Source: a virus. Taken from it: a stretch of DNA of 53,295 nucleotides. Of this stretch, positions 1 to 53,295 are shown piece after piece. Under the pieces are notes generated by a model that worked only from the letters and a program-made list of their open reading frames with translations, did no database searches and had not been told where the DNA came from. The stretch is from the IMG/VR virus record IMGVR_UViG_3300021085_000042, positions 1 through 53,295 of that record; one strand, written 5' to 3'. Both the position numbers and the translations under genes were made by a program. Position 1 is the first letter of the stretch; every line of letters starts with the position of its first letter.

Positions 1-241
1 GTAAGATGTCTCGTTTTGCCACCATGAAGAACCTACTATCTTTGGACTCTTTTTCGATATTATCGTTGATCGTACAGTGATTATAGAAAGCACCTAAAGG
101 TGTACGCATCAGTCTATCACCCCAATAGAAGTGAGATAAGCCGATCTCTTGACCGGCTTCTATCTTTTCAACACACCATAGACCGAGTCCATGAATGTCT
201 GATTTCTTAATTGTCACACAAGAAGGCAATGGTGCGTACAT
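1..241 (-). CDS. SET-domain protein, 3' end cut by window edge
   Basis: An open frame starts at ATG 241 and runs off the window after 80 codons. The visible N-terminus has the SET hallmark: KKSDIHGLGLW (residues 12-22) followed by IEAGQEIG, then FYNHC near residue 53, matching the usual NH(S/C) cofactor/substrate motif. SET proteins transfer methyl groups from S-adenosylmethionine to protein lysines, so this may methylate a host or virion protein; that is inference. The start is supported by AAGGA eight bases upstream. It is the last visible gene of the nucleotide-metabolism operon, 13 bases after the protease-like gene. The catalytic Tyr and post-SET region lie outside the window, so activity cannot be judged. 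Confidence 0.7.
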   Translation of the reverse strand, partial: MYAPLPSCVTIKKSDIHGLGLWCVEKIEAGQEIGLSHFYWGDRLMRTPLGAFYNHCTINDNIEKESKDSRFFMVAKRDIL

Positions 242-254
242 AGTATATTCCTTT

Positions 255-704
255 CTATCGTTTGATACCTTTAACGGTTCGAACTATTTTGCTCATAAGC
301 ATTTTAATTATTGTGAAGTGTAGCAGTCCATGACCGTACAACCAATGAAACGTGTGGTTCTTTTCTATAGCAGACTTTGGTCCAAACTTCTTAGTCCAGT
401 TGTCTACGTACTCGCCTTTATATCTTAGTACAGCATGAGTCATCTTTGTCTTGGATCGACCTACACCGCAGATACCAGCTTGTCTTGTGATAAGCATCCA
501 CCAAAGTCTAATATCAGATTGCCCACATAATTGCCATAGTACTGATAACGCATAGTCTTCGCAATCGCCTTCAAACTTACCAGACTCGCTTTCACTGCGA
601 ATGATGCACCAAGCGTCTGCCATACCATGTTGCTCTTTGTCGTATCGATACTTCCACTTTTTGTTGAAGTCTGATACTATCTTATCCCTTTCTTTGTTAG
701 TCAT
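255..704 (-). CDS. Transglutaminase-like cysteine peptidase (BTLCP-type)
   Basis: 149 aa. The central motif FEGDCEDYAL (about residues 44-53) carries the nucleophile Cys of bacterial transglutaminase-like cysteine proteinases. A His follows in MTHAVLRY and an Asp in EYVDNW, completing a plausible Cys-His-Asp triad in the right order. Such folds cleave peptides or crosslink amides; the substrate is unknown. The C-terminal 35 residues are basic and partly hydrophobic. The ATG overlaps the stop of the GIY-YIG gene by 8 bases, indicating coupled translation. It could instead be an inactive homologue, but all three candidate residues are present. Confidence 0.6.
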   Translation of the reverse strand: MTNKERDKIVSDFNKKWKYRYDKEQHGMADAWCIIRSESESGKFEGDCEDYALSVLWQLCGQSDIRLWWMLITRQAGICGVGRSKTKMTHAVLRYKGEYVDNWTKKFGPKSAIEKNHTFHWLYGHGLLHFTIIKMLMSKIVRTVKGIKR

Positions 705-1113
705 TTCTTAATCCTTTTACGTGTGTCCTATGTATTTTGCAATTTATAATTCCATTATAATATTCGTCTGACAGCAACACTTCTCTGTCAAACTGCTCTT
801 TTGCCTCAAGATAAGACATCTCTCCCTTTGAATCACATAGATGAATAATTTCTCTGTGAAAGGAATCTCTGCCGTTCTCTTCAAGTATTAGTTTTACTTC
901 TTCGCTAGATCCAAAGTAATCTTTCCAATCTGATTCTTTGACTACTTTTCTCTTGCGGGTCTTGCCCTTAAGTGGGGCTAGTCTTCTTGTAGAATTGAAT
1001 AGTTTCTTACCTACATATTTCTTTTTATTACTGAGGTCAGTAATGACATAAACAAATCCAACATACTCTTTGATCATCTCACTGGTGAACTCAACGTCAC
1101 CGTAATTCCACAT
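697..1113 (-). CDS. GIY-YIG family endonuclease
   Basis: 138 aa from ATG 1113. The N-terminal GFVYVITDLSNKKKYVGKK block gives the GIY and YIG strands, and acidic residues follow in SYLEAKEQFDREVL with a terminal YYNGIIN, where the family has its catalytic Glu and Asn. These nucleases nick or cut DNA and in T4-like phages often act as free-standing homing enzymes. An upstream in-frame Met would add ten Arg/Gly-rich residues, but these only overlap the acidic tail of the preceding zinc-ribbon gene. The TAATG stop/start overlap at 1111-1115 supports the start chosen here. Confidence 0.65.
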   Translation of the reverse strand: MWNYGDVEFTSEMIKEYVGFVYVITDLSNKKKYVGKKLFNSTRRLAPLKGKTRKRKVVKESDWKDYFGSSEEVKLILEENGRDSFHREIIHLCDSKGEMSYLEAKEQFDREVLLSDEYYNGIINCKIHRTHVKGLRND

Positions 1114-1277
1114 TAGTCCCAAGCCTCTTCGTCTTCGTCCCAATCTTCTAACATATCTTCAATATGCTCGATTTCGCTACCGCAAATAGGGCAAAACAAT
1201 ATGGGGTCTTCCATATTTAAAGTTTCTACTGTACACTCGCTTTCGCAATGGTCGCAGAAAAGTTCCTGTCTTTTCAT
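1113..1277 (-). CDS. Small zinc-ribbon protein (54 aa)
   Basis: A short gene fitted exactly between dCMP deaminase and the GIY-YIG gene. It reads MKRQELFCDHCESEC..., with a CDHC knuckle at residues 8-11 and a CPIC knuckle about 20 residues later, then a strongly acidic tail (EDWDEDEEAWD). Two CxxC pairs suggest one bound zinc. Its ATG overlaps the deaminase stop as ATGA (1274-1277) and its TAA overlaps the next ATG as TAATG, so both ends are fixed by coupling. Function is unknown; small zinc ribbons of this kind often contact RNA polymerase or nucleic acid. Confidence 0.75.
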   Translation of the reverse strand: MKRQELFCDHCESECTVETLNMEDPILFCPICGSEIEHIEDMLEDWDEDEEAWD

Positions 1278-1705
1278 AATTGGTCTACCTTTATGTTACA
1301 TTTTTGTAGAAAATGAACGCCACTTTCATCCCTATACTTATGCTTGTAATAAACCGTAGTTATTCCACTAGCATATATCATCTTAGCGCATTCGGTGCAA
1401 GGAGCGTGGGTAATGTACATTGTACCGTTTTCGCCACTCTCGTTTGATTTTGCTAACTTTGCGATAGCATTGGCTTCAGCATGGATTACCTCTGGTTTAG
1501 TTTTAGTGATAGGTGTGGCATTCTCGTCAAAAGCGCCAGTTAAGTCCTCACAAGTGTTAGTCCAACCAGAAGGCATACCGTTATAACCAATAGAGATGAT
1601 TCGATTATCTTTTACAACAATCGAACCAACTTTTAGTCTGACGGCAGTTGACAGAGAAGCGAACCTCTCTGCCGTATCCATGTAAGCACTCTGCCACTTA
1701 TCCAT
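1274..1705 (-). CDS. cd: Deoxycytidylate deaminase
   Basis: 143 aa. Converts dCMP to dUMP, the substrate of the ThyA encoded 3 kb upstream. The zinc/active-site motifs of the CMP/dCMP deaminase family are complete: HAEANAIAKLA (His ligand and catalytic Glu) and APCTECAK (two Cys ligands). The N-terminal SxxxxLKVGSIVVKDNRIISIGYNGMPSG segment is typical of phage dCMP deaminases. Start and nrdB stop overlap as TAATG. It belongs to the primase-DHFR-ThyA-NrdA-NrdB early operon and feeds dTTP synthesis. Confidence 0.93.
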   Translation of the reverse strand: MDKWQSAYMDTAERFASLSTAVRLKVGSIVVKDNRIISIGYNGMPSGWTNTCEDLTGAFDENATPITKTKPEVIHAEANAIAKLAKSNESGENGTMYITHAPCTECAKMIYASGITTVYYKHKYRDESGVHFLQKCNIKVDQL

Positions 1706-2709
1706 TAAGCAGGACAGCCTTGTCCATCAAGACCGCAAACTTCACCCTCAGATGTGTTTTCGTCCCAACCCCAATCGCCTTCCATGCCGTTAACTGAATA
1801 CTCAGTAACTCTCTTCTCAAAGAAGTTATCATGTGAAGCACCGTTGAGTACCCAATCTAGCCAGGGCATAGGATTCTCTTTTACGCCAAACTTAGGCTTC
1901 ATGCCTAACTGTAGCAATCTACGGTCAGCAATGTGTCGAATATACTGCTTTACTTCTTTCTCAGTAATACCTTCTTGATCTTTACCATCAAACGCTAGTT
2001 TGATAAACTTGTCTTCTAGTTTCACTGAGTTGGCAGCCATCTCATAGATTTTAGATTTCAACTCATCGTTTACGATACGTGGATGCTCTTCACAGAACTC
2101 ACGGAACAACTTAGCATTGCCTTGTACGTGCATAGTTTCGTCACGAATAGACCACTCAACAATTGTACCCATGCCTTTCATCTTACCGAAGCGTTGAAAG
2201 TTTAGTAGCATTACGAACGAGGCAAACAATGACATTCCCTCATTGAATACTGACTGTGCCACAACTAAGGCAAGACCTGTGTGAGTATTGATGTTACCCT
2301 CTTTCATAAAGTCTAGCTTATCTGCCATCTCAGAGTATTCAAGGAAAGTGTGAAACTCTTCGTCTGGTAGACCTAGCGTGTCATTCAGTAAAGCATATGC
2401 ACGTTGATGCACACCTTCACGATTGGCAAATGACGCAAGCATGTTGCGGATCTCATTATTCTTAAACTTTGGAATCATCAGTTCGTGATAGTTCTCACCA
2501 ACCTGTACATCTGACTGTGTGAACAATCGCAAAATTTGTGTTACGAAATCCTTCTCATCTTCACTCAGTTTTGTTTTCCAGTCTTGAACGTCTTCGCTCA
2601 ATTCTGCTTCGTCTTCTACCCAATGAATCTCTTCATGTTTTTTTGTTAGTTCTACTGCCCACGGGTACGCAAACGGGCGATAGCTTTTTGATAAATCTAA
2701 TAGTGCCAT
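1705..2709 (-). CDS. nrdB: Ribonucleotide reductase class I beta subunit
   Basis: 334 aa, R2 subunit that holds the diiron centre and tyrosyl radical. All ligands can be placed against E. coli R2 by spacing: D67, E98 and H101, E157, E191 and H194; the radical Tyr is Y105, four residues after H101, as in E. coli (118/122). There is no ATP-cone at the N-terminus. The C-terminal tail ends VCGLDGQGCPA, where R2 normally docks on R1. A 33-base gap separates it from nrdA, with an AAGGAAAG ribosome site. Works with NrdA to make dNDPs for phage DNA. Confidence 0.95.
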   Translation of the reverse strand: MALLDLSKSYRPFAYPWAVELTKKHEEIHWVEDEAELSEDVQDWKTKLSEDEKDFVTQILRLFTQSDVQVGENYHELMIPKFKNNEIRNMLASFANREGVHQRAYALLNDTLGLPDEEFHTFLEYSEMADKLDFMKEGNINTHTGLALVVAQSVFNEGMSLFASFVMLLNFQRFGKMKGMGTIVEWSIRDETMHVQGNAKLFREFCEEHPRIVNDELKSKIYEMAANSVKLEDKFIKLAFDGKDQEGITEKEVKQYIRHIADRRLLQLGMKPKFGVKENPMPWLDWVLNGASHDNFFEKRVTEYSVNGMEGDWGWDENTSEGEVCGLDGQGCPA

Positions 2710-2742
2710 ACTTCTTCTTTCCTTTATATTTGTTATTTGTGT

Positions 2743-4731
2743 TTAGCCTTCACACGCTCTACACTCATCTCCCTCATCGAGGTCGACAGGCTTGTTTAAA
2801 AATTCCATCAATTCATTGTATCCACCAACATACTCACCTGAAATATAGATTTGTGGAACACTCTTGACATCTTTACGTCCAGTTACTTCTGCGGCTGTCT
2901 TGCCAATCTCTTTGAGGTCTATCTTATCATAAGGAATACCTCGTAACTTTAACTCTTCCATTGCCATAGAACAGAACGGACAATCTTTCTTAGAATACAC
3001 GATGGTACGCATATCTCCTGCTAGTGCTACTCGCTCGACTTTCTCACTAACATTCTCTGCACGTTGTTTTGCTTCTGTACGCAGATAATACAGACCTTTT
3101 AGACCTTCTTTCCATGCACGTAAATGTACTTGATTAACATACGATTTAGGTGCGCCTGATGGAAAGAATAAGTTCACAGATTGACCTTGACAGATATATT
3201 TTTGTCTGTCTGCGGCATGCTGTACAACCCAGTTTTGATCTAGTTCATCAGCAGTCTTGAAGATTGCCTTTTCGCCTTCTGTCAGGAAGGGCAGGTGTTG
3301 AACTGAACCTTTTTTAGTAATAATAGAAGTCCAATTAGTGTCATTGTTTTCTCCTTTGAGTTCAAGCACTTCTTCTAGATACTTGTTCTTCACTAAGAAA
3401 GAACCAGCACGTGTACGATGTGTGTATGCATTAGCTTTCAATGGCTCAATAGACGGAGACGTTGAAAGAATAACACCAGAACTAGCATTAGGTGCGATAG
3501 CAAGAAGATGTGAGTTTCTACGTCCACTGCCTACACCATCAAGATAGTCACCACGTTCTTCAGCAAGTTTCTCTGTCTCTTCTACTGCTTGTCTCTTAAT
3601 GTGATTGAATACTACATCGTTAATCTCTTTCGCTAGTTCAGACTCCCAAGCCACTTTGTGCTTCTGTAGAAGTGAGTGAAAGCCCATTGCACCGAGACCA
3701 ATACTACGTTCTCTGGCAGCCGAGTATTTTGCACGTGTAATAGTGTCAGGTGCATTCTCAATAAAGTATTCTAATACATTATCAAGCATACGAACCAAAT
3801 CTTTTACAATAGATGTATCTTTCCAATCATCATAATACTCTAAATTCAACGAAGATAGACAACATACCGCAGTACGTTCAGCAGATGTTGGAAGATGAAT
3901 CTCATTACACAAGTTAGATCCATTGATCTTCAGACCTAGATCCTTAAGAGGCTGAGGTAGATTATTGTTAGCAGTATCAATGAAGTTTAGATATGGCTCA
4001 CCTGTACGAAAACGAATCTCCATGATACGTTCCCATAGCTTACGAGCATCAACACTTTCTTTAACTTTGCCATCTTTCGGGTCTTTCAGATCCCAAGTAC
4101 CGCCATTACTTACAGCTTCCATGAATGCATCTGATACATTGATTGCGTTATGTAAGTTAAGTGCCTTGCGTTGAACGTCACCTGTTGGAATTCTCATGTT
4201 CAAGAACTCGATAATATCTGGGTGAGATACGTCCATATATGCCGCATAAGACCCCTTACGAGTCTTACCTTGACGATACGCAATCATATCAGCATCTACT
4301 GTATGTAAGAAGGGCATAGGACCAGGTGCAATATCGCTTACTGTACGAACATCAGACCAATGACCGCCAACACCACCACCGTAGACCGACAACCATCGCA
4401 ATTCAGCAGTATGATCAATTAGACCTTCTAGAGTGTCTGGTACATAAGTTAGAAAACAAGAGATTGGCATGCCTTTGCCTTGCTTAGATCCATTAGGAGC
4501 ATTTGATAATACGGGTGACGCAAACATGAACCATTTGTTTGATACATAGTTGTACAATCGTTGTGCTAAATCTTCATCCATATCATCTTTGTATTTTGAC
4601 CACGCAGTAGCGGCACGTTTGTATGCCTCTTGAGGTGATGATTCATACTCTGTTAAATAAAAATCCTTAAGCATACCTACAGCGTAGTTTGCTAAAAGAT
4701 CATCTTTACTCTTGTCTATTCTTATAGTCAT
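2743..4731 (-). CDS. nrdA: Ribonucleotide reductase class I alpha subunit fused to glutaredoxin
   Basis: 662 aa from ATG 4731, which follows the thyA stop and a GGAACC site; an in-frame ATG at 4773 would overlap thyA by 29 bases and is less likely. The core carries the three active-site cysteines (PISCFL, SNLCNE, TAVCCL), the NLCNE Asn/Glu pair, and the radical-path double Tyr in GLYYLRTE. After a short linker comes a glutaredoxin domain of about 80 residues with CPFC and the cis-Pro segment SVPQIY, then the end ECRACEG. The last CxxC looks like the usual redox shuttle tail of NrdA, displaced to behind the glutaredoxin. No N-terminal ATP-cone is present, so dATP inhibition through a cone is not expected. 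Confidence 0.95.
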   Translation of the reverse strand: MTIRIDKSKDDLLANYAVGMLKDFYLTEYESSPQEAYKRAATAWSKYKDDMDEDLAQRLYNYVSNKWFMFASPVLSNAPNGSKQGKGMPISCFLTYVPDTLEGLIDHTAELRWLSVYGGGVGGHWSDVRTVSDIAPGPMPFLHTVDADMIAYRQGKTRKGSYAAYMDVSHPDIIEFLNMRIPTGDVQRKALNLHNAINVSDAFMEAVSNGGTWDLKDPKDGKVKESVDARKLWERIMEIRFRTGEPYLNFIDTANNNLPQPLKDLGLKINGSNLCNEIHLPTSAERTAVCCLSSLNLEYYDDWKDTSIVKDLVRMLDNVLEYFIENAPDTITRAKYSAARERSIGLGAMGFHSLLQKHKVAWESELAKEINDVVFNHIKRQAVEETEKLAEERGDYLDGVGSGRRNSHLLAIAPNASSGVILSTSPSIEPLKANAYTHRTRAGSFLVKNKYLEEVLELKGENNDTNWTSIITKKGSVQHLPFLTEGEKAIFKTADELDQNWVVQHAADRQKYICQGQSVNLFFPSGAPKSYVNQVHLRAWKEGLKGLYYLRTEAKQRAENVSEKVERVALAGDMRTIVYSKKDCPFCSMAMEELKLRGIPYDKIDLKEIGKTAAEVTGRKDVKSVPQIYISGEYVGGYNELMEFLNKPVDLDEGDECRACEG

Positions 4732-4744
4732 CTTTGGTTCCGTT

Positions 4745-5623
4745 CTAAATGGCCATCTCTGCTTTGATGGCACTTAATGGGTTATAATTATCTAGCTGGA
4801 AGTCAGAGACATCCAAGCCCAGTACTTCTTCAAGAGAAGAAAAGTCTTTAATGATATTCAGTGTGGGTAACTCTTGCGGGGTTCGCTGTAGTTGTGTATT
4901 CACTGCTTCATAGTGTGTAGTATATATATGTGCATCCCCAACCGTAAGTACGAAATCCTGTACTTCTAAGTTGGTTATTTTGGCTATAATATGAGTCAAT
5001 AAAGAGTAGCTTGCAATGTTAAAGGGTACACCTAAAAACAAGTCTGCGCTTCTCTGATACATCTGACAACTCAATTTTCCATTACTAACATAGAACTGTG
5101 CCAATGTGTGACACGGCGGCAAAGCCATCTTGTCGATCTGATTAGGATTCCATGCACTTAGAATCAATCTACGACTGTCTGGGTTTGTCTTTATCTCATT
5201 GATAAGCCACTCAATCTGATCAGTACCTTTAAGATGTGGCGCACTATTGTAAATCTCACCGCCAAAGTTTCTCCACTGAAAACCATAGACTGGACCTAAC
5301 ATTCCTTCAGAGTAGCCAAGTTCTTTGCCTTGATTCTCTGCATTGTCAGTCCAGATAGTTCTCTTCTCAGTTAGTTCTGATCTATCTTTTCCATAAGTTA
5401 TTTCTGCTAATCTACGCTCGTTCATAGAGCCTTCAAGAAACCATAGTAACTCACCGACAACTGACTTCCAAGCTAACTTCTTAGTTGTAACAGCCGGAAA
5501 GCCTTTTGTTAAGTCAAATCGCATCTGATACCCAAAGATACTTTTAGTACCCGTACCAGTGCGATCAGTTTTTTCCTCGCCTGAGGACAATACGTCTGCT
5601 AACGCTTTCAAATAAGTTTTCAT
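4745..5623 (-). CDS. thyA: Thymidylate synthase
   Basis: 292 aa ThyA-type enzyme that methylates dUMP to dTMP using methylene-tetrahydrofolate. Landmarks: GRTGTGT-like EKTDRTGTGTKSIFG at the start, LPPCHT with the nucleophilic Cys, QRSADLFLG, and VPFNIASYS. The Asn in PFNIASY is the residue that selects dUMP; dCMP hydroxymethylases have Asp there, so this is not a T4 gp42-type enzyme. Start overlaps the DHFR stop as ATGA (5620-5623). T4 calls this gene td. With dCMP deaminase, dUTPase and DHFR it completes a phage dTTP pathway. Confidence 0.95.
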   Translation of the reverse strand: MKTYLKALADVLSSGEEKTDRTGTGTKSIFGYQMRFDLTKGFPAVTTKKLAWKSVVGELLWFLEGSMNERRLAEITYGKDRSELTEKRTIWTDNAENQGKELGYSEGMLGPVYGFQWRNFGGEIYNSAPHLKGTDQIEWLINEIKTNPDSRRLILSAWNPNQIDKMALPPCHTLAQFYVSNGKLSCQMYQRSADLFLGVPFNIASYSLLTHIIAKITNLEVQDFVLTVGDAHIYTTHYEAVNTQLQRTPQELPTLNIIKDFSSLEEVLGLDVSDFQLDNYNPLSAIKAEMAI

Positions 5624-6093
5624 AGTGATCTTCTATACTTTTCAATTCGTAAGTTCTTATCTACATCGTAGGATTTAAAGTATAGTTCAAAATCCACTAG
5701 ATCACTCATCTTAGTATCACAGTCATAGATGCCGTTGATGCGACTAATCCACACTTCTTCACACATGTACATTAGTTCATCAAACGTATGTTTACCGCCA
5801 ATGATCCAAATGTCTTGATTAAACTCTTTAATGTGCTGTTCTACTGATTTGACTGAATGTAATACTACATTAGGACCAGCTGGTATATTTTGAGATGATA
5901 TAACAATGTTGTAACGATTAGGAAGAGGCTTAGGCATCTTATGATCGTTCCACGTTCTTCTGCCCATAATTACAACATCACCGTCTGTACACTTTTTAAA
6001 CCACTTTAAATCTTCTGAGTTATGCGCCCATGGCAGAGTACCCGTCTTGCCAATTCCATTTTCTCTATCACATGCAAAAATTGCCCTAATCAA
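5620..6093 (-). CDS. folA: Dihydrofolate reductase, TTG start
   Basis: 157 aa; T4 name frd. Regenerates tetrahydrofolate from the dihydrofolate made by ThyA. Family motifs: IRAIFACDRENGIG, LPW, the DLKWFKK helix, VVIMGRRTW, and IIGGKHTF. No ATG lies before the conserved N-terminus. Codon 1 is TTG at 6091-6093, preceded by GGAGAGG at a good distance, so this is a genuine non-ATG start in the space after the primase stop. Stop overlaps thyA as ATGA, so DHFR and ThyA are translationally coupled, which fits their linked chemistry. Confidence 0.93.
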   Translation of the reverse strand: MIRAIFACDRENGIGKTGTLPWAHNSEDLKWFKKCTDGDVVIMGRRTWNDHKMPKPLPNRYNIVISSQNIPAGPNVVLHSVKSVEQHIKEFNQDIWIIGGKHTFDELMYMCEEVWISRINGIYDCDTKMSDLVDFELYFKSYDVDKNLRIEKYRRSL

Positions 6094-6109
6094 TTCACCT
6101 CTCCATTCA

Positions 6110-7168
6110 TTAGCATTTTCTCCAATACATAAGTTGTAGTTTGCCCTCTAGACCAGAGAACGTATTATTATCTATAATTAACTCAAGTGAAGCTTGTGTT
6201 ACTCCAGTCATTATAACATCATTTATATCTTTCTGCAATACATTTTTAGGCCAAATACAAACTTTATAGCCTTTATCTAAACATTTTTCCATACGAGAAA
6301 CAATCTCTTTGTTTCGAGGTTCATTGTCAAATATAAAGACTGCATTCTCTGTGTTCTCAAGTCCTTTTGCATTACCGTCAGCGCCAGCCATAGCGACTGC
6401 ATTACTTAGAAACAGACTGTCGATAGGACCTTCTGCTACGTAGTATTTCTTAGTGAAGTCTACATCGTCTAGACCAAACACTTTAGGCATATTCTCATCG
6501 ATCATGATGGTGATGTATCTCAACTCATCATCACGAAACGATCTAGCATTGAAGCCAAACAATTCACCATTCTTATCTATGAATGGCATGATCAATCTGG
6601 CTCTATCGTTCTCTACAGTAGGAAGCTTGCCTGGAATGATCGAATTTACCCACTCATTAAATTTTGGTGCGTAGTATAATTTATATTGTTTCGATGCTGG
6701 GATCTGTCGTTTTTGCACATAAATCTTACCTTTATGCGAATAATTTAGCTGAGATATCTTTTTTATTTTGAGTAGAGGAGAACCCTTCTTTCTGAAGTTA
6801 GGCGCCTTCATCTGGAGCTTGTCGAGAGGCTTGATTGGCTCTTCTTTCTTCTTATCAAAGATTGCTCTCTTAGCGCCCATCTCTAGGGCAGAGTCAATGA
6901 TATACTCATTGTATAAACTGTTATCAACTGCACGTAAGAAGTTACGCATACCATGAGATGCGCCGCAGTTGTGGCAATAGAAGATTGCGTTGTTTTCTTT
7001 TTCAAGAATCCAACCACGTGCCTTTATCTTAGATTTTTGGGAATCACCACAGATAGGACAACGCATGTTTGCTCTATAAGGTGAGTATGATTTAATTGAA
7101 AATCGGTCGAGGCGAGTCGATAAAATGCCTGCGTACTTCAGGTCTGTAATATTCAAAAGAAACTCCAA
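6110..7168 (-). CDS. 61: DNA primase, gp61-like
   Basis: 352 aa. Synthesises RNA primers on the lagging strand together with gp41 helicase. The N-terminal zinc ribbon has CPIC (residues 37-40) and CHNC (65-68). A TOPRIM-like core follows, with the acidic pair in YYVAEGPIDSLF and in VFIFDNEPRN. The linker around residues 110-140 is rich in Lys. Length is close to T4 gp61 (342 aa). It is the first gene of the early nucleotide operon, starting 23 bases after the -10 of a consensus sigma70 promoter, with GGAG in its leader. Confidence 0.93.
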   Translation of the reverse strand: MEFLLNITDLKYAGILSTRLDRFSIKSYSPYRANMRCPICGDSQKSKIKARGWILEKENNAIFYCHNCGASHGMRNFLRAVDNSLYNEYIIDSALEMGAKRAIFDKKKEEPIKPLDKLQMKAPNFRKKGSPLLKIKKISQLNYSHKGKIYVQKRQIPASKQYKLYYAPKFNEWVNSIIPGKLPTVENDRARLIMPFIDKNGELFGFNARSFRDDELRYITIMIDENMPKVFGLDDVDFTKKYYVAEGPIDSLFLSNAVAMAGADGNAKGLENTENAVFIFDNEPRNKEIVSRMEKCLDKGYKVCIWPKNVLQKDINDVIMTGVTQASLELIIDNNTFSGLEGKLQLMYWRKC

Positions 7169-7190
7169 TGTGTAATTAGACTATAGAACC

Positions 7191-7218
7191 ATTATACACT
7201 ATTGGTGTGTCCTGTCAA
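7191..7218 (-). promoter_or_regulatory. Early sigma70-type promoter for the primase/nucleotide operon
   Basis: On the minus strand, -35 TTGACA (7213-7218), 16-base spacer, -10 TATAAT (7191-7196): full consensus in both boxes. The predicted start lies near 7184, just upstream of the primase gene. It marks the switch from the late-type block on the right to the early operon on the left. Confidence 0.85.
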
Positions 7219-7224
7219 GACATT

Positions 7225-7680
7225 TTATTGCTGAATAGCAGGTAAAAGATATTCCATCTTAGCAATTAAGAATCCTACAACTGAAGCGCCACCTAACATG
7301 ACCCATTTCCACCTCTCTAGCTGAGTAATACGATCATTCATCTTAGTGATGTATTGCTCACTTCGATCATCATGTTCTTTAAGAAATGTCATGAGAGTGT
7401 TGTGGTGAAATTCTGCTGTTTCTTTGTTTTCAGCATCCTTCTCAGAGATTCGCTTGTGTAGCAAATCTACTTCTTTTTCTGCTAGTCTCTTACGCTCTAC
7501 GAGAGATGCTTCAGTGTCTTTGATTTCAGTTTCATGAACTGCAAGTATTTGTGAAATACCATTGGTTGCATCGGCAATCTTATCGATTGCGATATCAAGT
7601 CTACCTAATAGACCTTGTATATTAGATACGTCTTTCTTCAGGATCTCAACGTCTGTCCTGACAGTATTTAAATCGCTCAT
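7225..7680 (-). CDS. Coiled-coil protein with C-terminal membrane anchor
   Basis: 151 aa. About 110 residues of heptad-rich helix (VEILKKDV..., then KRLAEKEVDLLHKRISEK) are followed by one hydrophobic segment WVMLGGASVVGFLIAKM near the C-terminus. This architecture resembles the XhlA-type phage lysis-associated proteins and some spanin/anti-holin accessories, but no sequence signature makes that firm. Last gene of a three-gene set (8250, 7684, 7225) below the late promoter at 8677, consistent with a virion or lysis role. Confidence 0.6.
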   Translation of the reverse strand: MSDLNTVRTDVEILKKDVSNIQGLLGRLDIAIDKIADATNGISQILAVHETEIKDTEASLVERKRLAEKEVDLLHKRISEKDAENKETAEFHHNTLMTFLKEHDDRSEQYITKMNDRITQLERWKWVMLGGASVVGFLIAKMEYLLPAIQQ

Positions 7681-7683
7681 TTA

Positions 7684-8253
7684 TTAACCCTTGGTATTTG
7701 CGCCGAGTAAAGTCACTCGGTCTTTGAACCTTTTCACAACTGGAGAAGACTTCTTACGCTTCTTCTGTTGTGCTACACTAACACCGGGTTCGCCATCATC
7801 ACCAACGCCAATACCTGCAATGTTCCCACTGCCTGCAGAGTTCGCTGGAGCATCTTCTTCGAAAGCCCGTTCAAACAATTCATCAACATCTAATTGACTG
7901 TCTTCAACAAGGGTCATGTACTCGTTAAATTTTCTTTCAAGGTGCTCTTCCGTGAGCCAGCTTTCTCCTTGATTTAAGATTGTATTATATTCTTTGATTA
8001 AAAGAAGAGCCGCGGCGTAAGATCCAAGTCTTGTTTTGCCACCAGGTACTTTCTCAATGAGCCTCTTCAGTTTTGTGATCATTATGTCAAAAATGCCATA
8101 AGCATCCTTTTCTTCACGTGTAGTAAATTCTCTACGTTTTTTTAGTTGCTTACCTTTACCGTCGATGATGCCTAATTCATACGCCTTCCATTCGTTAAAA
8201 GGCGTAGCTAATCTACGGATAAATTGATATACTAAAAAAAGATCGACTATCAT
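7684..8253 (-). CDS. Conserved T4-like phage protein, probable virion component
   Basis: 189 aa. N-terminal helix IVDLFLVYQFIRRLATPFNEWKAY, a basic loop (KGKQLKKRREF), a helical middle with PGGKTRLGSYAAALLLIKEY, then a flexible tail with the Gly-rich segment AGSGNIAGIGVGDDGEPGV and a Lys/Arg-rich end. Similar Gly-rich GIGVG...GEPGV tails occur in proteins of marine T4-like phages; no function is known to me. Overlaps the upstream gene as ATGA (8250-8253), so the two are probably made together. Confidence 0.65.
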   Translation of the reverse strand: MIVDLFLVYQFIRRLATPFNEWKAYELGIIDGKGKQLKKRREFTTREEKDAYGIFDIMITKLKRLIEKVPGGKTRLGSYAAALLLIKEYNTILNQGESWLTEEHLERKFNEYMTLVEDSQLDVDELFERAFEEDAPANSAGSGNIAGIGVGDDGEPGVSVAQQKKRKKSSPVVKRFKDRVTLLGANTKG

Positions 8254-8624
8254 AATTCTCTTAACTCTTTTATAATTCTAAGGTCTAAAGGTATCTCGGA
8301 TGATATAATTTTCTTATCACTATATTCTACTACGTCAGGCATGAAAGCTAGGAAGACTACAAAAGGTTTTAAAAACTGATGGTAGTCTTCTAGTTTGTAA
8401 AATAACATAGTGGTCGCTGAATAACCAAAACAGTTATACAATACGGTTAGATGATTCAATATCAGTCTTACCTTTAAATCGTCATCGTCATCATATCGCT
8501 TAAACAATCTTTTCAGATGTTGAAATCGTTTAAGATCGTCATAAAATTCTTCCGAACTGGCTGCCATTCTAATATCATAGTATTTGGCAGCAAACAGAAG
8601 AAAGCTGTCTTCGTCAAGTTTCAT
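8250..8624 (-). CDS. Conserved phage protein of unknown function
   Basis: 124 aa, no membrane segment or catalytic motif seen. The most recognisable part is LILNHLTVLYNCFGYSATTMLFYKL in the middle, a pattern I associate with a small conserved family in T4-like myoviruses. A run of five Asp (residues 44-48) precedes it. Start has an AAAGGTG site almost identical to that before gp45. First gene after the late promoter at 8677. Confidence 0.65.
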   Translation of the reverse strand: MKLDEDSFLLFAAKYYDIRMAASSEEFYDDLKRFQHLKRLFKRYDDDDDLKVRLILNHLTVLYNCFGYSATTMLFYKLEDYHQFLKPFVVFLAFMPDVVEYSDKKIISSEIPLDLRIIKELREL

Positions 8625-8643
8625 AGTTTATTCACCTTTAGTT

Positions 8644-8684
8644 AAGTATACCGAAGAGCTTTATTGCTCTCCAGTATATTTATA
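8644..8684 (-). promoter_or_regulatory. Late promoter TATAAATA overlapping a long hairpin
   Basis: TATAAATA, the T4 gp55 late-promoter sequence, reads on the minus strand at 8684-8677. It overlaps one arm of an inverted repeat (8644-8659 against 8666-8681, six-base loop) in which 15 of 16 positions can pair as RNA, allowing two G-U wobbles. Transcripts starting at the late promoter would keep only the inner GGAGAGC/GCUCUUC stem; read-through RNA from the right would fold the whole hairpin. Confidence 0.7.
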
Positions 8685-8696
8685 ACTATCAGCGGA

Positions 8697-9566
8697 TTAA
8701 CTATCAGCGACTACAGCGTCATCTGCGCCATCAACACCAACGTCACCTGCAGTACCTGCGGCTACTTTCATCGGTACAATAACTTCTACAACATTGCGAG
8801 TTACTGCGCCAGACTTTGCGGTAAGAGTGTGAGCAGTACCTACACCAACAGCAGTCAAGTCTTTCAGACCTGTTGCACCTTTTGCTTTTGCGTTTGCCGC
8901 AGAAGTGTAAAGCTGAATCATGCCTGGACCAACATTACTTACGAAGTAGTCATCGCCGTCAGTCAAACCAGCAATTGCTGTTCCACCGTTATCGGCATAA
9001 GTCACTTCTTCGCCAGTTGCAAATGTTGCTTCGCTTCCACCACCTAGATGAATAACATCAGTAGCAATGTCAACTACACTTGCTTGTGTTGCATCGATTG
9101 TTACAGCAGTAGCGGGTACTGTCTTAGTATTGTACTCAACCCAACCAGGAGTCTGAAGACCCTTAGCACGGTTAGCGGCAATTCCTGCTTCTGTAGTATC
9201 TACAAAGTAGATATCATCAGGTACTTTAACTAAGTTATGCCCTGCGCCTACACCTAAACCAGTAAGTGATTTAAGACCTGTAGTTGCGTGACCGGCAACA
9301 GCTTGTGCTTTAGTGCCGTATAGTTTGATAGTATCAGCATCAACAACATTAACGAATACGGTAGCCGCATCAGTCAATCCAGTGATAACAGTTCCACCTG
9401 CGTCATTGTATTGTACAGCATCACCAGTTGTGAATCCGTGTGCTGAAATTTTAATTGTATTTGATGCTAGTACAACGACTGTGGCGCTGGTTGCATCAAA
9501 AATTGTAGTAGTTGCTTCCCACTTAGGCGCTGCCGCCAAAGTATCAACTGTTCCCCATAGTGCCAT
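8697..9566 (-). CDS. Virion structural protein with internal duplication
   Basis: 289 aa, beta-rich and poor in charged residues, beginning MALWGTVDT, like a family of abundant virion proteins in marine T4-like phages. Two similar blocks of about 85 residues are visible: one with HGFTTGDAVQYND..ITGLTD...TIKLYGT...LTGLGVGAGH and one with FATGEEVTYADN..IAGLTD...MIQLYTS...LTAVGVGTAH. They are separated by PGWVEYNTKTV. The repeat suggests two copies of one small beta domain. Preceded by a possible late promoter (AATAAATA) and an AAGGAG site. Function on the particle is unknown. Confidence 0.65.
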   Translation of the reverse strand: MALWGTVDTLAAAPKWEATTTIFDATSATVVVLASNTIKISAHGFTTGDAVQYNDAGGTVITGLTDAATVFVNVVDADTIKLYGTKAQAVAGHATTGLKSLTGLGVGAGHNLVKVPDDIYFVDTTEAGIAANRAKGLQTPGWVEYNTKTVPATAVTIDATQASVVDIATDVIHLGGGSEATFATGEEVTYADNGGTAIAGLTDGDDYFVSNVGPGMIQLYTSAANAKAKGATGLKDLTAVGVGTAHTLTAKSGAVTRNVVEVIVPMKVAAGTAGDVGVDGADDAVVADS

Positions 9567-9598
9567 TTTATTTCTCCTTTATTAATGGTTCTTTAATA

Positions 9599-9606
9599 TA
9601 TTTATT
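9599..9606 (-). promoter_or_regulatory. Possible late promoter AATAAATA
   Basis: AATAAATA on the minus strand 33 bases before the 9566 start codon. It fits the relaxed NATAAATA form and sits in front of a structural gene, but the first base differs from TATAAATA. Confidence 0.45.
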
Positions 9607-10972
9607 GTACGTAACAGTTCAGTTCGTATTTTGCGCCCATATTATACACTTGAATCTGAAGCATTTGACGAACGGGCTTGCCTTTTTTCATCAACTTGAT
9701 CGAGTAAGAGTTGGTCTTATCTTTGCTAGGCTTTTTAGGACCAGTAGCAACTTTATCATGCCAATCGTCTTCATCAATATCAAATCCTTTTTTCTTAGCA
9801 ACTGCAATTGCTTCTTGCACTGCACCACTAAAAGTGTTATGATATAGTTTGTAGTTGGGCGCTTCTTGAAGGTCTTGTTGGACTTCTTCATTAACAACCT
9901 CTTCATTATAACCAGGCTTGATAGCTAGAAGACCCATCTTAGACTTAGGCACTTTTAGCATCTTGGCAGCCTTCATTTTGGCTCCGTATAGATCCTTTGC
10001 TTCGCTCTTTTTGATCTCTACTTTCTTACCGTTATAAATTGCTACCCATCCAGCCATCTTAGACTCTTCGATGTTTTCTGGCTTATGTGGCTTACCACAC
10101 GATTCACAAATTTTCTTTCCACACTCGCAACCACAGTCACAGTAATCTTCTTCACTGTCTTCTTTTACGACTTTACCGTTCTTAGAGATAATGCCCTTGT
10201 ACCCTTCCTTTTCCTTATCGGCAAGATATTTCTTGGCATATACCAATAGGTTGAAAGGCATCGTCCGAATCGGTCCACGCTTTGACATTGAATACTTAAC
10301 TATAAACTTCTCTTCGAGTACTTCACCATCTTCTTCAGCTTCATTGAGTTGCTTTTTCAGCTTATCAATTTTTCTCTGAATAGCAACTTTCTTCATCTTA
10401 ACAGAAGATGTGTTACCAAAGAAAGTCTTGAGATACTTCTCTGCTTGATCAATCTGCTTTTGAATCTTAGCCTTGTCTACGCCTTCATCTAGTTCAACTT
10501 CTTCACGCATAGTCTTCAGAGCATGTACCATATCTTTGTATGATTTGCCCATTGCAGTTTGAAGTTTCTCTTTATTATCTGGCTTACGAAAAGAAGCAAA
10601 CTTCTTAAGTGCAAGTTCAATAACTTTTGGAGGCAACTTAGCTTTCTTACCATCAGCAAATTGAATAGGAAGATTACCTCTCACGTCTGCCGCTTTACGC
10701 AACTGCATGATAATGTTCATCTTAGCGCCAGCTTTATCTTTGTCAGTTGCAACTAAGTCGAGGTCAGCAGGATCGAACTTCTCATTCACATCTTCGTTTT
10801 GACGCTTAAGTACCGCCCTAACTTGTGGATGATCAGACAATCCTTTTTTCATCTTCTCAATAGCTTTGACTGCACCAGTCATATTGCCACCGGCATAGCG
10901 TTTATCAGACGCAATACCAATCGCTTGCTTGACATGCATAGGACTAAATTTTTCGTTTAGTTCGTCAGTCAT
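9602..10972 (-). CDS. Modular lysine/glutamate-rich protein with Cys cluster, probable internal virion protein
   Basis: 456 aa, strongly charged. Modules visible: an N-terminal helical part (residues 1-160), a coiled segment (KAKIQKQIDQAEKYL), a basic block (KFIVKYSMSKRGPIR), a cysteine cluster DYCDCGCECGKKICESCG near residue 280 that could bind zinc, and a segment KMAGWVAIYNGKKVEIKKSEAKD that recurs in marine phage proteins. Modules are joined by acidic stretches (EEVELDEG, EEDGEVLEEK, YNEEVVNEE). Such spacing resembles the neighbouring giant protein at 14070. TAA of the upstream gene touches this ATG. No enzymatic motif was recognised. Confidence 0.6.
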   Translation of the reverse strand: MTDELNEKFSPMHVKQAIGIASDKRYAGGNMTGAVKAIEKMKKGLSDHPQVRAVLKRQNEDVNEKFDPADLDLVATDKDKAGAKMNIIMQLRKAADVRGNLPIQFADGKKAKLPPKVIELALKKFASFRKPDNKEKLQTAMGKSYKDMVHALKTMREEVELDEGVDKAKIQKQIDQAEKYLKTFFGNTSSVKMKKVAIQRKIDKLKKQLNEAEEDGEVLEEKFIVKYSMSKRGPIRTMPFNLLVYAKKYLADKEKEGYKGIISKNGKVVKEDSEEDYCDCGCECGKKICESCGKPHKPENIEESKMAGWVAIYNGKKVEIKKSEAKDLYGAKMKAAKMLKVPKSKMGLLAIKPGYNEEVVNEEVQQDLQEAPNYKLYHNTFSGAVQEAIAVAKKKGFDIDEDDWHDKVATGPKKPSKDKTNSYSIKLMKKGKPVRQMLQIQVYNMGAKYELNCYVQ

Positions 10973-11896
10973 TTAGTCCTCCAACGCTTTAGAGATTGCT
11001 TTTCTACGCTTATGTAAGTACTCATCAGATTCGTCTTCATCGCCATCGTTGTCGATGTCTTTGTCTTTACGATCATCAAACTTCTTTTTAACAGCTTTAG
11101 GTTGAACTTTGTCCATGCCTTCACCATCGTCTGACTTGTCGTTAGAGTTATCTTCTTGAACTCCTTCGTAAGTCTCTTTACAATACTGAGCATATAGTTC
11201 TTCGAACTTCGCTTCCGAACAACCATACTTCTCACTCACTTTCTTATACATTTCATGCTTTGAGCATGAGGAAGCGTGTAGTTTTTTCATTTCGCCTACG
11301 CAAGACTTCTCGTCCATGTATGATTCTTTCAAACTCTTTTGAACATCTGCGATAGTCTTACATGATTTATCACATCCAAGACTTTTCTTAGCGTAAGCAA
11401 TAAGTTTAGCGTCTGGACCAGTCATTTCAACATCATCTCCACCAAACGAAGATGAGCCGATCTTTTTCATCTTGATACCGGCTGGTGCTTTACCAGTGAA
11501 CGACTTTACAGTAATAGTAGCTTCGTACATTACGTCTTCAAGTTCTACTTTACCACCGTCTTGAACAAGTTCAATTTCTTCGTGTTGAGATTTTGAAGCG
11601 GCTTTTACAGCAGTTTCTACAGACTTGGCTGCCTTATCTTTCGATGAGATCATGCCAATTTCTGGAGTTACGTCTGCTACTTTAGGTGTCTTAGTATCTC
11701 CGTCACCTGGTGCAGTTTTATCTGGTCCACGTGAACCTGTTGCTTCTGTTACTTCTTCTGGCTGTGCTTCAACTTCTACTACTGGTTCTTCAGCAACAGG
11801 CTCAGGCATTTTATATCCCTGAGAAGCAACTTTAGCAGTGAATGCATCAACCATACCTGCTGGCAGTGGTTGAATGTCTTCGGCTTTCTTAAACAT
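10973..11896 (-). CDS. Acidic modular protein with EF-hand-like loop, probable internal virion protein
   Basis: 307 aa. The N-terminal third is rich in Pro/Glu/Val (EEPVVEVEAQPEEVTEATG). A middle region contains scattered Cys (LGCDKSCK, SSCSKHE, KYGCSE, QYCKE). The C-terminus has KFDDRKDKDIDNDGDEDESDEYL, where DxDxDGDxDxxD resembles an EF-hand calcium loop, followed by a basic HKRRKAISKA end. This end module recurs, with variation, in marine T4-like phage proteins. Late promoter GATAAATA lies 30 bases before the start. Function unknown; calcium binding is inference from the loop only. Confidence 0.6.
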   Translation of the reverse strand: MFKKAEDIQPLPAGMVDAFTAKVASQGYKMPEPVAEEPVVEVEAQPEEVTEATGSRGPDKTAPGDGDTKTPKVADVTPEIGMISSKDKAAKSVETAVKAASKSQHEEIELVQDGGKVELEDVMYEATITVKSFTGKAPAGIKMKKIGSSSFGGDDVEMTGPDAKLIAYAKKSLGCDKSCKTIADVQKSLKESYMDEKSCVGEMKKLHASSCSKHEMYKKVSEKYGCSEAKFEELYAQYCKETYEGVQEDNSNDKSDDGEGMDKVQPKAVKKKFDDRKDKDIDNDGDEDESDEYLHKRRKAISKALED

Positions 11897-11925
11897 GGTA
11901 TTCTCCTTTAATTATTTTATGTTAC

Positions 11926-11933
11926 TATTTATC
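11926..11933 (-). promoter_or_regulatory. Late promoter GATAAATA
   Basis: GATAAATA on the minus strand 30 bases upstream of the 11896 start, overlapping the stop codon of the preceding gene. It fits the NATAAATA late class. Confidence 0.6.
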
Positions 11934-12288
11934 AGTTATCAACTTTTGAGCTTGCACGCCATTGGTAACACGACCAATACTTTGCTTTCCATTTAGGACC
12001 AGGATTATCACATCCATGCCTTGCTCTAAAACTTTTCCTTCTTGCAGGATCATCTCGTTTGATTTCCATGTTCGGATCACCAAATTGAACTTTCACCACA
12101 TTTCCCTTTTCGTTCTTAGCGTATACGCCAAACTTTCTTTTAGATCCACTGGGCAGTCTGAAAGGATCGTTCAGCGTAACCTTTCTTCCTTGATACTCAG
12201 ATTCTTCTAAAACTAAATCTGCATAGATGTCGCACTCTTCACATACGGCATCAATAGTTTCTTCGTTATATCTTTTAAAGCTTTTCAT
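11932..12288 (-). CDS. Small basic protein with capsid-targeting-like N-terminus
   Basis: 118 aa from ATG 12288, which overlaps the upstream TGA by one base. The first residues MKSFKRYNEETI match an F-x-x-(F/Y)-x-x-E pattern shared with several neighbours and with the capsid-targeting sequence of T4 internal proteins. The rest is one compact domain: VTLNDPFRLPSGSKRKFGVY, then KVQFGDPNMEIKRDDPARR, KSFRARHGC, and a terminal CYQWRA. The DP-x-RR-x-S-F-RARH-x-C part recurs in many large phages as a domain of unknown function. Basic charge suggests DNA contact inside the head. Confidence 0.65.
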   Translation of the reverse strand: MKSFKRYNEETIDAVCEECDIYADLVLEESEYQGRKVTLNDPFRLPSGSKRKFGVYAKNEKGNVVKVQFGDPNMEIKRDDPARRKSFRARHGCDNPGPKWKAKYWSCYQWRASSKVDN

Positions 12289-12506
12289 CATTGTGCGTCC
12301 CAATATGTCTTGTCAAGTTCACCAGTTGCAGGTGGGTTACTAGTTTTTCTACACTTGATATATGTCTGTCTAGCGTTACCACCAGGTAAAGTAAATGTTC
12401 GAATACCATTAGCGATAGTGCCAGGAGTATCTGAATAAGTGTCAGATGCAGTTGCGGCATTATCGTATTGCCAAGCAGTGTTATTAGTGACTGTAACCCA
12501 AGCCAT
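12288..12506 (-). CDS. Small protein of unknown function (72 aa)
   Basis: 72 aa, beta-leaning, with AWVTVTNNTAWQYDNA at the start and GELDKTYWDAQ at the end. I do not recognise the family. Both ends overlap neighbours (TAATG upstream, TGATG downstream), so it is firmly part of the late operon running from the endolysin region. A structural or head-decoration role is possible, by context only. Confidence 0.6.
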   Translation of the reverse strand: MAWVTVTNNTAWQYDNAATASDTYSDTPGTIANGIRTFTLPGGNARQTYIKCRKTSNPPATGELDKTYWDAQ

Positions 12507-12742
12507 TACTCTTCTCCGTCTTTGTTCATCATGTATCGATGAGCAGAGTTCAAGTAATCGGCAGCCTTAGTGATCTTGTTCTGTACCCACTCTGGCAGAT
12601 TATCTTCGTCTTCAAACATCTTAACCATATGATCTGCGTCAGCCAATATACCACGTAGTTGGGTCTTAGCCATACCGCCTTCGTTGTCATACTCTTTCGG
12701 GTCTTTAGCTTCTGTCCTAAAATCGCTGAACTTTTTAATCAT
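12506..12742 (-). CDS. Small helical protein with capsid-targeting-like N-terminus
   Basis: 78 aa. Starts MIKKFSDFRTEAKDP, an F-x-x-F-x-x-E-A pattern like the cleaved leader of T4 internal proteins. The remainder (EYDNEGGMAKTQLRGIL, then DNLPEWVQNKITKAADYL) is a short helical module that I associate with marine T4-like phage proteins, often fused to other modules. No enzyme motif. Lies directly after the endolysin gene. Likely packaged or scaffold-associated; this is inference. Confidence 0.65.
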   Translation of the reverse strand: MIKKFSDFRTEAKDPKEYDNEGGMAKTQLRGILADADHMVKMFEDEDNLPEWVQNKITKAADYLNSAHRYMMNKDGEE

Positions 12743-12746
12743 TGTA

Positions 12747-13613
12747 CTATCCTAATAGTTTCTTTAGAGTTGCAGGACCAGCTACTCCATCAGCAGTCAA
12801 ACCATTTGCGGCTTGCCACGCTCTTAATGTACGCTTAGTACCAGGTCCAAAAATACCATCAGCGCCAATACCGAGTGCTTTCTGCACTGCGGCTACTGTA
12901 TCGCCTCTATCACCAGTTGTTACTGTTACGTATTCAACTTTAGATTTACTGGATGATTTCTTAGGGGCAGGAATCTTTCCGCCCATAATCTCAATAGCGG
13001 CATTGTAACGCTTAGTTCTATCTGCCAAGCCAATATCACCACCATTAATCTTCTTAGTCATTTTAACGATATCGCCTTTGTCTGCGATAGCATTTAACTT
13101 AGATGTCTTCCAGAACCAGCAAGCACTTTCAATAGCACCCTTTTCAGTTGCTACATATTCAGCGGCTTGTTCTGCTGTCATGCTTACGGTCTTACCGAAC
13201 TTAGTATAGTTCTCACGACCAGTAAGTTGCTTCAGTCCACGACCTCTAAATAACCAGCCGTCTCCATCTTTAACGTTACCCATCTTGTACTTACGGAACT
13301 CATCCATATATACGTAGTTAGCAATTTTCTCTGGGTTACGGGCATACTCTTTTGCGTCACGCTTTGGTGAATTACCAAAGTAACGTCCAAATACTCTGTT
13401 CAATGCGCTTTCGCTATAATTCAAGTTCTCTTCTAATGACTTAAAGTTATTACTTTCGTGGGCACATTGTGCAATAAATCCAGCCATTCTTTCAGGCGTG
13501 TTGATGTCGTACTTAGGAAAGATTTCTACAATCGCATCGTACCACATATCTACTTTTGAGTTGCCAGGAATCATTGCTGCCAGCATCTCTTTTGTTAATT
13601 CAAATTTACTCAT
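12747..13613 (-). CDS. Endolysin: GH19 glycosidase with peptidoglycan-binding domain
   Basis: 288 aa from ATG 13613. The N-terminal 190 residues match phage GH19 lysozymes: FIAQCAHESNNFKSLEENLNYS with the catalytic Glu in AHES, YARNPEKIANYVY, and DGWLFRGRGLKQLTGRENY. A Lys/Ser linker (PAPKKSSSKSK) leads to a PG_binding_1-type domain with VAAVQKALGIGADGIFGPGT and LTADGVAGPAT repeats. Cuts cell-wall glycan at lysis. No signal peptide is seen, so it needs a holin. The longer reading frame to 13640 encodes MKMFWRKNK over the GGAG ribosome site and is not the real start. Confidence 0.9.
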   Translation of the reverse strand: MSKFELTKEMLAAMIPGNSKVDMWYDAIVEIFPKYDINTPERMAGFIAQCAHESNNFKSLEENLNYSESALNRVFGRYFGNSPKRDAKEYARNPEKIANYVYMDEFRKYKMGNVKDGDGWLFRGRGLKQLTGRENYTKFGKTVSMTAEQAAEYVATEKGAIESACWFWKTSKLNAIADKGDIVKMTKKINGGDIGLADRTKRYNAAIEIMGGKIPAPKKSSSKSKVEYVTVTTGDRGDTVAAVQKALGIGADGIFGPGTKRTLRAWQAANGLTADGVAGPATLKKLLG

Positions 13614-13614
13614 C

Positions 13615-14073
13615 TTATTTTTTCTCCAAAACATTTTCATTCCCTTCGTGTATCTTTTTTGTGAAAGTCTTTGGGTAGCTGTACACGTGTTTTAATAATT
13701 CATGAACTTTCACATCTGCTTGCATGATATCTATATTTCCACCTACGTTTCGAGCGGCTAACCATCGATGATGTCCGTCAATGATATAGTTATCTTTACT
13801 CACAATCAGAGGTTTTGCTTGACCAAGAGTCTTGATCTTAGCGATTGCCCCTACAATCTTATCTTTGTTAAATTCTTTCTGAATAGGCTTTAAACTCTTA
13901 GCAGGAACCTTAGTCTTTTTCACAGCAACGTTGTTCTTCTTCAGATGCTTGATAAGTCCATCATAATCTTTCGATCTTACTTGAGGCATCTTGTCTCTTG
14001 TAAAACCTAGAGTATCTGTGGACTTAGGTTCATAGACCTTAAGTTCTGACACAAAGTTCCTAAACTTCTTCAT
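13615..14073 (-). CDS. ParB/sulfiredoxin-fold protein with capsid-targeting-like N-terminus
   Basis: 152 aa. The middle contains a ParB-type core: LGQAKPLIVSKDNYIIDGHHRW with the IDGHHRW motif, where ParB-like and sulfiredoxin-like enzymes bind nucleotide. Such domains act as DNA-binding CTPases, nucleases or kinases; catalytic type cannot be fixed here. The first eleven residues MKKFRNFVSEL fit the F-x-x-F-x-x-E leader shared with neighbours. Start overlaps the stop of the giant upstream gene as ATGA. The endolysin gene follows one base after its stop. Confidence 0.75.
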   Translation of the reverse strand: MKKFRNFVSELKVYEPKSTDTLGFTRDKMPQVRSKDYDGLIKHLKKNNVAVKKTKVPAKSLKPIQKEFNKDKIVGAIAKIKTLGQAKPLIVSKDNYIIDGHHRWLAARNVGGNIDIMQADVKVHELLKHVYSYPKTFTKKIHEGNENVLEKK

Positions 14074-17000
14074 ACCTTGATCACTTTACTAGATGTGCCA
14101 AAGTTCTTCTTACGCATGATAGTCTTGTTGACTACTTCGTATTCATCCTTTTCGCTATCATAGTTAATGACGATAGGTAAGTTCAAATCTGCTTGAATGT
14201 CCTTAAGCACTGCTTCGATGTCAGGATTTTGACGAATGTTCTTTGCTTTGTTCTTTGCAATCTTTTTGAATACTCGCTGAAGTTCTGCAATAGTGATAGC
14301 AGGCTTATTGCGATCATCGTTCATTCTGTCTGCAAAATGCTTAGTGAATTCTACGTCAATGCCAAACTTGTCGAGTAATCTATCTGCAAACCTTTCTAAG
14401 TCATTCAACTGCTTCTGAGTAACTTCTTCTTCGAAGTGTGCTTCAAATAGATCATCTACTGACTCAGTGACAGTCTCGCCAGGAGTATCTTTCTTGTAAC
14501 GCTTAGTAACTTTTTCAGTACCTCTATCACCAGCACCGCCCTGTTCGAATACATAATCACTAGGCACCATATCTGCTAATGTTCTGCCATCAACGCCTGC
14601 GTAACTTTTTGCGATTTGTGCGGCATAGTATCCTACGCCATGTCTAATCTTACCTTTTGACTCTTTCTTTTTTCTGTCGAGTACAGTGGTGAGAGTTTTT
14701 AATGCGTGTTGGTAGTTCTTTTTGTTAGTAATAGATCCTAACTTAGACCTGATAATGTCTTGTGTACTTCTCTCTGCAAAATGCTCTTCAAACATGAGGT
14801 CTTCAGTACTAGATTCTTCAAATGCCTCCCTTGCTACAATTCTCCAGCCTTGCTTCTTCATTCTATCAGCAGTAGCTCCATCGACTTTGCGTTGGTAAGG
14901 TCCTTTCTTAACTACATAGACTTCTGCGCCTTCATTCTTAGGCACACAGTTAGGCACTAGCTTACCGTTTTTCTTTTTCATGCCTCTTTGTTCGTGAGAG
15001 TCCCAGCATGGATCATCCTCTTTCAAAGACTTACCTTCGCTATCGTAACCAGGTTTACCAGCTTTCTCTTTCTTAGAGATAGCAATTGCGGCACGTTGTG
15101 CGGCTGAAACTGCGCCCTCTTCTAACTTGCCACCAGCATCTACGAATGCGGCAACAGCCATTTGTTGTTTCTTCTTATCAGACTTACCTGCAAACTGAGG
15201 AGCATCTGAGTTTTTGAAGTCATCAATCCAAGCTCCAAGTCCATCGGATACTTTTAACTTCTCTTCAATCTCTTCTTTCTTAGAACTACCACGAACTTTA
15301 GCGGCTAGGTCTGCGTCTGCTTTACCCCATGTGCCCGATGACTTAGTGATGAAAGAATTGACACGTGCAAAGCCCCATTGCTGTGGAGTAGTACCTGGTC
15401 TATGTCCAGTTCTCCAAGCGGCAATACCTCTGTTATAAACTTGACGTAAAATACCAAGTGGCATTCCAGACTTCTCTGCTTTCTTCTTTAATCCTTCATC
15501 GCCTTTTGCTTCATCTAATGTTACCTGATCAACAATGTCGTTTGTAGTCTCTTCGATGAATGCAATTAAATCTTTATCAGAGTGAAACTCTTCTTTGTTA
15601 ACTTGAGTGATCTTCTTACGTAACTCTCTAGTAAGCAATCCATCCATCTCACGCTCATGCTCTTTAGATAAGTTTTGTCTTTCGTCTTTGTGTTGTCTTT
15701 TAAGTCGCTTCTCTGCATCTGTATTGATAGTTATTTCAGCTATTTCGACTTCTTCTTTACGTTGTCTGAATGCACGAAAACGGCGGTCTAGTTTTATTTG
15801 ACCTTCTTTATTAAACATCTGATGATATCGTTTAGTGTGTGTAGATGTTTTTGTTTTTGCTTCTGCATCACCAGGTGCTGGTTTGTACGCATCTGGATTA
15901 TCATCATCCATCTTAGCGCCCTTCTTGAAATGTGCATCACGTTTTACTTTAGTAGACTTAGCAAGACCTTTATGATATACTGCTGGCTGTGTGCCTTTAC
16001 GATCAGCAATATCTTTGTCTTGACCTACAGTAGGCTCCTCAAACAAGTTAGAGAATTCTTCATTGATGATATAAGACTCAAACTCTTCGTTAGCACTTTT
16101 CTTGCCAGATAATTTAGCTAGGTCTGCTTTTCTAACCGAAGGTAGTAGCTTCTTAGCGATTCTATCAATAGCTGATTTTTTCTTTGCAACACGCTTATCG
16201 ATAAGCATCTTCTCAGAAGGAGATAGTGAAGCATAGTTCTCACCCTTCTTGCCTGCAACCTTTTTACGAATTACTTTGATGGCAGCCTTTCTAGCACGAA
16301 CTTTAAGTTTGTCCATAGTAGCGGCTTTCTTTGCCATACGTCTACGACCTTGAGCGATCTTAGACTTGAACTTACGCATGGTTATTGATCTCATGCGTCT
16401 TTGCTGAATAGTCAACGCTTCGTCAAGCTGTTCTGACATCTCTGCAATCTTCATGCCGCCACGTACCATATCGTATACGTCTTGTGCGTCACCTTGAAGT
16501 CTGCGAGGCAAACCAGTTTTGAATTTTTTGAAATCGCCCTGTGAGGCTGCGGCTCTCATCTTAGATGCAGACATACCAGAAACACCTTCGGAATCTGGGT
16601 CACGATCTCCAGCAGATACGATTTTAATGCTATCGAATCTATAGTCTTTGCCGTTATACTTATTTAAGAGTTCATCGAATTGTTTGATTCGATCTTGACC
16701 AACAACTAGAACTACTTTAGAAAAACTCTTCTGTAATTCTTGCATGATCTGAATGATAGTACGTGAATTAGATTTTACGATTATGTTACCAAATGCTTTC
16801 TTGGCAAGCATAATTTTGTCATCGTAATCTAGAGGATTCTTTTTAGCATCTTGACTATGAGAGACATAGACTAAAGGAGTTGCTCCTTCTTGCTTTGCAA
16901 CTGATTTAATTTTGTTGACTAGTTTTTCATGACCAACCGTGATTGGATTCATTCTACCCCAACCGAGAACGACTGTCTTGTTGGGAGCTTCTTCAAGTTT

Positions 17001-17150
17001 AGGATTGATCTCAATCGAATTCTTTACGAGAAGTTCGTCTTTTACTTTCTTCGAAGCCTTCTTTGACTTCTCTGTCTTATCCGTCTTCTTTTTAGAAGTC
17101 GTTTCTTCACCAGAGTTTGCCTCTGGATTATCCATAGAATCATCTTGCAT
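14070..17150 (-). CDS. Giant modular protein: nucleotidyltransferase domain plus basic and repeated modules
   Basis: 1026 aa. After a 57-residue Lys-rich lead, residues about 58-215 form a cytidylyltransferase/NMNAT-like domain: VVLGWGRMNPITVGHE (the TxGH version of HxGH), VVGQDRI, and SGMSASKMR at the second active-site motif. Next comes a very basic helical stretch (about 240-345, RRMAKKAATMDKLKVRARK), then modules with RTGHRPGTTPQQWGFARVNSF, DGLGAWIDDFKNSDAP, DPCWDSHEQRGMKKKNGK and a C-terminal part with EFTKHFADRMNDDRN. Acidic joints recur, e.g. NLFEEPT, MFEEHFAER, LFEAHFEEE. These resemble places where the gp21 protease could cut. First gene after the late promoter at 17207. Probably a packaged polyprotein, by inference. 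Confidence 0.7.
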   Translation of the reverse strand: MQDDSMDNPEANSGEETTSKKKTDKTEKSKKASKKVKDELLVKNSIEINPKLEEAPNKTVVLGWGRMNPITVGHEKLVNKIKSVAKQEGATPLVYVSHSQDAKKNPLDYDDKIMLAKKAFGNIIVKSNSRTIIQIMQELQKSFSKVVLVVGQDRIKQFDELLNKYNGKDYRFDSIKIVSAGDRDPDSEGVSGMSASKMRAAASQGDFKKFKTGLPRRLQGDAQDVYDMVRGGMKIAEMSEQLDEALTIQQRRMRSITMRKFKSKIAQGRRRMAKKAATMDKLKVRARKAAIKVIRKKVAGKKGENYASLSPSEKMLIDKRVAKKKSAIDRIAKKLLPSVRKADLAKLSGKKSANEEFESYIINEEFSNLFEEPTVGQDKDIADRKGTQPAVYHKGLAKSTKVKRDAHFKKGAKMDDDNPDAYKPAPGDAEAKTKTSTHTKRYHQMFNKEGQIKLDRRFRAFRQRKEEVEIAEITINTDAEKRLKRQHKDERQNLSKEHEREMDGLLTRELRKKITQVNKEEFHSDKDLIAFIEETTNDIVDQVTLDEAKGDEGLKKKAEKSGMPLGILRQVYNRGIAAWRTGHRPGTTPQQWGFARVNSFITKSSGTWGKADADLAAKVRGSSKKEEIEEKLKVSDGLGAWIDDFKNSDAPQFAGKSDKKKQQMAVAAFVDAGGKLEEGAVSAAQRAAIAISKKEKAGKPGYDSEGKSLKEDDPCWDSHEQRGMKKKNGKLVPNCVPKNEGAEVYVVKKGPYQRKVDGATADRMKKQGWRIVAREAFEESSTEDLMFEEHFAERSTQDIIRSKLGSITNKKNYQHALKTLTTVLDRKKKESKGKIRHGVGYYAAQIAKSYAGVDGRTLADMVPSDYVFEQGGAGDRGTEKVTKRYKKDTPGETVTESVDDLFEAHFEEEVTQKQLNDLERFADRLLDKFGIDVEFTKHFADRMNDDRNKPAITIAELQRVFKKIAKNKAKNIRQNPDIEAVLKDIQADLNLPIVINYDSEKDEYEVVNKTIMRKKNFGTSSKVIKV

Positions 17151-17206
17151 TTTTATTCCTCTATCGTAGGTTTACCGTAGTCTTACTACAACGATTTGTT
17201 ATGTAC

Positions 17207-17214
17207 TATTTATA
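17207..17214 (-). promoter_or_regulatory. Late promoter TATAAATA
   Basis: Exact TATAAATA on the minus strand, 57 bases upstream of the 17150 start and just after the stop of the preceding gene. It should drive the giant protein, ParB-like, endolysin and following small genes. Confidence 0.75.
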
Positions 17215-17216
17215 AA

Positions 17217-17666
17217 TTACAGTAGTTCCCTACTGTCTTCCCATGTCTTTTGCATACTAGATAAATTTTTTCTAGCAACTTCTACTTCAGTGAGTGCCTC
17301 TAGTTCTAACACTTCAGCATTGATACGCTGATCTTTTAGTATCTGATATTTTTCTTCTATCTGACGCACCGTTTCTGAATAGTTTTGAACTGCATGTCTT
17401 GCGTCTTTTTCTGCTTGAATTGCAAGCAAAGGATCTACAGGCTCATTTTCAATAGATGGCATAAGAGGATGCTCAATATCTGCTTGTCCCCATTCTTCTT
17501 CAAGTTCTGCGTCTACATAGATAGGATCTAAGTTTTCTTCTGAACTGGATAAGTGGTCACTAAGCCGTTCAATTAAGACGGATTTAGTAAGTCTTCTATC
17601 CAGTTCAATGCCAACTGTACGTCCATAATCTTCTAACTCACGCTTTGTCATATCAACGAAATTCAT
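17217..17666 (-). CDS. SAP/HeH-like helical protein with coiled coil
   Basis: 149 aa. The N-terminal FVDMTKRELEDYGRTVGIELDRR and TKSVLIERLSDHL form a helix-extended loop-helix pattern like SAP/HeH DNA-binding motifs. The middle is acidic (EENLDPIYVDAELEEEWG) and the C-terminal 70 residues are predicted coiled coil. The fold suggests DNA or scaffold contact; actual role is unknown. The preceding 53-aa membrane gene ends two bases before this ATG, so they are probably co-translated. Confidence 0.6.
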   Translation of the reverse strand: MNFVDMTKRELEDYGRTVGIELDRRLTKSVLIERLSDHLSSSEENLDPIYVDAELEEEWGQADIEHPLMPSIENEPVDPLLAIQAEKDARHAVQNYSETVRQIEEKYQILKDQRINAEVLELEALTEVEVARKNLSSMQKTWEDSRELL

Positions 17667-17668
17667 AA

Positions 17669-17830
17669 TTAGTCCTCTGATTTAACTAACGTAAAGATGC
17701 CATAAGCGATTGCGCCATATGCTGCCCAACCGACTAGACCTTGAAACATAAGTGCAACTACACCAACTGCGATAAGAACTCCACCATCCCAAGATGTGCG
17801 TTCCATTAATCTGTTTTTTAACCAATTCAT
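17669..17830 (-). CDS. Small two-span membrane protein, holin-like (53 aa)
   Basis: Starts at ATG 17830 behind a strong AAAGGAG site. A basic amphipathic start (NWLKNRLMERTSWDG) precedes a hydrophobic span GVLIAVGVVALMF and a second LVGWAAYGAIAYGIF, ending KSED. Two short spans and 53 residues would suit a small holin or other inner-membrane protein; the endolysin gene 4 kb downstream needs one. There is no decisive holin signature, so the assignment is tentative. TAA is two bases before the next start. Confidence 0.6.
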   Translation of the reverse strand: MNWLKNRLMERTSWDGGVLIAVGVVALMFQGLVGWAAYGAIAYGIFTLVKSED

Positions 17831-17850
17831 ATTATTCTCCTTTAAATGCG

Positions 17851-17910
17851 AAAGCAGGCATGAAGCCCGCTTTACGTTAAGACTTCGTATTACTATTTAG
17901 CGTAATACGA
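17851..17910 (-). other. Twin perfect hairpins upstream of the small membrane gene
   Basis: Two adjacent stem-loops. The first in transcription order (17885-17910) has a perfect 9-bp stem with an 8-base loop. The second (17851-17873) has a 9-bp stem, one G-U pair, loop of five. Neither is followed by a clear U-tract, so they may be processing or stability elements rather than classical terminators. Confidence 0.55.
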
Positions 17911-17976
17911 ACCGATGATAATGCCATTTTCTTTAAAGGTCTCGATCCAGCATCGAATGTAACCATCATGACACAT
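17893..17976 (-). CDS. Doubtful 27-aa reading frame
   Basis: A frame from ATG 17976 reads MCHDGYIRCWIETFKENG and ends YYAK, with its stop inside the first twin hairpin. It could extend seven codons upstream to a non-ATG start. No good ribosome site is seen. The composition looks protein-like (no low complexity), so it is listed with low confidence. Confidence 0.25.
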   Translation of the reverse strand: MCHDGYIRCWIETFKENGIIIGSYYAK

Positions 17977-18000
17977 ATAGCCACGATAAAATATTTTAAT

Positions 18001-18135
18001 TTAATGCGTTTTGTACATAGTATGTTTATATTCCGAAATCTCTCGGGCTTTTTCATAGTATCCTAATTCTCGTAATTTTTTGATAGATATGCAATAGCTT
18101 CTATATTCCATTGCTTTCATAAATCTTTTTATCAT
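18001..18135 (-). CDS. Small DUF1127-like basic protein (44 aa)
   Basis: Starts MIKRFMKAMEYRSYC and contains ISIKKLRELGYYEKAREIS, a helix-turn pattern like the L-x-x-L-x-D-x-(E/D)-L-x-D-I-G core of DUF1127 proteins but with a different second half. Its ATG follows the stop of the 52-aa gene by one base. With that gene and the 80-aa gene it forms a three-gene set of similar short Arg/Lys-rich proteins. In proteobacteria DUF1127 proteins affect RNA and nutrient regulation; for the phage version this is inference. Confidence 0.5.
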   Translation of the reverse strand: MIKRFMKAMEYRSYCISIKKLRELGYYEKAREISEYKHTMYKTH

Positions 18136-18136
18136 T

Positions 18137-18295
18137 CTATTTCTCTAGCATTAATCGTTTTGCTTCTTCGTGCATGCCCATCCGTGATAGTTCAGATGCG
18201 GCTCTTGCTCTACCGGCTGATTCGCCAATCGACCACATTGTGCCCCAAAAACCAGAAAGAGGTGCGAATGTAAATTTCAAAATTGCTTCAGCCAT
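18137..18295 (-). CDS. Small protein of the DUF1127-like cluster (52 aa)
   Basis: Reads MAEAILKFTFAPLSGFWGTMW, then GRARAASELSRMGMHEEAKRLM. The C-terminal half resembles the segment LRELGYYEKAREI of the next gene, suggesting duplication. The N-terminal half is moderately hydrophobic and may lie on the membrane. Start and the upstream stop overlap as TAATG (18293-18297). Too short for a confident family call; coupling on both sides makes a real gene likely. Confidence 0.55.
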   Translation of the reverse strand: MAEAILKFTFAPLSGFWGTMWSIGESAGRARAASELSRMGMHEEAKRLMLEK

Positions 18296-18537
18296 TATAC
18301 CCAACCTCGCAAGTTTGGATTATCTGATCTATCTGGAGAATATTCGCCAATTGATACTGAGTGAATTAGTCCTCTATGCAGACCAATGTCTGATAATTCT
18401 TTGTCTGTAAGTTTTGATAGTTGATTATAAGTTTCTCTATAAGTCTTGCGGTCTTCGAAGTATCTCACCACTTTATAGATGTAAGCGGATAAGAATGAGA
18501 AATCTAAAAATCGTACTGCGGCTAATACGTGTGCCAT
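18295..18537 (-). CDS. DUF1127 (YjiS-like) protein
   Basis: 80 aa. The motif YNQLSKLTDKELSDIGLHRGLI at residues 38-59 is the DUF1127 signature. The N-terminal 30 residues (LAAVRFLDFSFLSAYIYKVV) are hydrophobic and may be amphipathic. DUF1127 genes are common in alpha- and gammaproteobacteria, where some bind RNA and adjust phosphate or carbon metabolism. A phage copy may have come from a host. Behind AAAGG and the late promoter at 18591, first of three linked small genes. Confidence 0.75.
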   Translation of the reverse strand: MAHVLAAVRFLDFSFLSAYIYKVVRYFEDRKTYRETYNQLSKLTDKELSDIGLHRGLIHSVSIGEYSPDRSDNPNLRGWV

Positions 18538-18590
18538 TATGTAACCTTTCGTATGTGATAAATGTGTTACGTCAATCTTGTTGACGCAAA

Positions 18591-18598
18591 TATTTATA
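18591..18598 (-). promoter_or_regulatory. Late promoter TATAAATA
   Basis: Exact TATAAATA on the minus strand, 54 bases before the DUF1127 start. A 6-bp stem (CGTCAA/TTGACG, loop of five) lies in the predicted leader. Confidence 0.7.
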
Positions 18599-18655
18599 CA
18601 AGAAAAGTGTAATTTTGTGATGCTAAATCCGAATACCCGTGATGCGGTAAATGAC

Positions 18656-19885
18656 TTACTTCTGCCAGCCCTTAATAAATTCGTCTGAGAAATTTGCTTT
18701 AGAAAATCCCATTCTATCTACAAGCTTAACTGCATTCTTACCCATCCTATCAATTGCAACAAAGCCTTCTTGTTCTGTGACTTTGTATCCATCTTTTGTT
18801 CTTAAGAACGTACCTATGGATTTTGCTTTATCCAGTTTAGTAATGATAAGTAGTTTTACTTCAACGATCATATTATACAATTCAAACAATGCAACAATCT
18901 GAGACTTATCGATATTTGAAAAGTATGACATTACATCTTTTCGTCTCTCTGTCTTACTAGCTTTGCCCTTTTCAGATTTCATCTTATCAATTTCTTTTTG
19001 GTAATACTCGTACATCCAGTCTACCATGTCAGTGACGAACTTAGAAGGATTTGCAATCTTTTCACCTGCACGTACTTTTACGTTCAGATATGTTTTAACT
19101 CTTGTAAGCAGTTCTTCGTTCTCTGTTATGCCATCAAACGTTGCTTTGTTTACTTTATTAAACTGTTTACCAGCGGCAGATAATAGTAGAGTAATTGCAT
19201 CTGTCTCTGTCTGTGTCATTGTGGCATTACCACTCACATCTTTATATACTGCGTCTACTGACCAGACCGATCTCGTGTCTTTGAGATTGCTTGCGATCTT
19301 CTCTCCAAAAGACGCTGACATTGATTCAAAAGATTTTCCTCTGTAGTTAGTGTGCCAAACCACACCGATCTCGGATCTGAGGATTTTAGTAGCAAGTGGG
19401 CTTTTCGCTGGTATAGCGTAAACAATCGTATTAGGATGAAAAGTAATATACGATTCACCATCAATCTGTACTTTCTTAATATCTTTCTTCGCATAGAGGA
19501 AATCACCTTGTATCACTCCTTTAATATTCATAGATGGCAGATGTTTCAGTGCCAAATTTAATTTAATATTCAAATCACCTTTTGTATCAGCATCAACATC
19601 CGCTTTAGTCTTATAGACCTTAGGGTTCTTATTGAAGATACCTTTCTTCGCAACGAAGAACTTACCATCAGAAGGATCAATACCTGCAAACACTGCTGGT
19701 GCTCCATCCCATTTGACAGTCACATTAACTGCGGAACGAGATTTACCTGCCAACATATCACGTAGAGATCGTAGATAGTTTATAGACTGTCTTGCTCCAT
19801 CAACGCCTGCATTTAGCAAGTTATCTTCGAGGTGCTCCATGTGAGTGTTTTTAGCTTCAGTTAAAAATGATGAAAGGCGTTGCAT
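18656..19885 (-). CDS. Ligase-fold nucleotidyltransferase-like protein with capsid-targeting-like N-terminus
   Basis: 409 aa from ATG 19885, behind GGAG and just after the upstream TAG. The enzyme core has the polynucleotide-ligase/capping superfamily motifs in order: VTVKWDGAPAVF (motif I, KxDG with the Lys that would be adenylylated), GVIQGDFLYAKKDI (motif III-like), EQEGFVAID (motif IV, EGxV) and KLVDR (motif V-like). Total length and other sequence differ from the true ligase at 29206. The leader MQRLSSFLTEAKNT fits the L/F-x-x-F-x-x-E-A capsid-targeting pattern. It may seal nicks or modify nucleic acid; substrate unknown. Confidence 0.7.
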   Translation of the reverse strand: MQRLSSFLTEAKNTHMEHLEDNLLNAGVDGARQSINYLRSLRDMLAGKSRSAVNVTVKWDGAPAVFAGIDPSDGKFFVAKKGIFNKNPKVYKTKADVDADTKGDLNIKLNLALKHLPSMNIKGVIQGDFLYAKKDIKKVQIDGESYITFHPNTIVYAIPAKSPLATKILRSEIGVVWHTNYRGKSFESMSASFGEKIASNLKDTRSVWSVDAVYKDVSGNATMTQTETDAITLLLSAAGKQFNKVNKATFDGITENEELLTRVKTYLNVKVRAGEKIANPSKFVTDMVDWMYEYYQKEIDKMKSEKGKASKTERRKDVMSYFSNIDKSQIVALFELYNMIVEVKLLIITKLDKAKSIGTFLRTKDGYKVTEQEGFVAIDRMGKNAVKLVDRMGFSKANFSDEFIKGWQK

Positions 19886-19886
19886 T

Positions 19887-20690
19887 CTATGCTCCAAATA
19901 ATTTCTTTACGTCTTCAGAATTATCGAGGCTATACTTAGACTTGATATTAGTCTTCAATCTGCCTTGACAACGATATCCAGCACCGACAACACGATAGTC
20001 TTCACCTTCAAATTTTCTTGCTTTACTTCCAGATGGTCCCAATCTGAATTCGATATTAACAGATCCTTTGTATTCTGGAACATCTAATTTTAAAGGATTG
20101 CTTCCTAGATAAAAAAGACCTGCTTTACCAATCTGAATGTAATATACGTTCTTTCGGTTATATGCTTTAGCGATTGTTTTCGCTGAGTCAAAAGACTGTA
20201 TCGCATTCATCTTAGTTAAGTAGCCAGCTTTCTGTGCCGCTGACCATGCGTCTTTAGTGACTGAACCGAAAGGTATCGTATATGGTGTTTTTTTGTGGAA
20301 TGCTACAGGCTCTTGCTTACGAATAAAGTTAACCCAATCTTTTAGTGCTTTGTCTTGTTTCTTTGCCGCTTCTATGAAAAATGGAATAGCGTCATCGTCT
20401 ACCGCATCGGGTTTGACTAAAGTGTGGGTCTTATTCTGAGTGTCTATTCTAATAGACGTACCGCCCATCTGAGCATTCTTATCTAATTTAATTTCGATAT
20501 TGAATTCTTTACCGTTGTATAATGCTTCAATATCACCTGCACCTTGATTACTGTATCCTGCACCTGGCTTACTGCCGACATCTAATCCAATCACACCAGC
20601 AGATTTCATTGCATCGAAGACCTTTTTTTCGTATGCTAGTCCTTTTGCACCGACTGATTCGGTAATGAAACTTTTAAATCTAACTGTCAT
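19887..20690 (-). CDS. PD-(D/E)XK-type nuclease-like protein with capsid-targeting-like N-terminus
   Basis: 267 aa. A nuclease core is visible around residues 40-75: GYSNQGAGDIEALYNG (Asp), then KEFNIEIKLDKNAQ with the E-x-K motif. The leader MTVRFKSFITESVGAKG matches the F-x-x-F-x-x-E pattern and would give cleavage after ITE. The C-terminal half is basic (GPSGSKARKFEGEDYR). Overlaps the upstream gene as ATGA and is followed at once by the ligase-fold gene, so a cut-and-join pair is possible. DNA target and activity are inferred. Confidence 0.65.
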   Translation of the reverse strand: MTVRFKSFITESVGAKGLAYEKKVFDAMKSAGVIGLDVGSKPGAGYSNQGAGDIEALYNGKEFNIEIKLDKNAQMGGTSIRIDTQNKTHTLVKPDAVDDDAIPFFIEAAKKQDKALKDWVNFIRKQEPVAFHKKTPYTIPFGSVTKDAWSAAQKAGYLTKMNAIQSFDSAKTIAKAYNRKNVYYIQIGKAGLFYLGSNPLKLDVPEYKGSVNIEFRLGPSGSKARKFEGEDYRVVGAGYRCQGRLKTNIKSKYSLDNSEDVKKLFGA

Positions 20691-21742
20691 TTTTTAACCT
20701 TGAATTTAGTATCGTTTGGGTATTCACCAGCTTTAGAATTTCTTAACTCAATTACATAGTCTTCAACAGTGTTACTACATAATATCGTAATCTGCTTAGA
20801 TTTTGTAGATGGATATCTTATATCATCAATTTTTATGTTTTGTGATAACTTATCCAATTTAGTTTTACCTAACCAGAAGACTTTCCACCCAGTTCTCATT
20901 CGCCTTACGTAGAAGTAATTCATACCCCACGCTCTGTTGAAAATCTTTTCGATTTCTCTTGCATTGGCTCTAGGTACTGCGAGTTTCGGTCTAACTTTAT
21001 TTATACTTCCTCGTTCATCAAAACCAGCTTGCACTTTATTCAGATCAACTCCAAATGTTTTGAGAAAGGTCGCTCCGGCAGAGTTTGGCTGAAGATTGCC
21101 TTCTCTATCAAACAAAGATGCGGCACCAGAATAAGAACTAAACGTATTACCGTTTATATCTTTGAGCGATATGTACCAAGGGTTTCCTTGATTATCAGTC
21201 AATATGATATCACCGATAATAGCACCAAGCTTGTCTATGGGTATGCCTTCTTTCTTGGTAGCACCAGTTCTTTGTACAGCACCAACGATTTCCGCATTGG
21301 CAAAGGGAGCGTGTGACTCACTCATCATGGTCACGACTTCAGAGGTTTCATTGTCTGTACGAGTTTTGAAATAGTTGTCTAATGTCTTGACAGTTCTTAC
21401 TTCAAACTTCTCGCCAGCATTCGCACCTCTCGCTATGATAATGTCAAACTTTAGACCGTCAAACGTGAAACTGTAACTAGGGAACTTAGAACTATTTGGA
21501 GATATGGAATTAAACGTTACACTCTCAAGGCTAGTATCTTTTCGCAACTGCATCTTCAGATGATCTATCAATTCCTTGCTAGTATCATTATCTTTATTGA
21601 TAAGTTGAAGCCTAAACTCCCGAACAGACTTGTCGTTTGTTCCTGGTTTGCCTTTTGGATAAAGAGGAGCAACCTGATAGTTCTTTATCTTTACGATAGA
21701 GTTCAGGTTCTCTCCAATTTTTTCGTATACTTCCATACTCAT
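20687..21742 (-). CDS. Nuclease-like protein, possible second PD-(D/E)XK-type fold
   Basis: 351 aa. The segment GAIIGDIILTDNQGNPWYISLKDINGNTF has an Asp followed 13 residues later by ISLK, a common degenerate form of the D...(D/E)-x-K core in phage nucleases; the missing Glu means activity is uncertain. The N-terminal half includes FTFDGLKFDIIIARGANAGEKFE. The C-terminal half contains MRTGWKVFWLGKTK and is basic. First gene after the late promoter CATAAATA at 21770, translationally linked to the next nuclease-like gene. Unlike its neighbours it has no clear capsid-targeting leader. Confidence 0.55.
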   Translation of the reverse strand: MSMEVYEKIGENLNSIVKIKNYQVAPLYPKGKPGTNDKSVREFRLQLINKDNDTSKELIDHLKMQLRKDTSLESVTFNSISPNSSKFPSYSFTFDGLKFDIIIARGANAGEKFEVRTVKTLDNYFKTRTDNETSEVVTMMSESHAPFANAEIVGAVQRTGATKKEGIPIDKLGAIIGDIILTDNQGNPWYISLKDINGNTFSSYSGAASLFDREGNLQPNSAGATFLKTFGVDLNKVQAGFDERGSINKVRPKLAVPRANAREIEKIFNRAWGMNYFYVRRMRTGWKVFWLGKTKLDKLSQNIKIDDIRYPSTKSKQITILCSNTVEDYVIELRNSKAGEYPNDTKFKVKK

Positions 21743-21769
21743 GTGATAGTAGATTCCTCTTGTTTCTAC

Positions 21770-21777
21770 TATTTATG
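21770..21777 (-). promoter_or_regulatory. Late promoter CATAAATA
   Basis: CATAAATA on the minus strand, 28 bases before the 21742 start codon and six bases inside the gap after the preceding gene. It would transcribe the two nuclease-like genes and the ligase-fold gene. Confidence 0.6.
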
Positions 21778-21783
21778 AGCGAG

Positions 21784-22215
21784 TCATTTAGCCATTCTTG
21801 CTATTTCTATTGCTTGTTCTTGGTTCGTAATAGGTACTGCGTTTGACTTATGCATGGTGGCAATTCCGACAATGTAGTTTCCTGTGTAGACTGGAGACTC
21901 TTTTCTTCTTCCTGACTCTGGGACTCCATGAACTGGGCTCTTCGTCTGGCTTGGTATCTTAATCTGTTTTGGAACTGTTGTCGTCGGTTCATATGGTACA
22001 AATTTCCTTTTCTTTGGCTTTAGTTTACCAGATATATATGCAACATATTCATCTAGCGTATCGAACTGACATGAGTGCATATGTTTACGTCTCATCTCTT
22101 TATTGTACTGTCTCCATTGAATCTCCGCTTTTACCATGTCGAGTTTCTTCGCTTTGCGCTTCTTCGATCTTGGAGCGTAAACACCTTTAATCATATGCAT
22201 ACTCATTGAGTACAC
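21784..22215 (-). CDS. Conserved basic protein of unknown function
   Basis: Up to 143 aa. The start is unclear: a GTG at 22215 touches the upstream stop, while ATG codons at 22206, 22200 and 22194 are equally possible. The N-terminal half is strongly basic (YAPRSKKRKAKKLD, KLKPKKRKF), the C-terminal part reads YIVGIATMHKSNAVPITNQEQA, which I recall from uncharacterised marine T4-like phage proteins. No catalytic motif. Probably co-transcribed with the 112-aa gene before it. Confidence 0.6.
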   Translation of the reverse strand: MYSMSMHMIKGVYAPRSKKRKAKKLDMVKAEIQWRQYNKEMRRKHMHSCQFDTLDEYVAYISGKLKPKKRKFVPYEPTTTVPKQIKIPSQTKSPVHGVPESGRRKESPVYTGNYIVGIATMHKSNAVPITNQEQAIEIARMAK

Positions 22216-22554
22216 TCAGTTGATTGGATGATTTTTTCTTCTATAGCCATAATATACATACCTCAAGTGATCTAAACCCGTCTGGGTATTTTTAGGATAC
22301 TCACCATTGAACTCGGCTTTCAGTAAGTCTTGTTCACTGATCAATTGCTTATAATTATGCACTATTTCTGTCCAATTGTCAAGCATTTTCTTTGACAATT
22401 TTTCAAGGTAGCTTTCTGATAATATTGGATCTTTTTCAACGTTCTTTGCGTATTGAGCCATTATGTATATGGGTACTGTTGAACTGATGCATCCATCAGC
22501 AAGTTCCATAGCCTCAATGTCCAGAAAGACTCCTTCGGTTGGAGTCATTACCAT
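22216..22554 (-). CDS. Protein of unknown function (112 aa)
   Basis: 112 aa, mixed helix. N-terminal hydrophobic patch (GVFLDIEAMELADGCISS and VPIYIMAQYAK), then KLSKKMLDNWTEIVHNYKQL and a C-terminal LDHLRYVYYGYRRKNH. I do not recognise a family. AAGGA precedes the ATG at 22554. It is divergent from the plus-strand mini-gene, its start lying 55 bases from that promoter. A sigma70-like promoter sits inside the gene (22354-22382). Confidence 0.6.
   Translation of the reverse strand: MVMTPTEGVFLDIEAMELADGCISSTVPIYIMAQYAKNVEKDPILSESYLEKLSKKMLDNWTEIVHNYKQLISEQDLLKAEFNGEYPKNTQTGLDHLRYVYYGYRRKNHPIN
22354..22382 (-). promoter_or_regulatory. Sigma70-like promoter inside the 112-aa gene
   Basis: Minus strand: TTGACA (22377-22382), 17-base spacer, CATAAT (22354-22359). 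It would give a transcript covering only the 3' part of this gene and the following 143-aa gene. Confidence 0.55.
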
Positions 22555-22608
22555 GAATAATAGTCCTTATATAGTTTCGTGGTGATGATATTTAGTATTA
22601 CAAAAAGA

Positions 22609-22637
22609 TTGACACGGGTTTTCGAAATGTATAAATA
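22609..22637 (+). promoter_or_regulatory. Plus-strand promoter: TTGACA and late element TATAAATA
   Basis: On the plus strand TTGACA (22609-22614) is followed 15 bases later by TATAAATA (22630-22637), the exact T4 late-promoter sequence. It is the only TATAAATA I found on the plus strand and it points at the mini-gene and terminator that follow. Confidence 0.7.
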
Positions 22638-22681
22638 GACGCATGGGTGCGTGTGAATGTGTAACAACACAAGAGGCAAGT

Positions 22682-22771
22682 GTGATCGTTTTTAAACAAC
22701 TCACAGAAGGAATAACTGGGGTAGCATCTCGTATGCAGGTGGGGTTCCTCCCAGTCACGCAAACTATTTAG
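22682..22771 (+). CDS. Plus-strand mini-gene, 29-aa peptide (GTG start)
   Basis: From GTG 22682 the frame reads M-IVFKQLTEGITGVASR, then MQVGFLPVTQTI and TAG at 22769-22771. AGAGG sits five bases upstream. The same frame is open back to ATG 22643, but that ATG would lie at the very start of the predicted transcript. The peptide has FKQLTEG near its start, loosely like the leaders of the packaged proteins on the other strand (LTE before a small residue). Late promoter in front and a strong terminator one base behind make a real transcription unit likely; whether the product is the peptide or the RNA is open. Confidence 0.5.
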   Translation: MIVFKQLTEGITGVASRMQVGFLPVTQTI

Positions 22772-22800
22772 AAAAGGCAGCTTTTAGTTGCCTTTTTTAT
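22772..22800 (+). terminator. Rho-independent terminator of the plus-strand mini-gene
   Basis: Plus strand: 11-bp stem (22772-22782 with 22786-22796, one G-U pair, loop TTT), closing in a run of six T. It abuts the stop of the mini-gene and the iscU stop codon on the other strand, and could also act weakly on iscU transcripts. Confidence 0.8.
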
Positions 22801-23189
22801 TGGGCAGATTCCTTACTAACTTTCGTCTGATAATCTTTTACGGCAGTCTTTATAGCATCTTCTGCAAGGACTGAACAGTGAATCTTTACTGGTGGGAGAG
22901 CAAGTTCTTCGGCTAGTTGTGTATTCTTAACCTGACTTGCATCCTCAAGATTCATGCCTTTGACCCACTCAGTCAGAAGACTAGAAGACGCAATAGCACT
23001 ACCGCATCCATAAGTCTTAAACTTGGCATCAGTAATAATGTTGTTTTCTACCTTAATTTGAAGTCGCATAACGTCTCCACATGCAGGTGCTCCAACCATA
23101 CCAGTGCCTACATTAGGATCGTTCTCGTCCATCTTGCCGACATTTCTGGGATTCTCATAATGATCTAATACTTGCTTACTGTATGCCAT
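22797..23189 (-). CDS. iscU: Iron-sulfur cluster scaffold protein IscU
   Basis: 130 aa, full length and collinear with bacterial IscU. Cluster ligands are all present: C37 in GAPACGD with D39, C62 in KTYGCGSAIASSS, H104 and C105 in VKIHCS. The chaperone-recognition motif LPPVK is at 98-102. IscU receives sulfur from IscS and assembles 2Fe-2S clusters for transfer to apoproteins; no iscS, iscA, hscA or fdx is seen here, so it must work with host partners. It ends the UvsX-gp41 early operon. Close similarity in motifs to proteobacterial IscU suggests host origin. Confidence 0.95.
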   Translation of the reverse strand: MAYSKQVLDHYENPRNVGKMDENDPNVGTGMVGAPACGDVMRLQIKVENNIITDAKFKTYGCGSAIASSSLLTEWVKGMNLEDASQVKNTQLAEELALPPVKIHCSVLAEDAIKTAVKDYQTKVSKESAQ

Positions 23190-23211
23190 AAGGCACCGGC
23201 ACCTCTATTAG

Positions 23212-23391
23212 CTACTGAGTGGATTCTTTAACGAAGAAATTTGGTATGTGACCATCGAAGCCACTACCAGAGTTTAACAGCACTTTCATTCGTTCTGCTT
23301 CTTTAGCACTAGTCGTAACGAATACGTTCAATCCAGAAGACTTCTCTAGCACGTGAAACTCTTTATTAACCTTATCTACAAGGTAGAGCAT
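23212..23391 (-). CDS. Small protein of unknown function (59 aa)
   Basis: From ATG 23391, which overlaps the preceding stop as TAATG. Reads MLYLVDKVNKEFHVLEKSSG, then a helix with TTSAKEAERMKVLLNSG and ends NFFVKESTQ. No family recognised and no membrane segment. The overlap and its place between two genes of the replication operon support it as real. It precedes iscU by 22 bases. Confidence 0.6.
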   Translation of the reverse strand: MLYLVDKVNKEFHVLEKSSGLNVFVTTSAKEAERMKVLLNSGSGFDGHIPNFFVKESTQ

Positions 23392-23717
23392 TACTTATTC
23401 TCTAGCTTCTTGATTCTTTCATCCAACTCGGGCCATACATCAAACTCATGTAACTCTTTACATGGATGGCTATTTTTCTCTAGATCAGCAATTCTGGCTT
23501 CTAGTGCGTCTATCTTTTTAGATACATTAGGATACTTGGTTTTCCATGCAATATTCTCTTTGTCAAGAATATCGATACCATACCTCTCTGTTGCCCAATC
23601 TGCAATATCATCGAATTTGTTATAACACCAAATTCCAGCTCTTGTGTCTTTGAACCATTTAGTCGATGCGGCACCCAATAGTGATCCCGCAACACTGCTT
23701 ACTATCCACAACCACAT
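23391..23717 (-). CDS. Small membrane-anchored coiled-coil protein
   Basis: 108 aa. The N-terminal MWLWIVSSVAGSLLGAAST is one hydrophobic segment, probably an uncleaved anchor, followed by KWFKDTRAGIWCYNKFDD. The C-terminal third (KIDALEARIADLEKNS and LDERIKKLENK) is coiled coil. Function unknown. Preceded by GGAGAGA seven bases before ATG. Within the UvsX-gp41-IscU operon. Confidence 0.6.
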   Translation of the reverse strand: MWLWIVSSVAGSLLGAASTKWFKDTRAGIWCYNKFDDIADWATERYGIDILDKENIAWKTKYPNVSKKIDALEARIADLEKNSHPCKELHEFDVWPELDERIKKLENK

Positions 23718-23728
23718 ACAATTCTCTC

Positions 23729-23809
23729 CTAGCTTAAATACTTGTTTACTAATCTATGCAATCTACCACTCTTCATTAATGAATGAAATCTATTCCAATA
23801 TCCTATCAT
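23729..23809 (-). CDS. Possible 26-aa peptide gene
   Basis: Reads MIGYWNRFHSLMKSGRLHRL and ends VNKYLS, basic and amphipathic. AAAGGA lies three bases before the ATG, and the frame fills the space between gp41 and the 108-aa gene, ending just before the latter's ribosome site. Tiny size keeps confidence moderate. Confidence 0.4.
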   Translation of the reverse strand: MIGYWNRFHSLMKSGRLHRLVNKYLS

Positions 23810-23816
23810 AATTCCT

Positions 23817-25250
23817 TTATTTAAATCCGCCAAAGTTTGGTTTTTTATCTCCGGCTCGTTTTCTGTAAGATATAACACTATCGTTATTACCCTCTTTCTT
23901 TTCATCTTTCATACGACTAGCAAAGTTACCTTTATCTGCAACAGGAGTATCATCAACTAAGTTTTGCGCTGATTCTTCAGTATCAAACAACTTCATTTTA
24001 GATCGATCAATTCCTATTACAAAACGTTTCAGATAGTTTGTGTCGCCCCACCTGTTCTTCAATTGCTTTACCATAAGTTGTCCTAAACCCTCTAACTCTT
24101 CAGTAGAGATTAGACCAAACATAAAGTCAGCAGTAGCAGGTAGACCAAAAGACTCAGAAGTATCTTCTAAGTTTAAGTCTGAACTACTATAACCAGTACG
24201 AGTTGTCTGTGTCGCACTTAAGATTGGCACATTAAACTCTACAGCTAAACCCCGTAGTTCTTCTGCAATTGCCTTAATCAAAGTGTATGAGTTGACATTT
24301 GCACCTGCTTTCATTCTTGAACTCGTACATATATTTAGATAATCTATATAGACGATATCTGGGTGAAAGTTCTTTTTTAGCTTTAATTCATTCAAAAGGT
24401 GTCTAAAATGTGCAGAACCTGCACTGGCTGTGGGATACTCTTTGACGATCAACTTGCCAGTTGTCTTGCCTTTCACTCTATTAACTCGCTTCATGTATAC
24501 ATCTTTAGGTATTTCTTGAAGTGCATCAATTGTAGTGTTTAGTAGATTAGCGTCAATACGTTCAGCAATCTTTTCTTCTGCCATCTCCATAGTAATGTAT
24601 AGAACATTTTTGCCGTCCATAAGATTGGCTGCCGCACAATGAGTCATGAACAATGTCTTACCAACACCGGTACCTGCGAGAGCAATACTCAGAGATTTAC
24701 GAGACAAGCCACCTTTAGTGATCTTATTGAATAAGTCTAAGTCAAACGAAACTTTGTCTTCTTTCGTATGATAAAACTCATATCGATCTTCTGGTTGTTC
24801 GAGAAAGTCGTGACCGATATTCTGATCAAAAGATACACCAAGTGCCTTAGTTAATAGATCAGGAATAGAACCCTTATCTAAATCATTGTGATTGCCATCT
24901 AACACAAGAATGGATTCACGAACAGCATTAAAGACTGCCTTGTCTTGGCAGAACTTTTCAGTCTTATCTACGATCCACTCTAAGTCAGTTTTAGGATCGT
25001 AATCTAGACCTTCAATCATCTCAACTATAGTGGTGTACTGGTCGTCTGATATATTACTTTTTTCATCAATAGCAATCTTTAAGGCGCTTTTTGTTGGTAC
25101 ACTGTTGTAGTCTGAGATATACTGTGTTATTGTTTTAAACACCATTTTCTCAGTGAAGTCACCGAAGTATTCTTCACTAAGAAATGGTATAACTCTACGC
25201 ATGTAATCTTCATTATGTAAGAGTCCCGCAAGAACGGTGTTTTCAATCAT
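23817..25250 (-). CDS. 41: Replicative DNA helicase, gp41/DnaB-like
   Basis: 477 aa. Hexameric 5'-3' helicase moving on the lagging strand and partnering the gp61 primase. N-terminal helical domain (1-160), then a RecA-type motor: Walker A AGTGVGKTLF near residue 195, MEMAEEKIAERI, Walker B-like DIVYIDYLNI near 300, and ILSATQTTRTG. The Gly/Lys-rich C-terminal tail ends in FGGFK. Its ATG overlaps the uvsX stop by eight bases, coupling replication and recombination proteins. Length matches T4 gp41 (475 aa). Confidence 0.94.
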   Translation of the reverse strand: MIENTVLAGLLHNEDYMRRVIPFLSEEYFGDFTEKMVFKTITQYISDYNSVPTKSALKIAIDEKSNISDDQYTTIVEMIEGLDYDPKTDLEWIVDKTEKFCQDKAVFNAVRESILVLDGNHNDLDKGSIPDLLTKALGVSFDQNIGHDFLEQPEDRYEFYHTKEDKVSFDLDLFNKITKGGLSRKSLSIALAGTGVGKTLFMTHCAAANLMDGKNVLYITMEMAEEKIAERIDANLLNTTIDALQEIPKDVYMKRVNRVKGKTTGKLIVKEYPTASAGSAHFRHLLNELKLKKNFHPDIVYIDYLNICTSSRMKAGANVNSYTLIKAIAEELRGLAVEFNVPILSATQTTRTGYSSSDLNLEDTSESFGLPATADFMFGLISTEELEGLGQLMVKQLKNRWGDTNYLKRFVIGIDRSKMKLFDTEESAQNLVDDTPVADKGNFASRMKDEKKEGNNDSVISYRKRAGDKKPNFGGFK

Positions 25251-26328
25251 TCGCTACTGTCTCCTCGTCAGCGATTTCAATTTGAGAATCATCATTGATG
25301 AGACCCGCACTAGAAGCAATAGTATACACCTTTTCGATGTGTTTGGCAAGACTTGTTTTCTCAAACATCATTAACCAGAAATCTTTATTATCTACGATCT
25401 CTTTTGCCCGCATCATCTTATCACTCAGAACTTCACCAGTCTCTGGATTAAGGGCTTCATACCAACCAACTTTTGGCTTATGTACATAGCCAGCTTTCTC
25501 TGCAACTTCTAGTAGTCCAGACCACTTCATGATACCACCATCAAAAGTAACAGTAATAGGGATCTGAGACTTCTCACGCACATGTCGAGACTTTTCGATA
25601 TTGACTACAAAGTGGTAGCCCTTGATCTCAGTACCTTCTTTCTCTTGTCTACGTCCGATGATCCAAATAGCATCAGCAGAATAGTAAGCACCAGTACCGC
25701 CAGACACGATGTCTTTAGGGAACATGCCAATTTCTTTGTAAGTGTGATTCACACAGATCAAAGGAATGTCTTTTAGATTGAGATGAGGTGTTACAATACG
25801 AAACAGAGATTTCATCTGCTTTGCACGTGACATATCTGCCACAGACTTACCGTCTAGTGCATCATCAACTTCTTTCTTAGATGCTAAGTTACCAATAGAA
25901 TCGATTACAATACAGACGTTATCTTTCTTCTCTAAGTCATTCAACTGATTAGTGATATCAAACTTTAACTGCTCGACATCTGTAATCGGTGTGTGAATAA
26001 CACGATCCATATCAATACCAAAAGACTTGAAGTATTCTGGTGGTGTACCAAACTCTGAATCATAAAACAGTATAACACTGTCTTTATATTTCTTTTGATG
26101 AGCGGCAGCCATCAGCAATGCGAATGCTGATTTGAAGTGCTTAGATGGACCAGCTAACATTAGCAAGCCTGGACTTAGTCCACCATCTAGTTTGCCTGAC
26201 AGTGCAACGTTTACCATAGGTACAGACGTTGGTGCCATATCTTTCTTACCAAAGACTTTTGAGTCCATGATAGGAGCGGTCGACTTGATAGTCGAGTTCT
26301 TTGCGAGTTTTTCCATTAAGGATGACAT
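25243..26328 (-). CDS. uvsX: RecA-like recombinase UvsX
   Basis: 361 aa. Forms filaments on single-stranded DNA and drives strand exchange and recombination-dependent replication. Walker A is GPSKHFKSAF near residue 60 (T4 GPSKSFKS), Walker B CIVIDSIGNL near 145, and the ICVNHTYKEIG and SGGTGAYYSAD loops follow. Length is slightly under T4 UvsX (391 aa). Transcribed from a consensus promoter located in the tail of the preceding 87-aa gene. Acidic C-terminus, as in RecA. Confidence 0.94.
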   Translation of the reverse strand: MSSLMEKLAKNSTIKSTAPIMDSKVFGKKDMAPTSVPMVNVALSGKLDGGLSPGLLMLAGPSKHFKSAFALLMAAAHQKKYKDSVILFYDSEFGTPPEYFKSFGIDMDRVIHTPITDVEQLKFDITNQLNDLEKKDNVCIVIDSIGNLASKKEVDDALDGKSVADMSRAKQMKSLFRIVTPHLNLKDIPLICVNHTYKEIGMFPKDIVSGGTGAYYSADAIWIIGRRQEKEGTEIKGYHFVVNIEKSRHVREKSQIPITVTFDGGIMKWSGLLEVAEKAGYVHKPKVGWYEALNPETGEVLSDKMMRAKEIVDNKDFWLMMFEKTSLAKHIEKVYTIASSAGLINDDSQIEIADEETVAND

Positions 26329-26368
26329 TTATAATTCTCCATTGTTTAGATTTTGTTTCATTGCGCCT

Positions 26369-26397
26369 ATTATAGCATCAACCCGTGTATATGTCAA
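26369..26397 (-). promoter_or_regulatory. Early sigma70 promoter for uvsX-gp41-iscU
   Basis: Minus strand: TTGACA (26392-26397), 17-base spacer, TATAAT (26369-26374), full consensus. It overlaps the last codons of the 87-aa gene. Confidence 0.85.
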
Positions 26398-26641
26398 ACA
26401 GTTTCTTTTCAAATTGTTCAATCTTTCCTGTACGATTAGGCCAAAGAATATATTCTTTCTCTGGGTTTGCCTTAAGGCTATTAAGTAGTGGACTAATAGA
26501 GTTATACAACTTGTCCAACTTCGTTTGTAATTGATCAGCAGTGCCACTTGTCTCTGTGATCTGAATGTTTGCTTTTTGTACCGCTTCTAGTTCTGTTTCA
26601 TCGACTGCGGTAAAGCCGAAATCAAATATATCGTCTGTCAT
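26378..26641 (-). CDS. Conserved small protein between polymerase and uvsX (87 aa)
   Basis: 87 aa, acidic N-terminal half (DDIFDFGFTAVDETELEAV), then a helix and the C-terminal motif LWPNRTGKIEQFEKKLFDIY. That C-terminal pattern recurs in small proteins encoded near gp43 or uvsX in marine T4-like phages. No known activity. Its ATG overlaps the polymerase stop as ATGA (26638-26641). Confidence 0.6.
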   Translation of the reverse strand: MTDDIFDFGFTAVDETELEAVQKANIQITETSGTADQLQTKLDKLYNSISPLLNSLKANPEKEYILWPNRTGKIEQFEKKLFDIYTG

Positions 26642-29142
26642 GAGAAAAATCCCTCCAATGAGTTTATGTGTTCAAGTTCCCAGTTGATGGCATCAGACAC
26701 CATCTTCAACGGCTCTTTGAACGTTTTGTTAAATTGAGTTTCATAGTCAACATCACTATCTAGACCAAACTCTTTAGGCAAAAACTGCGGAAAAGATATT
26801 ACATTTTCCATCAGAGGATTAGGCACTTTCATGTAACAGAATTTTACCTTACTGCCATTCTTAACTTCTTCTACAGACAAACCATACTTCTTGATCTGTT
26901 GATTAAAGAGAAGTGCGCCTCTGACGTGGATAGGAGTACCTTTCTTATAGATGGTATTCGTATCTCGCCACTTTTCAATGTCACTCACACCACGAGGAAA
27001 TGATACATCTTCAGGTGGTAAAGACTTGAACTCTTCATAGAAGTTCTTCACAAATTCTTGCAATTCTTTCTCTGTAGAGTTAAGCATAATGCGGTACGCT
27101 TTTACAAATTTGTCACGCACCACTTGAGGCGTTGAGGACTTGACGGCTTCAATGCCCATAATTTTGAGTTTTGGTTCTGCGTATTGAACCCCTTCGTTGT
27201 TGTGTACGTTAAGTATATAGCGTTTCTTTGCCATCCATATACCCTTGTCTGCTATAGCTTCACGTGCCATGACCATACGATTGTCGTATGCATTCATATT
27301 TTCAAACATATTGTGGTACGCTTTCTCTAAGATAGGCACCAGTTTTTGTTCACACGCTTGATCGATAAACTTCACCGGATCATTAGGCTTCACTGCCTCA
27401 ACAAGAGGTCCCATGTTAACATATAACGAATCAGTGTCCATAGCGATCACATAATCTTCATCATCAGATTTCAATATGTTATTCATGGCTCTGTTCATAG
27501 CCTGCTCTGCCCATTTGATAGATAGCTGACCAGACAATGTGATGCCTTCTGCGATAACCATTTCAAAGTATCTAAAGTATTGATTACCTAAAGCACCATA
27601 AAGAGAGTTCAGCAAAATCTTAATAGCTTGCTGAGTGTTCTCTAGTATATTTATCTGTCTCTTCAAGTCTGCTGAGTTTTGACCTTCATTTTCTTGCTTA
27701 AGTTTAAGCATCTCTTTTTTGATCACAGCACGTTCATCATAAAGACCAATAATGATAGTTGGGAAAACACCACGCTTATCTTTACGATACATCGAACCAT
27801 TAGCGGCAACTGATAGGTCACGTTCTCTAGGTGCATCAGACACTGGATTCTTTAGATAATGTTCTACACCACTAGCAGTGAAATCATCACCTTTAACTAG
27901 TGTCTCGGGTGACATATTGTACTGCACGATGAGGTTGGGATAAAGTGAGTTTAAGTCAAATGACGTTACCCATTCAGTCATGCCAACTTTAGGCTCTTTC
28001 ACATAACCACCAGGATATGGATCTTTATGCTTGCGAGTGGCAGGTGGCACTGCAATTTTGAGATCGTACAGATATCGATATATGATTGAATCCCATATAC
28101 CAGTTGTACCGAACGCATCATTGTAGTTCACGCCACCTTTGTATGCCACGATCAATGCTAGATCCATCAAACCAGTTTGCTTGTCTATCTTATCAACGAC
28201 TTGAACGTCACGAATATTATAGTCAATAAACTTCTGGTGATTTTGTTTATAGAGTCCATGTAGAGAACCGTATTCAGAGTAAGAAAGTTTCTTCTCACCT
28301 AGAACAACAGACGCTATGTGATCTAATGCATATGATGCCTGATTACCATAGGTAAAACCAAACTTTTGAAACAGGTCAAAGTAATCGACTTGCTGTACAC
28401 CGTATATCTCGTAAGCATCCATCTCTTTGCCTTTGATGCCAATCTTTCTGTACTTTGTGATACCGAAAGGAGAGAACTGCTTTGCTACTTTGTCACCGAG
28501 TATACGAATAGTACGATTGATCATATACGGAACATCGAATAGTCGAATGTTCCAACCAGTTAGAATGTCTGGACAGTTTGCATGCCAAAACGTTAGAAAC
28601 TTTAGCATCAGGTCTTCTTCATTTTCACAAAGACGATACTGTACCATACATCCGTCTAGCTTGAGTTCACAGTCTTCTAGGCGCCATTCGCCAAGACCCC
28701 AAACGTGATACACTTTAGACTTACTGCTTTTGTATGCAATCGAAATGATAGGATGCTTGGCTTCATCTGGCTCTGGGAATCCATCATCAGATGCAACTTC
28801 GATATCGATATTACCAACCTCGATACGTTTTAGATCATATTTGATTTGACCAGGAAACTTATCTTGGATGAATTGAGCAACAAAGTTGTTATTGCCATAT
28901 ATCTTAAAGTTATCTACACTCTCATACTTCTTGACGAATTCAGTCGCTTCTTGCATAGAGTCGAGTTGAATAGGGTCAACAGGCACGCCATCGAAAGATT
29001 TCCAACCACTCTCATTTTTCGAAGATTTAAGATACATCGTTGGTTTGAACGGTATCTTCGTTTGAATGCGTTTACCATCATCCGTGTAGCCACGAAATAA
29101 AATGTTACTGCCATAGCGATTTACGCAGGTATAAAAACTCAT
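26638..29142 (-). CDS. 43: DNA polymerase, family B, gp43
   Basis: 834 aa replicative polymerase with 3'-5' exonuclease. Exonuclease motif I is VGNIDIEVAS; further exonuclease residues lie in LTGWNIRLFDVPY and YNIRDVQVVD. Polymerase motifs: A SFDLNSLYPNLI, B KILLNSLYGALGN, C IAMDTDSLYV. The very C-terminus SLEGFFS resembles a clamp-binding peptide that would contact gp45. Slightly shorter than T4 gp43 (898 aa). Transcribed from its own early promoter 30 bases upstream. Confidence 0.96.
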   Translation of the reverse strand: MSFYTCVNRYGSNILFRGYTDDGKRIQTKIPFKPTMYLKSSKNESGWKSFDGVPVDPIQLDSMQEATEFVKKYESVDNFKIYGNNNFVAQFIQDKFPGQIKYDLKRIEVGNIDIEVASDDGFPEPDEAKHPIISIAYKSSKSKVYHVWGLGEWRLEDCELKLDGCMVQYRLCENEEDLMLKFLTFWHANCPDILTGWNIRLFDVPYMINRTIRILGDKVAKQFSPFGITKYRKIGIKGKEMDAYEIYGVQQVDYFDLFQKFGFTYGNQASYALDHIASVVLGEKKLSYSEYGSLHGLYKQNHQKFIDYNIRDVQVVDKIDKQTGLMDLALIVAYKGGVNYNDAFGTTGIWDSIIYRYLYDLKIAVPPATRKHKDPYPGGYVKEPKVGMTEWVTSFDLNSLYPNLIVQYNMSPETLVKGDDFTASGVEHYLKNPVSDAPRERDLSVAANGSMYRKDKRGVFPTIIIGLYDERAVIKKEMLKLKQENEGQNSADLKRQINILENTQQAIKILLNSLYGALGNQYFRYFEMVIAEGITLSGQLSIKWAEQAMNRAMNNILKSDDEDYVIAMDTDSLYVNMGPLVEAVKPNDPVKFIDQACEQKLVPILEKAYHNMFENMNAYDNRMVMAREAIADKGIWMAKKRYILNVHNNEGVQYAEPKLKIMGIEAVKSSTPQVVRDKFVKAYRIMLNSTEKELQEFVKNFYEEFKSLPPEDVSFPRGVSDIEKWRDTNTIYKKGTPIHVRGALLFNQQIKKYGLSVEEVKNGSKVKFCYMKVPNPLMENVISFPQFLPKEFGLDSDVDYETQFNKTFKEPLKMVSDAINWELEHINSLEGFFS

Positions 29143-29171
29143 AAGACCTCAATCTGTTTCATATAATGTAC

Positions 29172-29200
29172 AATGTATCACGTATGATACACTTTGTCAA
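29172..29200 (-). promoter_or_regulatory. Early promoter for gp43
   Basis: Minus strand: TTGACA (29195-29200), 17-base spacer, TACATT (29172-29177). The -10 is weaker than in neighbouring early promoters. It fills the gap between ligase and polymerase. Confidence 0.65.
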
Positions 29201-29205
29201 GTAGT

Positions 29206-30312
29206 TTAGTCGCTTCTTTCACCGAAGCCATAGTCGATAACCACAGGAAATCTTGGCACGCCATCAGGTGTAAGACCAAAATATCTTAGTGTAGCCCATG
29301 TTGGTGTATCACCAACTTCCCACAACTCTTTTAAGACTTCTTGCTTGCCTCTAACTCCAGCTCCACAAGTTGCTCCATTTGGCAGAGTAAGAGCAAAATG
29401 CTTTACATGGCCTGCCCAGTTGCCTTGACCTTCAAGCATAGAGACCACTTGAAATTCTTCAGTGATAAACTCTTTACGCTTTAAAAGGTTGTTACTTCTC
29501 TTGTTCTCGTAGGTTGTGTTGTTTCTTACCATCTGACCTTCATAGCCATCTGTCATGTAAGAACTGTAGAACTCATCAAGTTGTTCTTGTGTTTGTGCGA
29601 AGTCAGTTTGAACGATCTTTACAACATCACTCTTTGCTCCGTAAGCCAGTTTAATTCTGTTGATAAACAACATATCTTCTACGTAGCAATCGTACACGTG
29701 GTACTGAACAAGAGATGCAGACTCGGCAATGCTTTCGGGAGTCGCATTCAACTTTCTCACAAGACTGGTAATCTTGTTAAAGTCTTCTTTAAGTTCATGG
29801 TTGTATAGTTCGCCATCTAAGATGATACCAGGATTTGCTTCAATGAATGGCTTCACTGATTCCCAGATATGTGGACAACTCGTAATCTCTTTGCCTGCTC
29901 TAGTCCACAATCCAGATGAGTTTGCTATACATCTGATGCCGTCTAGTTTAGGTTGACTCCAGCCCTCTGATTGAGGACGTTTAGTGTAGTCACCTGCAAG
30001 CATAGGCTTAAACTTTTCGTAGGTGTCAATTAGCTTGATGTCAGAGAAGTATTCTTTCTCGGTCTTCTTATCCCAATTTGCTTGGGCTTCTGCTAAGGCT
30101 TGAGTGATATTGGTCGTTGCGTTGACCTTTCCAACGTTTTTTGGTGTGGATAGTTTCCATCCAGAGGTCACTAACTGACCCTCTTGTATGCCTGCAACTG
30201 ATCTAGTGCCAGCGGTGGTTTCATCATCATAACCATACTCAATGGTCAGAACTCTTACTTTACCTTTAGTATCACGCTTATAGAGCGTAGGTAGTGCGAT
30301 CACATTTTTCAT
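29206..30312 (-). CDS. 30: ATP-dependent DNA ligase
   Basis: 368 aa from ATG 30312, behind GGAGATAT. Seals nicks with ATP. Motif I SQPKLDGIRC (Lys that becomes adenylylated), motif III ILDGELYN, motif IV DGYEGQMV, motif V NLLKRKEF. A C-terminal OB-fold would follow motif V. T4 gp30 is 487 aa, so this is a shorter form. The frame is open 19 codons farther upstream, but that stretch is the early promoter itself, not coding sequence. Confidence 0.94.
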   Translation of the reverse strand: MKNVIALPTLYKRDTKGKVRVLTIEYGYDDETTAGTRSVAGIQEGQLVTSGWKLSTPKNVGKVNATTNITQALAEAQANWDKKTEKEYFSDIKLIDTYEKFKPMLAGDYTKRPQSEGWSQPKLDGIRCIANSSGLWTRAGKEITSCPHIWESVKPFIEANPGIILDGELYNHELKEDFNKITSLVRKLNATPESIAESASLVQYHVYDCYVEDMLFINRIKLAYGAKSDVVKIVQTDFAQTQEQLDEFYSSYMTDGYEGQMVRNNTTYENKRSNNLLKRKEFITEEFQVVSMLEGQGNWAGHVKHFALTLPNGATCGAGVRGKQEVLKELWEVGDTPTWATLRYFGLTPDGVPRFPVVIDYGFGERSD

Positions 30313-30336
30313 ATTATATCTCCAATTAGAACGTAC

Positions 30337-30365
30337 ATTATAACACGGCATAGACCAATTGTCAA
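30337..30365 (-). promoter_or_regulatory. Early sigma70 promoter for DNA ligase
   Basis: Minus strand: TTGACA (30360-30365), 17-base spacer, TATAAT (30337-30342). Full consensus. Predicted transcription start is near 30330, 18 bases before the ligase ATG. Confidence 0.85.
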
Positions 30366-30379
30366 GCATTATTTAAGTA

Positions 30380-30547
30380 TTACCAGCCTGTTTTGATCCT
30401 CGTGTCAAACTGATATTGTTTACACTCTTTAATGGTGGCAGAAATGCCCTCATCTATCTCTTTCTGGCACAGTTTGTTCAATTTAGAATTGCCCTCAACT
30501 GCACTGATAGTGCCTATTGCTATTATTACCCAAAACACAATACTCAT
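30380..30547 (-). CDS. Small exported or membrane-anchored protein (55 aa)
   Basis: From ATG 30547 behind AGGAGAG. The N-terminal SIVFWVIIAIGTISAVEG is a signal peptide or single anchor; a signal-peptidase cut after SAVEG is possible. The remaining 37 residues carry two Cys (KLCQKE and KECKQY) that could pair in the periplasm. Role unknown; superinfection exclusion or envelope change would fit size and location, by inference only. Separated from the upstream gene by a terminator. Confidence 0.6.
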   Translation of the reverse strand: MSIVFWVIIAIGTISAVEGNSKLNKLCQKEIDEGISATIKECKQYQFDTRIKTGW

Positions 30548-30569
30548 TGTCTCTCCTGTAATTTAAATG

Positions 30570-30597
30570 AAAAAAGGAGCGTTGTTCACGCTCCTTA
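30570..30597 (-). terminator. Rho-independent terminator after the 77-aa gene
   Basis: Minus strand: 8-bp perfect stem AAGGAGCG/CGCTCCTT with a seven-base loop, running into a U-tract (TTTT after the stem). Sits 16 bases after the 30613 stop. Confidence 0.85.
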
Positions 30598-30612
30598 GAT
30601 TGGTGACTACAC

Positions 30613-30846
30613 TTACTTCTTTTCAGATACGAAAGTGTAAAGTTCCTTGGCTTTCTCCATCAACTCATCCATTGAATACATTTTATAAGCATCTTGAAGG
30701 CAGTCTTCAACATCTTTACGGGCTTTTTCGCCCTCTGCGATCATGTTCTCATAGAACTGGATGTTCATATGATACTGCTGATCCATGTAATCTTTTGCAA
30801 GCTTGAGCATTTCTGCTCGGATTTCGAAGGGATTTTTATTAGACAT
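30613..30846 (-). CDS. Conserved small helical protein (77 aa)
   Basis: From ATG 30846, six bases after AGGAG; an upstream in-frame ATG at 30879 lacks a ribosome site. Reads MSNKNPFEIRAEMLKLAKDY, then helices with YENMIAEGEKARKD and a C-terminal MDELMEKAKELYTFVSEK. A NPFEIR start followed by MLxLAxxYM is familiar from short uncharacterised proteins of T4-like marine phages. No enzyme motif. Followed by a strong terminator. Confidence 0.65.
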   Translation of the reverse strand: MSNKNPFEIRAEMLKLAKDYMDQQYHMNIQFYENMIAEGEKARKDVEDCLQDAYKMYSMDELMEKAKELYTFVSEKK

Positions 30847-30881
30847 ACTTTTCTCCTGTGTTGTGTGTGTTGTCTTCATTC

Positions 30882-31004
30882 TTAGGATATGCTACCCAGA
30901 CAAGTAGCTATTACAAAGACGCATACTACGCTCAGTGCAACTTGTGCAACCGCATCGCAAAATGTGCCATCGCAACTCTTCAGAAAAGAGATTGCTCTGT
31001 TCAT
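30882..31004 (-). CDS. Possible small membrane peptide (40 aa)
   Basis: From ATG 31004: MNRAISFLKSCDGTFCDAVA, then a hydrophobic QVALSVVCVFVIATCLGS and stop. AGGAG is 11 bases upstream, a little far. One membrane span and four Cys. It lies between the hsp20 terminator and the 77-aa gene, so it would depend on read-through or an unseen promoter. Confidence 0.45.
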   Translation of the reverse strand: MNRAISFLKSCDGTFCDAVAQVALSVVCVFVIATCLGSIS

Positions 31005-31034
31005 CAGCTTTTTGACTCCTATAGTTAGCTGTGA

Positions 31035-31063
31035 AATTAAAGGACGGAGCTTTCACTCCGTCC
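31035..31063 (-). terminator. Rho-independent terminator after hsp20
   Basis: Minus strand: perfect 8-bp stem GGACGGAG/CTCCGTCC with a six-base loop, then TTTAATTT. Ten bases after the hsp20 stop. Confidence 0.8.
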
Positions 31064-31072
31064 CACCTTGTA

Positions 31073-31531
31073 TTACTCAGTGAGTAATTCTTTGGTATCC
31101 TGAAGAGTTTTCCCGATAGAAATCTTCTTCGGTTTTTGCTCTTCTGGGATAACGTTTTCTAACAGAATACGAAGCATTCCGTTCTCTAGGGAAGCATCTC
31201 TGACCACTACAGTCTCAGCTAAGGTGAACTTTCTACTGAAAGCACGTGCGGCAATGCCTCTATGAAGATACTCTTTCTCATCTGAGGCATCAGGACTATT
31301 ACCTTCAATGGTAAGTTGCCCGTCTTTTACCTCAATGTCAATCGATTCTTCAGTAAAGCCTGCTACGGCTAATTCCACAATATAAGTTGTATCACTTTCT
31401 TTAGTGATATTATATGGCGGGTATGAGTTCGCTTTTACCTGTCCTTCATTATGAAGTGATGTAATGCGATCAAAAATCCTATCAAAACCTACAGTCGTGA
31501 AAGGGTCGTATTGTGTTTGCAAATAAGTCAT
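31073..31531 (-). CDS. hsp20: Small heat-shock protein, IbpA/Hsp20 type
   Basis: 152 aa. Alpha-crystallin domain from about residue 35 to 130: YNITKESDTTYIVELAVAGF, IDIEVKDGQLTIEG, the RGIAARAFSRKFTL strand and NGMLRILLENVIPEEQKP, as in IbpA. ATP-independent holdase that keeps unfolding proteins soluble; small Hsps are frequent in T4-like marine phages and may assist virion assembly. Strong AGGAGG site. A late promoter lies upstream and a terminator behind it, so it appears to be a single-gene late unit. Confidence 0.92.
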   Translation of the reverse strand: MTYLQTQYDPFTTVGFDRIFDRITSLHNEGQVKANSYPPYNITKESDTTYIVELAVAGFTEESIDIEVKDGQLTIEGNSPDASDEKEYLHRGIAARAFSRKFTLAETVVVRDASLENGMLRILLENVIPEEQKPKKISIGKTLQDTKELLTE

Positions 31532-31594
31532 TATTGACCTCCTATATTTAGCAAGGGTTAATTTAAGTAAGTCCCCTAAGGCAACTTACATCTT

Positions 31595-31602
31595 TATTTA
31601 TA
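31595..31602 (-). promoter_or_regulatory. Late promoter TATAAATA for hsp20
   Basis: Exact TATAAATA on the minus strand 64 bases before the hsp20 ATG. The leader could form an imperfect TAAGT/ACTTA hairpin but does not obviously mask the ribosome site. Confidence 0.7.
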
Positions 31603-31624
31603 CATGCAATATGGTAATGTTCTG

Positions 31625-31659
31625 AAAAAAATACATGATATTTAGTAATAACATGTATT
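31625..31659 (-). terminator. Probable terminator after dut
   Basis: Minus strand: AATACATG pairs with CATGTATT across a 14-base loop, followed by a run of T. The stem is A/T-rich and the loop long, but the U-tract and its place 18 bases after the dut stop fit a terminator. Confidence 0.55.
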
Positions 31660-31676
31660 ACTGTACTACATGAGTA

Positions 31677-32348
31677 CTAGACTCCAGTAGAACCAAATCC
31701 ACCAGTACGACTGGTCTTTGATTGAGGCTCATCATGAACTTCTACAAACTCAAAACTATTATGTTGTATTACTTCAGCTTGAGCAATGCGGTCGCCATCG
31801 TTTACAGTGAACACTTCGTTTGAGTTGTTTATTAGCATAACGTATGTCTGCTGTACATAGTCGGCATCGACTACTCCTTCACAGTTTGCTAATGATATGC
31901 CTTGTTTCCATGCAAGTCCAGATCGTGGATGAATACGCATAGACTGGTCATCGTCTAGATCAAATACTAGTCCTGTGGGAACTAAACATCTCTCGCCTGA
32001 ATATAAGACGAATGATCCATTGTGACAGCTTACTTGTCTCTTATGGTTTACTACATCGATGACCTTAATCATATCTCCGTCTTGCATCGATACCTTAAGA
32101 TCAAAACAGGCTGCCCACTCTGTTCCAAGTTCTGGCATATGGGCTTCTGGAAATAGTTTGTATACTTTGACTTCAACCTTATCGGCTAAATCGGACATCA
32201 CTCTCATCTGATCATCGATACTGCTTTTGATAGTATAGTTAAGAGTATAAGGAATAGATCCATTAGTGTCTAACGTATACGTAGTCGGTGCGTAATTTAT
32301 GGGTGAAGCAAGTTCTGGAAATAGTTCAAGTTGTTGCGAAACGGACAT
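31677..32348 (-). CDS. dut: dUTPase (trimeric dUTP pyrophosphatase)
   Basis: 223 aa. Hydrolyses dUTP to dUMP, preventing uracil incorporation and feeding ThyA. The five Dut motifs are in order: WAACFDL (1), HPRSGLAW (2), GVVDADY with the catalytic Asp (3), GDRIAQ (4), and SRTGGFGSTG (5). An extra 60-residue N-terminal part (QQLELFPELASPINY) is beyond the usual 150-aa core. Last gene of the gp44-gp62-regA early operon, followed by a terminator. Confidence 0.93.
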   Translation of the reverse strand: MSVSQQLELFPELASPINYAPTTYTLDTNGSIPYTLNYTIKSSIDDQMRVMSDLADKVEVKVYKLFPEAHMPELGTEWAACFDLKVSMQDGDMIKVIDVVNHKRQVSCHNGSFVLYSGERCLVPTGLVFDLDDDQSMRIHPRSGLAWKQGISLANCEGVVDADYVQQTYVMLINNSNEVFTVNDGDRIAQAEVIQHNSFEFVEVHDEPQSKTSRTGGFGSTGV

Positions 32349-32349
32349 A

Positions 32350-32556
32350 TTAGTTTTCCTCTATTCTATAAAGTGGCTCAACGTGAATAGAGTCATGATA
32401 GTCTCCATCACTTAGGTTTCTGCGTACAGCCGTACGCTTTACAAAGTACCCATCATTGATATAATAGGTAATAAGTTCTTGACTGACTACAGAATCGTTA
32501 TCAAGAAAGTTAAAATAATCGTGGGTAAATGGACCAGTCTTGTCTTTCACTTCCAT
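32350..32556 (-). CDS. Small protein of unknown function (68 aa)
   Basis: 68 aa, acidic and aromatic: FTHDYFNFLDNDSVVSQELITYY near the start (strand-helix), KRTAVRRN in the middle, HVEPLYRIEEN at the end. I do not recognise it. It fits tightly between regA (15 bases away) and dut (one base away). Confidence 0.55.
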   Translation of the reverse strand: MEVKDKTGPFTHDYFNFLDNDSVVSQELITYYINDGYFVKRTAVRRNLSDGDYHDSIHVEPLYRIEEN

Positions 32557-32571
32557 AGTATAATTCTCCAG

Positions 32572-32967
32572 TTATCGTTTTTTGCCTATACTATACTTCG
32601 CAATCAATTCCCACTCACCTTTTTCTTTGTGAGGCAGAATCTTAATTTGTGACAATGGAGATGTGGGCTCTTTGATCTTTTCAGAATCAACAGTCTTCAC
32701 AAGATCCCATTCCTCTAACAAAGTAATGATCGTATTTCTACGGGCTTTATCTTCTTCTGAGAAATCGTTAATCTTACCATCTAACATAAACAATTCTTTG
32801 AAGTGTACGATGTAGTACTTACCTTGCTTGTGCAAGATATGGCACGACTGAAACAACTTCTGTTCTTTCTTAGAGGCAATACCTATTCGAGTTAGAGTTT
32901 CTTTAACTTTAAGAAAACTCTCTTCGTTAGGTAGAGTTACCTCTACTAACTTATCTAATAAATTCAT
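32572..32967 (-). CDS. regA: Translational repressor RegA
   Basis: 131 aa. Binds ribosome sites of early phage mRNAs and represses their translation. Close in pattern to T4 RegA: FLKVKETLTRIGIA, FQSCHILHKQGKYYIVHFKE, EEDKARRNTIITLLEEW and a terminal WELIAKYSIG. Length equals T4 (122) plus a few residues. Overlaps the gp62 stop as ATGA, in the same order as T4 (44-62-regA). Confidence 0.92.
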   Translation of the reverse strand: MNLLDKLVEVTLPNEESFLKVKETLTRIGIASKKEQKLFQSCHILHKQGKYYIVHFKELFMLDGKINDFSEEDKARRNTIITLLEEWDLVKTVDSEKIKEPTSPLSQIKILPHKEKGEWELIAKYSIGKKR

Positions 32968-33359
32968 TTTTTCAAACCACCTGTTTCTTGTTGTTTTTTC
33001 ATAATTTCTAGTTCTCCACTAGACAACAAGGATAGATACTCTTGACCAACTGTTCTATTACATTGATAATAGGCACACACAATATCGAGTTCCTCATTTC
33101 CAGCATTCTTAACCCACTTTGCCCATCGCTTTTTAGGTCTAATGCTATTTATAAGACACTCGTACTGGGGTCGTTTATCCAGTTCGTGATTCATATTCAT
33201 TAGGTTTGCATGTAGAATAGTATCTACATGATACGAAAGTGCATTGTTTACCAACCAAGGCTCGTAGCCTTTTTCTGCCAATGCATCGTTTTCACTGTCA
33301 CGCATCATATTCTTTTTCGTCTGCGTGATAGATGTTACATAATCAAATGGATTCGCCAT
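32964..33359 (-). CDS. 62: Clamp loader small subunit, gp62
   Basis: 131 aa from ATG 33359, eight bases after AAGGA; an ATG nine bases farther upstream lies next to that site. Partner of gp44 in loading the gp45 clamp. Typical gp62 patterns: MANPFDYVTSI, WLVNNALSYHVDTILHANLMN and YECLINSIRPKKRWAKW. Shorter than T4 gp62 (187 aa), as in other marine T4-like phages. Separated from gp44 by two inserted small genes. Confidence 0.88.
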   Translation of the reverse strand: MANPFDYVTSITQTKKNMMRDSENDALAEKGYEPWLVNNALSYHVDTILHANLMNMNHELDKRPQYECLINSIRPKKRWAKWVKNAGNEELDIVCAYYQCNRTVGQEYLSLLSSGELEIMKKQQETGGLKK

Positions 33360-33543
33360 AATCGACATCCTTATTCACATTAGGCTTGTTCATTTCTTCC
33401 GAACACTTCTTACAAACGTAAGCAGTGCCGGTGCCGCCTTGATACTTATAACGCACTTCACTATAATCTTTACCAATCTTCTTGTTGCACACTAAACACG
33501 GGTGACTTGAAGATTGATTTTTAAACTTACTAAACAAATTCAT
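33343..33543 (-). CDS. Small zinc-finger protein (66 aa)
   Basis: 66 aa. CLVC at residues 16-19 and CKKC at 44-47 form a Cys4 zinc site around RYKYQGGTGTAYV. Its stop overlaps the beginning of gp62 by 17 bases and its ATG overlaps the GIY-YIG stop (33540-33543, ATGA). Similar Cys4 fingers follow some homing nucleases; here it could be a nuclease accessory or a separate DNA-binding protein. Function unknown. Confidence 0.65.
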   Translation of the reverse strand: MNLFSKFKNQSSSHPCLVCNKKIGKDYSEVRYKYQGGTGTAYVCKKCSEEMNKPNVNKDVDYGESI

Positions 33544-34004
33544 TTCTTGCCCCTCACGTTCAAGAGCGGGCTAAGTATACGTATCAAAGACTTCTCAATA
33601 TCATCGTGAGAAAGATCAGTCTGTTGAACCAAAGGATACACTCGTATGGTCATGTTAGAGAAGTCTTCACCCCACATAGAACGATACTTAGTTGCGGCTG
33701 GATGCTTCTCATCTGACCTAGACTTTCTGCGGACTTCTTTCACAAATCTACCTAATCTAGTACCCATGCTTGTACCAGACTTTCCGGTATACAAGCAGTG
33801 ATGATCTTTCCATATAGAATAGAAACCACTTTTTTGGTGAATAGGATCAGACTTCTTTTCGAGAATGCCAGTATCATGTGTTAGTTTAAATCCCATCTTA
33901 GTGTCAGGATCTATAGTAATATCGTAGCTAGTATCACAGTATTCTACCAGAGATTCAGCTATATCGTCTGCTGTAAATACGTACTGTCCAAAGAGATTAA
34001 GCAT
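33540..34004 (-). CDS. GIY-YIG nuclease-like gene between gp44 and gp62
   Basis: 154 aa from ATG 34004, which overlaps the gp44 stop as TAATG. Motifs: SGFYSIW and CLYTGKSGTSM (GIY and YIG), GTRLGRF with the conserved Arg, and IEKSLIRILSPLLNVRG with the family Glu and Asn. The first 60 residues are an extra domain. T4 has gp44 and gp62 adjacent, so this pair of genes appears to be an insertion. Likely a homing-type endonuclease, or a domesticated relative. Confidence 0.7.
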   Translation of the reverse strand: MLNLFGQYVFTADDIAESLVEYCDTSYDITIDPDTKMGFKLTHDTGILEKKSDPIHQKSGFYSIWKDHHCLYTGKSGTSMGTRLGRFVKEVRRKSRSDEKHPAATKYRSMWGEDFSNMTIRVYPLVQQTDLSHDDIEKSLIRILSPLLNVRGKK

Positions 34005-34951
34005 TACTTCCATTCCACTTCTGCCATTAGAGTTGCAAGTGCGGCAACACGATTGATTTCTGAATTAGCCACGAAAGCTTCTTTGTATTGATATTCGGCA
34101 AGTATGATTATTGAGTCTGCTACGCTTTGAGTAGACGCAATCTTAGATGGAAGAATGTCATACAACTGTCGATATAGAACTGCTGAATCGACATCTTGAT
34201 TTTCAGCAACCCATTTACGAGTACCGGTAAAATTCTTCTCTTTCATCAGGCTGATCAATGCACTTATGTTATCAGTGGATTTACTTGCTAAGATGCCAGA
34301 GTCAATCCTACCAGTAGAAGCATAACGCTGTAGTTCATTAAGGACTCGGCGCCAATCAGGAAAATAAAGTTGTACAACTTCAGCAACAGACTTTTTATCA
34401 TATTCGATGCCCTCATCATCTAGAATACCACAAACTCTTTTAAAGAAGTCTGCGGCAATCTGTGGTTTATCTTTGTTACTTATATTGAATTCGACCACAC
34501 TGCACCGAGAGTGCAATGGCTCAATGATACGATTCTTAAAGTTACAGGTTAGAATAAAGCCACAGTTCTTTGAGAACTCTTCCATAAAGTTACGAAGTGC
34601 TGGCTGTGTTGAATTTGCATTGAGATAATCGGCTTCATCTAGTATAACGTACTTACGTCCACCAGTGAATGATACACTAGATGCAAAGTTTGAAATGTCG
34701 ATACGTAATGTATCAATGTTACCATTCATCGAACCATTAATGGTAATGTAGTCTGCACCAATCTCATTCAGCATAGCCTTAGCTACAGTTGTCTTACCGA
34801 CACCTGCACGACCAGTCAATAGTAGATTAGGAACATTGTTTTGATCAACGAATTGTTGAAATGTAGTCTTCAACTCTTCTGGAAGAATAGCGTCAGCTAC
34901 GGTCTGTGGTCGATATTTTTCGACCCATAAAAAATCATCTTGCATCATCAA
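34004..34951 (-). CDS. 44: Clamp loader large subunit, gp44
   Basis: 315 aa AAA+ ATPase. VEKYRPQTVADAI at the N-terminus, Walker A TGRAGVGKTTVAKA, Walker B VILDEADYL, sensor-1 FILTCNFKNRI and the SRC motif LHSRCSVVEF are all clear. Four gp44 with one gp62 open and load gp45. Length matches T4 gp44 (319). Preceded by its own early promoter with two overlapping inverted repeats. Confidence 0.95.
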   Translation of the reverse strand: MMMQDDFLWVEKYRPQTVADAILPEELKTTFQQFVDQNNVPNLLLTGRAGVGKTTVAKAMLNEIGADYITINGSMNGNIDTLRIDISNFASSVSFTGGRKYVILDEADYLNANSTQPALRNFMEEFSKNCGFILTCNFKNRIIEPLHSRCSVVEFNISNKDKPQIAADFFKRVCGILDDEGIEYDKKSVAEVVQLYFPDWRRVLNELQRYASTGRIDSGILASKSTDNISALISLMKEKNFTGTRKWVAENQDVDSAVLYRQLYDILPSKIASTQSVADSIIILAEYQYKEAFVANSEINRVAALATLMAEVEWK

Positions 34952-34969
34952 TCTCCATAATATAATAAA

Positions 34970-35033
34970 CTTTATACCTTACAGTATAAAGGGTTGAAGG
35001 GAAGAAGTCAAGTAAACTCAACCTCTTCCCTTC
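34970..35033 (-). promoter_or_regulatory. gp44 control region: early promoter with two inverted repeats
   Basis: Minus strand: TTGACT (35006-35011), 17-base spacer, TATACT (34983-34988). A perfect 8-bp inverted repeat CTTTATAC/GTATAAAG (34970-34991) covers the -10 and start site. A 38-base near-perfect hairpin (34996-35033; about 17 pairs including three wobbles) covers the -35. The hairpin lacks a U-tract, so it may serve processing or regulator binding rather than simple termination. Confidence 0.7.
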
Positions 35034-35041
35034 GATCTTTC

Positions 35042-35332
35042 TTAGCCTTCAGCGGGTGCTTCAGCCGGTGCTTCAGCGGGTGCTGAAGGTGCTTCACCAG
35101 GTAGGTTTACTTCTTGACCCTGCTCTTTAGCATGACGTAAGAATGCCATAAAGCGTTCACGTACCATACCTACCGACGCAAGTTCTTCGCCGCGGAATGC
35201 TCCACGAGGTGTAACTGCATCAATAATTTGAACAGCCGCAGAAATATCCTGCAATGAAAGACCAGGAGCTTGTTCTTGCTCTTGACCCTCTACTTGTGCT
35301 TCTTCAGAAGCTACTTGGTTTTCATCTGTCAT
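35042..35332 (-). CDS. Conserved small acidic protein next to gp45 (96 aa)
   Basis: 96 aa. Disordered Glu/Gln-rich start (EEAQVEGQEQEQAPG), conserved core LSLQDISAAVQIIDAVTPRGAF and LASVGMVRERFMAFL, then a tail of PAEA repeats. The core pattern is familiar from proteins encoded beside gp45 in marine T4-like phages; T4 has rpbA in this area but no similarity is visible. Function unknown. Confidence 0.6.
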   Translation of the reverse strand: MTDENQVASEEAQVEGQEQEQAPGLSLQDISAAVQIIDAVTPRGAFRGEELASVGMVRERFMAFLRHAKEQGQEVNLPGEAPSAPAEAPAEAPAEG

Positions 35333-35344
35333 AATATTCTCCTA

Positions 35345-35352
35345 TATTTATG
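35345..35352 (-). promoter_or_regulatory. Possible late promoter CATAAATA
   Basis: CATAAATA on the minus strand only 13 bases before the 35332 ATG, which would leave a leader barely longer than the AGGAG site. Weak call. Confidence 0.3.
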
Positions 35353-35356
35353 ATGA

Positions 35357-36007
35357 TTAACGAGATTCGATTGCAATCCAGTATTGGACTTTATCGGATT
35401 TAAAGTGTGCCATACCTTTAGAAGACAATGTGACCTCGTAGTCGGTTGGTACCAATTTTAAGTTATCAGTTTTGATGATCATATTAAATGGATCTGTGCT
35501 GACACCTTCAGCAACAACGGTATTGTAATTATCTGCCGTTGATGTTTTGCTGTCGACCGCTGACATGGTAATAGTACTACCATCGCCAATGAAAGCAATC
35601 TCGGGCAATTGAAGAACGCCTGCCGCTTGGCGAACGCTTTCAATATCTTGCCACTTAATATTGACGGATACTTCAGGATCGGGAACGACAATGTCCTTCT
35701 CGGGTGGAGTGACCATCAATGATTCAGATGTATAAGTGTAACGAAGTTCGCTTCTACCACCTTTAATGGTAAAACGATCTTGACCAAATACTACATCTGG
35801 ATTATCGAATAATGCGAGAGTGCTTAAGAACCTGGACAGGTCATAAACACCTGCTTGGGTCTCAACAGTCTCATCGATTGTTGCCGCAGCCATAACTGTT
35901 TTTTGCGGGGATATTGTTCGAACTACTGAACCTGGCTTGAACACAATGCTAGGGTTGATAGTCGAAAAGTTTTTGAGTACGCTCAATGTGTCTGTACTAA
36001 ATTTCAT
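35357..36007 (-). CDS. 45: Sliding clamp, gp45
   Basis: 216 aa (T4 gp45 is 228). Trimeric ring that tethers gp43 and, with gp55, activates late promoters. Recognisable clamp segments: MKFSTDTLSVLKNFSTINPSI at the start, the VYDLSRFLSTLALFDNPDV helix-loop, and a C-terminal SKGMAHFKSDKVQYWIAIES strand. AAAGGTG site before ATG. Preceded by an exact late promoter, an unusual arrangement discussed in the findings. Confidence 0.93.
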   Translation of the reverse strand: MKFSTDTLSVLKNFSTINPSIVFKPGSVVRTISPQKTVMAAATIDETVETQAGVYDLSRFLSTLALFDNPDVVFGQDRFTIKGGRSELRYTYTSESLMVTPPEKDIVVPDPEVSVNIKWQDIESVRQAAGVLQLPEIAFIGDGSTITMSAVDSKTSTADNYNTVVAEGVSTDPFNMIIKTDNLKLVPTDYEVTLSSKGMAHFKSDKVQYWIAIESR

Positions 36008-36052
36008 ATTTTATTCACCTTTATTAATAGTTTAAAATCACGTTCTGCGTAT

Positions 36053-36060
36053 TATTTATA
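36053..36060 (-). promoter_or_regulatory. Late promoter TATAAATA upstream of gp45
   Basis: Exact TATAAATA on the minus strand 46 bases before the gp45 ATG. No convincing sigma70 promoter was found in the same gap. Confidence 0.65.
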
Positions 36061-36085
36061 TCAGAACAGCCAAAAGTTTTCATGA

Positions 36086-36532
36086 TTATGACATATCTCT
36101 CCTGTTTTTTGTTAACTCTTCAGACCTCTCCATTTGCATTCTGATCCACTTAGCGCAATCTTTAGCGCCAAATGCTTCTTCAGCAAGTTCAGGCATTCTA
36201 TCGTCTTCGCCTACACCACGCATAACTGAACTAGATAGCATCAAAGCTCCAGCCATTATCATACAGATGTGAGGTAATCCAGAACCAGTGGGACCATCAT
36301 CATAATCTTTTCGGCGTTCAAAGTCATCGATGTGTCTTTTAAGACTATCAATCATTTGTTGCCAGGGAAGTCCCTTCTCCCAGTTTCGATCTGCATACTT
36401 AGTAGCACCATATTCAAGAGCGGCTGCCCCTGCGGCTAGTCCCTCAAGAGGGAGTTGTCTAAAGTATGGAACACCAATACATTCACGTAACGCACCGCTC
36501 TCTGCGGCTTTGAATTCCTCTTTCTTACTCAT
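36086..36532 (-). CDS. MazG/MazZ-like dNTP pyrophosphohydrolase
   Basis: 148 aa. Pattern YGATKYADRNWEKGLPWQQMIDSLKRHIDDF and SGLPHICMIMAGALML matches the phage family annotated as dATP/dGTP diphosphohydrolase (formerly a DUF), an all-alpha NTP pyrophosphatase. It would hydrolyse particular dNTPs or alarmone-like nucleotides. No PurZ or DatZ gene is seen, so a Z-genome is not suggested. Overlaps dexA as ATGA (36529-36532). Confidence 0.6.
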   Translation of the reverse strand: MSKKEEFKAAESGALRECIGVPYFRQLPLEGLAAGAAALEYGATKYADRNWEKGLPWQQMIDSLKRHIDDFERRKDYDDGPTGSGLPHICMIMAGALMLSSSVMRGVGEDDRMPELAEEAFGAKDCAKWIRMQMERSEELTKNRRDMS

Positions 36533-37164
36533 CGTGTAGTTTGCTCCAAATCATTTTCGGCTCTACATATAGCCTGTAATCTAAGAACATCTGCCGCAAC
36601 ATCATGAGAACTATCATGAGCCACAAACGTTCTCTCCCAGTAACCTTCATCTGCGAGTGGAACAAAACCACTTCTAGTTGAAAAGTCAAACTTAGCATCA
36701 ATATAAGTTCTGATGTCACGTACTTTCCAAAACTTCAAGTACTCATTCATCAACTTGTCTTGACCATAAGCATTCATGAGTCTGAACAAAATAACTGGAT
36801 CGAAAGAATTGCCTCTAGACCACCAATAATCAATCTTGTTCTGCTCTCTTAAATATTGTAGTATAGTATCACAAAAAGCTTCGGCTGTCAAGTCACTTTC
36901 GCTAGGAATAATTTTGTCTCTTGCGATCTTAGGAAGATTCTCCCACCAGTGAACATCTGCTTTCTTAAACTTACAGTTGAGATTAGACATCTGATCGGAA
37001 ATAGATAGCTTGACCGATTTAACCTCAGGCACTAACTCTTCGAATGTATATGGATTCTCTGTAAATCTTTCCCATTCAAAAGTTGTGTATGCCATATCGA
37101 CTACAGGGCAAACAAGAACGTCTGCCCCAATAGTCTCAAAATCAAAAATAAAGTGTTTACTCAT
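36529..37164 (-). CDS. dexA: Exonuclease A, DexA-like 3'-5' exonuclease
   Basis: 211 aa (T4 DexA is 227). DEDD-family exonuclease: FIFDFETIG (first acidic pair), WWSRGNSFDPVILFRL (second region) and FVAHDSSHDVAADVL with the terminal His/Asp, closely following T4 DexA GFVAHDS-IHD. Degrades single-stranded DNA 3'-5'. Start overlaps the previous stop as TAATG. Confidence 0.9.
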   Translation of the reverse strand: MSKHFIFDFETIGADVLVCPVVDMAYTTFEWERFTENPYTFEELVPEVKSVKLSISDQMSNLNCKFKKADVHWWENLPKIARDKIIPSESDLTAEAFCDTILQYLREQNKIDYWWSRGNSFDPVILFRLMNAYGQDKLMNEYLKFWKVRDIRTYIDAKFDFSTRSGFVPLADEGYWERTFVAHDSSHDVAADVLRLQAICRAENDLEQTTR

Positions 37165-37478
37165 TAAATCTCCTCAAATCCAAAACCGGCAACCTTATAC
37201 TTTTTGTTGCCTATTAACATCTGGTCACCCATCGAAGTAGATCGTAGACCGTAGGTCACACCTTCGTGAACTGGCAAATCTGCCATAACAGTTACATCTG
37301 AATTATAATCACCATTGTTTTCAATGTCACCTCGACTCCAAGAACCTGATACGTTGTTAGTCCAACGATAGGCATATTCTAGAGCCTCATCAGTTGACCG
37401 AGCGTCTTCAGGAATATTTACAAAGGCGACAGTACGTGGACTGTCTTCGAAGGCTGTATGAATCACTGCTACTTGCAT
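37164..37478 (-). CDS. Conserved phage protein of unknown function (104 aa)
   Basis: From ATG 37478, eight bases after GAGAG. Reads MQVAVIHTAFEDSPRTVAFV, then ALEYAYRWTNNVSGSWSRGD and YGLRSTSMGDQMLIG. This combination is familiar from uncharacterised proteins of T4-like marine phages. Small alpha/beta fold; no catalytic motif seen. First gene after the early promoter at 37507; leads into dexA. Confidence 0.65.
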   Translation of the reverse strand: MQVAVIHTAFEDSPRTVAFVNIPEDARSTDEALEYAYRWTNNVSGSWSRGDIENNGDYNSDVTVMADLPVHEGVTYGLRSTSMGDQMLIGNKKYKVAGFGFEEI

Positions 37479-37506
37479 AATATAATCTCTCATTGTTTAC
37501 TTGATC

Positions 37507-37535
37507 AGTATACATGGAGTTGACACGAATGTCAA
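37507..37535 (-). promoter_or_regulatory. Early promoter with palindromic -35
   Basis: Minus strand: TTGACA (37530-37535), 17-base spacer, TATACT (37507-37512). The -35 lies in a perfect 7-bp hairpin GTTGACA-TTCG-TGTCAAC. A second short hairpin (TAATTTC/GAAATTA) ends the upstream gene just before it. Confidence 0.8.
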
Positions 37536-37550
37536 CCCCTAATTTCAATT

Positions 37551-37919
37551 TTATGAAATTAATTCGTATGGCTTGTTCCACTGACCAACATTGATGTCAG
37601 TGTAATGTGAACGACTAAAGTAGTCAGTCATGGCATCATCATTGTTGAAGTACTTAGGACCTTTCATTGCCGCTAACAGCTTGTTTAGAAACTTCTGAGC
37701 AACACCTTTGTAATGCTCATCAATCCAGTACTCATTGACTTGGATGTAACGATCACCGTGAGTGTAGTTCTCAGAGAAGTCGATCTCACCAGCTTTGAGA
37801 TTCACACACAAAGTTGAATGGTTACGGACAGAGATACTGCCCTTCATGCCGAATTCTTTAAGGACTGCTTTGATAGCAGGAGCAAGGTCTTTCTTCATTT
37901 CTTGTGATACATAAGCCAT
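37551..37919 (-). CDS. Conserved phage protein, possible LPD29-like domain (122 aa)
   Basis: 122 aa. MKKDLAPAIKAVLKEFGMKGSISVRNHSTLCVNLKAGEIDF matches a small alpha/beta domain often seen in phage and mobile-element proteins; I recall it as LPD29-like, but cannot confirm. The rest includes YIQVNEYWIDEHYKGVAQKFL. No known enzymatic residue set. It has its own early promoter at 37952. Confidence 0.6.
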   Translation of the reverse strand: MAYVSQEMKKDLAPAIKAVLKEFGMKGSISVRNHSTLCVNLKAGEIDFSENYTHGDRYIQVNEYWIDEHYKGVAQKFLNKLLAAMKGPKYFNNDDAMTDYFSRSHYTDINVGQWNKPYELIS

Positions 37920-37951
37920 AATTTATTTCTCTCTCAATTGATTACTTAGTA

Positions 37952-37979
37952 AGTATAGCAGGTCTGACAACAATGTCAA
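37952..37979 (-). promoter_or_regulatory. Early promoter for the 122-aa gene
   Basis: Minus strand: TTGACA (37974-37979), 16-base spacer, TATACT (37952-37957). The -35 is part of a TGACA-TTGT-TGTCA inverted repeat. Same GGTTGACATT start as its two neighbours. Confidence 0.75.
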
Positions 37980-37984
37980 CCCTT

Positions 37985-38218
37985 TTATGCAAATAATTTA
38001 GACATATCTGCATATACTTTGTTATAAGCATTCACTTCATAACACCAGTTACTAAAGAAATCGTCATCATCGGCATCAGGAGTAGCGCAATGTTCTACCC
38101 AAATCCTGTCCATTGACTTCATTCCCTCAAGACAATCACCTCTACCGTGACTGCTCATAGTTTGCCACGCTTGGCTCAACTCAACTTCTTCTTGGTGAAA
38201 ACTAGGAATTCTAAACAT
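37985..38218 (-). CDS. Conserved small acidic protein (77 aa)
   Basis: From ATG 38218. Reads MFRIPSFHQEEVELSQAWQT, HGRGDCLEGMKSMDR in the middle, and DDDFFSNWCYEVNAYNKVYADM near the end. Similar FFxxWxYEVNAYN endings occur in phage hypothetical proteins. Function unknown. The open frame extends 20 codons farther to 38278, but those codons cover the promoter. Confidence 0.6.
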   Translation of the reverse strand: MFRIPSFHQEEVELSQAWQTMSSHGRGDCLEGMKSMDRIWVEHCATPDADDDDFFSNWCYEVNAYNKVYADMSKLFA

Positions 38219-38250
38219 ATCTTCTCTCTCTTTTTTTAACTTATACATGT

Positions 38251-38278
38251 AGTATAGCAGATAGGAAGGTAATGTCAA
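38251..38278 (-). promoter_or_regulatory. Early promoter for the 77-aa gene at 37985
   Basis: Minus strand: TTGACA (38273-38278), 16-base spacer, TATACT (38251-38256). AAGGT/ACCTT flank the -35 as a 5-bp stem. Confidence 0.75.
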
Positions 38279-38288
38279 CCTTTTTTTG

Positions 38289-39827
38289 TCATTTAACTAA
38301 AGTATTTTTCCAGTCAAAGTCTTTTACTAGTTCCATACCATAGTTGTTGGTGCCAGTAGGTCTATCATAGCCAGACTTGAACTTTAGCTTATTAGTCTTG
38401 AATGGACCATAGTCTACAAAGTGATGCCATCTACCATATCTCCAGACAAGTCTTGCCACGTCTGGATGCATGTCAACTAGCATCTGAGACTTATTCACAG
38501 TACCTTCAGTATTGTATCCAGTCTCTTTAAACTCCTCATTCTCAGTGTTCTCAGCATGATAGAATTCAGCAGTATTACCACCGCTCACTGTTTGAGTTGC
38601 GGCTTTACCTTGCATAAACGCATTGAACTGTAGACACGAATCTCCGTCTTTCATCACTCTGAGACAGATATCAGTATCTTCATTATATCTACCACGCCAT
38701 CTATGCTTACAATCATTCCGAATAAGAAGAGTAGAATATATACGGGTGTTGGCAACGTAAGCAGGATACTTTTGATTCGGGTCAATAAAGAACCTATACT
38801 GTGGACCAGCAATGTAAACATTATCATATCTCCCTACGAAGTCTTCCATTACTTGAAAGCCTACACCACTCTCAAATCGAATACGTTCATTATTGTGAAG
38901 TCTATAGAAGTCTGAGATGTTGTCATCTAATACCCAGTGACTTGTAGCACCGATACTGATCGAATGATCCCATGCCCAGTTTCTAGCACGACCAGGACCA
39001 TCTCCGTGATTGGAGAAAGGTGCAACCAGAAGTGTCACGTAATCTCTCATATTGAATACATCAAGTGCTTTATCATAGCTATCGAGGTCTTGAGGCTCAA
39101 TTACTATGTAATGAGGTATTTGCATACGAGATAGTGATCTAGAAGTAAACATTGAATCTGCACGACCCTTAGATACGATATACATCGGATGCTCAGGTAA
39201 AGTTCTACCTTCTGGCTGAATCCAACGTAGTAACAGGTTCTTTGTGATGTGTTGTTCTGGATGCCAAATGCTTTTAGTCTTCTCAGTTATCTCTTGACCA
39301 ATCTTCTGCGAGAACTCTTTATAATCTTCTTCGTTTCTGAAGTTTAACGTAATCGCTCTGAACTTGATCTTGTCCTCTTGAGTGTATTCTGGCATACCAA
39401 CCCAGTGCTTCTTCCAGTTTGATTCATACTCTGATTCAACAGACTTCACTTTACTGAAGCCTGGTCCATTGTATTCTGGAACAAGAAGATCGGCAGATAT
39501 TTCTACCTGTTCATCTTCTTTAATCAACGAGTTTGATGGTGCCGCTGGATACGATGTCTCTTTGACATAGCCAGGAATCATCTGATTGATCTTAGTACAA
39601 AAATCTACCATATCATCTTGCGTTCTAAAGTGAACGTAGATTGATTTCCAGATATCGTTCTGCACAACTTTCTTGACTCTAGTAGCATCTACTAGCTTGT
39701 CAGGAATAGGCTCATCAAAAAACTTATCTAAGCTTATGCTGTAAGAGTCATTCTTACGTGCCTCATCATCCATGTAGTTATCGTAGTTGGCACTTTCTTC
39801 GATCATGGGTTTTGTGTTATCTGTCAT
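38289..39827 (-). CDS. TET-associated glycosyltransferase (TAGT)-like protein
   Basis: 512 aa. The C-terminal 300 residues fit the TAGT glycosyltransferase family: PMYIVSKGRADSMFTSRSL, YIVIEPQDLDSY, GPGRARNWAWDHSI, WVLDDNISDFYRL (DxD-like DDN) and YIAGPQYRFF, then RYNEDTDICLRV. The N-terminal part holds two related blocks, SIYVHFRTQDDMVDFCTKI and AITLNFRNEEDYKEFSQKI. TAGT enzymes are proposed to glycosylate modified bases in phage DNA. It closes a cassette with a GT-B enzyme and a cytidylyltransferase, and also has an internal promoter. Confidence 0.75.
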   Translation of the reverse strand: MTDNTKPMIEESANYDNYMDDEARKNDSYSISLDKFFDEPIPDKLVDATRVKKVVQNDIWKSIYVHFRTQDDMVDFCTKINQMIPGYVKETSYPAAPSNSLIKEDEQVEISADLLVPEYNGPGFSKVKSVESEYESNWKKHWVGMPEYTQEDKIKFRAITLNFRNEEDYKEFSQKIGQEITEKTKSIWHPEQHITKNLLLRWIQPEGRTLPEHPMYIVSKGRADSMFTSRSLSRMQIPHYIVIEPQDLDSYDKALDVFNMRDYVTLLVAPFSNHGDGPGRARNWAWDHSISIGATSHWVLDDNISDFYRLHNNERIRFESGVGFQVMEDFVGRYDNVYIAGPQYRFFIDPNQKYPAYVANTRIYSTLLIRNDCKHRWRGRYNEDTDICLRVMKDGDSCLQFNAFMQGKAATQTVSGGNTAEFYHAENTENEEFKETGYNTEGTVNKSQMLVDMHPDVARLVWRYGRWHHFVDYGPFKTNKLKFKSGYDRPTGTNNYGMELVKDFDWKNTLVK

Positions 39828-40915
39828 GTAAAAAACTCCGTTAAATCTGAACGAGATTTATTCTTATCACTATAGCGCATATCGATTACTTTGTCAATAC
39901 AAGATTTCCACTTAGACAAACTATGTTTCTCTCGGGTCATCTCTGCGATTTCATCTCTACGGTTTTTCATCGTAATAGCGAATTCTCGTACAGTTGTTTC
40001 AAACTCATCGCTTGAACACTTTCTGTTAATCTTAAAGTAGTGTGACCTGCTAGCGGCAACGATTTCACTCGCATGAATATCGTTATCACCAGTCATTAGA
40101 ATAGTAGGTACACCACAGCCTAATGCTTCCATTGCAGTGATTCCCCACGATTCTTTAGGCCAAGTAGAACAGAAAACTTTCGATCTAGAGATGTGTTCTA
40201 TGACCTCGCTGTGAGGTAGACCTCTCATAGTATGTCTAGGTTCTGTCCAGTGCTGATTGTCCTGTACATAGTCGTTCACTGTTGAACTTTTATATACACC
40301 ATCGTTAGTCATCACAAGACTATTTAGGTCGGACGAATTTCGTAGTTTTTGATGTATCAAGAATGGTGCCTTTTCGTTGTCACATCTACCTACAGTCGAT
40401 ACATCGTAGATAAGGTCAGATGAATAAGGCATATCATCTGGCAAGAATGACGGGTTGATGAAACCTTTGATTGCACCGAACTGCACATCTTTGATACGCT
40501 TTGCCATATTTCGATGAAACTCTAATTGATCTGGACTTACAAAGTAGATATGGCAACCACTATCATTCAAATCTCTAAGAATGATTCCAAGTTCTACCAT
40601 ACGTATGTCCCGCACAAGTGGTTCATGCATAATACAAATTAATGGTACATTAAAAGACATCATCATGTTCGACCACCAAGGGTTATTGAACAGAATCATA
40701 TCTGGATCATGCAATGCTATCGCATCACGGATAACTCGCTTGGTTTGCCTATTCTCTTTATCTTGCTTAGTGATAGCTACAGGTATAATACCATCGATAT
40801 TATCTTCTAAGTCTTTACAAAACTTTTCAATTCCGCCAGTAATAACTTTACCTTTAGCGGAGTTGTCAGTCTTTACAACTTCAAAGTGGGTTGAGTAAGG
40901 CAGAAGTATCTTCAT
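39824..40915 (-). CDS. GT-B fold glycosyltransferase (GT4-like)
   Basis: 363 aa. Two Rossmann-like halves: an N-terminal part with KVITGGIEKFCKDL and MILFNNPWW, and a C-terminal part with YDVSTVGRCDNEKAP and KESWGITAMEALGCGVPTILM, the donor-nucleotide E-x7-E type motif of GT1/GT4 enzymes. Transfers a sugar from an NDP-sugar; acceptor unknown, possibly DNA base or cell-envelope glycan. ATGA overlaps link it to both neighbours, so the three work as one unit. Confidence 0.8.
   Translation of the reverse strand: MKILLPYSTHFEVVKTDNSAKGKVITGGIEKFCKDLEDNIDGIIPVAITKQDKENRQTKRVIRDAIALHDPDMILFNNPWWSNMMMSFNVPLICIMHEPLVRDIRMVELGIILRDLNDSGCHIYFVSPDQLEFHRNMAKRIKDVQFGAIKGFINPSFLPDDMPYSSDLIYDVSTVGRCDNEKAPFLIHQKLRNSSDLNSLVMTNDGVYKSSTVNDYVQDNQHWTEPRHTMRGLPHSEVIEHISRSKVFCSTWPKESWGITAMEALGCGVPTILMTGDNDIHASEIVAASRSHYFKINRKCSSDEFETTVREFAITMKNRRDEIAEMTREKHSLSKWKSCIDKVIDMRYSDKNKSRSDLTEFFT
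39869..39897 (-). promoter_or_regulatory. Early promoter before the TAGT-like gene
   Basis: Minus strand: TTGACA (39892-39897), 17-base spacer, TATAGT (39869-39874). Located within the last codons of the GT-B gene. Confidence 0.7.
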
Positions 40916-41367
40916 TTATTTTTATTCACGAAATCCGACTCAGCCCACACTACACTTTGACGTAGATTGGAAGATGAAAATCTGTGGTCTCTATTGTTGA
41001 AATGTAGATCGATGTCTAGTTTGTCACAAACTTCTCTACCTGTGAAATCTTTGTCTTTATATTCGTCACCCAATATTCGAACATCAATCTTGTACATCTC
41101 AAGGATATCAAGCAAATCTCGTTCGGTAGAATATACTACTATCTCGTCCACATACTTAATGGCAGATAGTTGAGTATAACGCTCAACAATACTTTGGATA
41201 GGAGAGTTCTTCTTTGGTCGATCCACAGAAGGATCGATTTGCAGACCACATATCAAGTAGTCACATTGATTTTTCGCTTCACGTAACATCATCACATGTC
41301 CGGCATGTAACAAGTCAAACGTACTAGCAGTGAAGCCTACTCTTTGTATATTCATAGTGTTTTCCAC
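40912..41367 (-). CDS. Cytidylyltransferase (TagD/glycerol-3-phosphate cytidylyltransferase-like)
   Basis: 151 aa from GTG 41367 behind GAGGAAGG; ATG 41355 is an alternative and gives the more usual N-terminus. The HxGH motif is in ASTFDLLHAGHVMML, VDRPKKNSPIQSIVERY follows, and RFSSSNLR stands at the ISSTxLR position. Makes CDP-activated glycerol, ribitol or a similar alcohol/sugar phosphate. It probably supplies an activated donor for the glycosyltransferases next to it; that link is inference. Confidence 0.82.
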   Translation of the reverse strand: MENTMNIQRVGFTASTFDLLHAGHVMMLREAKNQCDYLICGLQIDPSVDRPKKNSPIQSIVERYTQLSAIKYVDEIVVYSTERDLLDILEMYKIDVRILGDEYKDKDFTGREVCDKLDIDLHFNNRDHRFSSSNLRQSVVWAESDFVNKNK

Positions 41368-41399
41368 GTGTCTTGCCTTCCTCTCATATTATAGATTGT

Positions 41400-41428
41400 A
41401 TCATATCACATTACAAGGTGCCTGTCAA
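41400..41428 (-). promoter_or_regulatory. Early promoter for the glycosyltransferase cassette
   Basis: Minus strand: TTGACA (41423-41428), 17-base spacer, TATGAT (41400-41405). Confidence 0.75.
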
Positions 41429-41443
41429 GACACGTGTACTGTA

Positions 41444-41626
41444 TTATTTAAACTGATCAGTAACCACTTTGCGTAGCGTAACGATCTCATCTTTGATAGT
41501 AAGCTTCTCTACTTTCATTCTTTTAACAAATTGTTCTGGTGCTTTTTCTGCTTCTGCGGCTTCGATACAGGCATGCAAGTGTTTATGCCTTCTTTCAAGC
41601 GCAACTAATCTATCTTGGGACGCCAT
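41444..41626 (-). CDS. DUF465/YdcH-like small protein
   Basis: 60 aa. QDRLVALERRHKHLHACIEAAE and MKVEKLTIKDEIVTLRK match the YdcH/DUF465 family: two antiparallel helices with H-x-x-L and LKK-x-KLxLKDEI-type motifs. This family is widespread in proteobacteria and of unknown function. Lies between gp46 and the cytidylyltransferase promoter, nine bases from the gp46 stop. Confidence 0.7.
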   Translation of the reverse strand: MASQDRLVALERRHKHLHACIEAAEAEKAPEQFVKRMKVEKLTIKDEIVTLRKVVTDQFK

Positions 41627-41635
41627 GTTAATCTC

Positions 41636-43348
41636 CTATGTTGTTGCAATTCTACTGAAGTTCTTAACCTTTTCAAATTTTATCACACTGTGGAATTTAT
41701 CATATAGTTGGTCACCTTTATGACTGATGATAAAGATATTTGAATCGGCAGTCAACTCTTCAATGATCTTGAGGAACTCTTCAGTACCAGCACTATCTAA
41801 AGAAGAATCCATAATCTCGTCCATGATTAGCAAGTTAGTTGACACAGAGTTACGTAGTTTAGATACGGCTCTCCATGTAAAGAGAAGCGCAAGGTCAATC
41901 CTCAACTTCTCGCCCTCTGAAAAAGAGGAATAAGAAAACTCGTCACGAAAACGAGACTTGATCGTTTCGTTAAAGTTCTCATCTAATTCAAACTGAACAA
42001 AGAAATCCATTGCGGATAGATATTTGTTAATCAGCTTATTCATCACAGGTACATATTGTTTGATAATGCGGGTCTTGATACCACCATCTTTTAGCATAGA
42101 CGCTACCACTGCTAGAATCTCTTTATGATCAAACAGTTCAGTCTGGCTTTCGTGGTGATTAACAAGTTCTGCTTCTAATTGATTAATGTCAGATGTATCG
42201 ATCTCTTCAACTTCTTGCTGTGCGCCATCAAGTTCTTTCTTAATAGACTTGCATGTATTCATGCCAATCTTGACGTTTGCTCTATGCTCACTGACAGAGA
42301 TATTCTTTTCAGATATAGTATCTTCTACAAGATCAATAGCACATAGGCGCTCATCGACCACTACACTCTTATGTCCAATCTCTTCTTTTGCTGTTTCGAT
42401 TTCTGTTGCTTTTGATCGTGAGGATTCGATTGTTTCTTCTTTAAATTCGTGTTCGATCCCTTGTTTACAGGTTGGACAGTTGTCATGCTTTTGGTAGAAT
42501 TCAACGTCTTTACGTAACTTGTTAAGCCTGGTTGTAAGATCATGATTTACCTCTTGAAACTCTGCTAACTTCTTTTTCTGTTCGGCTTTGTCACCGATAC
42601 TGTTATTTAGTTCTTCGATAGCATCAAGTAATACTTCCATCTTTGCTTGCTCTTCTTCAACAAACATAACTTGGTCTTTCAACTTATCTTTTAGCTTACC
42701 TACTTCAGTCTCTTTGATTTTTCTAATAGACTCGTTATGCGTCTTAGCACTGTCAATCTTATTATCAAGTAGATCAATCTGATACTTGATATCAGTGATT
42801 TCACTCTTATTGTCAGACAGTCTTTCTTTCAACAAAGTATTCATTGTAGTGAAGATTTGAATGTCCAGAAGGTCTTCAATGATGTCTCTTCGCTCACCAG
42901 TTTTCAACTGCATGAATGGTACAAAAGTAGAACTGCCTAAGACAACTACTTGACCAAAAGACTTATAGTTAAGCTTTAGAATAGTTTCTTCTAAATATGT
43001 CTGGTAGTCACGGGCAGCCGCATCTTGGTTTAACAGTTCGCCATTCTTCCACACTTCGAATATGCCTGGCTTAATGCCACGCTTAATCACATAAGCATTG
43101 CCGCTTATACTGAAGTATGCTTCTACTAGCAGTTCCTTATTGTTAACACTGTTTAGTAGCTGGTACTTATTGATCTTTCTAAAGGGTTTACCATACAACG
43201 CAAAAGTCAGAGCATCAAGCATGGTCGACTTACCAGCTCCATTATCTCCAACGATAAGCGTAGACTTGCTTCGGTTTAAAAAAACTTCCGTGAAAGTATT
43301 ACCAGTACTTAAAATGTTCTTATAACGAACCTTTTCAAATAGTATCAT
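41636..43348 (-). CDS. 46: Recombination nuclease ATPase subunit, gp46 (SbcC/Rad50-like)
   Basis: 570 aa (T4 gp46 is 560). Walker A IVGDNGAGKSTMLDAL at the N-terminus, a long coiled coil broken by the zinc hook CPTCKQG near residue 300, then the ABC signature FSEGEKLRIDLALLF and Walker B NLLIMDEIMDSSLD. With gp47 it resects DNA ends for recombination-dependent replication. Overlaps gp47 as ATGA (43345-43348). Confidence 0.95.
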   Translation of the reverse strand: MILFEKVRYKNILSTGNTFTEVFLNRSKSTLIVGDNGAGKSTMLDALTFALYGKPFRKINKYQLLNSVNNKELLVEAYFSISGNAYVIKRGIKPGIFEVWKNGELLNQDAAARDYQTYLEETILKLNYKSFGQVVVLGSSTFVPFMQLKTGERRDIIEDLLDIQIFTTMNTLLKERLSDNKSEITDIKYQIDLLDNKIDSAKTHNESIRKIKETEVGKLKDKLKDQVMFVEEEQAKMEVLLDAIEELNNSIGDKAEQKKKLAEFQEVNHDLTTRLNKLRKDVEFYQKHDNCPTCKQGIEHEFKEETIESSRSKATEIETAKEEIGHKSVVVDERLCAIDLVEDTISEKNISVSEHRANVKIGMNTCKSIKKELDGAQQEVEEIDTSDINQLEAELVNHHESQTELFDHKEILAVVASMLKDGGIKTRIIKQYVPVMNKLINKYLSAMDFFVQFELDENFNETIKSRFRDEFSYSSFSEGEKLRIDLALLFTWRAVSKLRNSVSTNLLIMDEIMDSSLDSAGTEEFLKIIEELTADSNIFIISHKGDQLYDKFHSVIKFEKVKNFSRIATT

Positions 43349-44412
43349 AAATTAATAGCCTCATTATGTAACTCTTGCAGAACCTTTTCAATCTTAGTTT
43401 TGTCTGTACTAATCTCTAAGTTCTGGACGTATTGCTTCAATATAGTCAACGTATCTTGTGCTTCATCAACCAGTTCACTCTCATCGATCACATCTAAGTT
43501 CATATGATCTTCGACAACCTTAATATCGCAAGGTGAGGCTGCCTGTAGTCTATCTAAGAATAAGTCAAAGATATAAGGGTTAGTCTTGTTTCTGACAATA
43601 ACTTTAATGAAAGTGTCTTTCAATTGAGTTGTGTCTAGATTTGCTATGTCTTCAATAGTCATATCAGCATCATCGTACATAATCTTATGAAATAAGCTGA
43701 ATGGATTACGAATATATTCTATAGTACGTGAATCAGTATCAAACACACTGAATCCACGTTTTTGATCATGATCAGACCAAGTCATTTCATATTGAGCGCC
43801 TAAGTAAGATATATTACCAATAGAAGATGGCTGATGAAAGTGACCAGAATATACTGAATCAAACTTAGCAAACGTACTACGGTCCATACCATCAGCACAT
43901 AGATGTCCTTTGTCCATCTCGTAACCAGTGATCTCAAAGTGACCCATGAGTATCTGCGCTTTCGTATCAGCCATTGCTTTCATGGACTCTGACCAGTTAT
44001 CAGAACACAGCCAAGGAGCAAGCATAATCTTACACCCGTCCATATCTAACTCAACTGGCTTTTCCCAATACAAATGTAGATTTTTATGGCTCGTATTACC
44101 ATATAACTGTCTGAGACTGTTTACATCATTAGTGTTCTTAAAGTAAGTATCATGGTTGCCAGCAATCATATACATTTCAATGCCTTCGTCAGCACATACT
44201 TTCATGAAATGATCTTCAAGGTTCTTAGCAGTAACGAAATTAATATACTTACGCCGATCTGTGACATCGCCTAAATGAAAGATAGTCTTGATATTATTTT
44301 CACGTAGATGTGGGAAGAAAACTTCCCGATAGAACTTTATCTGATGTTCAGCAATTGCGGCATTATCATTTCTCGCACCCCAATGTGTATCATTTAGGAT
44401 AGCAATCTTCAT
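43345..44412 (-). CDS. 47: Recombination nuclease subunit, gp47 (SbcD/Mre11-like)
   Basis: 355 aa calcineurin-type phosphoesterase. Metal-binding motifs in order: ILNDTHWGAR, FHLGDVTDRR, IAGNHDTYF, LMGHFEITG and YSGHFHQP. Forms the gp46/47 complex with exo- and endonuclease activity. Start overlaps the gp55 stop as ATGA, so the late sigma factor and the nuclease are co-expressed early. Confidence 0.95.
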   Translation of the reverse strand: MKIAILNDTHWGARNDNAAIAEHQIKFYREVFFPHLRENNIKTIFHLGDVTDRRKYINFVTAKNLEDHFMKVCADEGIEMYMIAGNHDTYFKNTNDVNSLRQLYGNTSHKNLHLYWEKPVELDMDGCKIMLAPWLCSDNWSESMKAMADTKAQILMGHFEITGYEMDKGHLCADGMDRSTFAKFDSVYSGHFHQPSSIGNISYLGAQYEMTWSDHDQKRGFSVFDTDSRTIEYIRNPFSLFHKIMYDDADMTIEDIANLDTTQLKDTFIKVIVRNKTNPYIFDLFLDRLQAASPCDIKVVEDHMNLDVIDESELVDEAQDTLTILKQYVQNLEISTDKTKIEKVLQELHNEAINL

Positions 44413-44984
44413 TCTTTTTCCTCTTTCGTTTTATCCTCATCGATGAACTTCTCTAAGCCTTTCTTGGATTTGGTCTGGGCTTTCTTCTTGTCTTCCATCT
44501 TCTTTTCGTATCCACGAACAAAGTCGGTCATGTAGTCATTATTCAAATCGATATAAGCAGGTTCACCATTAGTGTCAACAGTGCCTTCTGCACGATCAAC
44601 AGCAGTGCCAGTCATAACAGAATTCTCTGTGACCTTATGTTTGATATACAGTTGCTTCTTCTCTTTCTCAATTCTCCGCAGAAATGCGTACCAAATAATC
44701 TGTGTAAAATAAGCAAACGGATTATGGGACTTGTTCGGATCAAAGTTACCTAGTGCTTGTATCGCATTCTCCAAACCATCGCTGATCATCTCATCTTTAT
44801 ATGAGTAGCCAGAGAAGTTAGGCTTAGATGCAAGCCTAGTAGATATCTGATAGATACACTGACCTATATAGTTGGGTATCTGTGGTCTTTTGTCACCCGA
44901 GTCCTCTGCTTCATTGCATAGCTTTTTATATGCTATGATAGCTTCCAGAAACTCTGGATTGTTAACGTAATTTCTCTTTGCCAT
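44409..44984 (-). CDS. 55: Late-transcription sigma factor, gp55
   Basis: 191 aa from ATG 44984, eight bases after AAGGAG. Divergent sigma-like protein that directs host RNA polymerase to TATAAATA. Sigma region 2-like helices: FSGYSYKDEMISDGLENAIQAL and NPFAYFTQIIWYAFLRRIEKEKKQ. The C-terminal tail is Lys/Glu-rich. Length matches T4 gp55 (185). Its presence explains the late promoters in this window. Confidence 0.92.
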   Translation of the reverse strand: MAKRNYVNNPEFLEAIIAYKKLCNEAEDSGDKRPQIPNYIGQCIYQISTRLASKPNFSGYSYKDEMISDGLENAIQALGNFDPNKSHNPFAYFTQIIWYAFLRRIEKEKKQLYIKHKVTENSVMTGTAVDRAEGTVDTNGEPAYIDLNNDYMTDFVRGYEKKMEDKKKAQTKSKKGLEKFIDEDKTKEEKE

Positions 44985-45008
44985 GCATTTCACTCCTTAT
45001 TGTGTACA

Positions 45009-45037
45009 AGTATAACCTATCATGGGCTGTTTGTCAA
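45009..45037 (-). promoter_or_regulatory. Early promoter for gp55-gp47-gp46
   Basis: Minus strand: TTGACA (45032-45037), 17-base spacer, TATACT (45009-45014). Back to back with a plus-strand promoter whose -35 starts 35 bases away. Confidence 0.8.
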
Positions 45038-45071
45038 GCACTATTTTTCTCGATTTATTTTTAAAAAAGAC

Positions 45072-45099
45072 TTGACACAGGCTAGATTTCGTGTATAAT
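45072..45099 (+). promoter_or_regulatory. Plus-strand consensus promoter facing the uvsW operon
   Basis: Plus strand: TTGACA (45072-45077), 16-base spacer, TATAAT (45094-45099). Full consensus. Nothing coding was found downstream on that strand beyond an 11-codon frame at 45111; the transcript would be antisense to the 119-aa gene and uvsW. Confidence 0.7.
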
Positions 45100-45123
45100 A
45101 GAGTTATACGATGTTTAAGTATA

Positions 45124-45483
45124 TTAATGTTTTATTGAGTCTTTAGACTCTAGGTAAGCTACGAGAACGTCTTCAATCTCTTCGTACTCTTCTTGTCTCT
45201 CTTCTTCTCTGGCTCTTAGACTCTTTAGTTCTGTGAGTCGTTCAGCAAATGAATCGTAGTATTCGATTGCTTTAACATTTGCTTCTCCCCAAAAGATTAT
45301 ATCTCCGAGTGACAGGTCCACGCTGTTGGCTTCTGATAAGAGCATCCAACTCTTAGCAAAGAATCCGTGAACTGGGTGTATTTTGACTTGTATTGGATTT
45401 TCAACAGTAACTTCATTATCATCACGCTTAACGAGATTACCTATTAAATCATCACCTGTTTTCATCTTGATATGAATAAGCAT
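45124..45483 (-). CDS. Conserved protein, possible Sm/SH3-like fold (119 aa)
   Basis: 119 aa. The first 75 residues are beta-rich: IKMKTGDDLIGNLVKRDDNEV, NPIQVKIHPVHGFFAKSW, MLLSEANSVDLSLGDI. TGDxxIGxL near the start is like a small Sm-type barrel. The C-terminal 35 residues are a Glu-rich helix. No function known. Its ATG directly follows the uvsW stop. Confidence 0.55.
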   Translation of the reverse strand: MLIHIKMKTGDDLIGNLVKRDDNEVTVENPIQVKIHPVHGFFAKSWMLLSEANSVDLSLGDIIFWGEANVKAIEYYDSFAERLTELKSLRAREEERQEEYEEIEDVLVAYLESKDSIKH

Positions 45484-46944
45484 CTAATCTCCCTTTATGT
45501 TAACATTATATATACGAAATTCAAAACCTTCTTCGTTGTAGACTTTCACTCTTTCCATAAAATGTTTAGTTGCAAAGTTCTTACTACTCTTCCACTGTAG
45601 ATCATCAACTATATCATATAGAGTGGCTTTAGTGTTATCTTTACTTTTACGTAATACACGACCTATTGATTGTAAGTTTCGTATCTTCGATTTACTAGGG
45701 CTTGCAAAGACGATATTATCCAAACGCTTAATATTAACACCAGTGCTGAAAGTACCATAACTAGCGAGAATAATATTATTATTGCTTGACTCAACCAAGT
45801 GCCTAACTGCTTCACGCTCGTCAGCACCAACACCTCCGTAGATAAAGTGTACGGTTTTGTTACCTCCCTCAAGCATCGGATGCAGTATCTTGCCGTGCTT
45901 TTCAACGAACTGAAAAAGGATAAGTGTGTTTCCTTCGAGGCTATGTGCGAGGTTTCTGATGTATTTGTTTCTTGCTTCATTGCCAACTATCCAGTCAATT
46001 TCTTCTTGATAACTCTTATTCTTATTTAGCTTCCTAATTTCATCAGGGTATTGAAGAACGATTGCAGTGATGCCAAAGTCTGCGAGTGTGTTATCTTCGA
46101 TGAGTTTCTTAGTCTTTGTGACTTCATAGACTGATCCAAAAAGACCTTCTAATACAAGTTTATGTGTCTGAGTACCATCTAATGTACCAGTAAACCCATA
46201 TCTATATTGACACTCAGGCATTTTTTCTAGTACTTTAGTCAGCGACTTAGCCTTAAACAAGTGAGCCTCATCTCCTACTACAACGTCAAACTTAGCGAAC
46301 CAATCCTTTCGTAACTTGTACACAGATTGCCAAGTTGTGATGGTTATATCTGCGTCAACATTCTTATCGATGCCACCACGAATTTTATGTATTGACAACT
46401 CGTTACCATTGTTATATTCAACAAAGTCTGAAGCCATTTGCTCGACTAGTGAAGTAGTTGGTACAACAATCAAAACCTTTCTGTCGTGGGCATCTACGTG
46501 AAAACGAGTTAGTAGATATATGATGAAAGATTTACCAGATGCAGTTGGCGATAAAAGCATTGCTCTTTCACTACGTAATGCATGAACAACTGCTTCATTC
46601 TGATAGTCACGTGGCACAAATGGTGAATTGAATTCTTTTGCAAGTTGCATACCAGCATCATCATTTACTACATTGTTAGGCACTAAGCCCTTATCAATCG
46701 TTACGTGATACTCTCTTGTATTACAGAACTTGAGTATGTACGGGATTAGTCCAGCATAGATCATGCCAGTCATTGTGTTCAATAGACGTATCTTGCCGTC
46801 CCAAACTTTGTTTCGAACAGCAGGCATGAACTTAGCACCAGGCACTTCGAATGTGAAGTACTCGCTCATTTCCATTTTGATCCCTGGGTCAGCGTTTACT
46901 CTTATGTAAACGTCATCGACCTTTTCAATACTCACGTTATCCAT
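45484..46944 (-). CDS. uvsW: Recombination DNA helicase UvsW
   Basis: 486 aa (T4 UvsW is 503). Superfamily 2 helicase that unwinds R-loops and Holliday junctions and shuts off origin replication. Motif I LSPTASGKSF, Ia IVVPTTSLVEQM, II VVGDEAHLF, III GFTGTLDG, IV/V LASYGTFSTGVN, VI SIGRVLRKS. The N-terminal domain precedes FVPRDYQNEAV. Overlaps the uvsY stop as TAATG. Confidence 0.94.
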   Translation of the reverse strand: MDNVSIEKVDDVYIRVNADPGIKMEMSEYFTFEVPGAKFMPAVRNKVWDGKIRLLNTMTGMIYAGLIPYILKFCNTREYHVTIDKGLVPNNVVNDDAGMQLAKEFNSPFVPRDYQNEAVVHALRSERAMLLSPTASGKSFIIYLLTRFHVDAHDRKVLIVVPTTSLVEQMASDFVEYNNGNELSIHKIRGGIDKNVDADITITTWQSVYKLRKDWFAKFDVVVGDEAHLFKAKSLTKVLEKMPECQYRYGFTGTLDGTQTHKLVLEGLFGSVYEVTKTKKLIEDNTLADFGITAIVLQYPDEIRKLNKNKSYQEEIDWIVGNEARNKYIRNLAHSLEGNTLILFQFVEKHGKILHPMLEGGNKTVHFIYGGVGADEREAVRHLVESSNNNIILASYGTFSTGVNIKRLDNIVFASPSKSKIRNLQSIGRVLRKSKDNTKATLYDIVDDLQWKSSKNFATKHFMERVKVYNEEGFEFRIYNVNIKGD

Positions 46945-47378
46945 TAAGCACCTGTTCTAAACCGCTCCCAGTCTATAATTGATTTGATTTGAAATCCACG
47001 ATTGTTTATCTGCTTGATGATAGACTCAAGGTACTCTACCTTTTGCTCTTGCGCTCCAATCTTAAGAGAAGCGTCAATGATGTCATCATCAGAGTCAATG
47101 TAAGACGGAATGTCTTGTCTCAGTATCTTTAATGGTTGCGGTTCCCATCCATACTGCTTTAACTCAGTAATGTCTAGTTCGCCTCTATAATACTCAGTCT
47201 TTAACTTGTGCAGTTTTTTGTAATCAGCCTTCATCTTCTTTAAGAGATATCCTTCTCCCATATAGAACTTGAAGTACTTGTTGTGTAGTTTTGGTATCTC
47301 AGAGGATTCTCTAGATATGTTGATGGTGTCCACTGGTCCATCTTTTTCCCATTCTTTAATAATATCATCTATCTTCAT
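46944..47378 (-). CDS. uvsY: Recombination mediator UvsY
   Basis: 144 aa (T4 UvsY is 137). Helps load UvsX on gp32-coated DNA. Pattern agrees with T4: IDDIIKEWEKD at the start, LHKLKTEYYRGELD in the middle, and KQINNRGFQIKSIIDWERFRTG at the end (T4 AIKSRGFAIKHIQDMRAFEAG). First gene of the uvsY-uvsW early operon. Confidence 0.88.
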   Translation of the reverse strand: MKIDDIIKEWEKDGPVDTINISRESSEIPKLHNKYFKFYMGEGYLLKKMKADYKKLHKLKTEYYRGELDITELKQYGWEPQPLKILRQDIPSYIDSDDDIIDASLKIGAQEQKVEYLESIIKQINNRGFQIKSIIDWERFRTGA

Positions 47379-47414
47379 AATATCTCCATAATTAAGTACA
47401 TGTGCAACTATACT

Positions 47415-47443
47415 AGTCTACACTATATTCAGTAAAAAGTCAA
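47415..47443 (-). promoter_or_regulatory. Early promoter for uvsY-uvsW
   Basis: Minus strand: TTGACT (47438-47443), 17-base spacer, TAGACT (47415-47420). It abuts the stop of the tail tube gene. Confidence 0.6.
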
Positions 47444-47445
47444 CT

Positions 47446-47964
47446 CTAAACTGTAATGCTATAGCCGCTATATTTAAACGTCACATCAAATGTAGGTGGT
47501 ACTACGTCTGTATCACTAGTATTTAGCTGTATTGGTCCAATGCTAATTGGGAATACGTCTTTGAACAATAGTTTGATATTAGAGTTTTTGTTGCTATCCA
47601 TTATGATCAAACTAGCGTCTGACATAGCGCCTTTACCATCTGATGTGACTTTAGTTGCACCGCCGACAGTAGGAGCATTGAGTCCTGCGTATCCTTCAAA
47701 TCCCTCAGCACGTGTAACTGCATGTAGCCAATCCCAGCATTCTCTGAATGATGCAAGATTTTCATCAGCAACGAGAGTAGCATTTAAATCATCAAAGATA
47801 AGCTTATCACCAGGCGTGTAGACGTTTTTAAACGGAGTCGGTCTCTCTGCGGCACCAGAGTTAATACCAGGCACGTTGATCTGTTGAACATAGAACTCTG
47901 TGTTAGGCAATCTATTGATTATTAACTTGAACTCTACTGGTGATAAAAAGTTTGATGTTGACAT
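47446..47964 (-). CDS. 19: Tail tube protein, gp19-like
   Basis: 172 aa from ATG 47964 behind AGAGGATA. Forms the inner tube of the contractile tail. Recognisable T4 gp19-like N-terminus FLSPVEFKLIINRLPNTEFYVQQINVPGI, the LTxxD-like KLIFDDLNATLVADENL segment, and a C-terminal PPTFDVTFKYSGYSI strand. Placed between gp23 and uvsY rather than upstream of gp20 as in T4; a second tail tube-like gene may exist outside this window. Confidence 0.85.
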   Translation of the reverse strand: MSTSNFLSPVEFKLIINRLPNTEFYVQQINVPGINSGAAERPTPFKNVYTPGDKLIFDDLNATLVADENLASFRECWDWLHAVTRAEGFEGYAGLNAPTVGGATKVTSDGKGAMSDASLIIMDSNKNSNIKLLFKDVFPISIGPIQLNTSDTDVVPPTFDVTFKYSGYSITV

Positions 47965-47992
47965 GATATCCTCTATCAAAGTTGTATAGTAC

Positions 47993-48000
47993 TATTTATA
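47993..48000 (-). promoter_or_regulatory. Late promoter TATAAATA for gp19 (proximal)
   Basis: Exact TATAAATA on the minus strand, 29 bases before the gp19 ATG at 47964. Confidence 0.75.
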
Positions 48001-48046
48001 TAGCGTATGGTAGACGATAGCGAACTTTAGCGGGTCGCCTCTATTA

Positions 48047-48089
48047 AGTATCACGCCCCATGATACTCTGCCATACTGTTATATTTATA
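48047..48089 (-). promoter_or_regulatory. Second late promoter TATAAATA and leader hairpin
   Basis: TATAAATA at 48082-48089 lies just behind the gp23 terminator. The leader it would start contains a perfect 7-bp hairpin AGTATCA/TGATACT (48047-48067). It would transcribe gp19 with a leader about 110 bases long. No gene is seen in this 195-base gap apart from these signals. Confidence 0.65.
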
Positions 48090-48092
48090 CAG

Positions 48093-48122
48093 ACAAAAAA
48101 AAGAGGCTCCGAAGAGCCTCTT
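48093..48122 (-). terminator. Rho-independent terminator after gp23
   Basis: Minus strand: perfect 9-bp stem AAGAGGCTC/GAGCCTCTT closed by a UUCG tetraloop and followed by a run of T. Typical strong intrinsic terminator, 52 bases after the gp23 stop. Confidence 0.95.
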
Positions 48123-48174
48123 AAAGTGAGTTGGGTTATTTCTAATCTTCCCGATCAGAGTCCCAATCTTATTT

Positions 48175-49443
48175 TTATAGCAAGTTAGTAACTGCTGTAC
48201 GTCTGTAGTAGACGTTAGAGTTGGCAGTAAGTGCGCCAGATCCAACAGTTGCACCTTGTGCGAATGGGTTAGAAACCATTCCGTAACGAGTTTTGAAGCC
48301 CAGTTTTGACTGGAAGCTGTTCTCGCCAACTGCACGAACCATTTGTAACGGTACATATGGGCAATAGAAAAGACCAGCATCGAATGCGCTAGAACCTTTA
48401 TAACCTACTACCATGTAGTTTGCACCGGCATATGGATCGATGTACACTCTAAAGCGACCGTTAAGAACACCAGCAAATGTGTTGCCTGTGTCATCTGGGT
48501 TCAAGTTGTTAGAGTTAAGTGCTGGAGTGTAATCAAGAACGCCAGCCATTTGAAGTGCAGAAGCAACATCAGATGAACATACGATCATGTTACCTTTTCC
48601 TCTACGAGTGTCTTTAGCGATTTGATTCGCTTCTTTCTCGATTTGGAACATCAAGCCCTTGAACTTCTCTACTGACCAACGGCCATTAGCGTCAACGTCA
48701 AGATTGAAAGTACCGTTAGATGCTACTCCGCCTTGTGAACCAGCTTTAGCATTCGTGTAAACTGTACGAATTACTTCACGGTTAATTTCAGCAAGCAACT
48801 CAGCAGACAACATGTTTGCTAACTCAGTCTCAGCATCCAAACCATGGATAGCTTTAAGGTCTTGAGCAAGCTCAGTTGTGTACTCAGCTTTCAAAGCACG
48901 TGACTTAGCAGTCACAGACACTTTTTCGATAGAGAAAGACATTTGAGCAAATGCGTTATTAGTCGCATCGCCAAGTGCTTCTGCATCAGCAGTAGCCATA
49001 CCAGTACCAGTTGTTTCTGATCCTGCACCCAATGCGTTAGCATGAGTACCAGCACCGGAGTAATCGGTATCTGCTTCGCCGTAGAAGGCTTCTGGCTTAC
49101 CAGATGTGTCTTCGTACTTAGAACGCATAGCGAAGATCAAGCCAGTTGGGCCAGTCATCGGCTGTACGCCTGCGATATCATATGCAACCAAGTTAGGCAT
49201 TGCACGGCGTACTAGTGAAATCAGTACGGGGTTGTAGTTTTGCACATCAGCAGTTGAGTTAGCTGGTGCGGCTTCCGAAAGCAAAGATCCAGATGTTCCA
49301 AGGCTTTCACCTTCTCGCATGGATGTTTCTGTATTCTCCAAAAGAGTTGCCGTTACGGCCGCTCTGTGAGAATCTTGGATGCCGGGCAGAGCGCCATGCT
49401 CTAGAATCGGCTTCCACTTTTGCATTAGTTCTTCATTTCTCAT
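48175..49443 (-). CDS. 23: Major capsid protein, gp23
   Basis: 422 aa (T4 gp23 is 521, with an extra insertion domain). HK97-fold shell subunit. N-terminal KWKPILEHGALPGI corresponds to T4 KWKPLLEGEGLPEI. A gp21 cleavage site is expected after LLSE (E57), before AAPAN, like T4 FLAE. Core landmarks: RRAMPNLVAYDIAGVQPMTGPTG, KAEYTTELAQDLKAIHGLDAE, VYIDPYAGANYMVVGYKG and FKTRYGMVSNPFA. Late promoter and AGGAGA site upstream, terminator downstream. Confidence 0.96.
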   Translation of the reverse strand: MRNEELMQKWKPILEHGALPGIQDSHRAAVTATLLENTETSMREGESLGTSGSLLSEAAPANSTADVQNYNPVLISLVRRAMPNLVAYDIAGVQPMTGPTGLIFAMRSKYEDTSGKPEAFYGEADTDYSGAGTHANALGAGSETTGTGMATADAEALGDATNNAFAQMSFSIEKVSVTAKSRALKAEYTTELAQDLKAIHGLDAETELANMLSAELLAEINREVIRTVYTNAKAGSQGGVASNGTFNLDVDANGRWSVEKFKGLMFQIEKEANQIAKDTRRGKGNMIVCSSDVASALQMAGVLDYTPALNSNNLNPDDTGNTFAGVLNGRFRVYIDPYAGANYMVVGYKGSSAFDAGLFYCPYVPLQMVRAVGENSFQSKLGFKTRYGMVSNPFAQGATVGSGALTANSNVYYRRTAVTNLL

Positions 49444-49477
49444 TGTGGTTCTCCTTTTTTGAGATTTTACTTAGTAT

Positions 49478-49485
49478 TATTTATA
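49478..49485 (-). promoter_or_regulatory. Late promoter TATAAATA for gp23
   Basis: Exact TATAAATA on the minus strand 35 bases before the gp23 ATG, overlapping nothing else. Confidence 0.8.
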
Positions 49486-49490
49486 AAAAT

Positions 49491-50423
49491 TTATTTTGCG
49501 GCAAAGCGGCCAAGCGATTCCGCATAACGAGCAACATCTGGGTCAACATATGTTACTTGCTCTGCTTCTTCCGCAGTCTCTTCTTGTAGAAGATCGGTTT
49601 CGTCTTCTTGCACAGGAGCAGGAGCTTGTTCAGCAAAGTAAGAAGTTTTAATAGCTTCCATCTTAGTTGCAAACTCTTCTACTGATTCGTAAGACACGCC
49701 TTCTGAGAGAACACGCAATTTTTCGACTTGAGTGTCTGTTAAGTCCTCAGAAATAGTTTTGAATGCGATATCAATATCAGACTTTTCTTTCGCTTCACGA
49801 ACTTCAATCATTTGCTCAACGATGTCGTTGTACTTAGAAGTAGACTCTTCGAGTTTAGCTTCCAATTCTGCAACTACATCGACTTGCTCATCATCGATTT
49901 CCATGTTATGCTCAATAACAAGACCTTTGATACTAGTTAAAAGAGATTCAGCGACTTCAACTTTAATGTTGCTTTCGACTTCAACCTTGTTGTCTTCCAT
50001 CCAGCTTTCTACAACGTAGTCTAGATATTGGTCAACTTTTTCAACTAACTCGTCTACAGTAACATTAACTTGCTCCTGCAGATCACTTTCAAACTTTTCT
50101 TCAAGTGAGGCTTTCTCAGCAGTCACTTTCTCTTGTACAGCGGCTTCGAAGATAGCTACTGTTTGTGTTTTAAAATCTTCAGACAATTCGGTGCCTTCAA
50201 ATAGACGCTCGACTGCTTCTTTCAGTCCTTCGTCATTTGAGCCCTGTGGTGTTTTAACATCGTCTTCGATGTTATCTGCTTTTGGATCGGCTGCCTTTTT
50301 AACATCGCCTTTACGCTTTTTTACAGCGCCACCAGCGGGTGTTACAGGATCAGCCGCAACAGAATCTTCACCAGTTGCTTTGGCTTCGTCCAAGTCTAGA
50401 TTTTTCTCTAGTTCTTCACTCAT
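49491..50423 (-). CDS. 22: Prohead scaffold core protein, gp22
   Basis: 310 aa, highly acidic and mostly helical, as expected of the scaffold that is later cut up by gp21. Conserved block VDELVEKVDQYLDYVVESWMEDN near residue 125-150 is diagnostic of gp22. N-terminal third is Lys/Asp-rich and flexible; Glu-rich tail ends RYAESLGRFAAK. Longer than T4 gp22 (269). Own late promoter at 50460. Confidence 0.93.
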   Translation of the reverse strand: MSEELEKNLDLDEAKATGEDSVAADPVTPAGGAVKKRKGDVKKAADPKADNIEDDVKTPQGSNDEGLKEAVERLFEGTELSEDFKTQTVAIFEAAVQEKVTAEKASLEEKFESDLQEQVNVTVDELVEKVDQYLDYVVESWMEDNKVEVESNIKVEVAESLLTSIKGLVIEHNMEIDDEQVDVVAELEAKLEESTSKYNDIVEQMIEVREAKEKSDIDIAFKTISEDLTDTQVEKLRVLSEGVSYESVEEFATKMEAIKTSYFAEQAPAPVQEDETDLLQEETAEEAEQVTYVDPDVARYAESLGRFAAK

Positions 50424-50459
50424 TTGGTTTCTCCTTTAATAGTAGGTGTTTATCTATTA

Positions 50460-50467
50460 TATTTATA
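50460..50467 (-). promoter_or_regulatory. Late promoter TATAAATA for gp22
   Basis: Exact TATAAATA on the minus strand 37 bases before the gp22 ATG. Confidence 0.8.
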
Positions 50468-50471
50468 AAAA

Positions 50472-51167
50472 TCATGTTTTTGACAATGAACTTACAAATT
50501 TTTCGAAAAGAGCGGCCGCCTTGATCTCTAGTTCCCTAGTAGATACTTTAGCAGTCTCTTTGATTTCCTCTTCAATCTGATCAAATGCATTTGCCATTGT
50601 CCACGAAGAAGATGCTACATCATAGATCCAGTCAACGCCTTCCATAACACCCTTAACGAATGCATCTGGAGCTGATGGATCTGCAACGATATCTCCGGCA
50701 GTAGCTAACATAAAGTCGCTCTGCACTTCCATAACGCCATCTTTATTCTGCTTAATAGAACCCATACCACGTGAAGAGATCCCTACGAGACCGCCCTCAT
50801 CAATAAGATTTTTAACAATCTTACCCATAGGAGTTTCCATTATCTTTGCTCTTCCAACAATGTTAGAGCCTTCTTTTTTTAAATCTGTAAACATGTGAGA
50901 CACACGATCTAGATTGATAGTAGGACCAGCAGGATGACCCAGTTCTCCGTATGCTCTATTTTTAGAAACATAAGATTCGTTGTAACGCTTAGTTTCTGCT
51001 TCTAAAATAGTAGCAGGATATAAACGTCCATTTCTGTTTTTGATATCACCTTGCATGATGATACCTTCAATGAAATAATTCTTTCCGGTCTTTTCGCCTT
51101 CTTCGTTTATAATATCTTCTTTGAGATACTGAACGTCTTCAACGATTTCTTTGATTAGTAATGTCAT
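50472..51167 (-). CDS. 21: Prohead maturation protease, gp21
   Basis: 231 aa (T4 gp21 is 212). Serine protease that cleaves head proteins, including gp22 and gp23 and any protein with a capsid-targeting leader, after short hydrophobic-x-Glu motifs. Catalytic His is H78 in GELGHPAG and Ser is in VGISSRGMG (S131/S132). N-terminal FIEGIIMQGDIKNRNGRLYP is the usual family start. It begins one base after the stop of the gp68-position gene. Confidence 0.93.
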   Translation of the reverse strand: MTLLIKEIVEDVQYLKEDIINEEGEKTGKNYFIEGIIMQGDIKNRNGRLYPATILEAETKRYNESYVSKNRAYGELGHPAGPTINLDRVSHMFTDLKKEGSNIVGRAKIMETPMGKIVKNLIDEGGLVGISSRGMGSIKQNKDGVMEVQSDFMLATAGDIVADPSAPDAFVKGVMEGVDWIYDVASSSWTMANAFDQIEEEIKETAKVSTRELEIKAAALFEKFVSSLSKT

Positions 51168-51168
51168 G

Positions 51169-51627
51169 TCACTTACCTGCCGTCATTGCAAATTGAACGA
51201 TCTGCATAAACTTTTTACTATCGTCTAGCATGCCTTCAACTTTCTTTTTATTAGATCCATTCAACTGCTTGTGCATTGAAAGAATCATTGATGCTGTGGT
51301 TAAGTCGACCTTTTGCTTTTTACCGTCTTTAAACTTAACTTGTCCAATTGACTTTCTTTTTACGATACTAGCTAAATCTTCAAGAACACCTTCAACAATG
51401 ACCTCTTCTTCAGCTTCAACGTCTTCGTAGACTTTCTTATCTTGACCTTCTTCACGATCAGCTTCACGCTTCTTTTTCTTCTTACCCTTGATCTCGCCAG
51501 AAAACTGATCATCTGGTGCGACAGGATGGTCACGCTTGTCAACGATATGTTTGTCTAAAAAATTCTGCTCATCTGGAGACTTTGGTTTATCTGTAGTCTC
51601 AGCAAGCATTTCCTTAAAGCTTTTCAT
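51169..51627 (-). CDS. Prohead core-like protein in gp68 position, capsid-targeting-like N-terminus
   Basis: 152 aa. Occupies the place of T4 gene 68 between 67 and 21. Starts MKSFKEMLAETTDKP, fitting the F-x-x-(F/M)-x-x-E leader with likely gp21 cleavage after LAE. Basic patch KGKKKKKREAD, acidic middle, and a C-terminal helical part (SMILSMHKQLNGSNKKK). Probably a minor scaffold or internal protein; direct similarity to T4 gp68 is not obvious, so the name is by position. Confidence 0.65.
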   Translation of the reverse strand: MKSFKEMLAETTDKPKSPDEQNFLDKHIVDKRDHPVAPDDQFSGEIKGKKKKKREADREEGQDKKVYEDVEAEEEVIVEGVLEDLASIVKRKSIGQVKFKDGKKQKVDLTTASMILSMHKQLNGSNKKKVEGMLDDSKKFMQIVQFAMTAGK

Positions 51628-51636
51628 TGTTGCCCC

Positions 51637-51831
51637 TTACTCTTCGGTTGTTTCCGCTTCTACGTCTACCTCAGGCTCTTCTATTTCTTCTACCTTGCCT
51701 GAAGGATACATGTCAGCATATTTTGTTTCGATAGCAGATGTCATTTTGTCTGCCATAATATCTTGGAACTTAGACTCAAACTCTGTTGCATCTTTGTCCA
51801 TCGCATGTTTAATTAAATCTTTCACACTCAT
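51637..51831 (-). CDS. 67: Prohead core protein, gp67-like
   Basis: 64 aa. MSVKDLIKHAMDKDATEFES at the start, helix IMADKMTSAIETKYADM, then a very acidic tail (VEEIEEPEVDVEAETTEE). Size and charge are close to T4 gp67 (80 aa), which helps fix head shape and is degraded on maturation. It sits directly after the portal gene in transcription order, as in T4, with a late promoter in between. Confidence 0.75.
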   Translation of the reverse strand: MSVKDLIKHAMDKDATEFESKFQDIMADKMTSAIETKYADMYPSGKVEEIEEPEVDVEAETTEE

Positions 51832-51857
51832 TTACTATCTCCTTATCTATATAACTT

Positions 51858-51865
51858 TATTTATA
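51858..51865 (-). promoter_or_regulatory. Late promoter TATAAATA for gp67-gp21
   Basis: Exact TATAAATA on the minus strand 27 bases before the gp67-like ATG. Confidence 0.75.
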
Positions 51866-51881
51866 TTCTTTTACAACTAGT

Positions 51882-53295
51882 CTATACAATCTTATGTTCT
51901 GCGCCGAAATCCATGTCTGAACTAGAATCATCGTCATTATCAGAATCTCTTTCTTCTTCATCCTTAATGTCTTTATCCATAGTCTCGATTTCGTCTTCGT
52001 TCATATATAGCACATTCTTGCGTACCCAATTTTGTGAGTAATACTTGCCTGTGTACTCATCAATATCTCTGAGTAGTCCTAATCGTTCTCTTAAAATCTC
52101 ACTTGTTTTCAATTCTTCAAAGTGATTATCACTCATGAAGTCATAACGGAGATTAGATTGAATTGTAGCCCAATCTTCAGGAGCAATCACTCCCTTTAAA
52201 ATTAATTGCTTCTCTAGTAATTTATCAAATAGAGTAGAGAACCTTGCTCTTAGTCTACTAATAAACTTACTAAACTTGATCTCATCTCTTGAAATCTCTG
52301 ATGCTCTTCCTAAAGAAAATCCTGCATCAGATTCCATTCTTGAAATGGGAACGTTCAAGGCTTTCATCAAACGTTTCTGAAAATACAGTACGTCATCTAA
52401 TTCGCCTAAATTCTGTCCACCTGGTAGAGTAGTAATCTCTGTCCCTCTACCGCCTTCACGTCTTGGTAACCAAAAATCGTCCGTCATAGACATATGCCTA
52501 CGATCATCTTTAACATCGCCTGTTGCCATATCATAGACTACACGATTTTTGTGTTTAGTCATCATATCACGTAGATACTGTTCTGCCTTCATCTTAGGCA
52601 AATTACCTACATCGATGTAAAAGATGCGTCTTTCAGGCGCTCTTGAAATTCTGTAAATAACAACTGCGTCTTCCATCATACGCAACTGATTCAAAGGCTT
52701 ATAAGCCTTGTGTAAATGTGATAGTACTAGTGTACTATTTTCGTTAAGTAGTCCAGAGTTGGCATTTACGATTGAGTCTTTTGCAATCTTAAGACCTGCC
52801 ATTCCTCCCTGAGTACTACCATCTGCAAAACTTTGTGGCTTACTGCCACTGATATTATTGAATCCCTTCTCGCTATAAACATAATATTCGTTCTTAATCT
52901 TCTTCGCTATTGCTTGGTTGTCGTTTTGTCCAATTTTTTCGTTTTTATACTCACGTACTTTCCTAAGCTTGCGAGGATCAATATATCGTAATTCTTGAAT
53001 GCCCTTCTTAGGAGCTTTAATATCAATCATAACATGATAATTGATTCTTCCGTCAACATACCATTTTTGAAAAGTTTCATACCCAGTATTAGAAAAATCT
53101 AATAACTTAAGTACACCGTCAAACTCTTCTCTAATCTTTTTCTTAATGTTGTCAGGCTGTTCTAAATCGTCTGTAACGCACTCTACAACTTTTTGATCGT
53201 TTGTTATAGAGATTGCTTCATTTACTACATCATCGATAGCTTGAGATACCTCAGGCTGTTGCATCATAGTTCTATATTTCTGTACAAGTTCTGCT
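51882..53295 (-). CDS. 20: Portal vertex protein, gp20, 5' end cut by window edge
   Basis: At least 471 residues are visible; the frame stays open to the last base, so the N-terminus lies beyond the window and the ATG at 53267 is internal. Forms the dodecameric DNA entry channel. Portal landmarks: QAIDDVVNEAISI, VDGRINYHVMIDIKAPKKGIQELRYIDP-type region, YRISRAPERRIFYIDVGNLPK, EGGRGTEITTLPGGQNLGE, and SRMESDAGFSLGRASEISRDE. T4 gp20 is 524 aa, so about 50 residues are missing. Acidic tail ends DMDFGAEHKIV. Confidence 0.95.
   Translation of the reverse strand, partial: AELVQKYRTMMQQPEVSQAIDDVVNEAISITNDQKVVECVTDDLEQPDNIKKKIREEFDGVLKLLDFSNTGYETFQKWYVDGRINYHVMIDIKAPKKGIQELRYIDPRKLRKVREYKNEKIGQNDNQAIAKKIKNEYYVYSEKGFNNISGSKPQSFADGSTQGGMAGLKIAKDSIVNANSGLLNENSTLVLSHLHKAYKPLNQLRMMEDAVVIYRISRAPERRIFYIDVGNLPKMKAEQYLRDMMTKHKNRVVYDMATGDVKDDRRHMSMTDDFWLPRREGGRGTEITTLPGGQNLGELDDVLYFQKRLMKALNVPISRMESDAGFSLGRASEISRDEIKFSKFISRLRARFSTLFDKLLEKQLILKGVIAPEDWATIQSNLRYDFMSDNHFEELKTSEILRERLGLLRDIDEYTGKYYSQNWVRKNVLYMNEDEIETMDKDIKDEEERDSDNDDDSSSDMDFGAEHKIV

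Follow-up and report, generated by a model that had tools for sequence, protein, structure and literature searches.

Six proteins encoded by an uncultivated T4-like phage very probably carry a capsid-targeting sequence of the T4 type, by which they would be packed into the head, cut by the prohead protease gp21 and delivered with the DNA. Within the 53,295-nucleotide stretch that was analysed (the window; IMG/VR record IMGVR_UViG_3300021085_000042), these proteins share the N-terminal pattern F/L-x-x-F/Y-x-x-E in front of unrelated bodies, and in cultured relatives the same leader is linked to presence in the virion. The internal proteins of T4, which have a capsid-targeting sequence, are packaged and injected (PMC3012670; PMC12373910).

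A shared leader on six unrelated proteins

The pattern occurs in exactly six of the 70 window genes, compared with 0.33 expected after shuffling of residues 2–30 and a maximum of four matches in any of 5,000 shuffled trials, which confirms the common N-terminus described in the first-pass annotation. All six N-termini were located at the proposed starts, nearly all with a ribosome-binding-type sequence on the 5' side. A weight matrix was trained only on T4 IPII and IPIII and on virion proteins of S-CREM2 and S-SM1, with none from the window; T4 gene 61.1 was removed from the training set because its virion status is not established. Among 324 candidate starts, the matrix ranks p19885, p12742, p20690, p51627 and p14073 (proteins are named by the position of their first nucleotide) at the top, each with p = 1.2e-4 against a background of 8,680 internal Met positions and together with a binomial probability of 7.9e-7. 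The leader of p12288 is near noise (p = 0.006 with one matrix) and, with gene 61.1 removed, lies outside the top nine in the final matrix. The leader-bearing genes of the main block are as follows:

20658–20690, minus strand: leader MTVRFKSFITE of p20690 (p = 1.2e-4; predicted cleavage after Glu11)
19887–20690, minus strand: p20690, PD-(D/E)XK nuclease-like protein (D53, E66, K68; fold match)
19856–19885, minus strand: leader MQRLSSFLTE of p19885 (matrix score 18.9, p = 1.2e-4; predicted cleavage after Glu10)
18656–19885, minus strand: p19885, DUF6267 protein, predicted RNA/DNA-ligase-fold nucleotidyltransferase (PF19782, E = 2.9e-111)
14044–14073, minus strand: leader MKKFRNFVSE of p14073 (p = 1.2e-4; MIRLKTYLTE and MKKFRTYIAE in relatives)
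13615–14073, minus strand: p14073, ParB-like protein with a DGHHR motif (phrog ParB-like, 3e-9)
12710–12742, minus strand: leader MIKKFSDFRTE of p12742 (p = 1.2e-4)
12506–12742, minus strand: p12742, small acidic protein (body also part of longer fused proteins in relatives)
12202–12288, minus strand: MKSFKRYNEE...LVLEE, the extended p12288 leader (cleavage predicted after Glu29, LEE|SEYQG)
11932–12288, minus strand: p12288, phrog_7595 body (1.4e-13)

The triplets that end the window leaders (V-S-E, L-T-E, I-T-E and L-A-E) follow a hydrophobic-x-Glu rule, with the exception of p12742, which ends in R-T-E; p12288 has LEE at residues 27–29. In T4, A or G follows the Glu at gp21 cut sites; the residue after the leader Glu varies more than this (A, E, Q, S, D, K or L), which counts against the proposed reading. 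The start MKTYQEFIAEA, which the first-pass annotation had ascribed to T4 IPI to IPIII, applies to IPII and IPIII (identical or similar), whereas IPI starts with MKTFKEFTSTTTPVSTITE.

The ligase-fold and PD-(D/E)XK assignments are substantiated by invariant catalytic residues and by structural matches in VIA-align, whereas Foldseek alone gave no significant match for the models of p19885 and p20690. Throughout the relatives of p19885, K58, D60 and G61 (motif K58-W-D60-G61), E373-G374 and K387 are all invariant, and the best 50 VIA-align rows are all ligases (Z 5.9–8.1, the best being Naegleria RNA ligase at 8.1). DUF6267 is present in 465 phage records. Over 23 sequences of p20690, E66 and K68 are invariant and D53 is invariant or nearly so; its best 18 rows are nucleases and resolvases of PD-(D/E)XK fold, with HhaI (Z 8.3), Hjc (7.2), I-Ssp6803I (6.8) and HinP1I (5.7) among the top ones. 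Likeness to RNA ligases (Naegleria RNA ligase, T4 Rnl1/Rnl2) and to HhaI, Hjc and HinP1I, respectively, therefore lies in predicted folds and catalytic motifs; identities in the structural alignments are about 10–15% with Z of only about 8, and the activities are predicted from the models. In both models the leader residues are predicted to be disordered (pLDDT < 50 for residues 1–15 of p19885). The ParB-like assignment of p14073 is weakly backed by its phrog match, while its score against Pfam ParB_N (0.0099) is under the curated cut-off. Small basic domains had also been listed among the bodies; p12742 is acidic by inspection.

The leader in related viruses and their virions

No near-identical phage record was found by megablast, and among the leader proteins none has a homologue in S-CREM2, the cytidylyltransferase excepted. 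Across related viruses, the leader is a detachable unit that is independent of the bodies, in keeping with the initial claim of unrelated bodies behind a common leader. In relatives of the DUF6267 protein, F/L-xx-F/Y-L/I-x-E directly precedes the body in 71 of 83 distinct sequences; over 72 aligned leaders, F/L is found in 71, F/Y in 67 and L/I in 70, and the other columns are free. The DUF6267 proteins of S-PM2, P-HM2 and S-CRM01 have no leader and start with the body, as does the cytidylyltransferase of P-HM2. In about 200 related viral contigs, 189 distinct leaders stand before about 20 unrelated families, in a search that demanded a hydrophobic residue two positions before the Glu, which the DUF6267 alignment did not. 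Leader-tagged enzymes in relatives include a SAM lyase, a kinase, an HAD phosphatase, a zeta-type kinase and an HD hydrolase. The Glu junction is conserved: relatives of p20690 vary in their leader residues and retain E|S/T before the body, and in relatives of p12288 a canonical leader abuts the body (MKSFREFIEE|SEYQG in L292, MLTFTQFIAE|AEYQG in L186), which lends support to the weak leader of p12288 itself. The body of p12742 is preceded by MKTFATFVAE, MKRFSEFMSE or MKTFVEYVSE in relatives.

That the leader marks packaged proteins is borne out by the published virion proteomes of S-CREM2, S-SM1, S-SCSM1 and S-CRM01. Five of the six leader genes of S-CREM2 encode virion proteins (Fisher p = 0.003 for all genes and 2.9e-4 for non-structural genes), namely a SAM hydrolase (MKDFDSFLEE), a kinase (VKRFDAFLTE), a cytidylyltransferase (MKNFSSFLTE), gp13 (MKDLHSFLTE) and gp136 (MQTFSMFFSE); gp175 matches the pattern, yet is not a virion protein. 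All named non-structural virion enzymes of this phage bear the leader except for a pair of tail-type endolysins and a protein annotated as Cas9, whose leader is located 16 residues in. The leader is likewise present on the virion cytidylyltransferase T4-GC190 of S-SM1 (MKKFSAFLNE), the virion NMNAT (cytidylyltransferase) of S-SCSM1 (MKSFLQFLKE) and the virion kinase of S-CRM01 (MISFDQFLSE). In the roughly two-thirds of S-SCSM1 that were scanned, the only credible matches are a single virion protein and a small protein that is unlisted, so that this phage uses the leader sparingly; DUF6267 was not found in this portion, nor in a virion among the proteome data examined for relatives.

Head genes, late promoters and candidate cargo polyproteins

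The sixth leader lies in the head cluster, next to the protease; late promoters and candidate cargo polyproteins are listed with it:

51858–51865, minus strand: late promoter TATAAATA, preceding the genes at 51831 and 51627
51598–51627, minus strand: leader MKSFKEMLAE of p51627 (p = 1.2e-4)
51169–51627, minus strand: p51627, prohead-core-like protein in the place of T4 gp68, flanked by portal and gp21 (phrog_26626, 3e-16; T4 gene-order comparison)
50472–51167, minus strand: gp21-type prohead protease (Peptidase_S77, 5e-36)
49491–50423, minus strand: gp22-type scaffold (phrog_237, 1e-70)
48175–49443, minus strand: major capsid protein (54% identical to that of S-CREM2; candidate protease site LLSE57|AAP)
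17207–17214, minus strand: late promoter TATAAATA, upstream of the 1,026-aa gene and of p14073 to p12288
14070–17150, minus strand: candidate cargo polyprotein, 1,026 aa, cytidylyltransferase plus modules (phrog_3041, 3e-100)
10973–11896, minus strand: possible third cargo polyprotein, 307 aa (C-terminal module common to other block proteins)
9602–10972, minus strand: possible second cargo polyprotein, 456 aa (hydrophobic-x-E sites; modules match variable proteins of relatives)

The gp21-type protease, whose presence had rightly been noted, was also found in nine of nine other records searched. MKSFKEMLxE|T of p51627 is conserved in relatives, with the variant MKSFKQFTVE|T in L384; gp67 and gp68 have been reported missing from marine T4-like phages. 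The late promoter TATAAATA is enriched in the window (13 sites versus 3.6 expected, 12 of the 13 on the coding strand), and the variants CTAAATA and NATAAATA, tested for enrichment, are not. The statement that all leader genes lie under late promoters holds in part: only the sites at 17207 and 51858 are cleanly upstream of leader-gene operons, and the site nearest to p20690 and p19885, at 20998, lies within the preceding gene.

From its modular sequence, the 1,026-aa protein is probably a cargo polyprotein. Its only recognised catalytic domain is the cytidylyltransferase; the rest consists of several modules without assignment, with divisions at LEE|A55, LDE|A245, IEE|T535, IEE|K631 and FEE|E909. 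In relatives these modules occur as individual genes with a leader, and the orthologues in L280 and L281 have the N-terminal leader MKDFKTLLNE. The leader ends of the stand-alone relatives coincide exactly with hydrophobic-x-Glu sites of the protein in five of eight cases (binomial ~4.5e-7). LxE[AGST] sites showed no general enrichment in this protein by shuffling (8 versus 4.6, p = 0.09); the site signal is thus significant only as coincidence with module junctions and not by site number. The C-terminal module of the 307-aa protein is also found in the S-SCSM1 virion protein gp92.

Probable packaging, proposed delivery and significance

Leader-directed packaging is strongly supported; for the particles of this uncultivated phage we infer it. 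The leader proteins would be synthesised late and brought by the leader into the prohead core. There gp21 would cleave them behind the leader Glu (residue E10 or E11; in p12288, LEE29), and their mature bodies would remain in the head and, by analogy with T4, enter the host with the DNA.

An unlikely alternative is that the leader combines a gp21 site with a core-binding tag of scaffold helpers, which would serve head assembly and be degraded or lost instead of being injected. This would suit p51627, with its gp68 position and core-protein appearance, and the T4 major capsid protein holds the same string, FGSFLTE|A, so that the leader motif includes a protease-type site. However, the SAM hydrolase, kinase and cytidylyltransferase with the leader were found in mature S-CREM2 particles, and the bodies are conserved catalytic domains, whose chemistry would be pointless in a scaffold. 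We consider it very improbable that the leader sorts proteins to another destination (host membrane, replication compartment) and that abundant late proteins were found in virions through carry-over. The authors of the S-CREM2 and S-SCSM1 proteomes were unable to exclude carry-over or contamination, and detections of leader proteins in relatives could partly be of this kind; but the leader matches that of T4 IPII and IPIII, which is a capsid-targeting sequence (PMC3012670), the strict leader occurs in only one of 159 S-CREM2 non-structural genes absent from virions, and the core protein adjoining gp21 also bears it. Chance or general N-terminal composition bias is hardly credible, even though loose patterns yield false matches (S-CREM2 gp64 and gp175) and p12288 is not significant by itself, and is rejected for the whole set by six matches versus 0.33, the matrix p-values, position-specific conservation over 72 DUF6267 leaders with other columns variable, and the association with virion presence.

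The cargo packed in the head and delivered with the DNA would then comprise the core protein, two small proteins, the ParB-like protein and two predicted enzymes, the PD-(D/E)XK nuclease and the RNA-ligase-like nucleotidyltransferase of the DUF6267 family. Least certain is its use: it may act ahead of phage gene expression, cutting host or competitor DNA and repairing nucleic acid damaged by host defence.

The window proteins resemble the T4 internal proteins in their N-terminal pattern (MKTYQEFIAE), in a common leader on unrelated bodies and in the presence of gp21. In contrast to the T4 cargo of known function, which consists of small restriction inhibitors, the window cargo consists of predicted enzymes (nuclease, ligase-like, ParB-like, cytidylyltransferase) and an apparent polyprotein. 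Polyvalent proteins, with which the proposed cargo may be compared, are multi-domain, co-injected effectors with ParB-like domains, kinases and RelA/SpoT-type enzymes; their release is ascribed to built-in peptidases (PMC5512222), whereas here separate leader genes or strings with sites fitting the head protease are found. The virion enzymes of S-CREM2, S-SCSM1, S-CRM01 and S-SM1 (cytidylyltransferase/NMNAT, kinase, SAM hydrolase) bear the same leader, which supplies a targeting signal that the accessible text of their proteome papers does not name. The T4 capsid-targeting sequence is already known; for marine T4-like phages, neither the enzyme repertoire nor the polyprotein appears to have been described before.

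Whether cargo loading is modular in many marine T4-like phages we regard as evenly balanced: proteins would become cargo by gaining the ten-residue leader, modules would swap freely between single leader-tagged genes and polyproteins that the head protease cuts, and the payload would be an enzyme kit active from the start of infection. Such a kit (nuclease and RNA-ligase-like enzyme, with the zeta-type P-loop kinase and HAD phosphatase of relatives) resembles the T4 RNA repair pathway.

The leader provides a sequence rule for predicting phage proteins carried inside the head, accounts for the puzzling (“unexpected”) enzymes that proteomics found in cyanophage virions, gives widespread uncharacterised families such as DUF6267 a probable route of delivery and yields a list of about twenty candidates for injected effectors in marine viruses. 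The candidate polyproteins suggest that head-maturation proteolysis may also serve T4-like phages for cutting cargo polyproteins.

The leader in the window and in relatives

The first-pass annotation had proposed that six minus-strand proteins, named here by their starts (p12288, p12742, p14073, p19885, p20690 and p51627, the last at the gp68 position of the head cluster), begin with a capsid-targeting-like leader, F/L-x-x-F/Y-x-x-E. All six N-termini are present at these starts, and among the 70 window genes the pattern matches exactly these proteins, whereas shuffled N-termini gave a mean of 0.33 and at most 4 chance matches (5000 trials). Because circularity was to be avoided, a leader weight matrix was trained on other phages only (T4 IPII and IPIII, leader proteins from S-CREM2 and S-SM1 virions), with 8680 internal methionines as background. 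p19885, p12742, p20690, p51627 and p14073 ranked at the top of 324 candidate starts (P = 1.2e-4), and T4 IPI, outside the training set, scored P = 3.5e-4; the leader of p12288 is not significant by itself (P = 0.006 in a separate scoring).

The leader lies directly N-terminal to the conserved KNTHMEHLED in 71 of 83 distinct N-terminal segments of DUF6267, the family of p19885. Among 72 aligned DUF6267 leaders, conservation falls on F, F/Y and L/I, and the remaining columns vary freely, the Glu column being invariant by choice of register; the homologues of S-PM2, P-HM2 and S-CRM01 begin at the body, without a leader. Relatives of p20690 have very different leaders, yet keep Glu followed by Ser or Thr before the body. 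In relatives of p12288 a canonical leader immediately precedes the body (MKSFREFIEE/SEYQG and MLTFTQFIAE/AEYQG; slashes mark predicted cuts after Glu), and since these end directly at the same body, the window protein is likely cut at LVLEE/SEYQG. In total, the loci of relatives contain 189 distinct leaders on about 20 unrelated families, HAD phosphatase, zeta-toxin-type kinase and HD_4 hydrolase among them. Of the 21 clusters behind this number, two belong to distant genomes and the DNA polymerase cluster is apparently a false match; in Melnitz the leader is on a RimK-type ATP-grasp protein.

Leader proteins in published virions

That the leader marks packaged proteins is supported by published proteomes. 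The strict leader occurs in six of 219 S-CREM2 genes, five of which encode virion proteins according to Table 3 of PMC10665884 (Fisher 0.003; 2.9e-4 for non-structural genes alone). That table includes the non-structural enzymes SAM hydrolase (MKDFDSFLEE), APH/ChoK-like kinase (VKRFDAFLTE) and cytidylyltransferase (MKNFSSFLTE), two hypothetical proteins (MKDLHSFLTE, MQTFSMFFSE) and a Cas9-annotated protein with LRFASFMAEA starting at residue 17, as well as two endolysins without the leader, which are probably tail parts. Leaders also begin the virion cytidylyltransferase T4-GC190 of S-SM1 (MKKFSAFLNE; PMC3037559), the virion NMNAT of S-SCSM1 (MKSFLQFLKE) and an S-CRM01 kinase (MISFDQFLSE) encoded within a series of leader genes and reported in virions. 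In passages describing these proteomes, the authors name no targeting signal and leave contamination open.

The Cas9 name of S-CREM2 gp12 (L002 7704-10313) is doubtful because its sole match is phrog_3561, a family of unknown function, with no Pfam match; it shares the N-terminal pattern RWxxWSxG...SFxxEA with S-CRM01 g128.

Predicted folds and a candidate polyprotein

Features of the candidate cargo block:
18656-19885, minus strand: p19885, DUF6267 protein
19887-20690, minus strand: p20690
14070-17150: 1026-aa protein, N-terminal cytidylyltransferase domain (phrog_3041, 3e-100)
Hydrophobic-x-Glu junctions of the 1026-aa protein: LEE/A55, LDE/A245, IEE/T535, IEE/K631, FEE/E909

For p20690 and p19885, structure models agree with the bodies first suggested. 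p20690 (pLDDT 85.7, residues 1-13 disordered), with conserved D53, E66 and K68, has a predicted PD-(D/E)XK nuclease-like fold, its best structural matches being HhaI (Z 8.3; 5.5 A over 179 residues), Hjc (7.2), I-Ssp6803I (6.8) and HinP1I (5.7). p19885 (pLDDT 82.8) has invariant KxDG, EG and K, and all of its best 50 structural matches are ligases, led by Naegleria RNA ligase (Z 8.1; 3.7 A over 181 residues) and including REL1 (7.8), T4 Rnl2 (6.9) and Rnl1 (6.8). DUF6267, a Pfam family of unknown function present in 465 phage records, is thus predicted at 18656-19885 to be an RNA/DNA-ligase-fold nucleotidyltransferase; the activities of this protein and of p20690 are putative. p14073 is weakly ParB-like (Pfam match below cut-off).

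Several modules of the 1026-aa protein are stand-alone leader genes in relatives (e.g. MIKFQNYISE/SADAALKKKAEKSG, MQSFKKHLEE/KLKASDD), and its orthologues in L280 and L281 begin MKDFKTLLNE. Mapped onto it, five of eight leader ends from relatives fall exactly after hydrophobic-x-Glu, which qualifies at 2.4% of positions (binomial 4.5e-7, optimistic because local alignments can favour Glu-on-Glu alignment); overall site density is not raised. The protein is probably a cargo polyprotein that would be processed.

The family phrog_455 spans both DUF6267 and a cytidylyltransferase region, which points to fusions. In L131 (and L132) a protein with MKSFSKYYNDLE at its N-terminus fuses a cytidylyltransferase-like domain to a PD-(D/E)XK nuclease relative behind it. 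Near the ligase-like gene, relatives encode leader-bearing forms of a zeta-toxin/PNK-like P-loop kinase and of a HAD phosphatase (L205 4171-5016, L159 2457-3065), and HTVC008M has a similar kinase (106562-107224) two genes beyond DUF6267; together these genes resemble an RNA end-repair kit. The leader-bearing HD_4 (SpoT-like) hydrolase at L167 12168-12725 is a candidate for an injected enzyme acting on alarmones or nucleotides. The window also encodes a GH19-type endolysin with a peptidoglycan-binding domain within the cargo operon (12747-13640) and a NifU-like Fe-S cluster assembly protein, an auxiliary metabolic gene (22797-23189; phrog_8429, 8e-43).

Proposed packaging and delivery, and known systems

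The window, a 53,295-base IMG/VR virus record, has a T4-type head module with portal, two small genes at the gp67 and gp68 positions, gp21, scaffold and MCP; the presence of gp21 was confirmed.

gp21, head module: Peptidase_S77, 5e-36
Scaffold, head module: phrog_237
17207 and 51858: late promoter TATAAATA

Directly upstream of the candidate polyprotein gene, the product of 17217-17666 is a weak match (E 4e-4) to phrog_8608, a family of prohead protease inhibitors.

Most likely, leader proteins would be expressed late (promoters at 17207 and 51858), the leader would drive entry into the prohead core, gp21 would cut after Glu, and the bodies would be retained with the DNA and then delivered; targeting and injection are established in T4 (PMC3012670, PMC12373910). 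By their leader the window proteins belong with the T4 capsid-targeted internal proteins, all checkable defining features of which were found in the window, virion presence being known from relatives only. The window system departs from the T4 set by its enzyme content, its range of families and an apparent polyprotein; for the last of these, polyvalent proteins (PMC5512222) are the nearest concept. Searches of open-access literature yielded no report of a capsid-targeting leader in marine T4-like phages.

As cargo, an RNA-ligase-like enzyme and a nuclease might act at once to repair RNA or DNA damaged by host defence, and might attack host or rival DNA. In T4 itself, gp61.1 (gene 61.1, 18966-19130) begins with a perfect leader, MKTFKEFIKED, and, if packaged, would be an unrecognised internal protein.

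Follow-up and report, generated by a model that had tools for sequence, protein, structure and literature searches.

Why should a phage that encodes an ordinary ligase also carry, behind a late promoter, two nuclease-like genes followed directly by a gene for a further ligase-like protein? The three genes, here named g1, g2 and g3, lie in a window of 53,295 nucleotides, and their source phage is marine and T4-like. The first-pass annotation of this window had placed the genes, an ATGA coupling of the first two and a late promoter at 21770, all of which are borne out by the scans for open reading frames and motifs (Table 1). The ATGA is formed by the TGA of g1 and the ATG of g2. One base separates the TAG of g2 from the start of g3, which is the ATG at 19885 and not the TTG at 19897 chosen by the ORF tool. 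The ordinary ligase noted near 30.3 kb is real as well (29206–30369; PF01068, E 1.2e-11; phrog_114). A search of phage records found none nearly identical to the 16–24 kb part of the window.

Table 1. Positions of the cassette, its functional elements and associated genes in the window.
Feature	Position	Strand	Description or basis
CATAAATA	21770..21777	-	T4-type late promoter of the operon
g1	20687..21742	-	351 aa, two domains, leader absent
g1 residues 1-107	21422..21742	-	pol-beta-type nucleotidyltransferase fold; Foldseek, VIA-align, invariant columns
g1 residues 108-351	20690..21421	-	HinP1I-like restriction-endonuclease fold; VIA-align, match covers 81-351
g1 D178...S192-L193-K194	21161..21211	-	PD-(D/E)XK-type motif; invariant, 36 sequences
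g2	19887..20690	-	267 aa, PD-(D/E)XK/Hjc-like nuclease candidate
g2 leader, residues 1-11	20658..20690	-	ends I-T-E; leader pattern
g2 D53...E66-I67-K68	20487..20534	-	alignment of relatives
g3	18656..19885	-	409 aa, DUF6267, predicted RNA-ligase fold
g3 leader, residues 1-10	19856..19885	-	ends L-T-E; leader pattern; low confidence in model
g3 motif I, K58-W-D-G-A-P	19697..19714	-	alignment of relatives
g3 helical insertion, residues 225-352	18830..19213	-	between motifs III and IV; model; reduced or missing in compact relatives
g3 motifs IV (E373-G-F-V) and V (K387-L-V-D-R)	18725..18769	-	alignment of relatives
Cytidylyltransferase-like protein	14070..17150	-	T4-GC190 type; own late octamer at 17207
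Prohead protease	50472..51167	-	phrog_207; expected remover of leaders

The promoter octamer is positioned 28 bp upstream of g1. The window contains 15 copies of the sequence YATAAATA where 7.2 are expected, and one of 100 shuffles reaches 15. Fourteen of the 15 copies are on the coding strand, and for ten of these 14 an ORF start follows within 120 bp, capsid genes being among these ORFs. Among related loci, 25 of 38 g1 relatives and 24 of 47 other upstream genes have the octamer in the 90 bp preceding them, compared with 74 of 4000 random positions. Judged by this motif, the late promoter of the cassette is conserved among relatives.

The g3 protein matches DUF6267 (PF19782; also phrog_455 and T4-GC71) with 372.9 bits at a cut-off of 27, and its residues 13–400 cover positions 1–373 of the 376 in the profile. 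DUF6267 was found in 465 of 50,697 phage records, mostly from cyanophages, and the matches listed are labelled as hypothetical, carry a bare gene number, or are covered by a differently named neighbour. No paper on DUF6267 was found in the main text of openly readable literature. The 37 loci in genome contigs, mostly from metagenome bins or single cells, were read as putative phage contigs, and the idea of a cellular family was dropped. Long forms of DUF6267 are fusions to a cytidylyltransferase-like domain and were not kept as a sign of another function. Relatives of the cytidylyltransferase-like protein encoded downstream of the cassette are either fused to DUF6267 or present in virions.

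Residues K58, D60, G61, G127, D128, E373, G374, V376, and K387 of g3 are invariant in 59 sequences with identities down to 20%, which upholds the earlier assignment of ligase-superfamily motifs I, III, IV, and V. The order of the motifs, I, III (G127-D128), IV (E373-G-x-V376), and V (K387), is that of the covalent nucleotidyltransferase superfamily. Motif I has the KxDG signature of this ligase/capping superfamily, with K58 as the putative nucleophile, and motif V contains a single lysine, not KxK. The compact DUF6267 protein gp87 of S-CREM2 (295 aa) retains KIDG, QGDF, EGFV, and IKLVDR. Structure prediction, which had been proposed as a check of the fold, produced an AlphaFold model with a pLDDT of 91, for which the best 16 VIA-align matches by Z are all RNA ligases (Z 7.6–9.2, 175–195 residues aligned). 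They include the Naegleria ligase with a Z of 9.2 (184 aligned), which exceeds the level of unrelated models only modestly, as well as TbREL1 (8.6), Trl1 (7.9), and T4 Rnl2 (7.7). By Foldseek alone, ligase matches to the g3 model had E-values no lower than 0.2, and neither phmmer nor profile searches against the PDB returned anything convincing for g3 or g1. The predicted fold and the four motifs are common to g3 and the RNA ligases (Naegleria Rnl, T4 Rnl1 and Rnl2, TbREL1, and Trl1). However, g3 differs from them in the insertion of about 130 residues, in the lack of a C-terminal domain past motif V, and in having no PDB counterpart that is detectable by sequence. The OB domain that follows motif V in DNA ligases is absent, with only 22 residues beyond K387. 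According to the model, g3 is a protein with a nucleotidyltransferase (ligase) fold, nearest to RNA ligases.

The first gene, g1, had been described as nuclease-like on account of a D...ISLK motif, and the invariance of D178 and S192-L193-K194 among its relatives agrees with this. The PD-(D/E)XK fold proposed for it is likewise recovered by structure prediction, with HinP1I (2fkc_A) aligned over 185 of 247 residues (VIA-align Z 9.2, rmsd 4.1). The pair D178/K194 fits the HinP1I branch of the PD-(D/E)XK nucleases, and the middle residue is a serine. The catalytic signature of HinP1I is Q-x-K, whereas g1 has S-L-K. The C-terminal part of g1 is predicted to have a restriction-endonuclease fold of the HinP1I type, and in view of the serine its cleavage chemistry is putative. 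Unlike HinP1I, g1 is not adjoined by a methyltransferase and contains an additional N-terminal nucleotidyltransferase-type domain, which the first-pass annotation had not reported. This domain resembles TUT7 (5w0o, Foldseek E 5.4e-4) and GLD-2 (6lbk, VIA-align Z 9.9, rmsd 2.7, 88 aligned). At what we take to be the catalytic DxD strand, placed by the alignment range and TUT7 numbering, g1 has invariant R41 and R44, and only the third aspartate, D100, is retained. The nucleotidyltransferase domain is probably degenerate, with the DxD apparently replaced. A search of phage records gave no match to g1. HinP1I recognizes GCGC; avoidance of this site by the phage was considered and dropped, because GCGC, with 51 copies in the window where 60.7 are expected, shows no depletion.

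By its motif only, the g2 protein is a candidate nuclease of the PD-(D/E)XK/Hjc type. The GDIE...EIKLD motif put forward for it holds in part: E66 and K68 are shared by all 13 sequences aligned, whereas D53 varies. The sole PDB hit of the g2 profile is the Holliday junction resolvase 7bgs, weak at E 1.5, with which a Y-E helix and an E-x-K strand align; g2 is longer than the resolvase and tagged with a leader. For the 13 g2 members, Pfam searches produced nothing above noise, and PADLOC and NCBIfam searches yielded no usable family.

In other phages, the gene immediately upstream of DUF6267 is exchanged among eleven families with the pattern D...[SE]xK that are not linked by BLAST, most of them leader-tagged and behind a late promoter. 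The pattern is present in every member of 11 of 23 upstream families, a count that is partly post hoc, compared with 8 of 79, 3 of 33, and 21 of 266 in controls and 10% in shuffles. It was settled after two looser versions and fixed before further loci were fetched; at these it occurs in 16 of 23 upstream ORFs of at least 150 aa, a count that is not post hoc (13 of 20 without three identical repeats), and is missing from the other seven. The first nuclease pattern was too narrow: although the residues are present in both clusters, it matched 7 of 64 sequences of the g2 cluster and 1 of 16 of another (F03). The 151 upstream ORFs retrieved include one GC419-type cluster of 82, and many of the others repeat earlier contigs. 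The pattern is matched in only 12 of 49 GC419-type partners, mostly elsewhere in the protein. The motif W[DN]PADI...ISLKK was read by eye in GC419-type partners. At some loci, the neighbour of DUF6267 is instead a HAD phosphatase, an HD hydrolase, a zeta-type kinase, or ThyX. One gene further up, at 29 loci with a non-nuclease-like neighbour, an ORF is present in 26 and the pattern in eight of these, of which at least three do not have the motif proper (a kinase, a match starting inside a leader, and a protein that is probably no nuclease). The interchangeability of the nuclease slot next to the ligase-fold gene, as read from the sequences, is a new observation. The pairing of a constant ligase-fold partner with an exchangeable nuclease suggests diversifying selection on target specificity but not on end processing.

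As a sequence feature, the capsid-targeting-like leader previously noticed on two members, g2 and g3, has strong support. All 71 distinct DUF6267 leaders have the T4-type determinants, with F or L at residue 4, mostly F or Y at 7, L, I, or M at 8, and E at 10, and the [LI]xE end, which resembles a site for a prohead protease. These leaders were picked by the start of the conserved body, independently of the leader pattern. The g2 leader has identical spacing, shifted by one position. According to PMC9026906, targeting of T4 IPIII was mapped by experiment to residues 4 and 7 and its processing to residues 8 and 10, and T4 heads take up EcoRI and staphylococcal nuclease as fusions. A 10-residue N-terminal leader with determinants at these four positions is common to T4 IPI, IPII, IPIII, and Alt and to proteins of this phage, as are a prohead protease gene and highly diverse cargo. 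The cargo differs here in being nuclease-like and ligase-fold, and its packaging is putative. No paper on capsid leaders in cyanophages was found in the main text of openly readable literature.

The leader pattern occurs in 4 of the 62 listed genes of the window (g2, g3, 13615–14073, and 51169–51627). Its rate is 71 of 77 for g3, 35 of 76 for the upstream gene, 30 of 584 for other ORFs, and 27 of 3459 for the internal-ATG control, and hhalign between otherwise unrelated families confines the shared part to the first 10–12 residues. The nuclease-like protein of a cultured relative, Methylophilales phage Melnitz, also begins with the leader, and the DUF6267 protein of this phage has 47.8% identity with g3. 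In S-CREM2, against whose proteome the previously fixed pattern was tested, it is present in 4 of 28 non-structural and none of 24 structural virion proteins detected by mass spectrometry, and in 2 of 166 undetected proteins (Fisher p 0.004). All four canonical leader proteins of S-CREM2, a SAM hydrolase, a small protein, a kinase, and a cytidylyltransferase, were detected; its DUF6267 protein, which is leaderless, was not detected among the virion proteins by mass spectrometry. The leader is missing from 49 of 50 upstream ORFs of the g1 cluster, and in P-HM2-type cyanophages the adjoining nuclease-like and DUF6267 genes both lack it. Because leaderless versions exist, action in the head or at injection need not be common to all phages with the pair. 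The P-HM2-type pairs and the undetected S-CREM2 protein argue against universal packaging of the pair.

We read the cassette as a late-made, head-packaged, and injected module of nuclease and nucleic-acid ligase, with activities and targets that we infer, and give this reading about an even chance. The leaders would dock g2 and g3 onto the prohead core, and the phage protease would cut after the leader glutamate, so that the mature proteins would exit the head together with the DNA. In the newly infected cell, the nuclease side would cleave host or rival DNA, and g3 would adenylylate itself on K58 and then seal or otherwise treat nucleic-acid ends. Chloroviruses likewise encode restriction-type nucleases, for which entry with the genome and cleavage of host DNA have been proposed. 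However, theirs have an adjoining methyltransferase, whereas the constant neighbour here is the ligase-fold protein, and common ancestry is not claimed. No gene adjoining the cassette explains how the phage's own DNA would be protected and survive, which counts against an injected nuclease. In a variant to which we give a small chance, the injected ligase would take the role of methylation by resealing the phage's own genome, cut or nicked, while the swappable nuclease is injected beside it.

It is possible, although unlikely, that the pair acts in the cytoplasm, where it would process phage DNA (or RNA) in late repair or recombination prior to packaging, and that the leaders only dock some of the proteins on the prohead core during DNA filling. 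The leaderless g1 and its close relatives, the proximity of UvsX and gp41 to the cassette in several isolates, and the retention of leaderless pairs beside gp41, MazG, and UvsX in P-HM2-type phages are consistent with such a role, but the late promoter, the T4-type leaders on g3 and many nuclease partners, and the presence of an ordinary ligase argue against it. T4-like phages commonly contain free-standing homing nucleases, and the occurrence of many unlinked families of nuclease-like genes at a single site could represent their invasion of a position beside DUF6267, the ligase-fold protein being functionally unrelated. We consider this distinctly unlikely, as the nuclease and DUF6267 genes often overlap by 1–4 bases and have a late promoter in common, and the accessory genes between them are also leader-tagged; homing nucleases are not known to carry capsid leaders. 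Equally improbable is counter-defence, in which the g3-type protein would be injected for RNA repair and reseal RNA cut by host anticodon-type nucleases, aided in some phages by a phosphatase or kinase. The nearest folds of g3 are RNA ligases, and a leader-tagged HAD phosphatase or zeta/AAA_33 kinase adjoins DUF6267 at some loci. However, these genes match general families and not polynucleotide kinase-phosphatase specifically, and the usual neighbour of DUF6267 is nuclease-like and not an end-healing enzyme.

A ligase-type partner that is kept across many phages, beside a cutting partner that is constantly exchanged, suggests a delivered nucleic-acid weapon or repair kit. DUF6267, which is unannotated in abundant marine phages, is thereby placed in a testable delivered-effector system with a predicted ligase fold, a T4-type leader, and an exchanged nuclease-like partner. 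If the packaging is true, the leader pattern would provide a means to list the injected proteins of marine T4-like phages.

The 53,295-base window derives from a T4-like phage, and its genes for the portal, prohead protease and major head protein are located at 48–53 kb. Three consecutive genes, g1, g2 and g3, form a unit in which g1 and g2 are joined by an ATGA overlap, g2 and g3 are separated by one base, and CATAAATA is positioned 28 bp upstream of g1. Late-type octamers (YATAAATA) occur in the window at approximately twice the expected frequency, and the gene strand holds 14 of the 15. In relatives, 25 of the 38 g1 genes and 24 of the 47 other genes preceding DUF6267, the family of g3, have an octamer no more than 90 bp upstream; among random positions the figure is 74 of 4000, and among g3 starts it is 2 of 166. 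Since the octamer is found upstream of g1 and other preceding genes but rarely of g3, the promoter is a property of the unit and not of g3 alone. The observation in the first-pass annotation of three coupled genes with a late octamer upstream and capsid-targeting-like leaders on two of them is real.

Features of the window discussed in the text
Feature	Position	Strand	Description
g1	20687–21742	minus	first gene of the three-gene unit
g2	19887–20690	minus	second gene of the unit
g3	18656–19885	minus	third gene of the unit
DUF1127 gene	18295–18537	minus	just downstream of g3; own late octamer
Cytidylyltransferase relative	14070–17150	minus	1026 aa; CTP_transf_like and DUF5824 domains; own late octamer at 17207
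Leader-bearing gene	13615–14073	minus	
Leader-bearing gene	51169–51627	minus	

DUF1127 is typical of alphaproteobacteria, and the DUF1127 gene is a hint to the host. The window contains few GGCC (11 versus 72 expected), CGCG (2 versus 46) and AGATCT (0 versus 16) sites, a depletion resembling that under restriction pressure.

The protein g3 belongs to DUF6267 according to Pfam (E 2.9e-111), and relatives are present in 465 phage records, almost all of them of cyanophages. The residues K58-x-D60-G61, G127-D128, E373-G374-x-V376 and K387 are invariant in an alignment of 59 relatives with identities down to 20%. When matches of the predicted g3 model (pLDDT 90.8, pTM 0.86) to known structures are ordered by Z, the top 16 are RNA ligases, namely Naegleria ligase (9.2), TbREL1 (8.6), Trl1 (7.9) and T4 Rnl2 (7.7); T4 Rnl1 and human ligase 1 come next, near Z 7, interspersed with structures matching the helices of g3 only. 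Foldseek alone is weak, with a best ligase E value of 0.2. The coherent list of structural matches and the motifs indicate that DUF6267 is, as modelled, an RNA-ligase-fold protein. Residues 225–352, between motifs III and IV, are helical; shorter relatives are encoded by S-RIM2 (894 bp covering query 4–401) and S-CREM2 (gp87, 295 aa, all motifs kept). The name DNA ligase was rejected for g3, because the 22 residues after motif V leave no space for an OB domain. An ordinary ATP-dependent DNA ligase is encoded elsewhere in the same phage.

The protein g1 was assigned to no family and had no match in phage records; its relatives are encoded by 84 IMG/VR stretches, of which 80 were kept. The predicted model (pLDDT 88.2, pTM 0.66) has two domains. 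Residues 1–107 are similar in fold to terminal uridylyl- and poly(A)-polymerases and to polymerases lambda and mu (TUT7, Foldseek E 5.4e-4; GLD-2, Z 9.9). However, the invariant R41 and R44 occupy the strand that bears DxD in those transferases, and the domain is therefore probably inactive as a transferase. Residues 81–351 match the restriction endonuclease HinP1I (Z 9.2, rmsd 4.1, 185 of 247 residues), and this part contains the invariant D178 and S-L-K194. One g1 relative (L062:3904-5001, phrog_8438) carries an N-terminal capsid-type leader, and its pol-beta-type domain may have been replaced. Relatives of g2 are encoded by 39 IMG/VR loci, and a weak one is present in P-SSM2 (T4-GC188, 27.6% identity). 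E66-x-K68 and the N-terminal Y20-E21 are invariant among 13 aligned g2 sequences, and the sole PDB profile match, a Holliday junction resolvase (E 1.5), is aligned on these residues. The sequence suggests that g2 is nuclease-like, and nothing beyond that. The reading of the unit as nuclease, nuclease and ligase was largely right: the models favor a ligase fold for g3 and a restriction endonuclease fold for g1, and g2 is nuclease-like by motif.

The partner upstream of DUF6267 is exchanged. An ORF is positioned just upstream in 166 of 169 g3-containing loci, and these ORFs form 24 BLAST clusters; with later loci and four isolates added, upstream ORFs of at least 150 aa form 23 families. Every member of 11 of the 23 (F01 with g2, F02 with g1, F03, F04, F05, F07, F08, F10, F11, F13 and F21) contains the signature D-h-x(5-15)-h-[SE]-x-K. 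Its frequency in the controls is 8 of 79 among S-CREM2 proteins, 3 of 33 among proteins of the window and 21 of 266 among the remaining ORFs of the loci, and 10% of shuffled sequences also match. Links by hhalign between F03 and F16, F05 and F10, F04 and F13, and F08 and F21 (probability 84–98%) mean that independent origins are fewer than families. Among 37 later-fetched genome-contig loci, 10 had only shorter upstream ORFs and 4 had none; the signature is present in 16 of the 23 upstream ORFs of at least 150 aa, or 13 of 20 when three identical repeats are left out. The isolates HTVC008M, Melnitz, DLP6 and P-HM2, judged by eye, agree with a nuclease-like partner. At other loci, DUF6267 adjoins a HAD phosphatase, an HD hydrolase, a zeta-type kinase, ThyX or a small protein; several of these neighbors carry a leader, and in some of these loci a nuclease-like gene is one step further upstream.

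The N-termini of g2 (MTVRFKSFITE) and g3 (MQRLSSFLTE) resemble the T4 capsid targeting sequence, and residues 1–11 are the only part of the g3 model with pLDDT below 50. To avoid circularity, leaders were aligned from DUF6267 proteins with a conserved body from residue 12, whatever preceded it (87 proteins, 71 distinct 11-mers). In all 71, position 4 is F or L, position 8 is L, I or M and position 10 is E; 67 have F or Y at position 7, and positions 2, 3, 5, 6, 9 and 11 vary freely. According to a published account of T4 IPIII, the first 10 residues suffice, residues 4 and 7 govern targeting, and 8 and 10 processing (PMC9026906). The leader is a detachable module, since 63 of 189 DUF6267 proteins start at the body without one. 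Across 77 loci, the leader pattern is present in 71 g3 proteins, in 35 of the 76 immediately upstream genes and in 14 of 127 genes located farther upstream but within 1.8 kb. None of the 39 immediately downstream genes has it, and it occurs in 30 of the 584 remaining ORFs and in 27 of 3459 controls starting at an internal ATG. Profiles of unrelated upstream families share the first 10–12 residues. Of the two further leader-bearing genes in the window, one is ParB-like by PHROG profiles and the other adjoins the prohead protease.

The pattern fixed on the 77 loci was then applied to cyanophage S-CREM2, whose virion proteome has been published together with coordinates (PMC10665884). It matches 6 of 218 genes. 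The SAM hydrolase, gp13, APH-type kinase and cytidylyltransferase are all MS-detected in the published data and none is listed as structural; the other two are undetected. Split by class, the matches comprise 4 of the 28 non-structural virion proteins, none of the 24 structural ones and 2 of the 166 undetected proteins (Fisher p 0.004, 4/28 versus 2/166). The detected gp12, gp15 and gp136 have leader-like but imperfect N-termini. In gp12 (L357:7704-10313), a virion protein annotated as Cas9, the leader-like RFASFMAEA is approximately 18 residues in, and the annotated start may be wrong. The detected gp156 (L358:26012-26725), of unknown function, includes GGNANYNYTPYSDIDLHLVV, a stretch that resembles a pol-beta-type nucleotidyltransferase. 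The cytidylyltransferase is of interest here, as its domain is fused to DUF6267 (L142:6056-7906, L166:6053-7828, L183:6066-8114 and an S-PM2 ORF), it is found in S-SM1 virions according to published data (PMC3037559), and a relative is encoded downstream of g3 in the window. That relative lacks a leader, and its own relatives are reported virion proteins of S-SM1 and S-CREM2. In this natural fusion, the ligase fold is joined to a family of virion proteins. However, the DUF6267 protein of S-CREM2, gp87, is leaderless and absent from the MS-detected virion proteins in the published data, which counts against packaging.

The function that we infer for the pair follows the T4 system. The unit would be expressed late, the leader would dock the proteins on the prohead core, the phage's protease would cleave after the leader Glu, and the proteins would be packaged into the head and then injected. 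Once injected, the nuclease side could cut host or rival DNA, similar to packaged chlorovirus restriction enzymes, which a published account proposes to cut host DNA (PMC7019647), and the ligase-fold protein may act on nucleic-acid ends. The leaderless pairs of P-HM2-type phages show that the core of the function lies outside packaging. The literature searched contained no description of the ligase fold of DUF6267 with its leader and exchanged partner. As judged from alignments and predicted models, DUF6267 has an RNA-ligase fold, a detachable capsid leader of the T4 type and a nuclease-like partner that is interchangeable. The strongest hint of a common substrate for the two is that the nuclease changes and the ligase remains constant.

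Follow-up and report, generated by a model that had tools for sequence, protein, structure and literature searches.

Three adjoining genes of this marine T4-like phage, encoding a nucleotidyltransferase (NT), a glycosyltransferase of the GT-B type and a protein of the TAGT family, probably make up a replisome-coupled module for the glycosylation of phage DNA. Judging from the sequences, we favor this reading with reasonable confidence over glycosylation of the cell envelope or the virion; beyond the family name, a DNA target finds support in the clamp-type motifs that two of the cassette proteins contain and in the repeated location of the cassette among replication genes. On the favored reading these would be phage DNA glycosyltransferases that are coupled to the replication clamp and organized as a fixed core with a swappable partner.

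The window (the whole stretch of DNA that was analyzed) is a record of 53,295 bases, i.e., a 53-kb fragment, in which the annotated genes for portal, scaffold, major capsid, UvsY, helicase, gp55, gp47, gp46, gp45, clamp loader, RegA, gp43, UvsX, gp41, primase, ribonucleotide reductase, ThyA and DHFR lie only on the minus strand. The highest identity of its polymerase to a phage polymerase in the searched collection is 53%, and a near-identity search of known phages with the window gave no match. The NT, GT-B and TAGT genes sit between gp46 and gp45, also on the minus strand, and are linked by two ATGA overlaps of 4 bases for each neighboring pair, the GT-B/TAGT junction reading ...TTTACATGACAG. 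The features concerned are as follows.

40912-41367, minus strand: NT, nucleotidyltransferase (open reading frame list, PF01467)
39824-40915, minus strand: GT-B glycosyltransferase, 363 aa (open reading frame list, PF00534)
38289-39827, minus strand: TAGT protein, 512 aa (open reading frame list, PF20691)
41400-41428, minus strand: sigma70-like promoter with extended -10, TTGACA-17-TATGAT (score 11/12)
35357-36007, minus strand: gp45 sliding clamp, the presumed docking partner (family match)
41636-44412, minus strand: gp46 and gp47 recombination nuclease genes, directly upstream of the cassette (genomic context)
4745-5623, minus strand: ThyA, an ordinary thymidylate synthase, by sequence not a hydroxymethylase

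A preliminary description of this DNA had proposed that a cytidylyltransferase-like protein with HAGH and RFSSSNLR motifs, a GT-B enzyme and a TAGT protein are joined by ATGA overlaps, which the open reading frames and Pfam matches bear out. It had also placed a promoter at 41400. A promoter-like site is indeed present ahead of the cassette at 41428-41400 (11/12, with TG preceding the -10 and a spacer of 17), but 25 such sites were found in the region against 21.7 expected in shuffles, so that it is a plausible candidate promoter. The arrangement of the cassette, in terms of gene content and order, is not chance, since 80 relatives with TAGT were fetched and other contigs repeat the order NT/GT-B/TAGT. 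The gene for a 60-aa DUF465 protein separates gp46 from the cassette (41444-41626, minus strand) and is conserved in many relatives. Elsewhere in the window, and unrelated to the cassette, are two neighboring genes (14070-17150 and 13615-14073, both minus strand), one for a protein of 1026 aa that combines a second CTP_transf domain with DUF5824 (phrog_3041), the other for a ParB-like protein.

NT matches PF01467 (CTP_transf) over the cut-off (E=5e-14), has both the HxGH (HAGH) and RFSSSNLR motifs and, among solved structures, is nearest to ethanolamine-phosphate cytidylyltransferase (ECT, E=7e-23) and glycerol-3-phosphate cytidylyltransferase (TagD, E=4e-12); it is probably an activator of a sugar or polyol phosphate. 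It is an optional part of the cassette, being present in only some of the TAGT loci (19) and with differing partners, and for this reason we rejected it as an indicator of the identity of the sugar. The GT-B protein matches PF00534 (Glycos_transf_1) at E=2e-6, with 28.1 bits against a cut-off of 26.4, and its structure model (pLDDT 83.6) aligns with GT-B enzymes at VIA Z values of up to 27.3, and with a glycosyltransferase of phage HY126 at Z 24.2. The closest fold matches include sucrose-phosphate synthase and a cyanobacterial pterin glucosyltransferase. We are confident, on the strength of the model, in assigning it a GT4-like GT-B fold, which fixes neither donor nor acceptor. A tblastn search with this protein found no match in 50,697 phage records.

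The TAGT protein begins with a disordered tail, followed by two repeats of an unnamed domain (approximately residues 56-210, KTKSIW) and by the TAGT domain at residues 214-416, which matches PF20691 with E=1.7e-39 and 136.3 bits against a cut-off of 27.5. Its PHROG label is beta-glucosyl-HMC-alpha-glucosyltransferase (E=2.6e-42). The catalytic half is almost invariant in 25 diverse copies, and the residues D301 D302 N303 (DDN) and N382 E383 D384 T385 D386 (NEDTD) are invariant in 25 sequences; we take these conserved acidic motifs to be catalytic, as in GT-A enzymes. The full structure model is of low confidence (mean pLDDT 62) and had no PDB match at E<=0.001, leaving the N-terminal repeats unnamed; TAGT proteins were among its best matches in a viral structure library, and a PHROG scan with the N-terminal domain returned nothing. 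The member of this family in T6 is regarded as the enzyme that attaches a second glucose to the phage DNA (PMC13390438, PMC13216743). Of 753 phage genomes in a 2026 study, 288 had a solitary TAGT gene, with neither alpha- nor beta-glucosyltransferase, whose function the authors described as undefined (PMC13216743).

The 80 loci recovered in the TAGT search outline a fixed core combined with changing partners. At these loci TAGT is 61-100% identical, even where gp46 and gp45 have fallen to 37-50% identity. The partner is GT-B in 25 first-set loci, c6 in 22, c38 (which has no PDB sequence match) in 6, a phosphomannomutase-like HAD protein in 7, a kinase and cytidylyltransferase-like fusion in 4 and an FkbM methyltransferase in 2. 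The c6 protein is a very different second TAGT-family enzyme (PF20691, E=8e-7) of the GT-A type, unrelated to GT-B, that often takes the second-glycosyltransferase slot in relatives and ends in the same motif. By comparison of these sequences, the partner is exchanged from locus to locus and TAGT itself hardly varies. In other lineages TAGT adjoins gp43 (L050-L063) or a dCMP deaminase (L078-L081) or is near gp32 (L044-L048), the deaminase, gp32 and some further genes having been named by reading the sequence; in L074-L081 the N-terminal domain is a separate gene. T6 has its alpha-gt gene in the same gp45-gp46-gp47-gp55 block and its TAGT gene beside gp42.

Several of these loci have features of their own. 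In L040 and L067 the FkbM methyltransferase (at approximately 9256-9999) takes the place between NT and TAGT, so that the sugar in these phages may be methylated. The 141-kb record G001, which contains locus L077, has many sugar genes, recognized by eye, besides its split TAGT operon (5329-6444, 78736-81676, 123732-133840 and 135680-140063), among them mutase-like, glycosyltransferase, epimerase, carbamoyltransferase-like and radical SAM-like genes. In Vibrio phage henriette 12B8 (L087) a TAGT match at 8001-8786 falls in an unannotated gap that runs from the clamp loader to dUTPase and is apparently an unannotated or frame-broken gene.

The case for DNA rests to a large degree on short motifs in the cassette proteins that resemble the clamp-binding tails of the gp43 and gp55 proteins of the window.

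39827-39850, minus strand: GT-B C-terminal clamp-type motif SDLTEFFT, residues 356-363 (L358 invariant, F361 nearly invariant)
39717-39734, minus strand: TAGT internal clamp-type motif SLDKFF, residues 32-37 (tail region, pLDDT < 50)
26641-26664, minus strand: gp43 DNA polymerase C-terminus NSLEGFFS, reference motif (sequence)
44439-44462, minus strand: gp55 near-C-terminal KGLEKFID, reference motif (sequence)

In T4, gp45 is bound by the C-terminal tails of gp43, gp55 and gp33, any of which can stand in for another, and a copy placed internally can also function (PMC2988020). The gp43 tail fits [ST][LI]xx[FL]F with a single further residue in 7 of 7 contigs, and the T6 tails are KASLDFLFG for gp43 and SPSLDFLYEAND for gp55. 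A tail of the Lxx[FL][FM] type ends all 25 first-set GT-B proteins as well as all 22 first-set c6 proteins, which belong to a different fold family, and 68 of 78 c6 proteins in the wider set (the wider GT-B and c6 homologue sets overlap the first sets). Of 274 protein families of at least 100 aa from eight contigs, just four (GT-B, c6, the polymerase and an endolysin) had the strict C-terminal motif, with 13 proteins observed against 1.0 expected by shuffling. The GT-B tail is kept down to approximately 30% identity and in 12 of 19 representatives after clustering at 70%; some distant GT-B homologues do not have it, which counts against DNA as the target. For TAGT, a looser form of the motif was present in 34 of the 37 distinct N-termini scored, including split N-terminal subunits, and the window copy scores well against a position matrix of gp43 and gp55 tails; since other sites in the proteome also score well, the motif in TAGT carries less weight than the glycosyltransferase tails. 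No obvious clamp motif was seen in the TAGT proteins of Aeh1, 65 and POP12, though their polymerases have one. Nor is there a clear copy in the T6 alpha-glucosyltransferase, although the T4 alpha-glucosyltransferase co-purifies with gp45 (PMC13216743), and the motif is thus not the docking route of every DNA glycosyltransferase. The same work reports that this contact is not the main cause of the alpha-glucosylation share in T4 (PMC13216743). A clamp-like tail also ends a small window ORF after TAGT (37985-38278, minus strand, ending ...YADMSKLFA), the listed TTG start of which falls on a promoter-like TTGACA at 38278; its true start is probably an internal ATG.

If the target is DNA, an enzyme that makes a hydroxylated base is to be expected, and the fact that none was found in the records searched counts against the DNA reading. 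The preliminary description had noted that ThyA retains the Asn typical of dUMP enzymes and that the window has neither a dCMP hydroxymethylase nor a TET-like gene; all of this held up, as PFNIASY is intact, the alignment of ThyA with canonical thymidylate synthase runs over the full length (best PDB E=2.8e-89), ThyA is the sole PF00303 match in the window, and no TET-like gene is among the family hits. Records G005 and G021 likewise have a single PF00303 match each, that of G005 being canonical when read. Four records with both TAGT and a second glycosyltransferase, all of unstated completeness, have no PF00303 match: G001 (141 kb, with a ThyX-like gene seen by eye), G031 (165 kb), G032 (153 kb) and G033 (172 kb). 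Tet_JBP gave nothing over the cut-off in 30 records, in a search without a positive control, and 15 records, the window among them, which may be fragments, had no C5-cytosine methyltransferase (PF00145), with 10 control genomes positive; the TET link implied by the name "TET-associated" thus finds no support in the TAGT-bearing records tested. Neither alpha-glucosyltransferase (PF11440) nor beta-glucosyltransferase (PF09198) is among the Pfam hits of the cassette proteins. The cassette records of 141-172 kb that have no enzyme of the thymidylate synthase family suggest that the acceptor is probably not the product of a T4-type hydroxymethylase, and since IMG/VR records are of unstated completeness the absence of thymidylate-synthase-family, methyltransferase and Tet_JBP genes is suggestive only.

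A 2OG-Fe(II) oxygenase (PF13759) that lies between gp47 and gp46, directly upstream of gp46-GT-TAGT, in L025, L027, L028, L033 and L036 was considered as the base hydroxylase and set aside; it is common in cyanophages and pelagiphages, occurs beside the cassette in one clade only (L025-L036) and is absent from 11 records including the window, leaving it a possible but unspecific candidate. Two TAGT-bearing isolates, Vibrio phage Kuja (L125) and Aeromonas phage 65 (L128), encode divergent proteins of the thymidylate synthase family that have no PFNIASY, and these are possibly hydroxymethylases.

There is a real, if less than even, chance that TAGT and its interchangeable partner ride the clamp and act on a base whose hydroxyl comes from neither a thymidylate-synthase-type hydroxymethylase nor TET/JBP, which would amount to an undescribed DNA modification. 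A base modification without an identified pathway has a precedent in the Krischvirus phages, the cytosine of which is modified (PMC13390438). The more ordinary chemistry, a sub-case of the DNA reading and compatible with it, is that TAGT uses hmC or 5-hydroxycytosine supplied by an enzyme of the gp42 type whose gene lies outside the window, as in T6 or RB69. The window is a 53-kb fragment and the known TAGT and arabinosylation systems rely on a synthase of the thymidylate synthase family (PMC13390438), yet the four records named above carry the cassette with no PF00303 match, their completeness being unstated, and the PF00303 proteins of the window and G005 are canonical (G021 having its single match); we regard this alternative as rather unlikely.

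Glycosylation of the host envelope (LPS or O-antigen) or of a virion protein, for example in superinfection exclusion, with the clamp-like tails being coincidental or serving another use, had been offered from the outset as the alternative to a DNA target. It can draw on the resemblance of NT to CDP-glycerol and CDP-ethanolamine enzymes of envelope chemistry, on the generic GT4 fold of GT-B, on the many other sugar genes of G001 and on Vibrio phage 1.076.O, in which TAGT is inside the head-gene block and adjoins the portal gene, a location that speaks against DNA. It is weakened, though still standing, by the clamp-type motifs and the replication-gene location, and we judge it improbable: a polymerase-type tail is common to two glycosyltransferases that are unrelated but occupy one and the same slot, TAGT hardly varies, as would not be expected of an enzyme that had to follow changing surface sugars, and the cassette has replication genes as neighbors. 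The proposal that the cassette acts on DNA has in turn been strengthened by these same features. It is very improbable that the tails reflect ribosome-binding and ATGA-overlap constraints of the downstream gene in place of clamp binding, for although the window codons TTA ACG GAG TTT TTT coincide with a GGAG-like site that precedes the TAGT start, the motif is still there, in other codons, where no next gene overlaps (9 of 14 distinct GT-B tails and 23 of 27 distinct c6 tails) and other overlapping window genes, NT and gp47, end differently.

On the favored reading, the cassette would add sugars to the DNA of the phage itself, at the replication fork or close behind it. A separate enzyme would produce a base with a suitable hydroxyl; TAGT, as predicted from its family, would move a sugar onto that base or onto a sugar already there; and the swappable second glycosyltransferase, GT-B in the window, would add the first or a further sugar, with NT, when present, supplying the activated donor. 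TAGT and the second glycosyltransferase are predicted from their LxxFF-type motifs to dock on gp45, which would couple sugar addition to replication. The modification may serve as a shield against host nucleases and CRISPR, and swapping of genes would alter the outer sugar. This offers a testable answer, for one large marine lineage, to the question of what solitary TAGT proteins do: the enzymes look docked on the replication clamp, and their target would thus be DNA during its synthesis. It also provides a sequence signature, in that a polymerase's clamp tail at the end of a glycosyltransferase could separate DNA glycosyltransferases from those of the envelope. The suggestion of a fixed core enzyme combined with swappable partners is accompanied by the suggestion that the acceptor base comes from a separate enzyme.

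Among isolates, the nearest TAGT proteins are those of Aeromonas phages Aeh1 and 65, Tenacibaculum phage PTm1 and Vibrio phage Kuja, which are 37-47% identical over approximately 360 aa, the similarity covering part of the N-terminal domain; these differ from the window in having no linked GT-B/NT cassette annotated alongside, and the proteins of Aeh1, 65 and POP12 in the lack of a clear clamp motif. The beta-glucosyl-HMC-alpha-glucosyltransferase of T6 and T2 belongs to the same Pfam and PHROG family and to a replication gene block of a T4-like phage. The T6 enzyme, however, has 261 aa, with neither N-terminal repeats nor a clamp-type motif, and is found beside gp42 with alpha-GT present, whereas in the window fragment gp42 was not found and a different second glycosyltransferase is co-operonic. 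The T4/T6 alpha-glucosyltransferase (GT63) is, like the window enzyme, a GT-B protein encoded in the gp45-gp55 block, and it is reported to associate with the sliding clamp (PMC13216743), but it is of another Pfam family (the window enzyme being PF00534/GT4-like) and contacts gp45 with no obvious C-terminal LxxFF tail. The arabinosylation system of RB69 (ORF003c GT-B, sugar-nucleotide genes and a 5-hodCMP synthase) resembles the window in combining a GT-B enzyme with an NTP-transferase that would serve a non-glucose donor (PMC13390438, PMC6024577); in the window no synthase of the thymidylate synthase family was found beyond canonical ThyA, and in its lineage it is TAGT that forms the conserved core.
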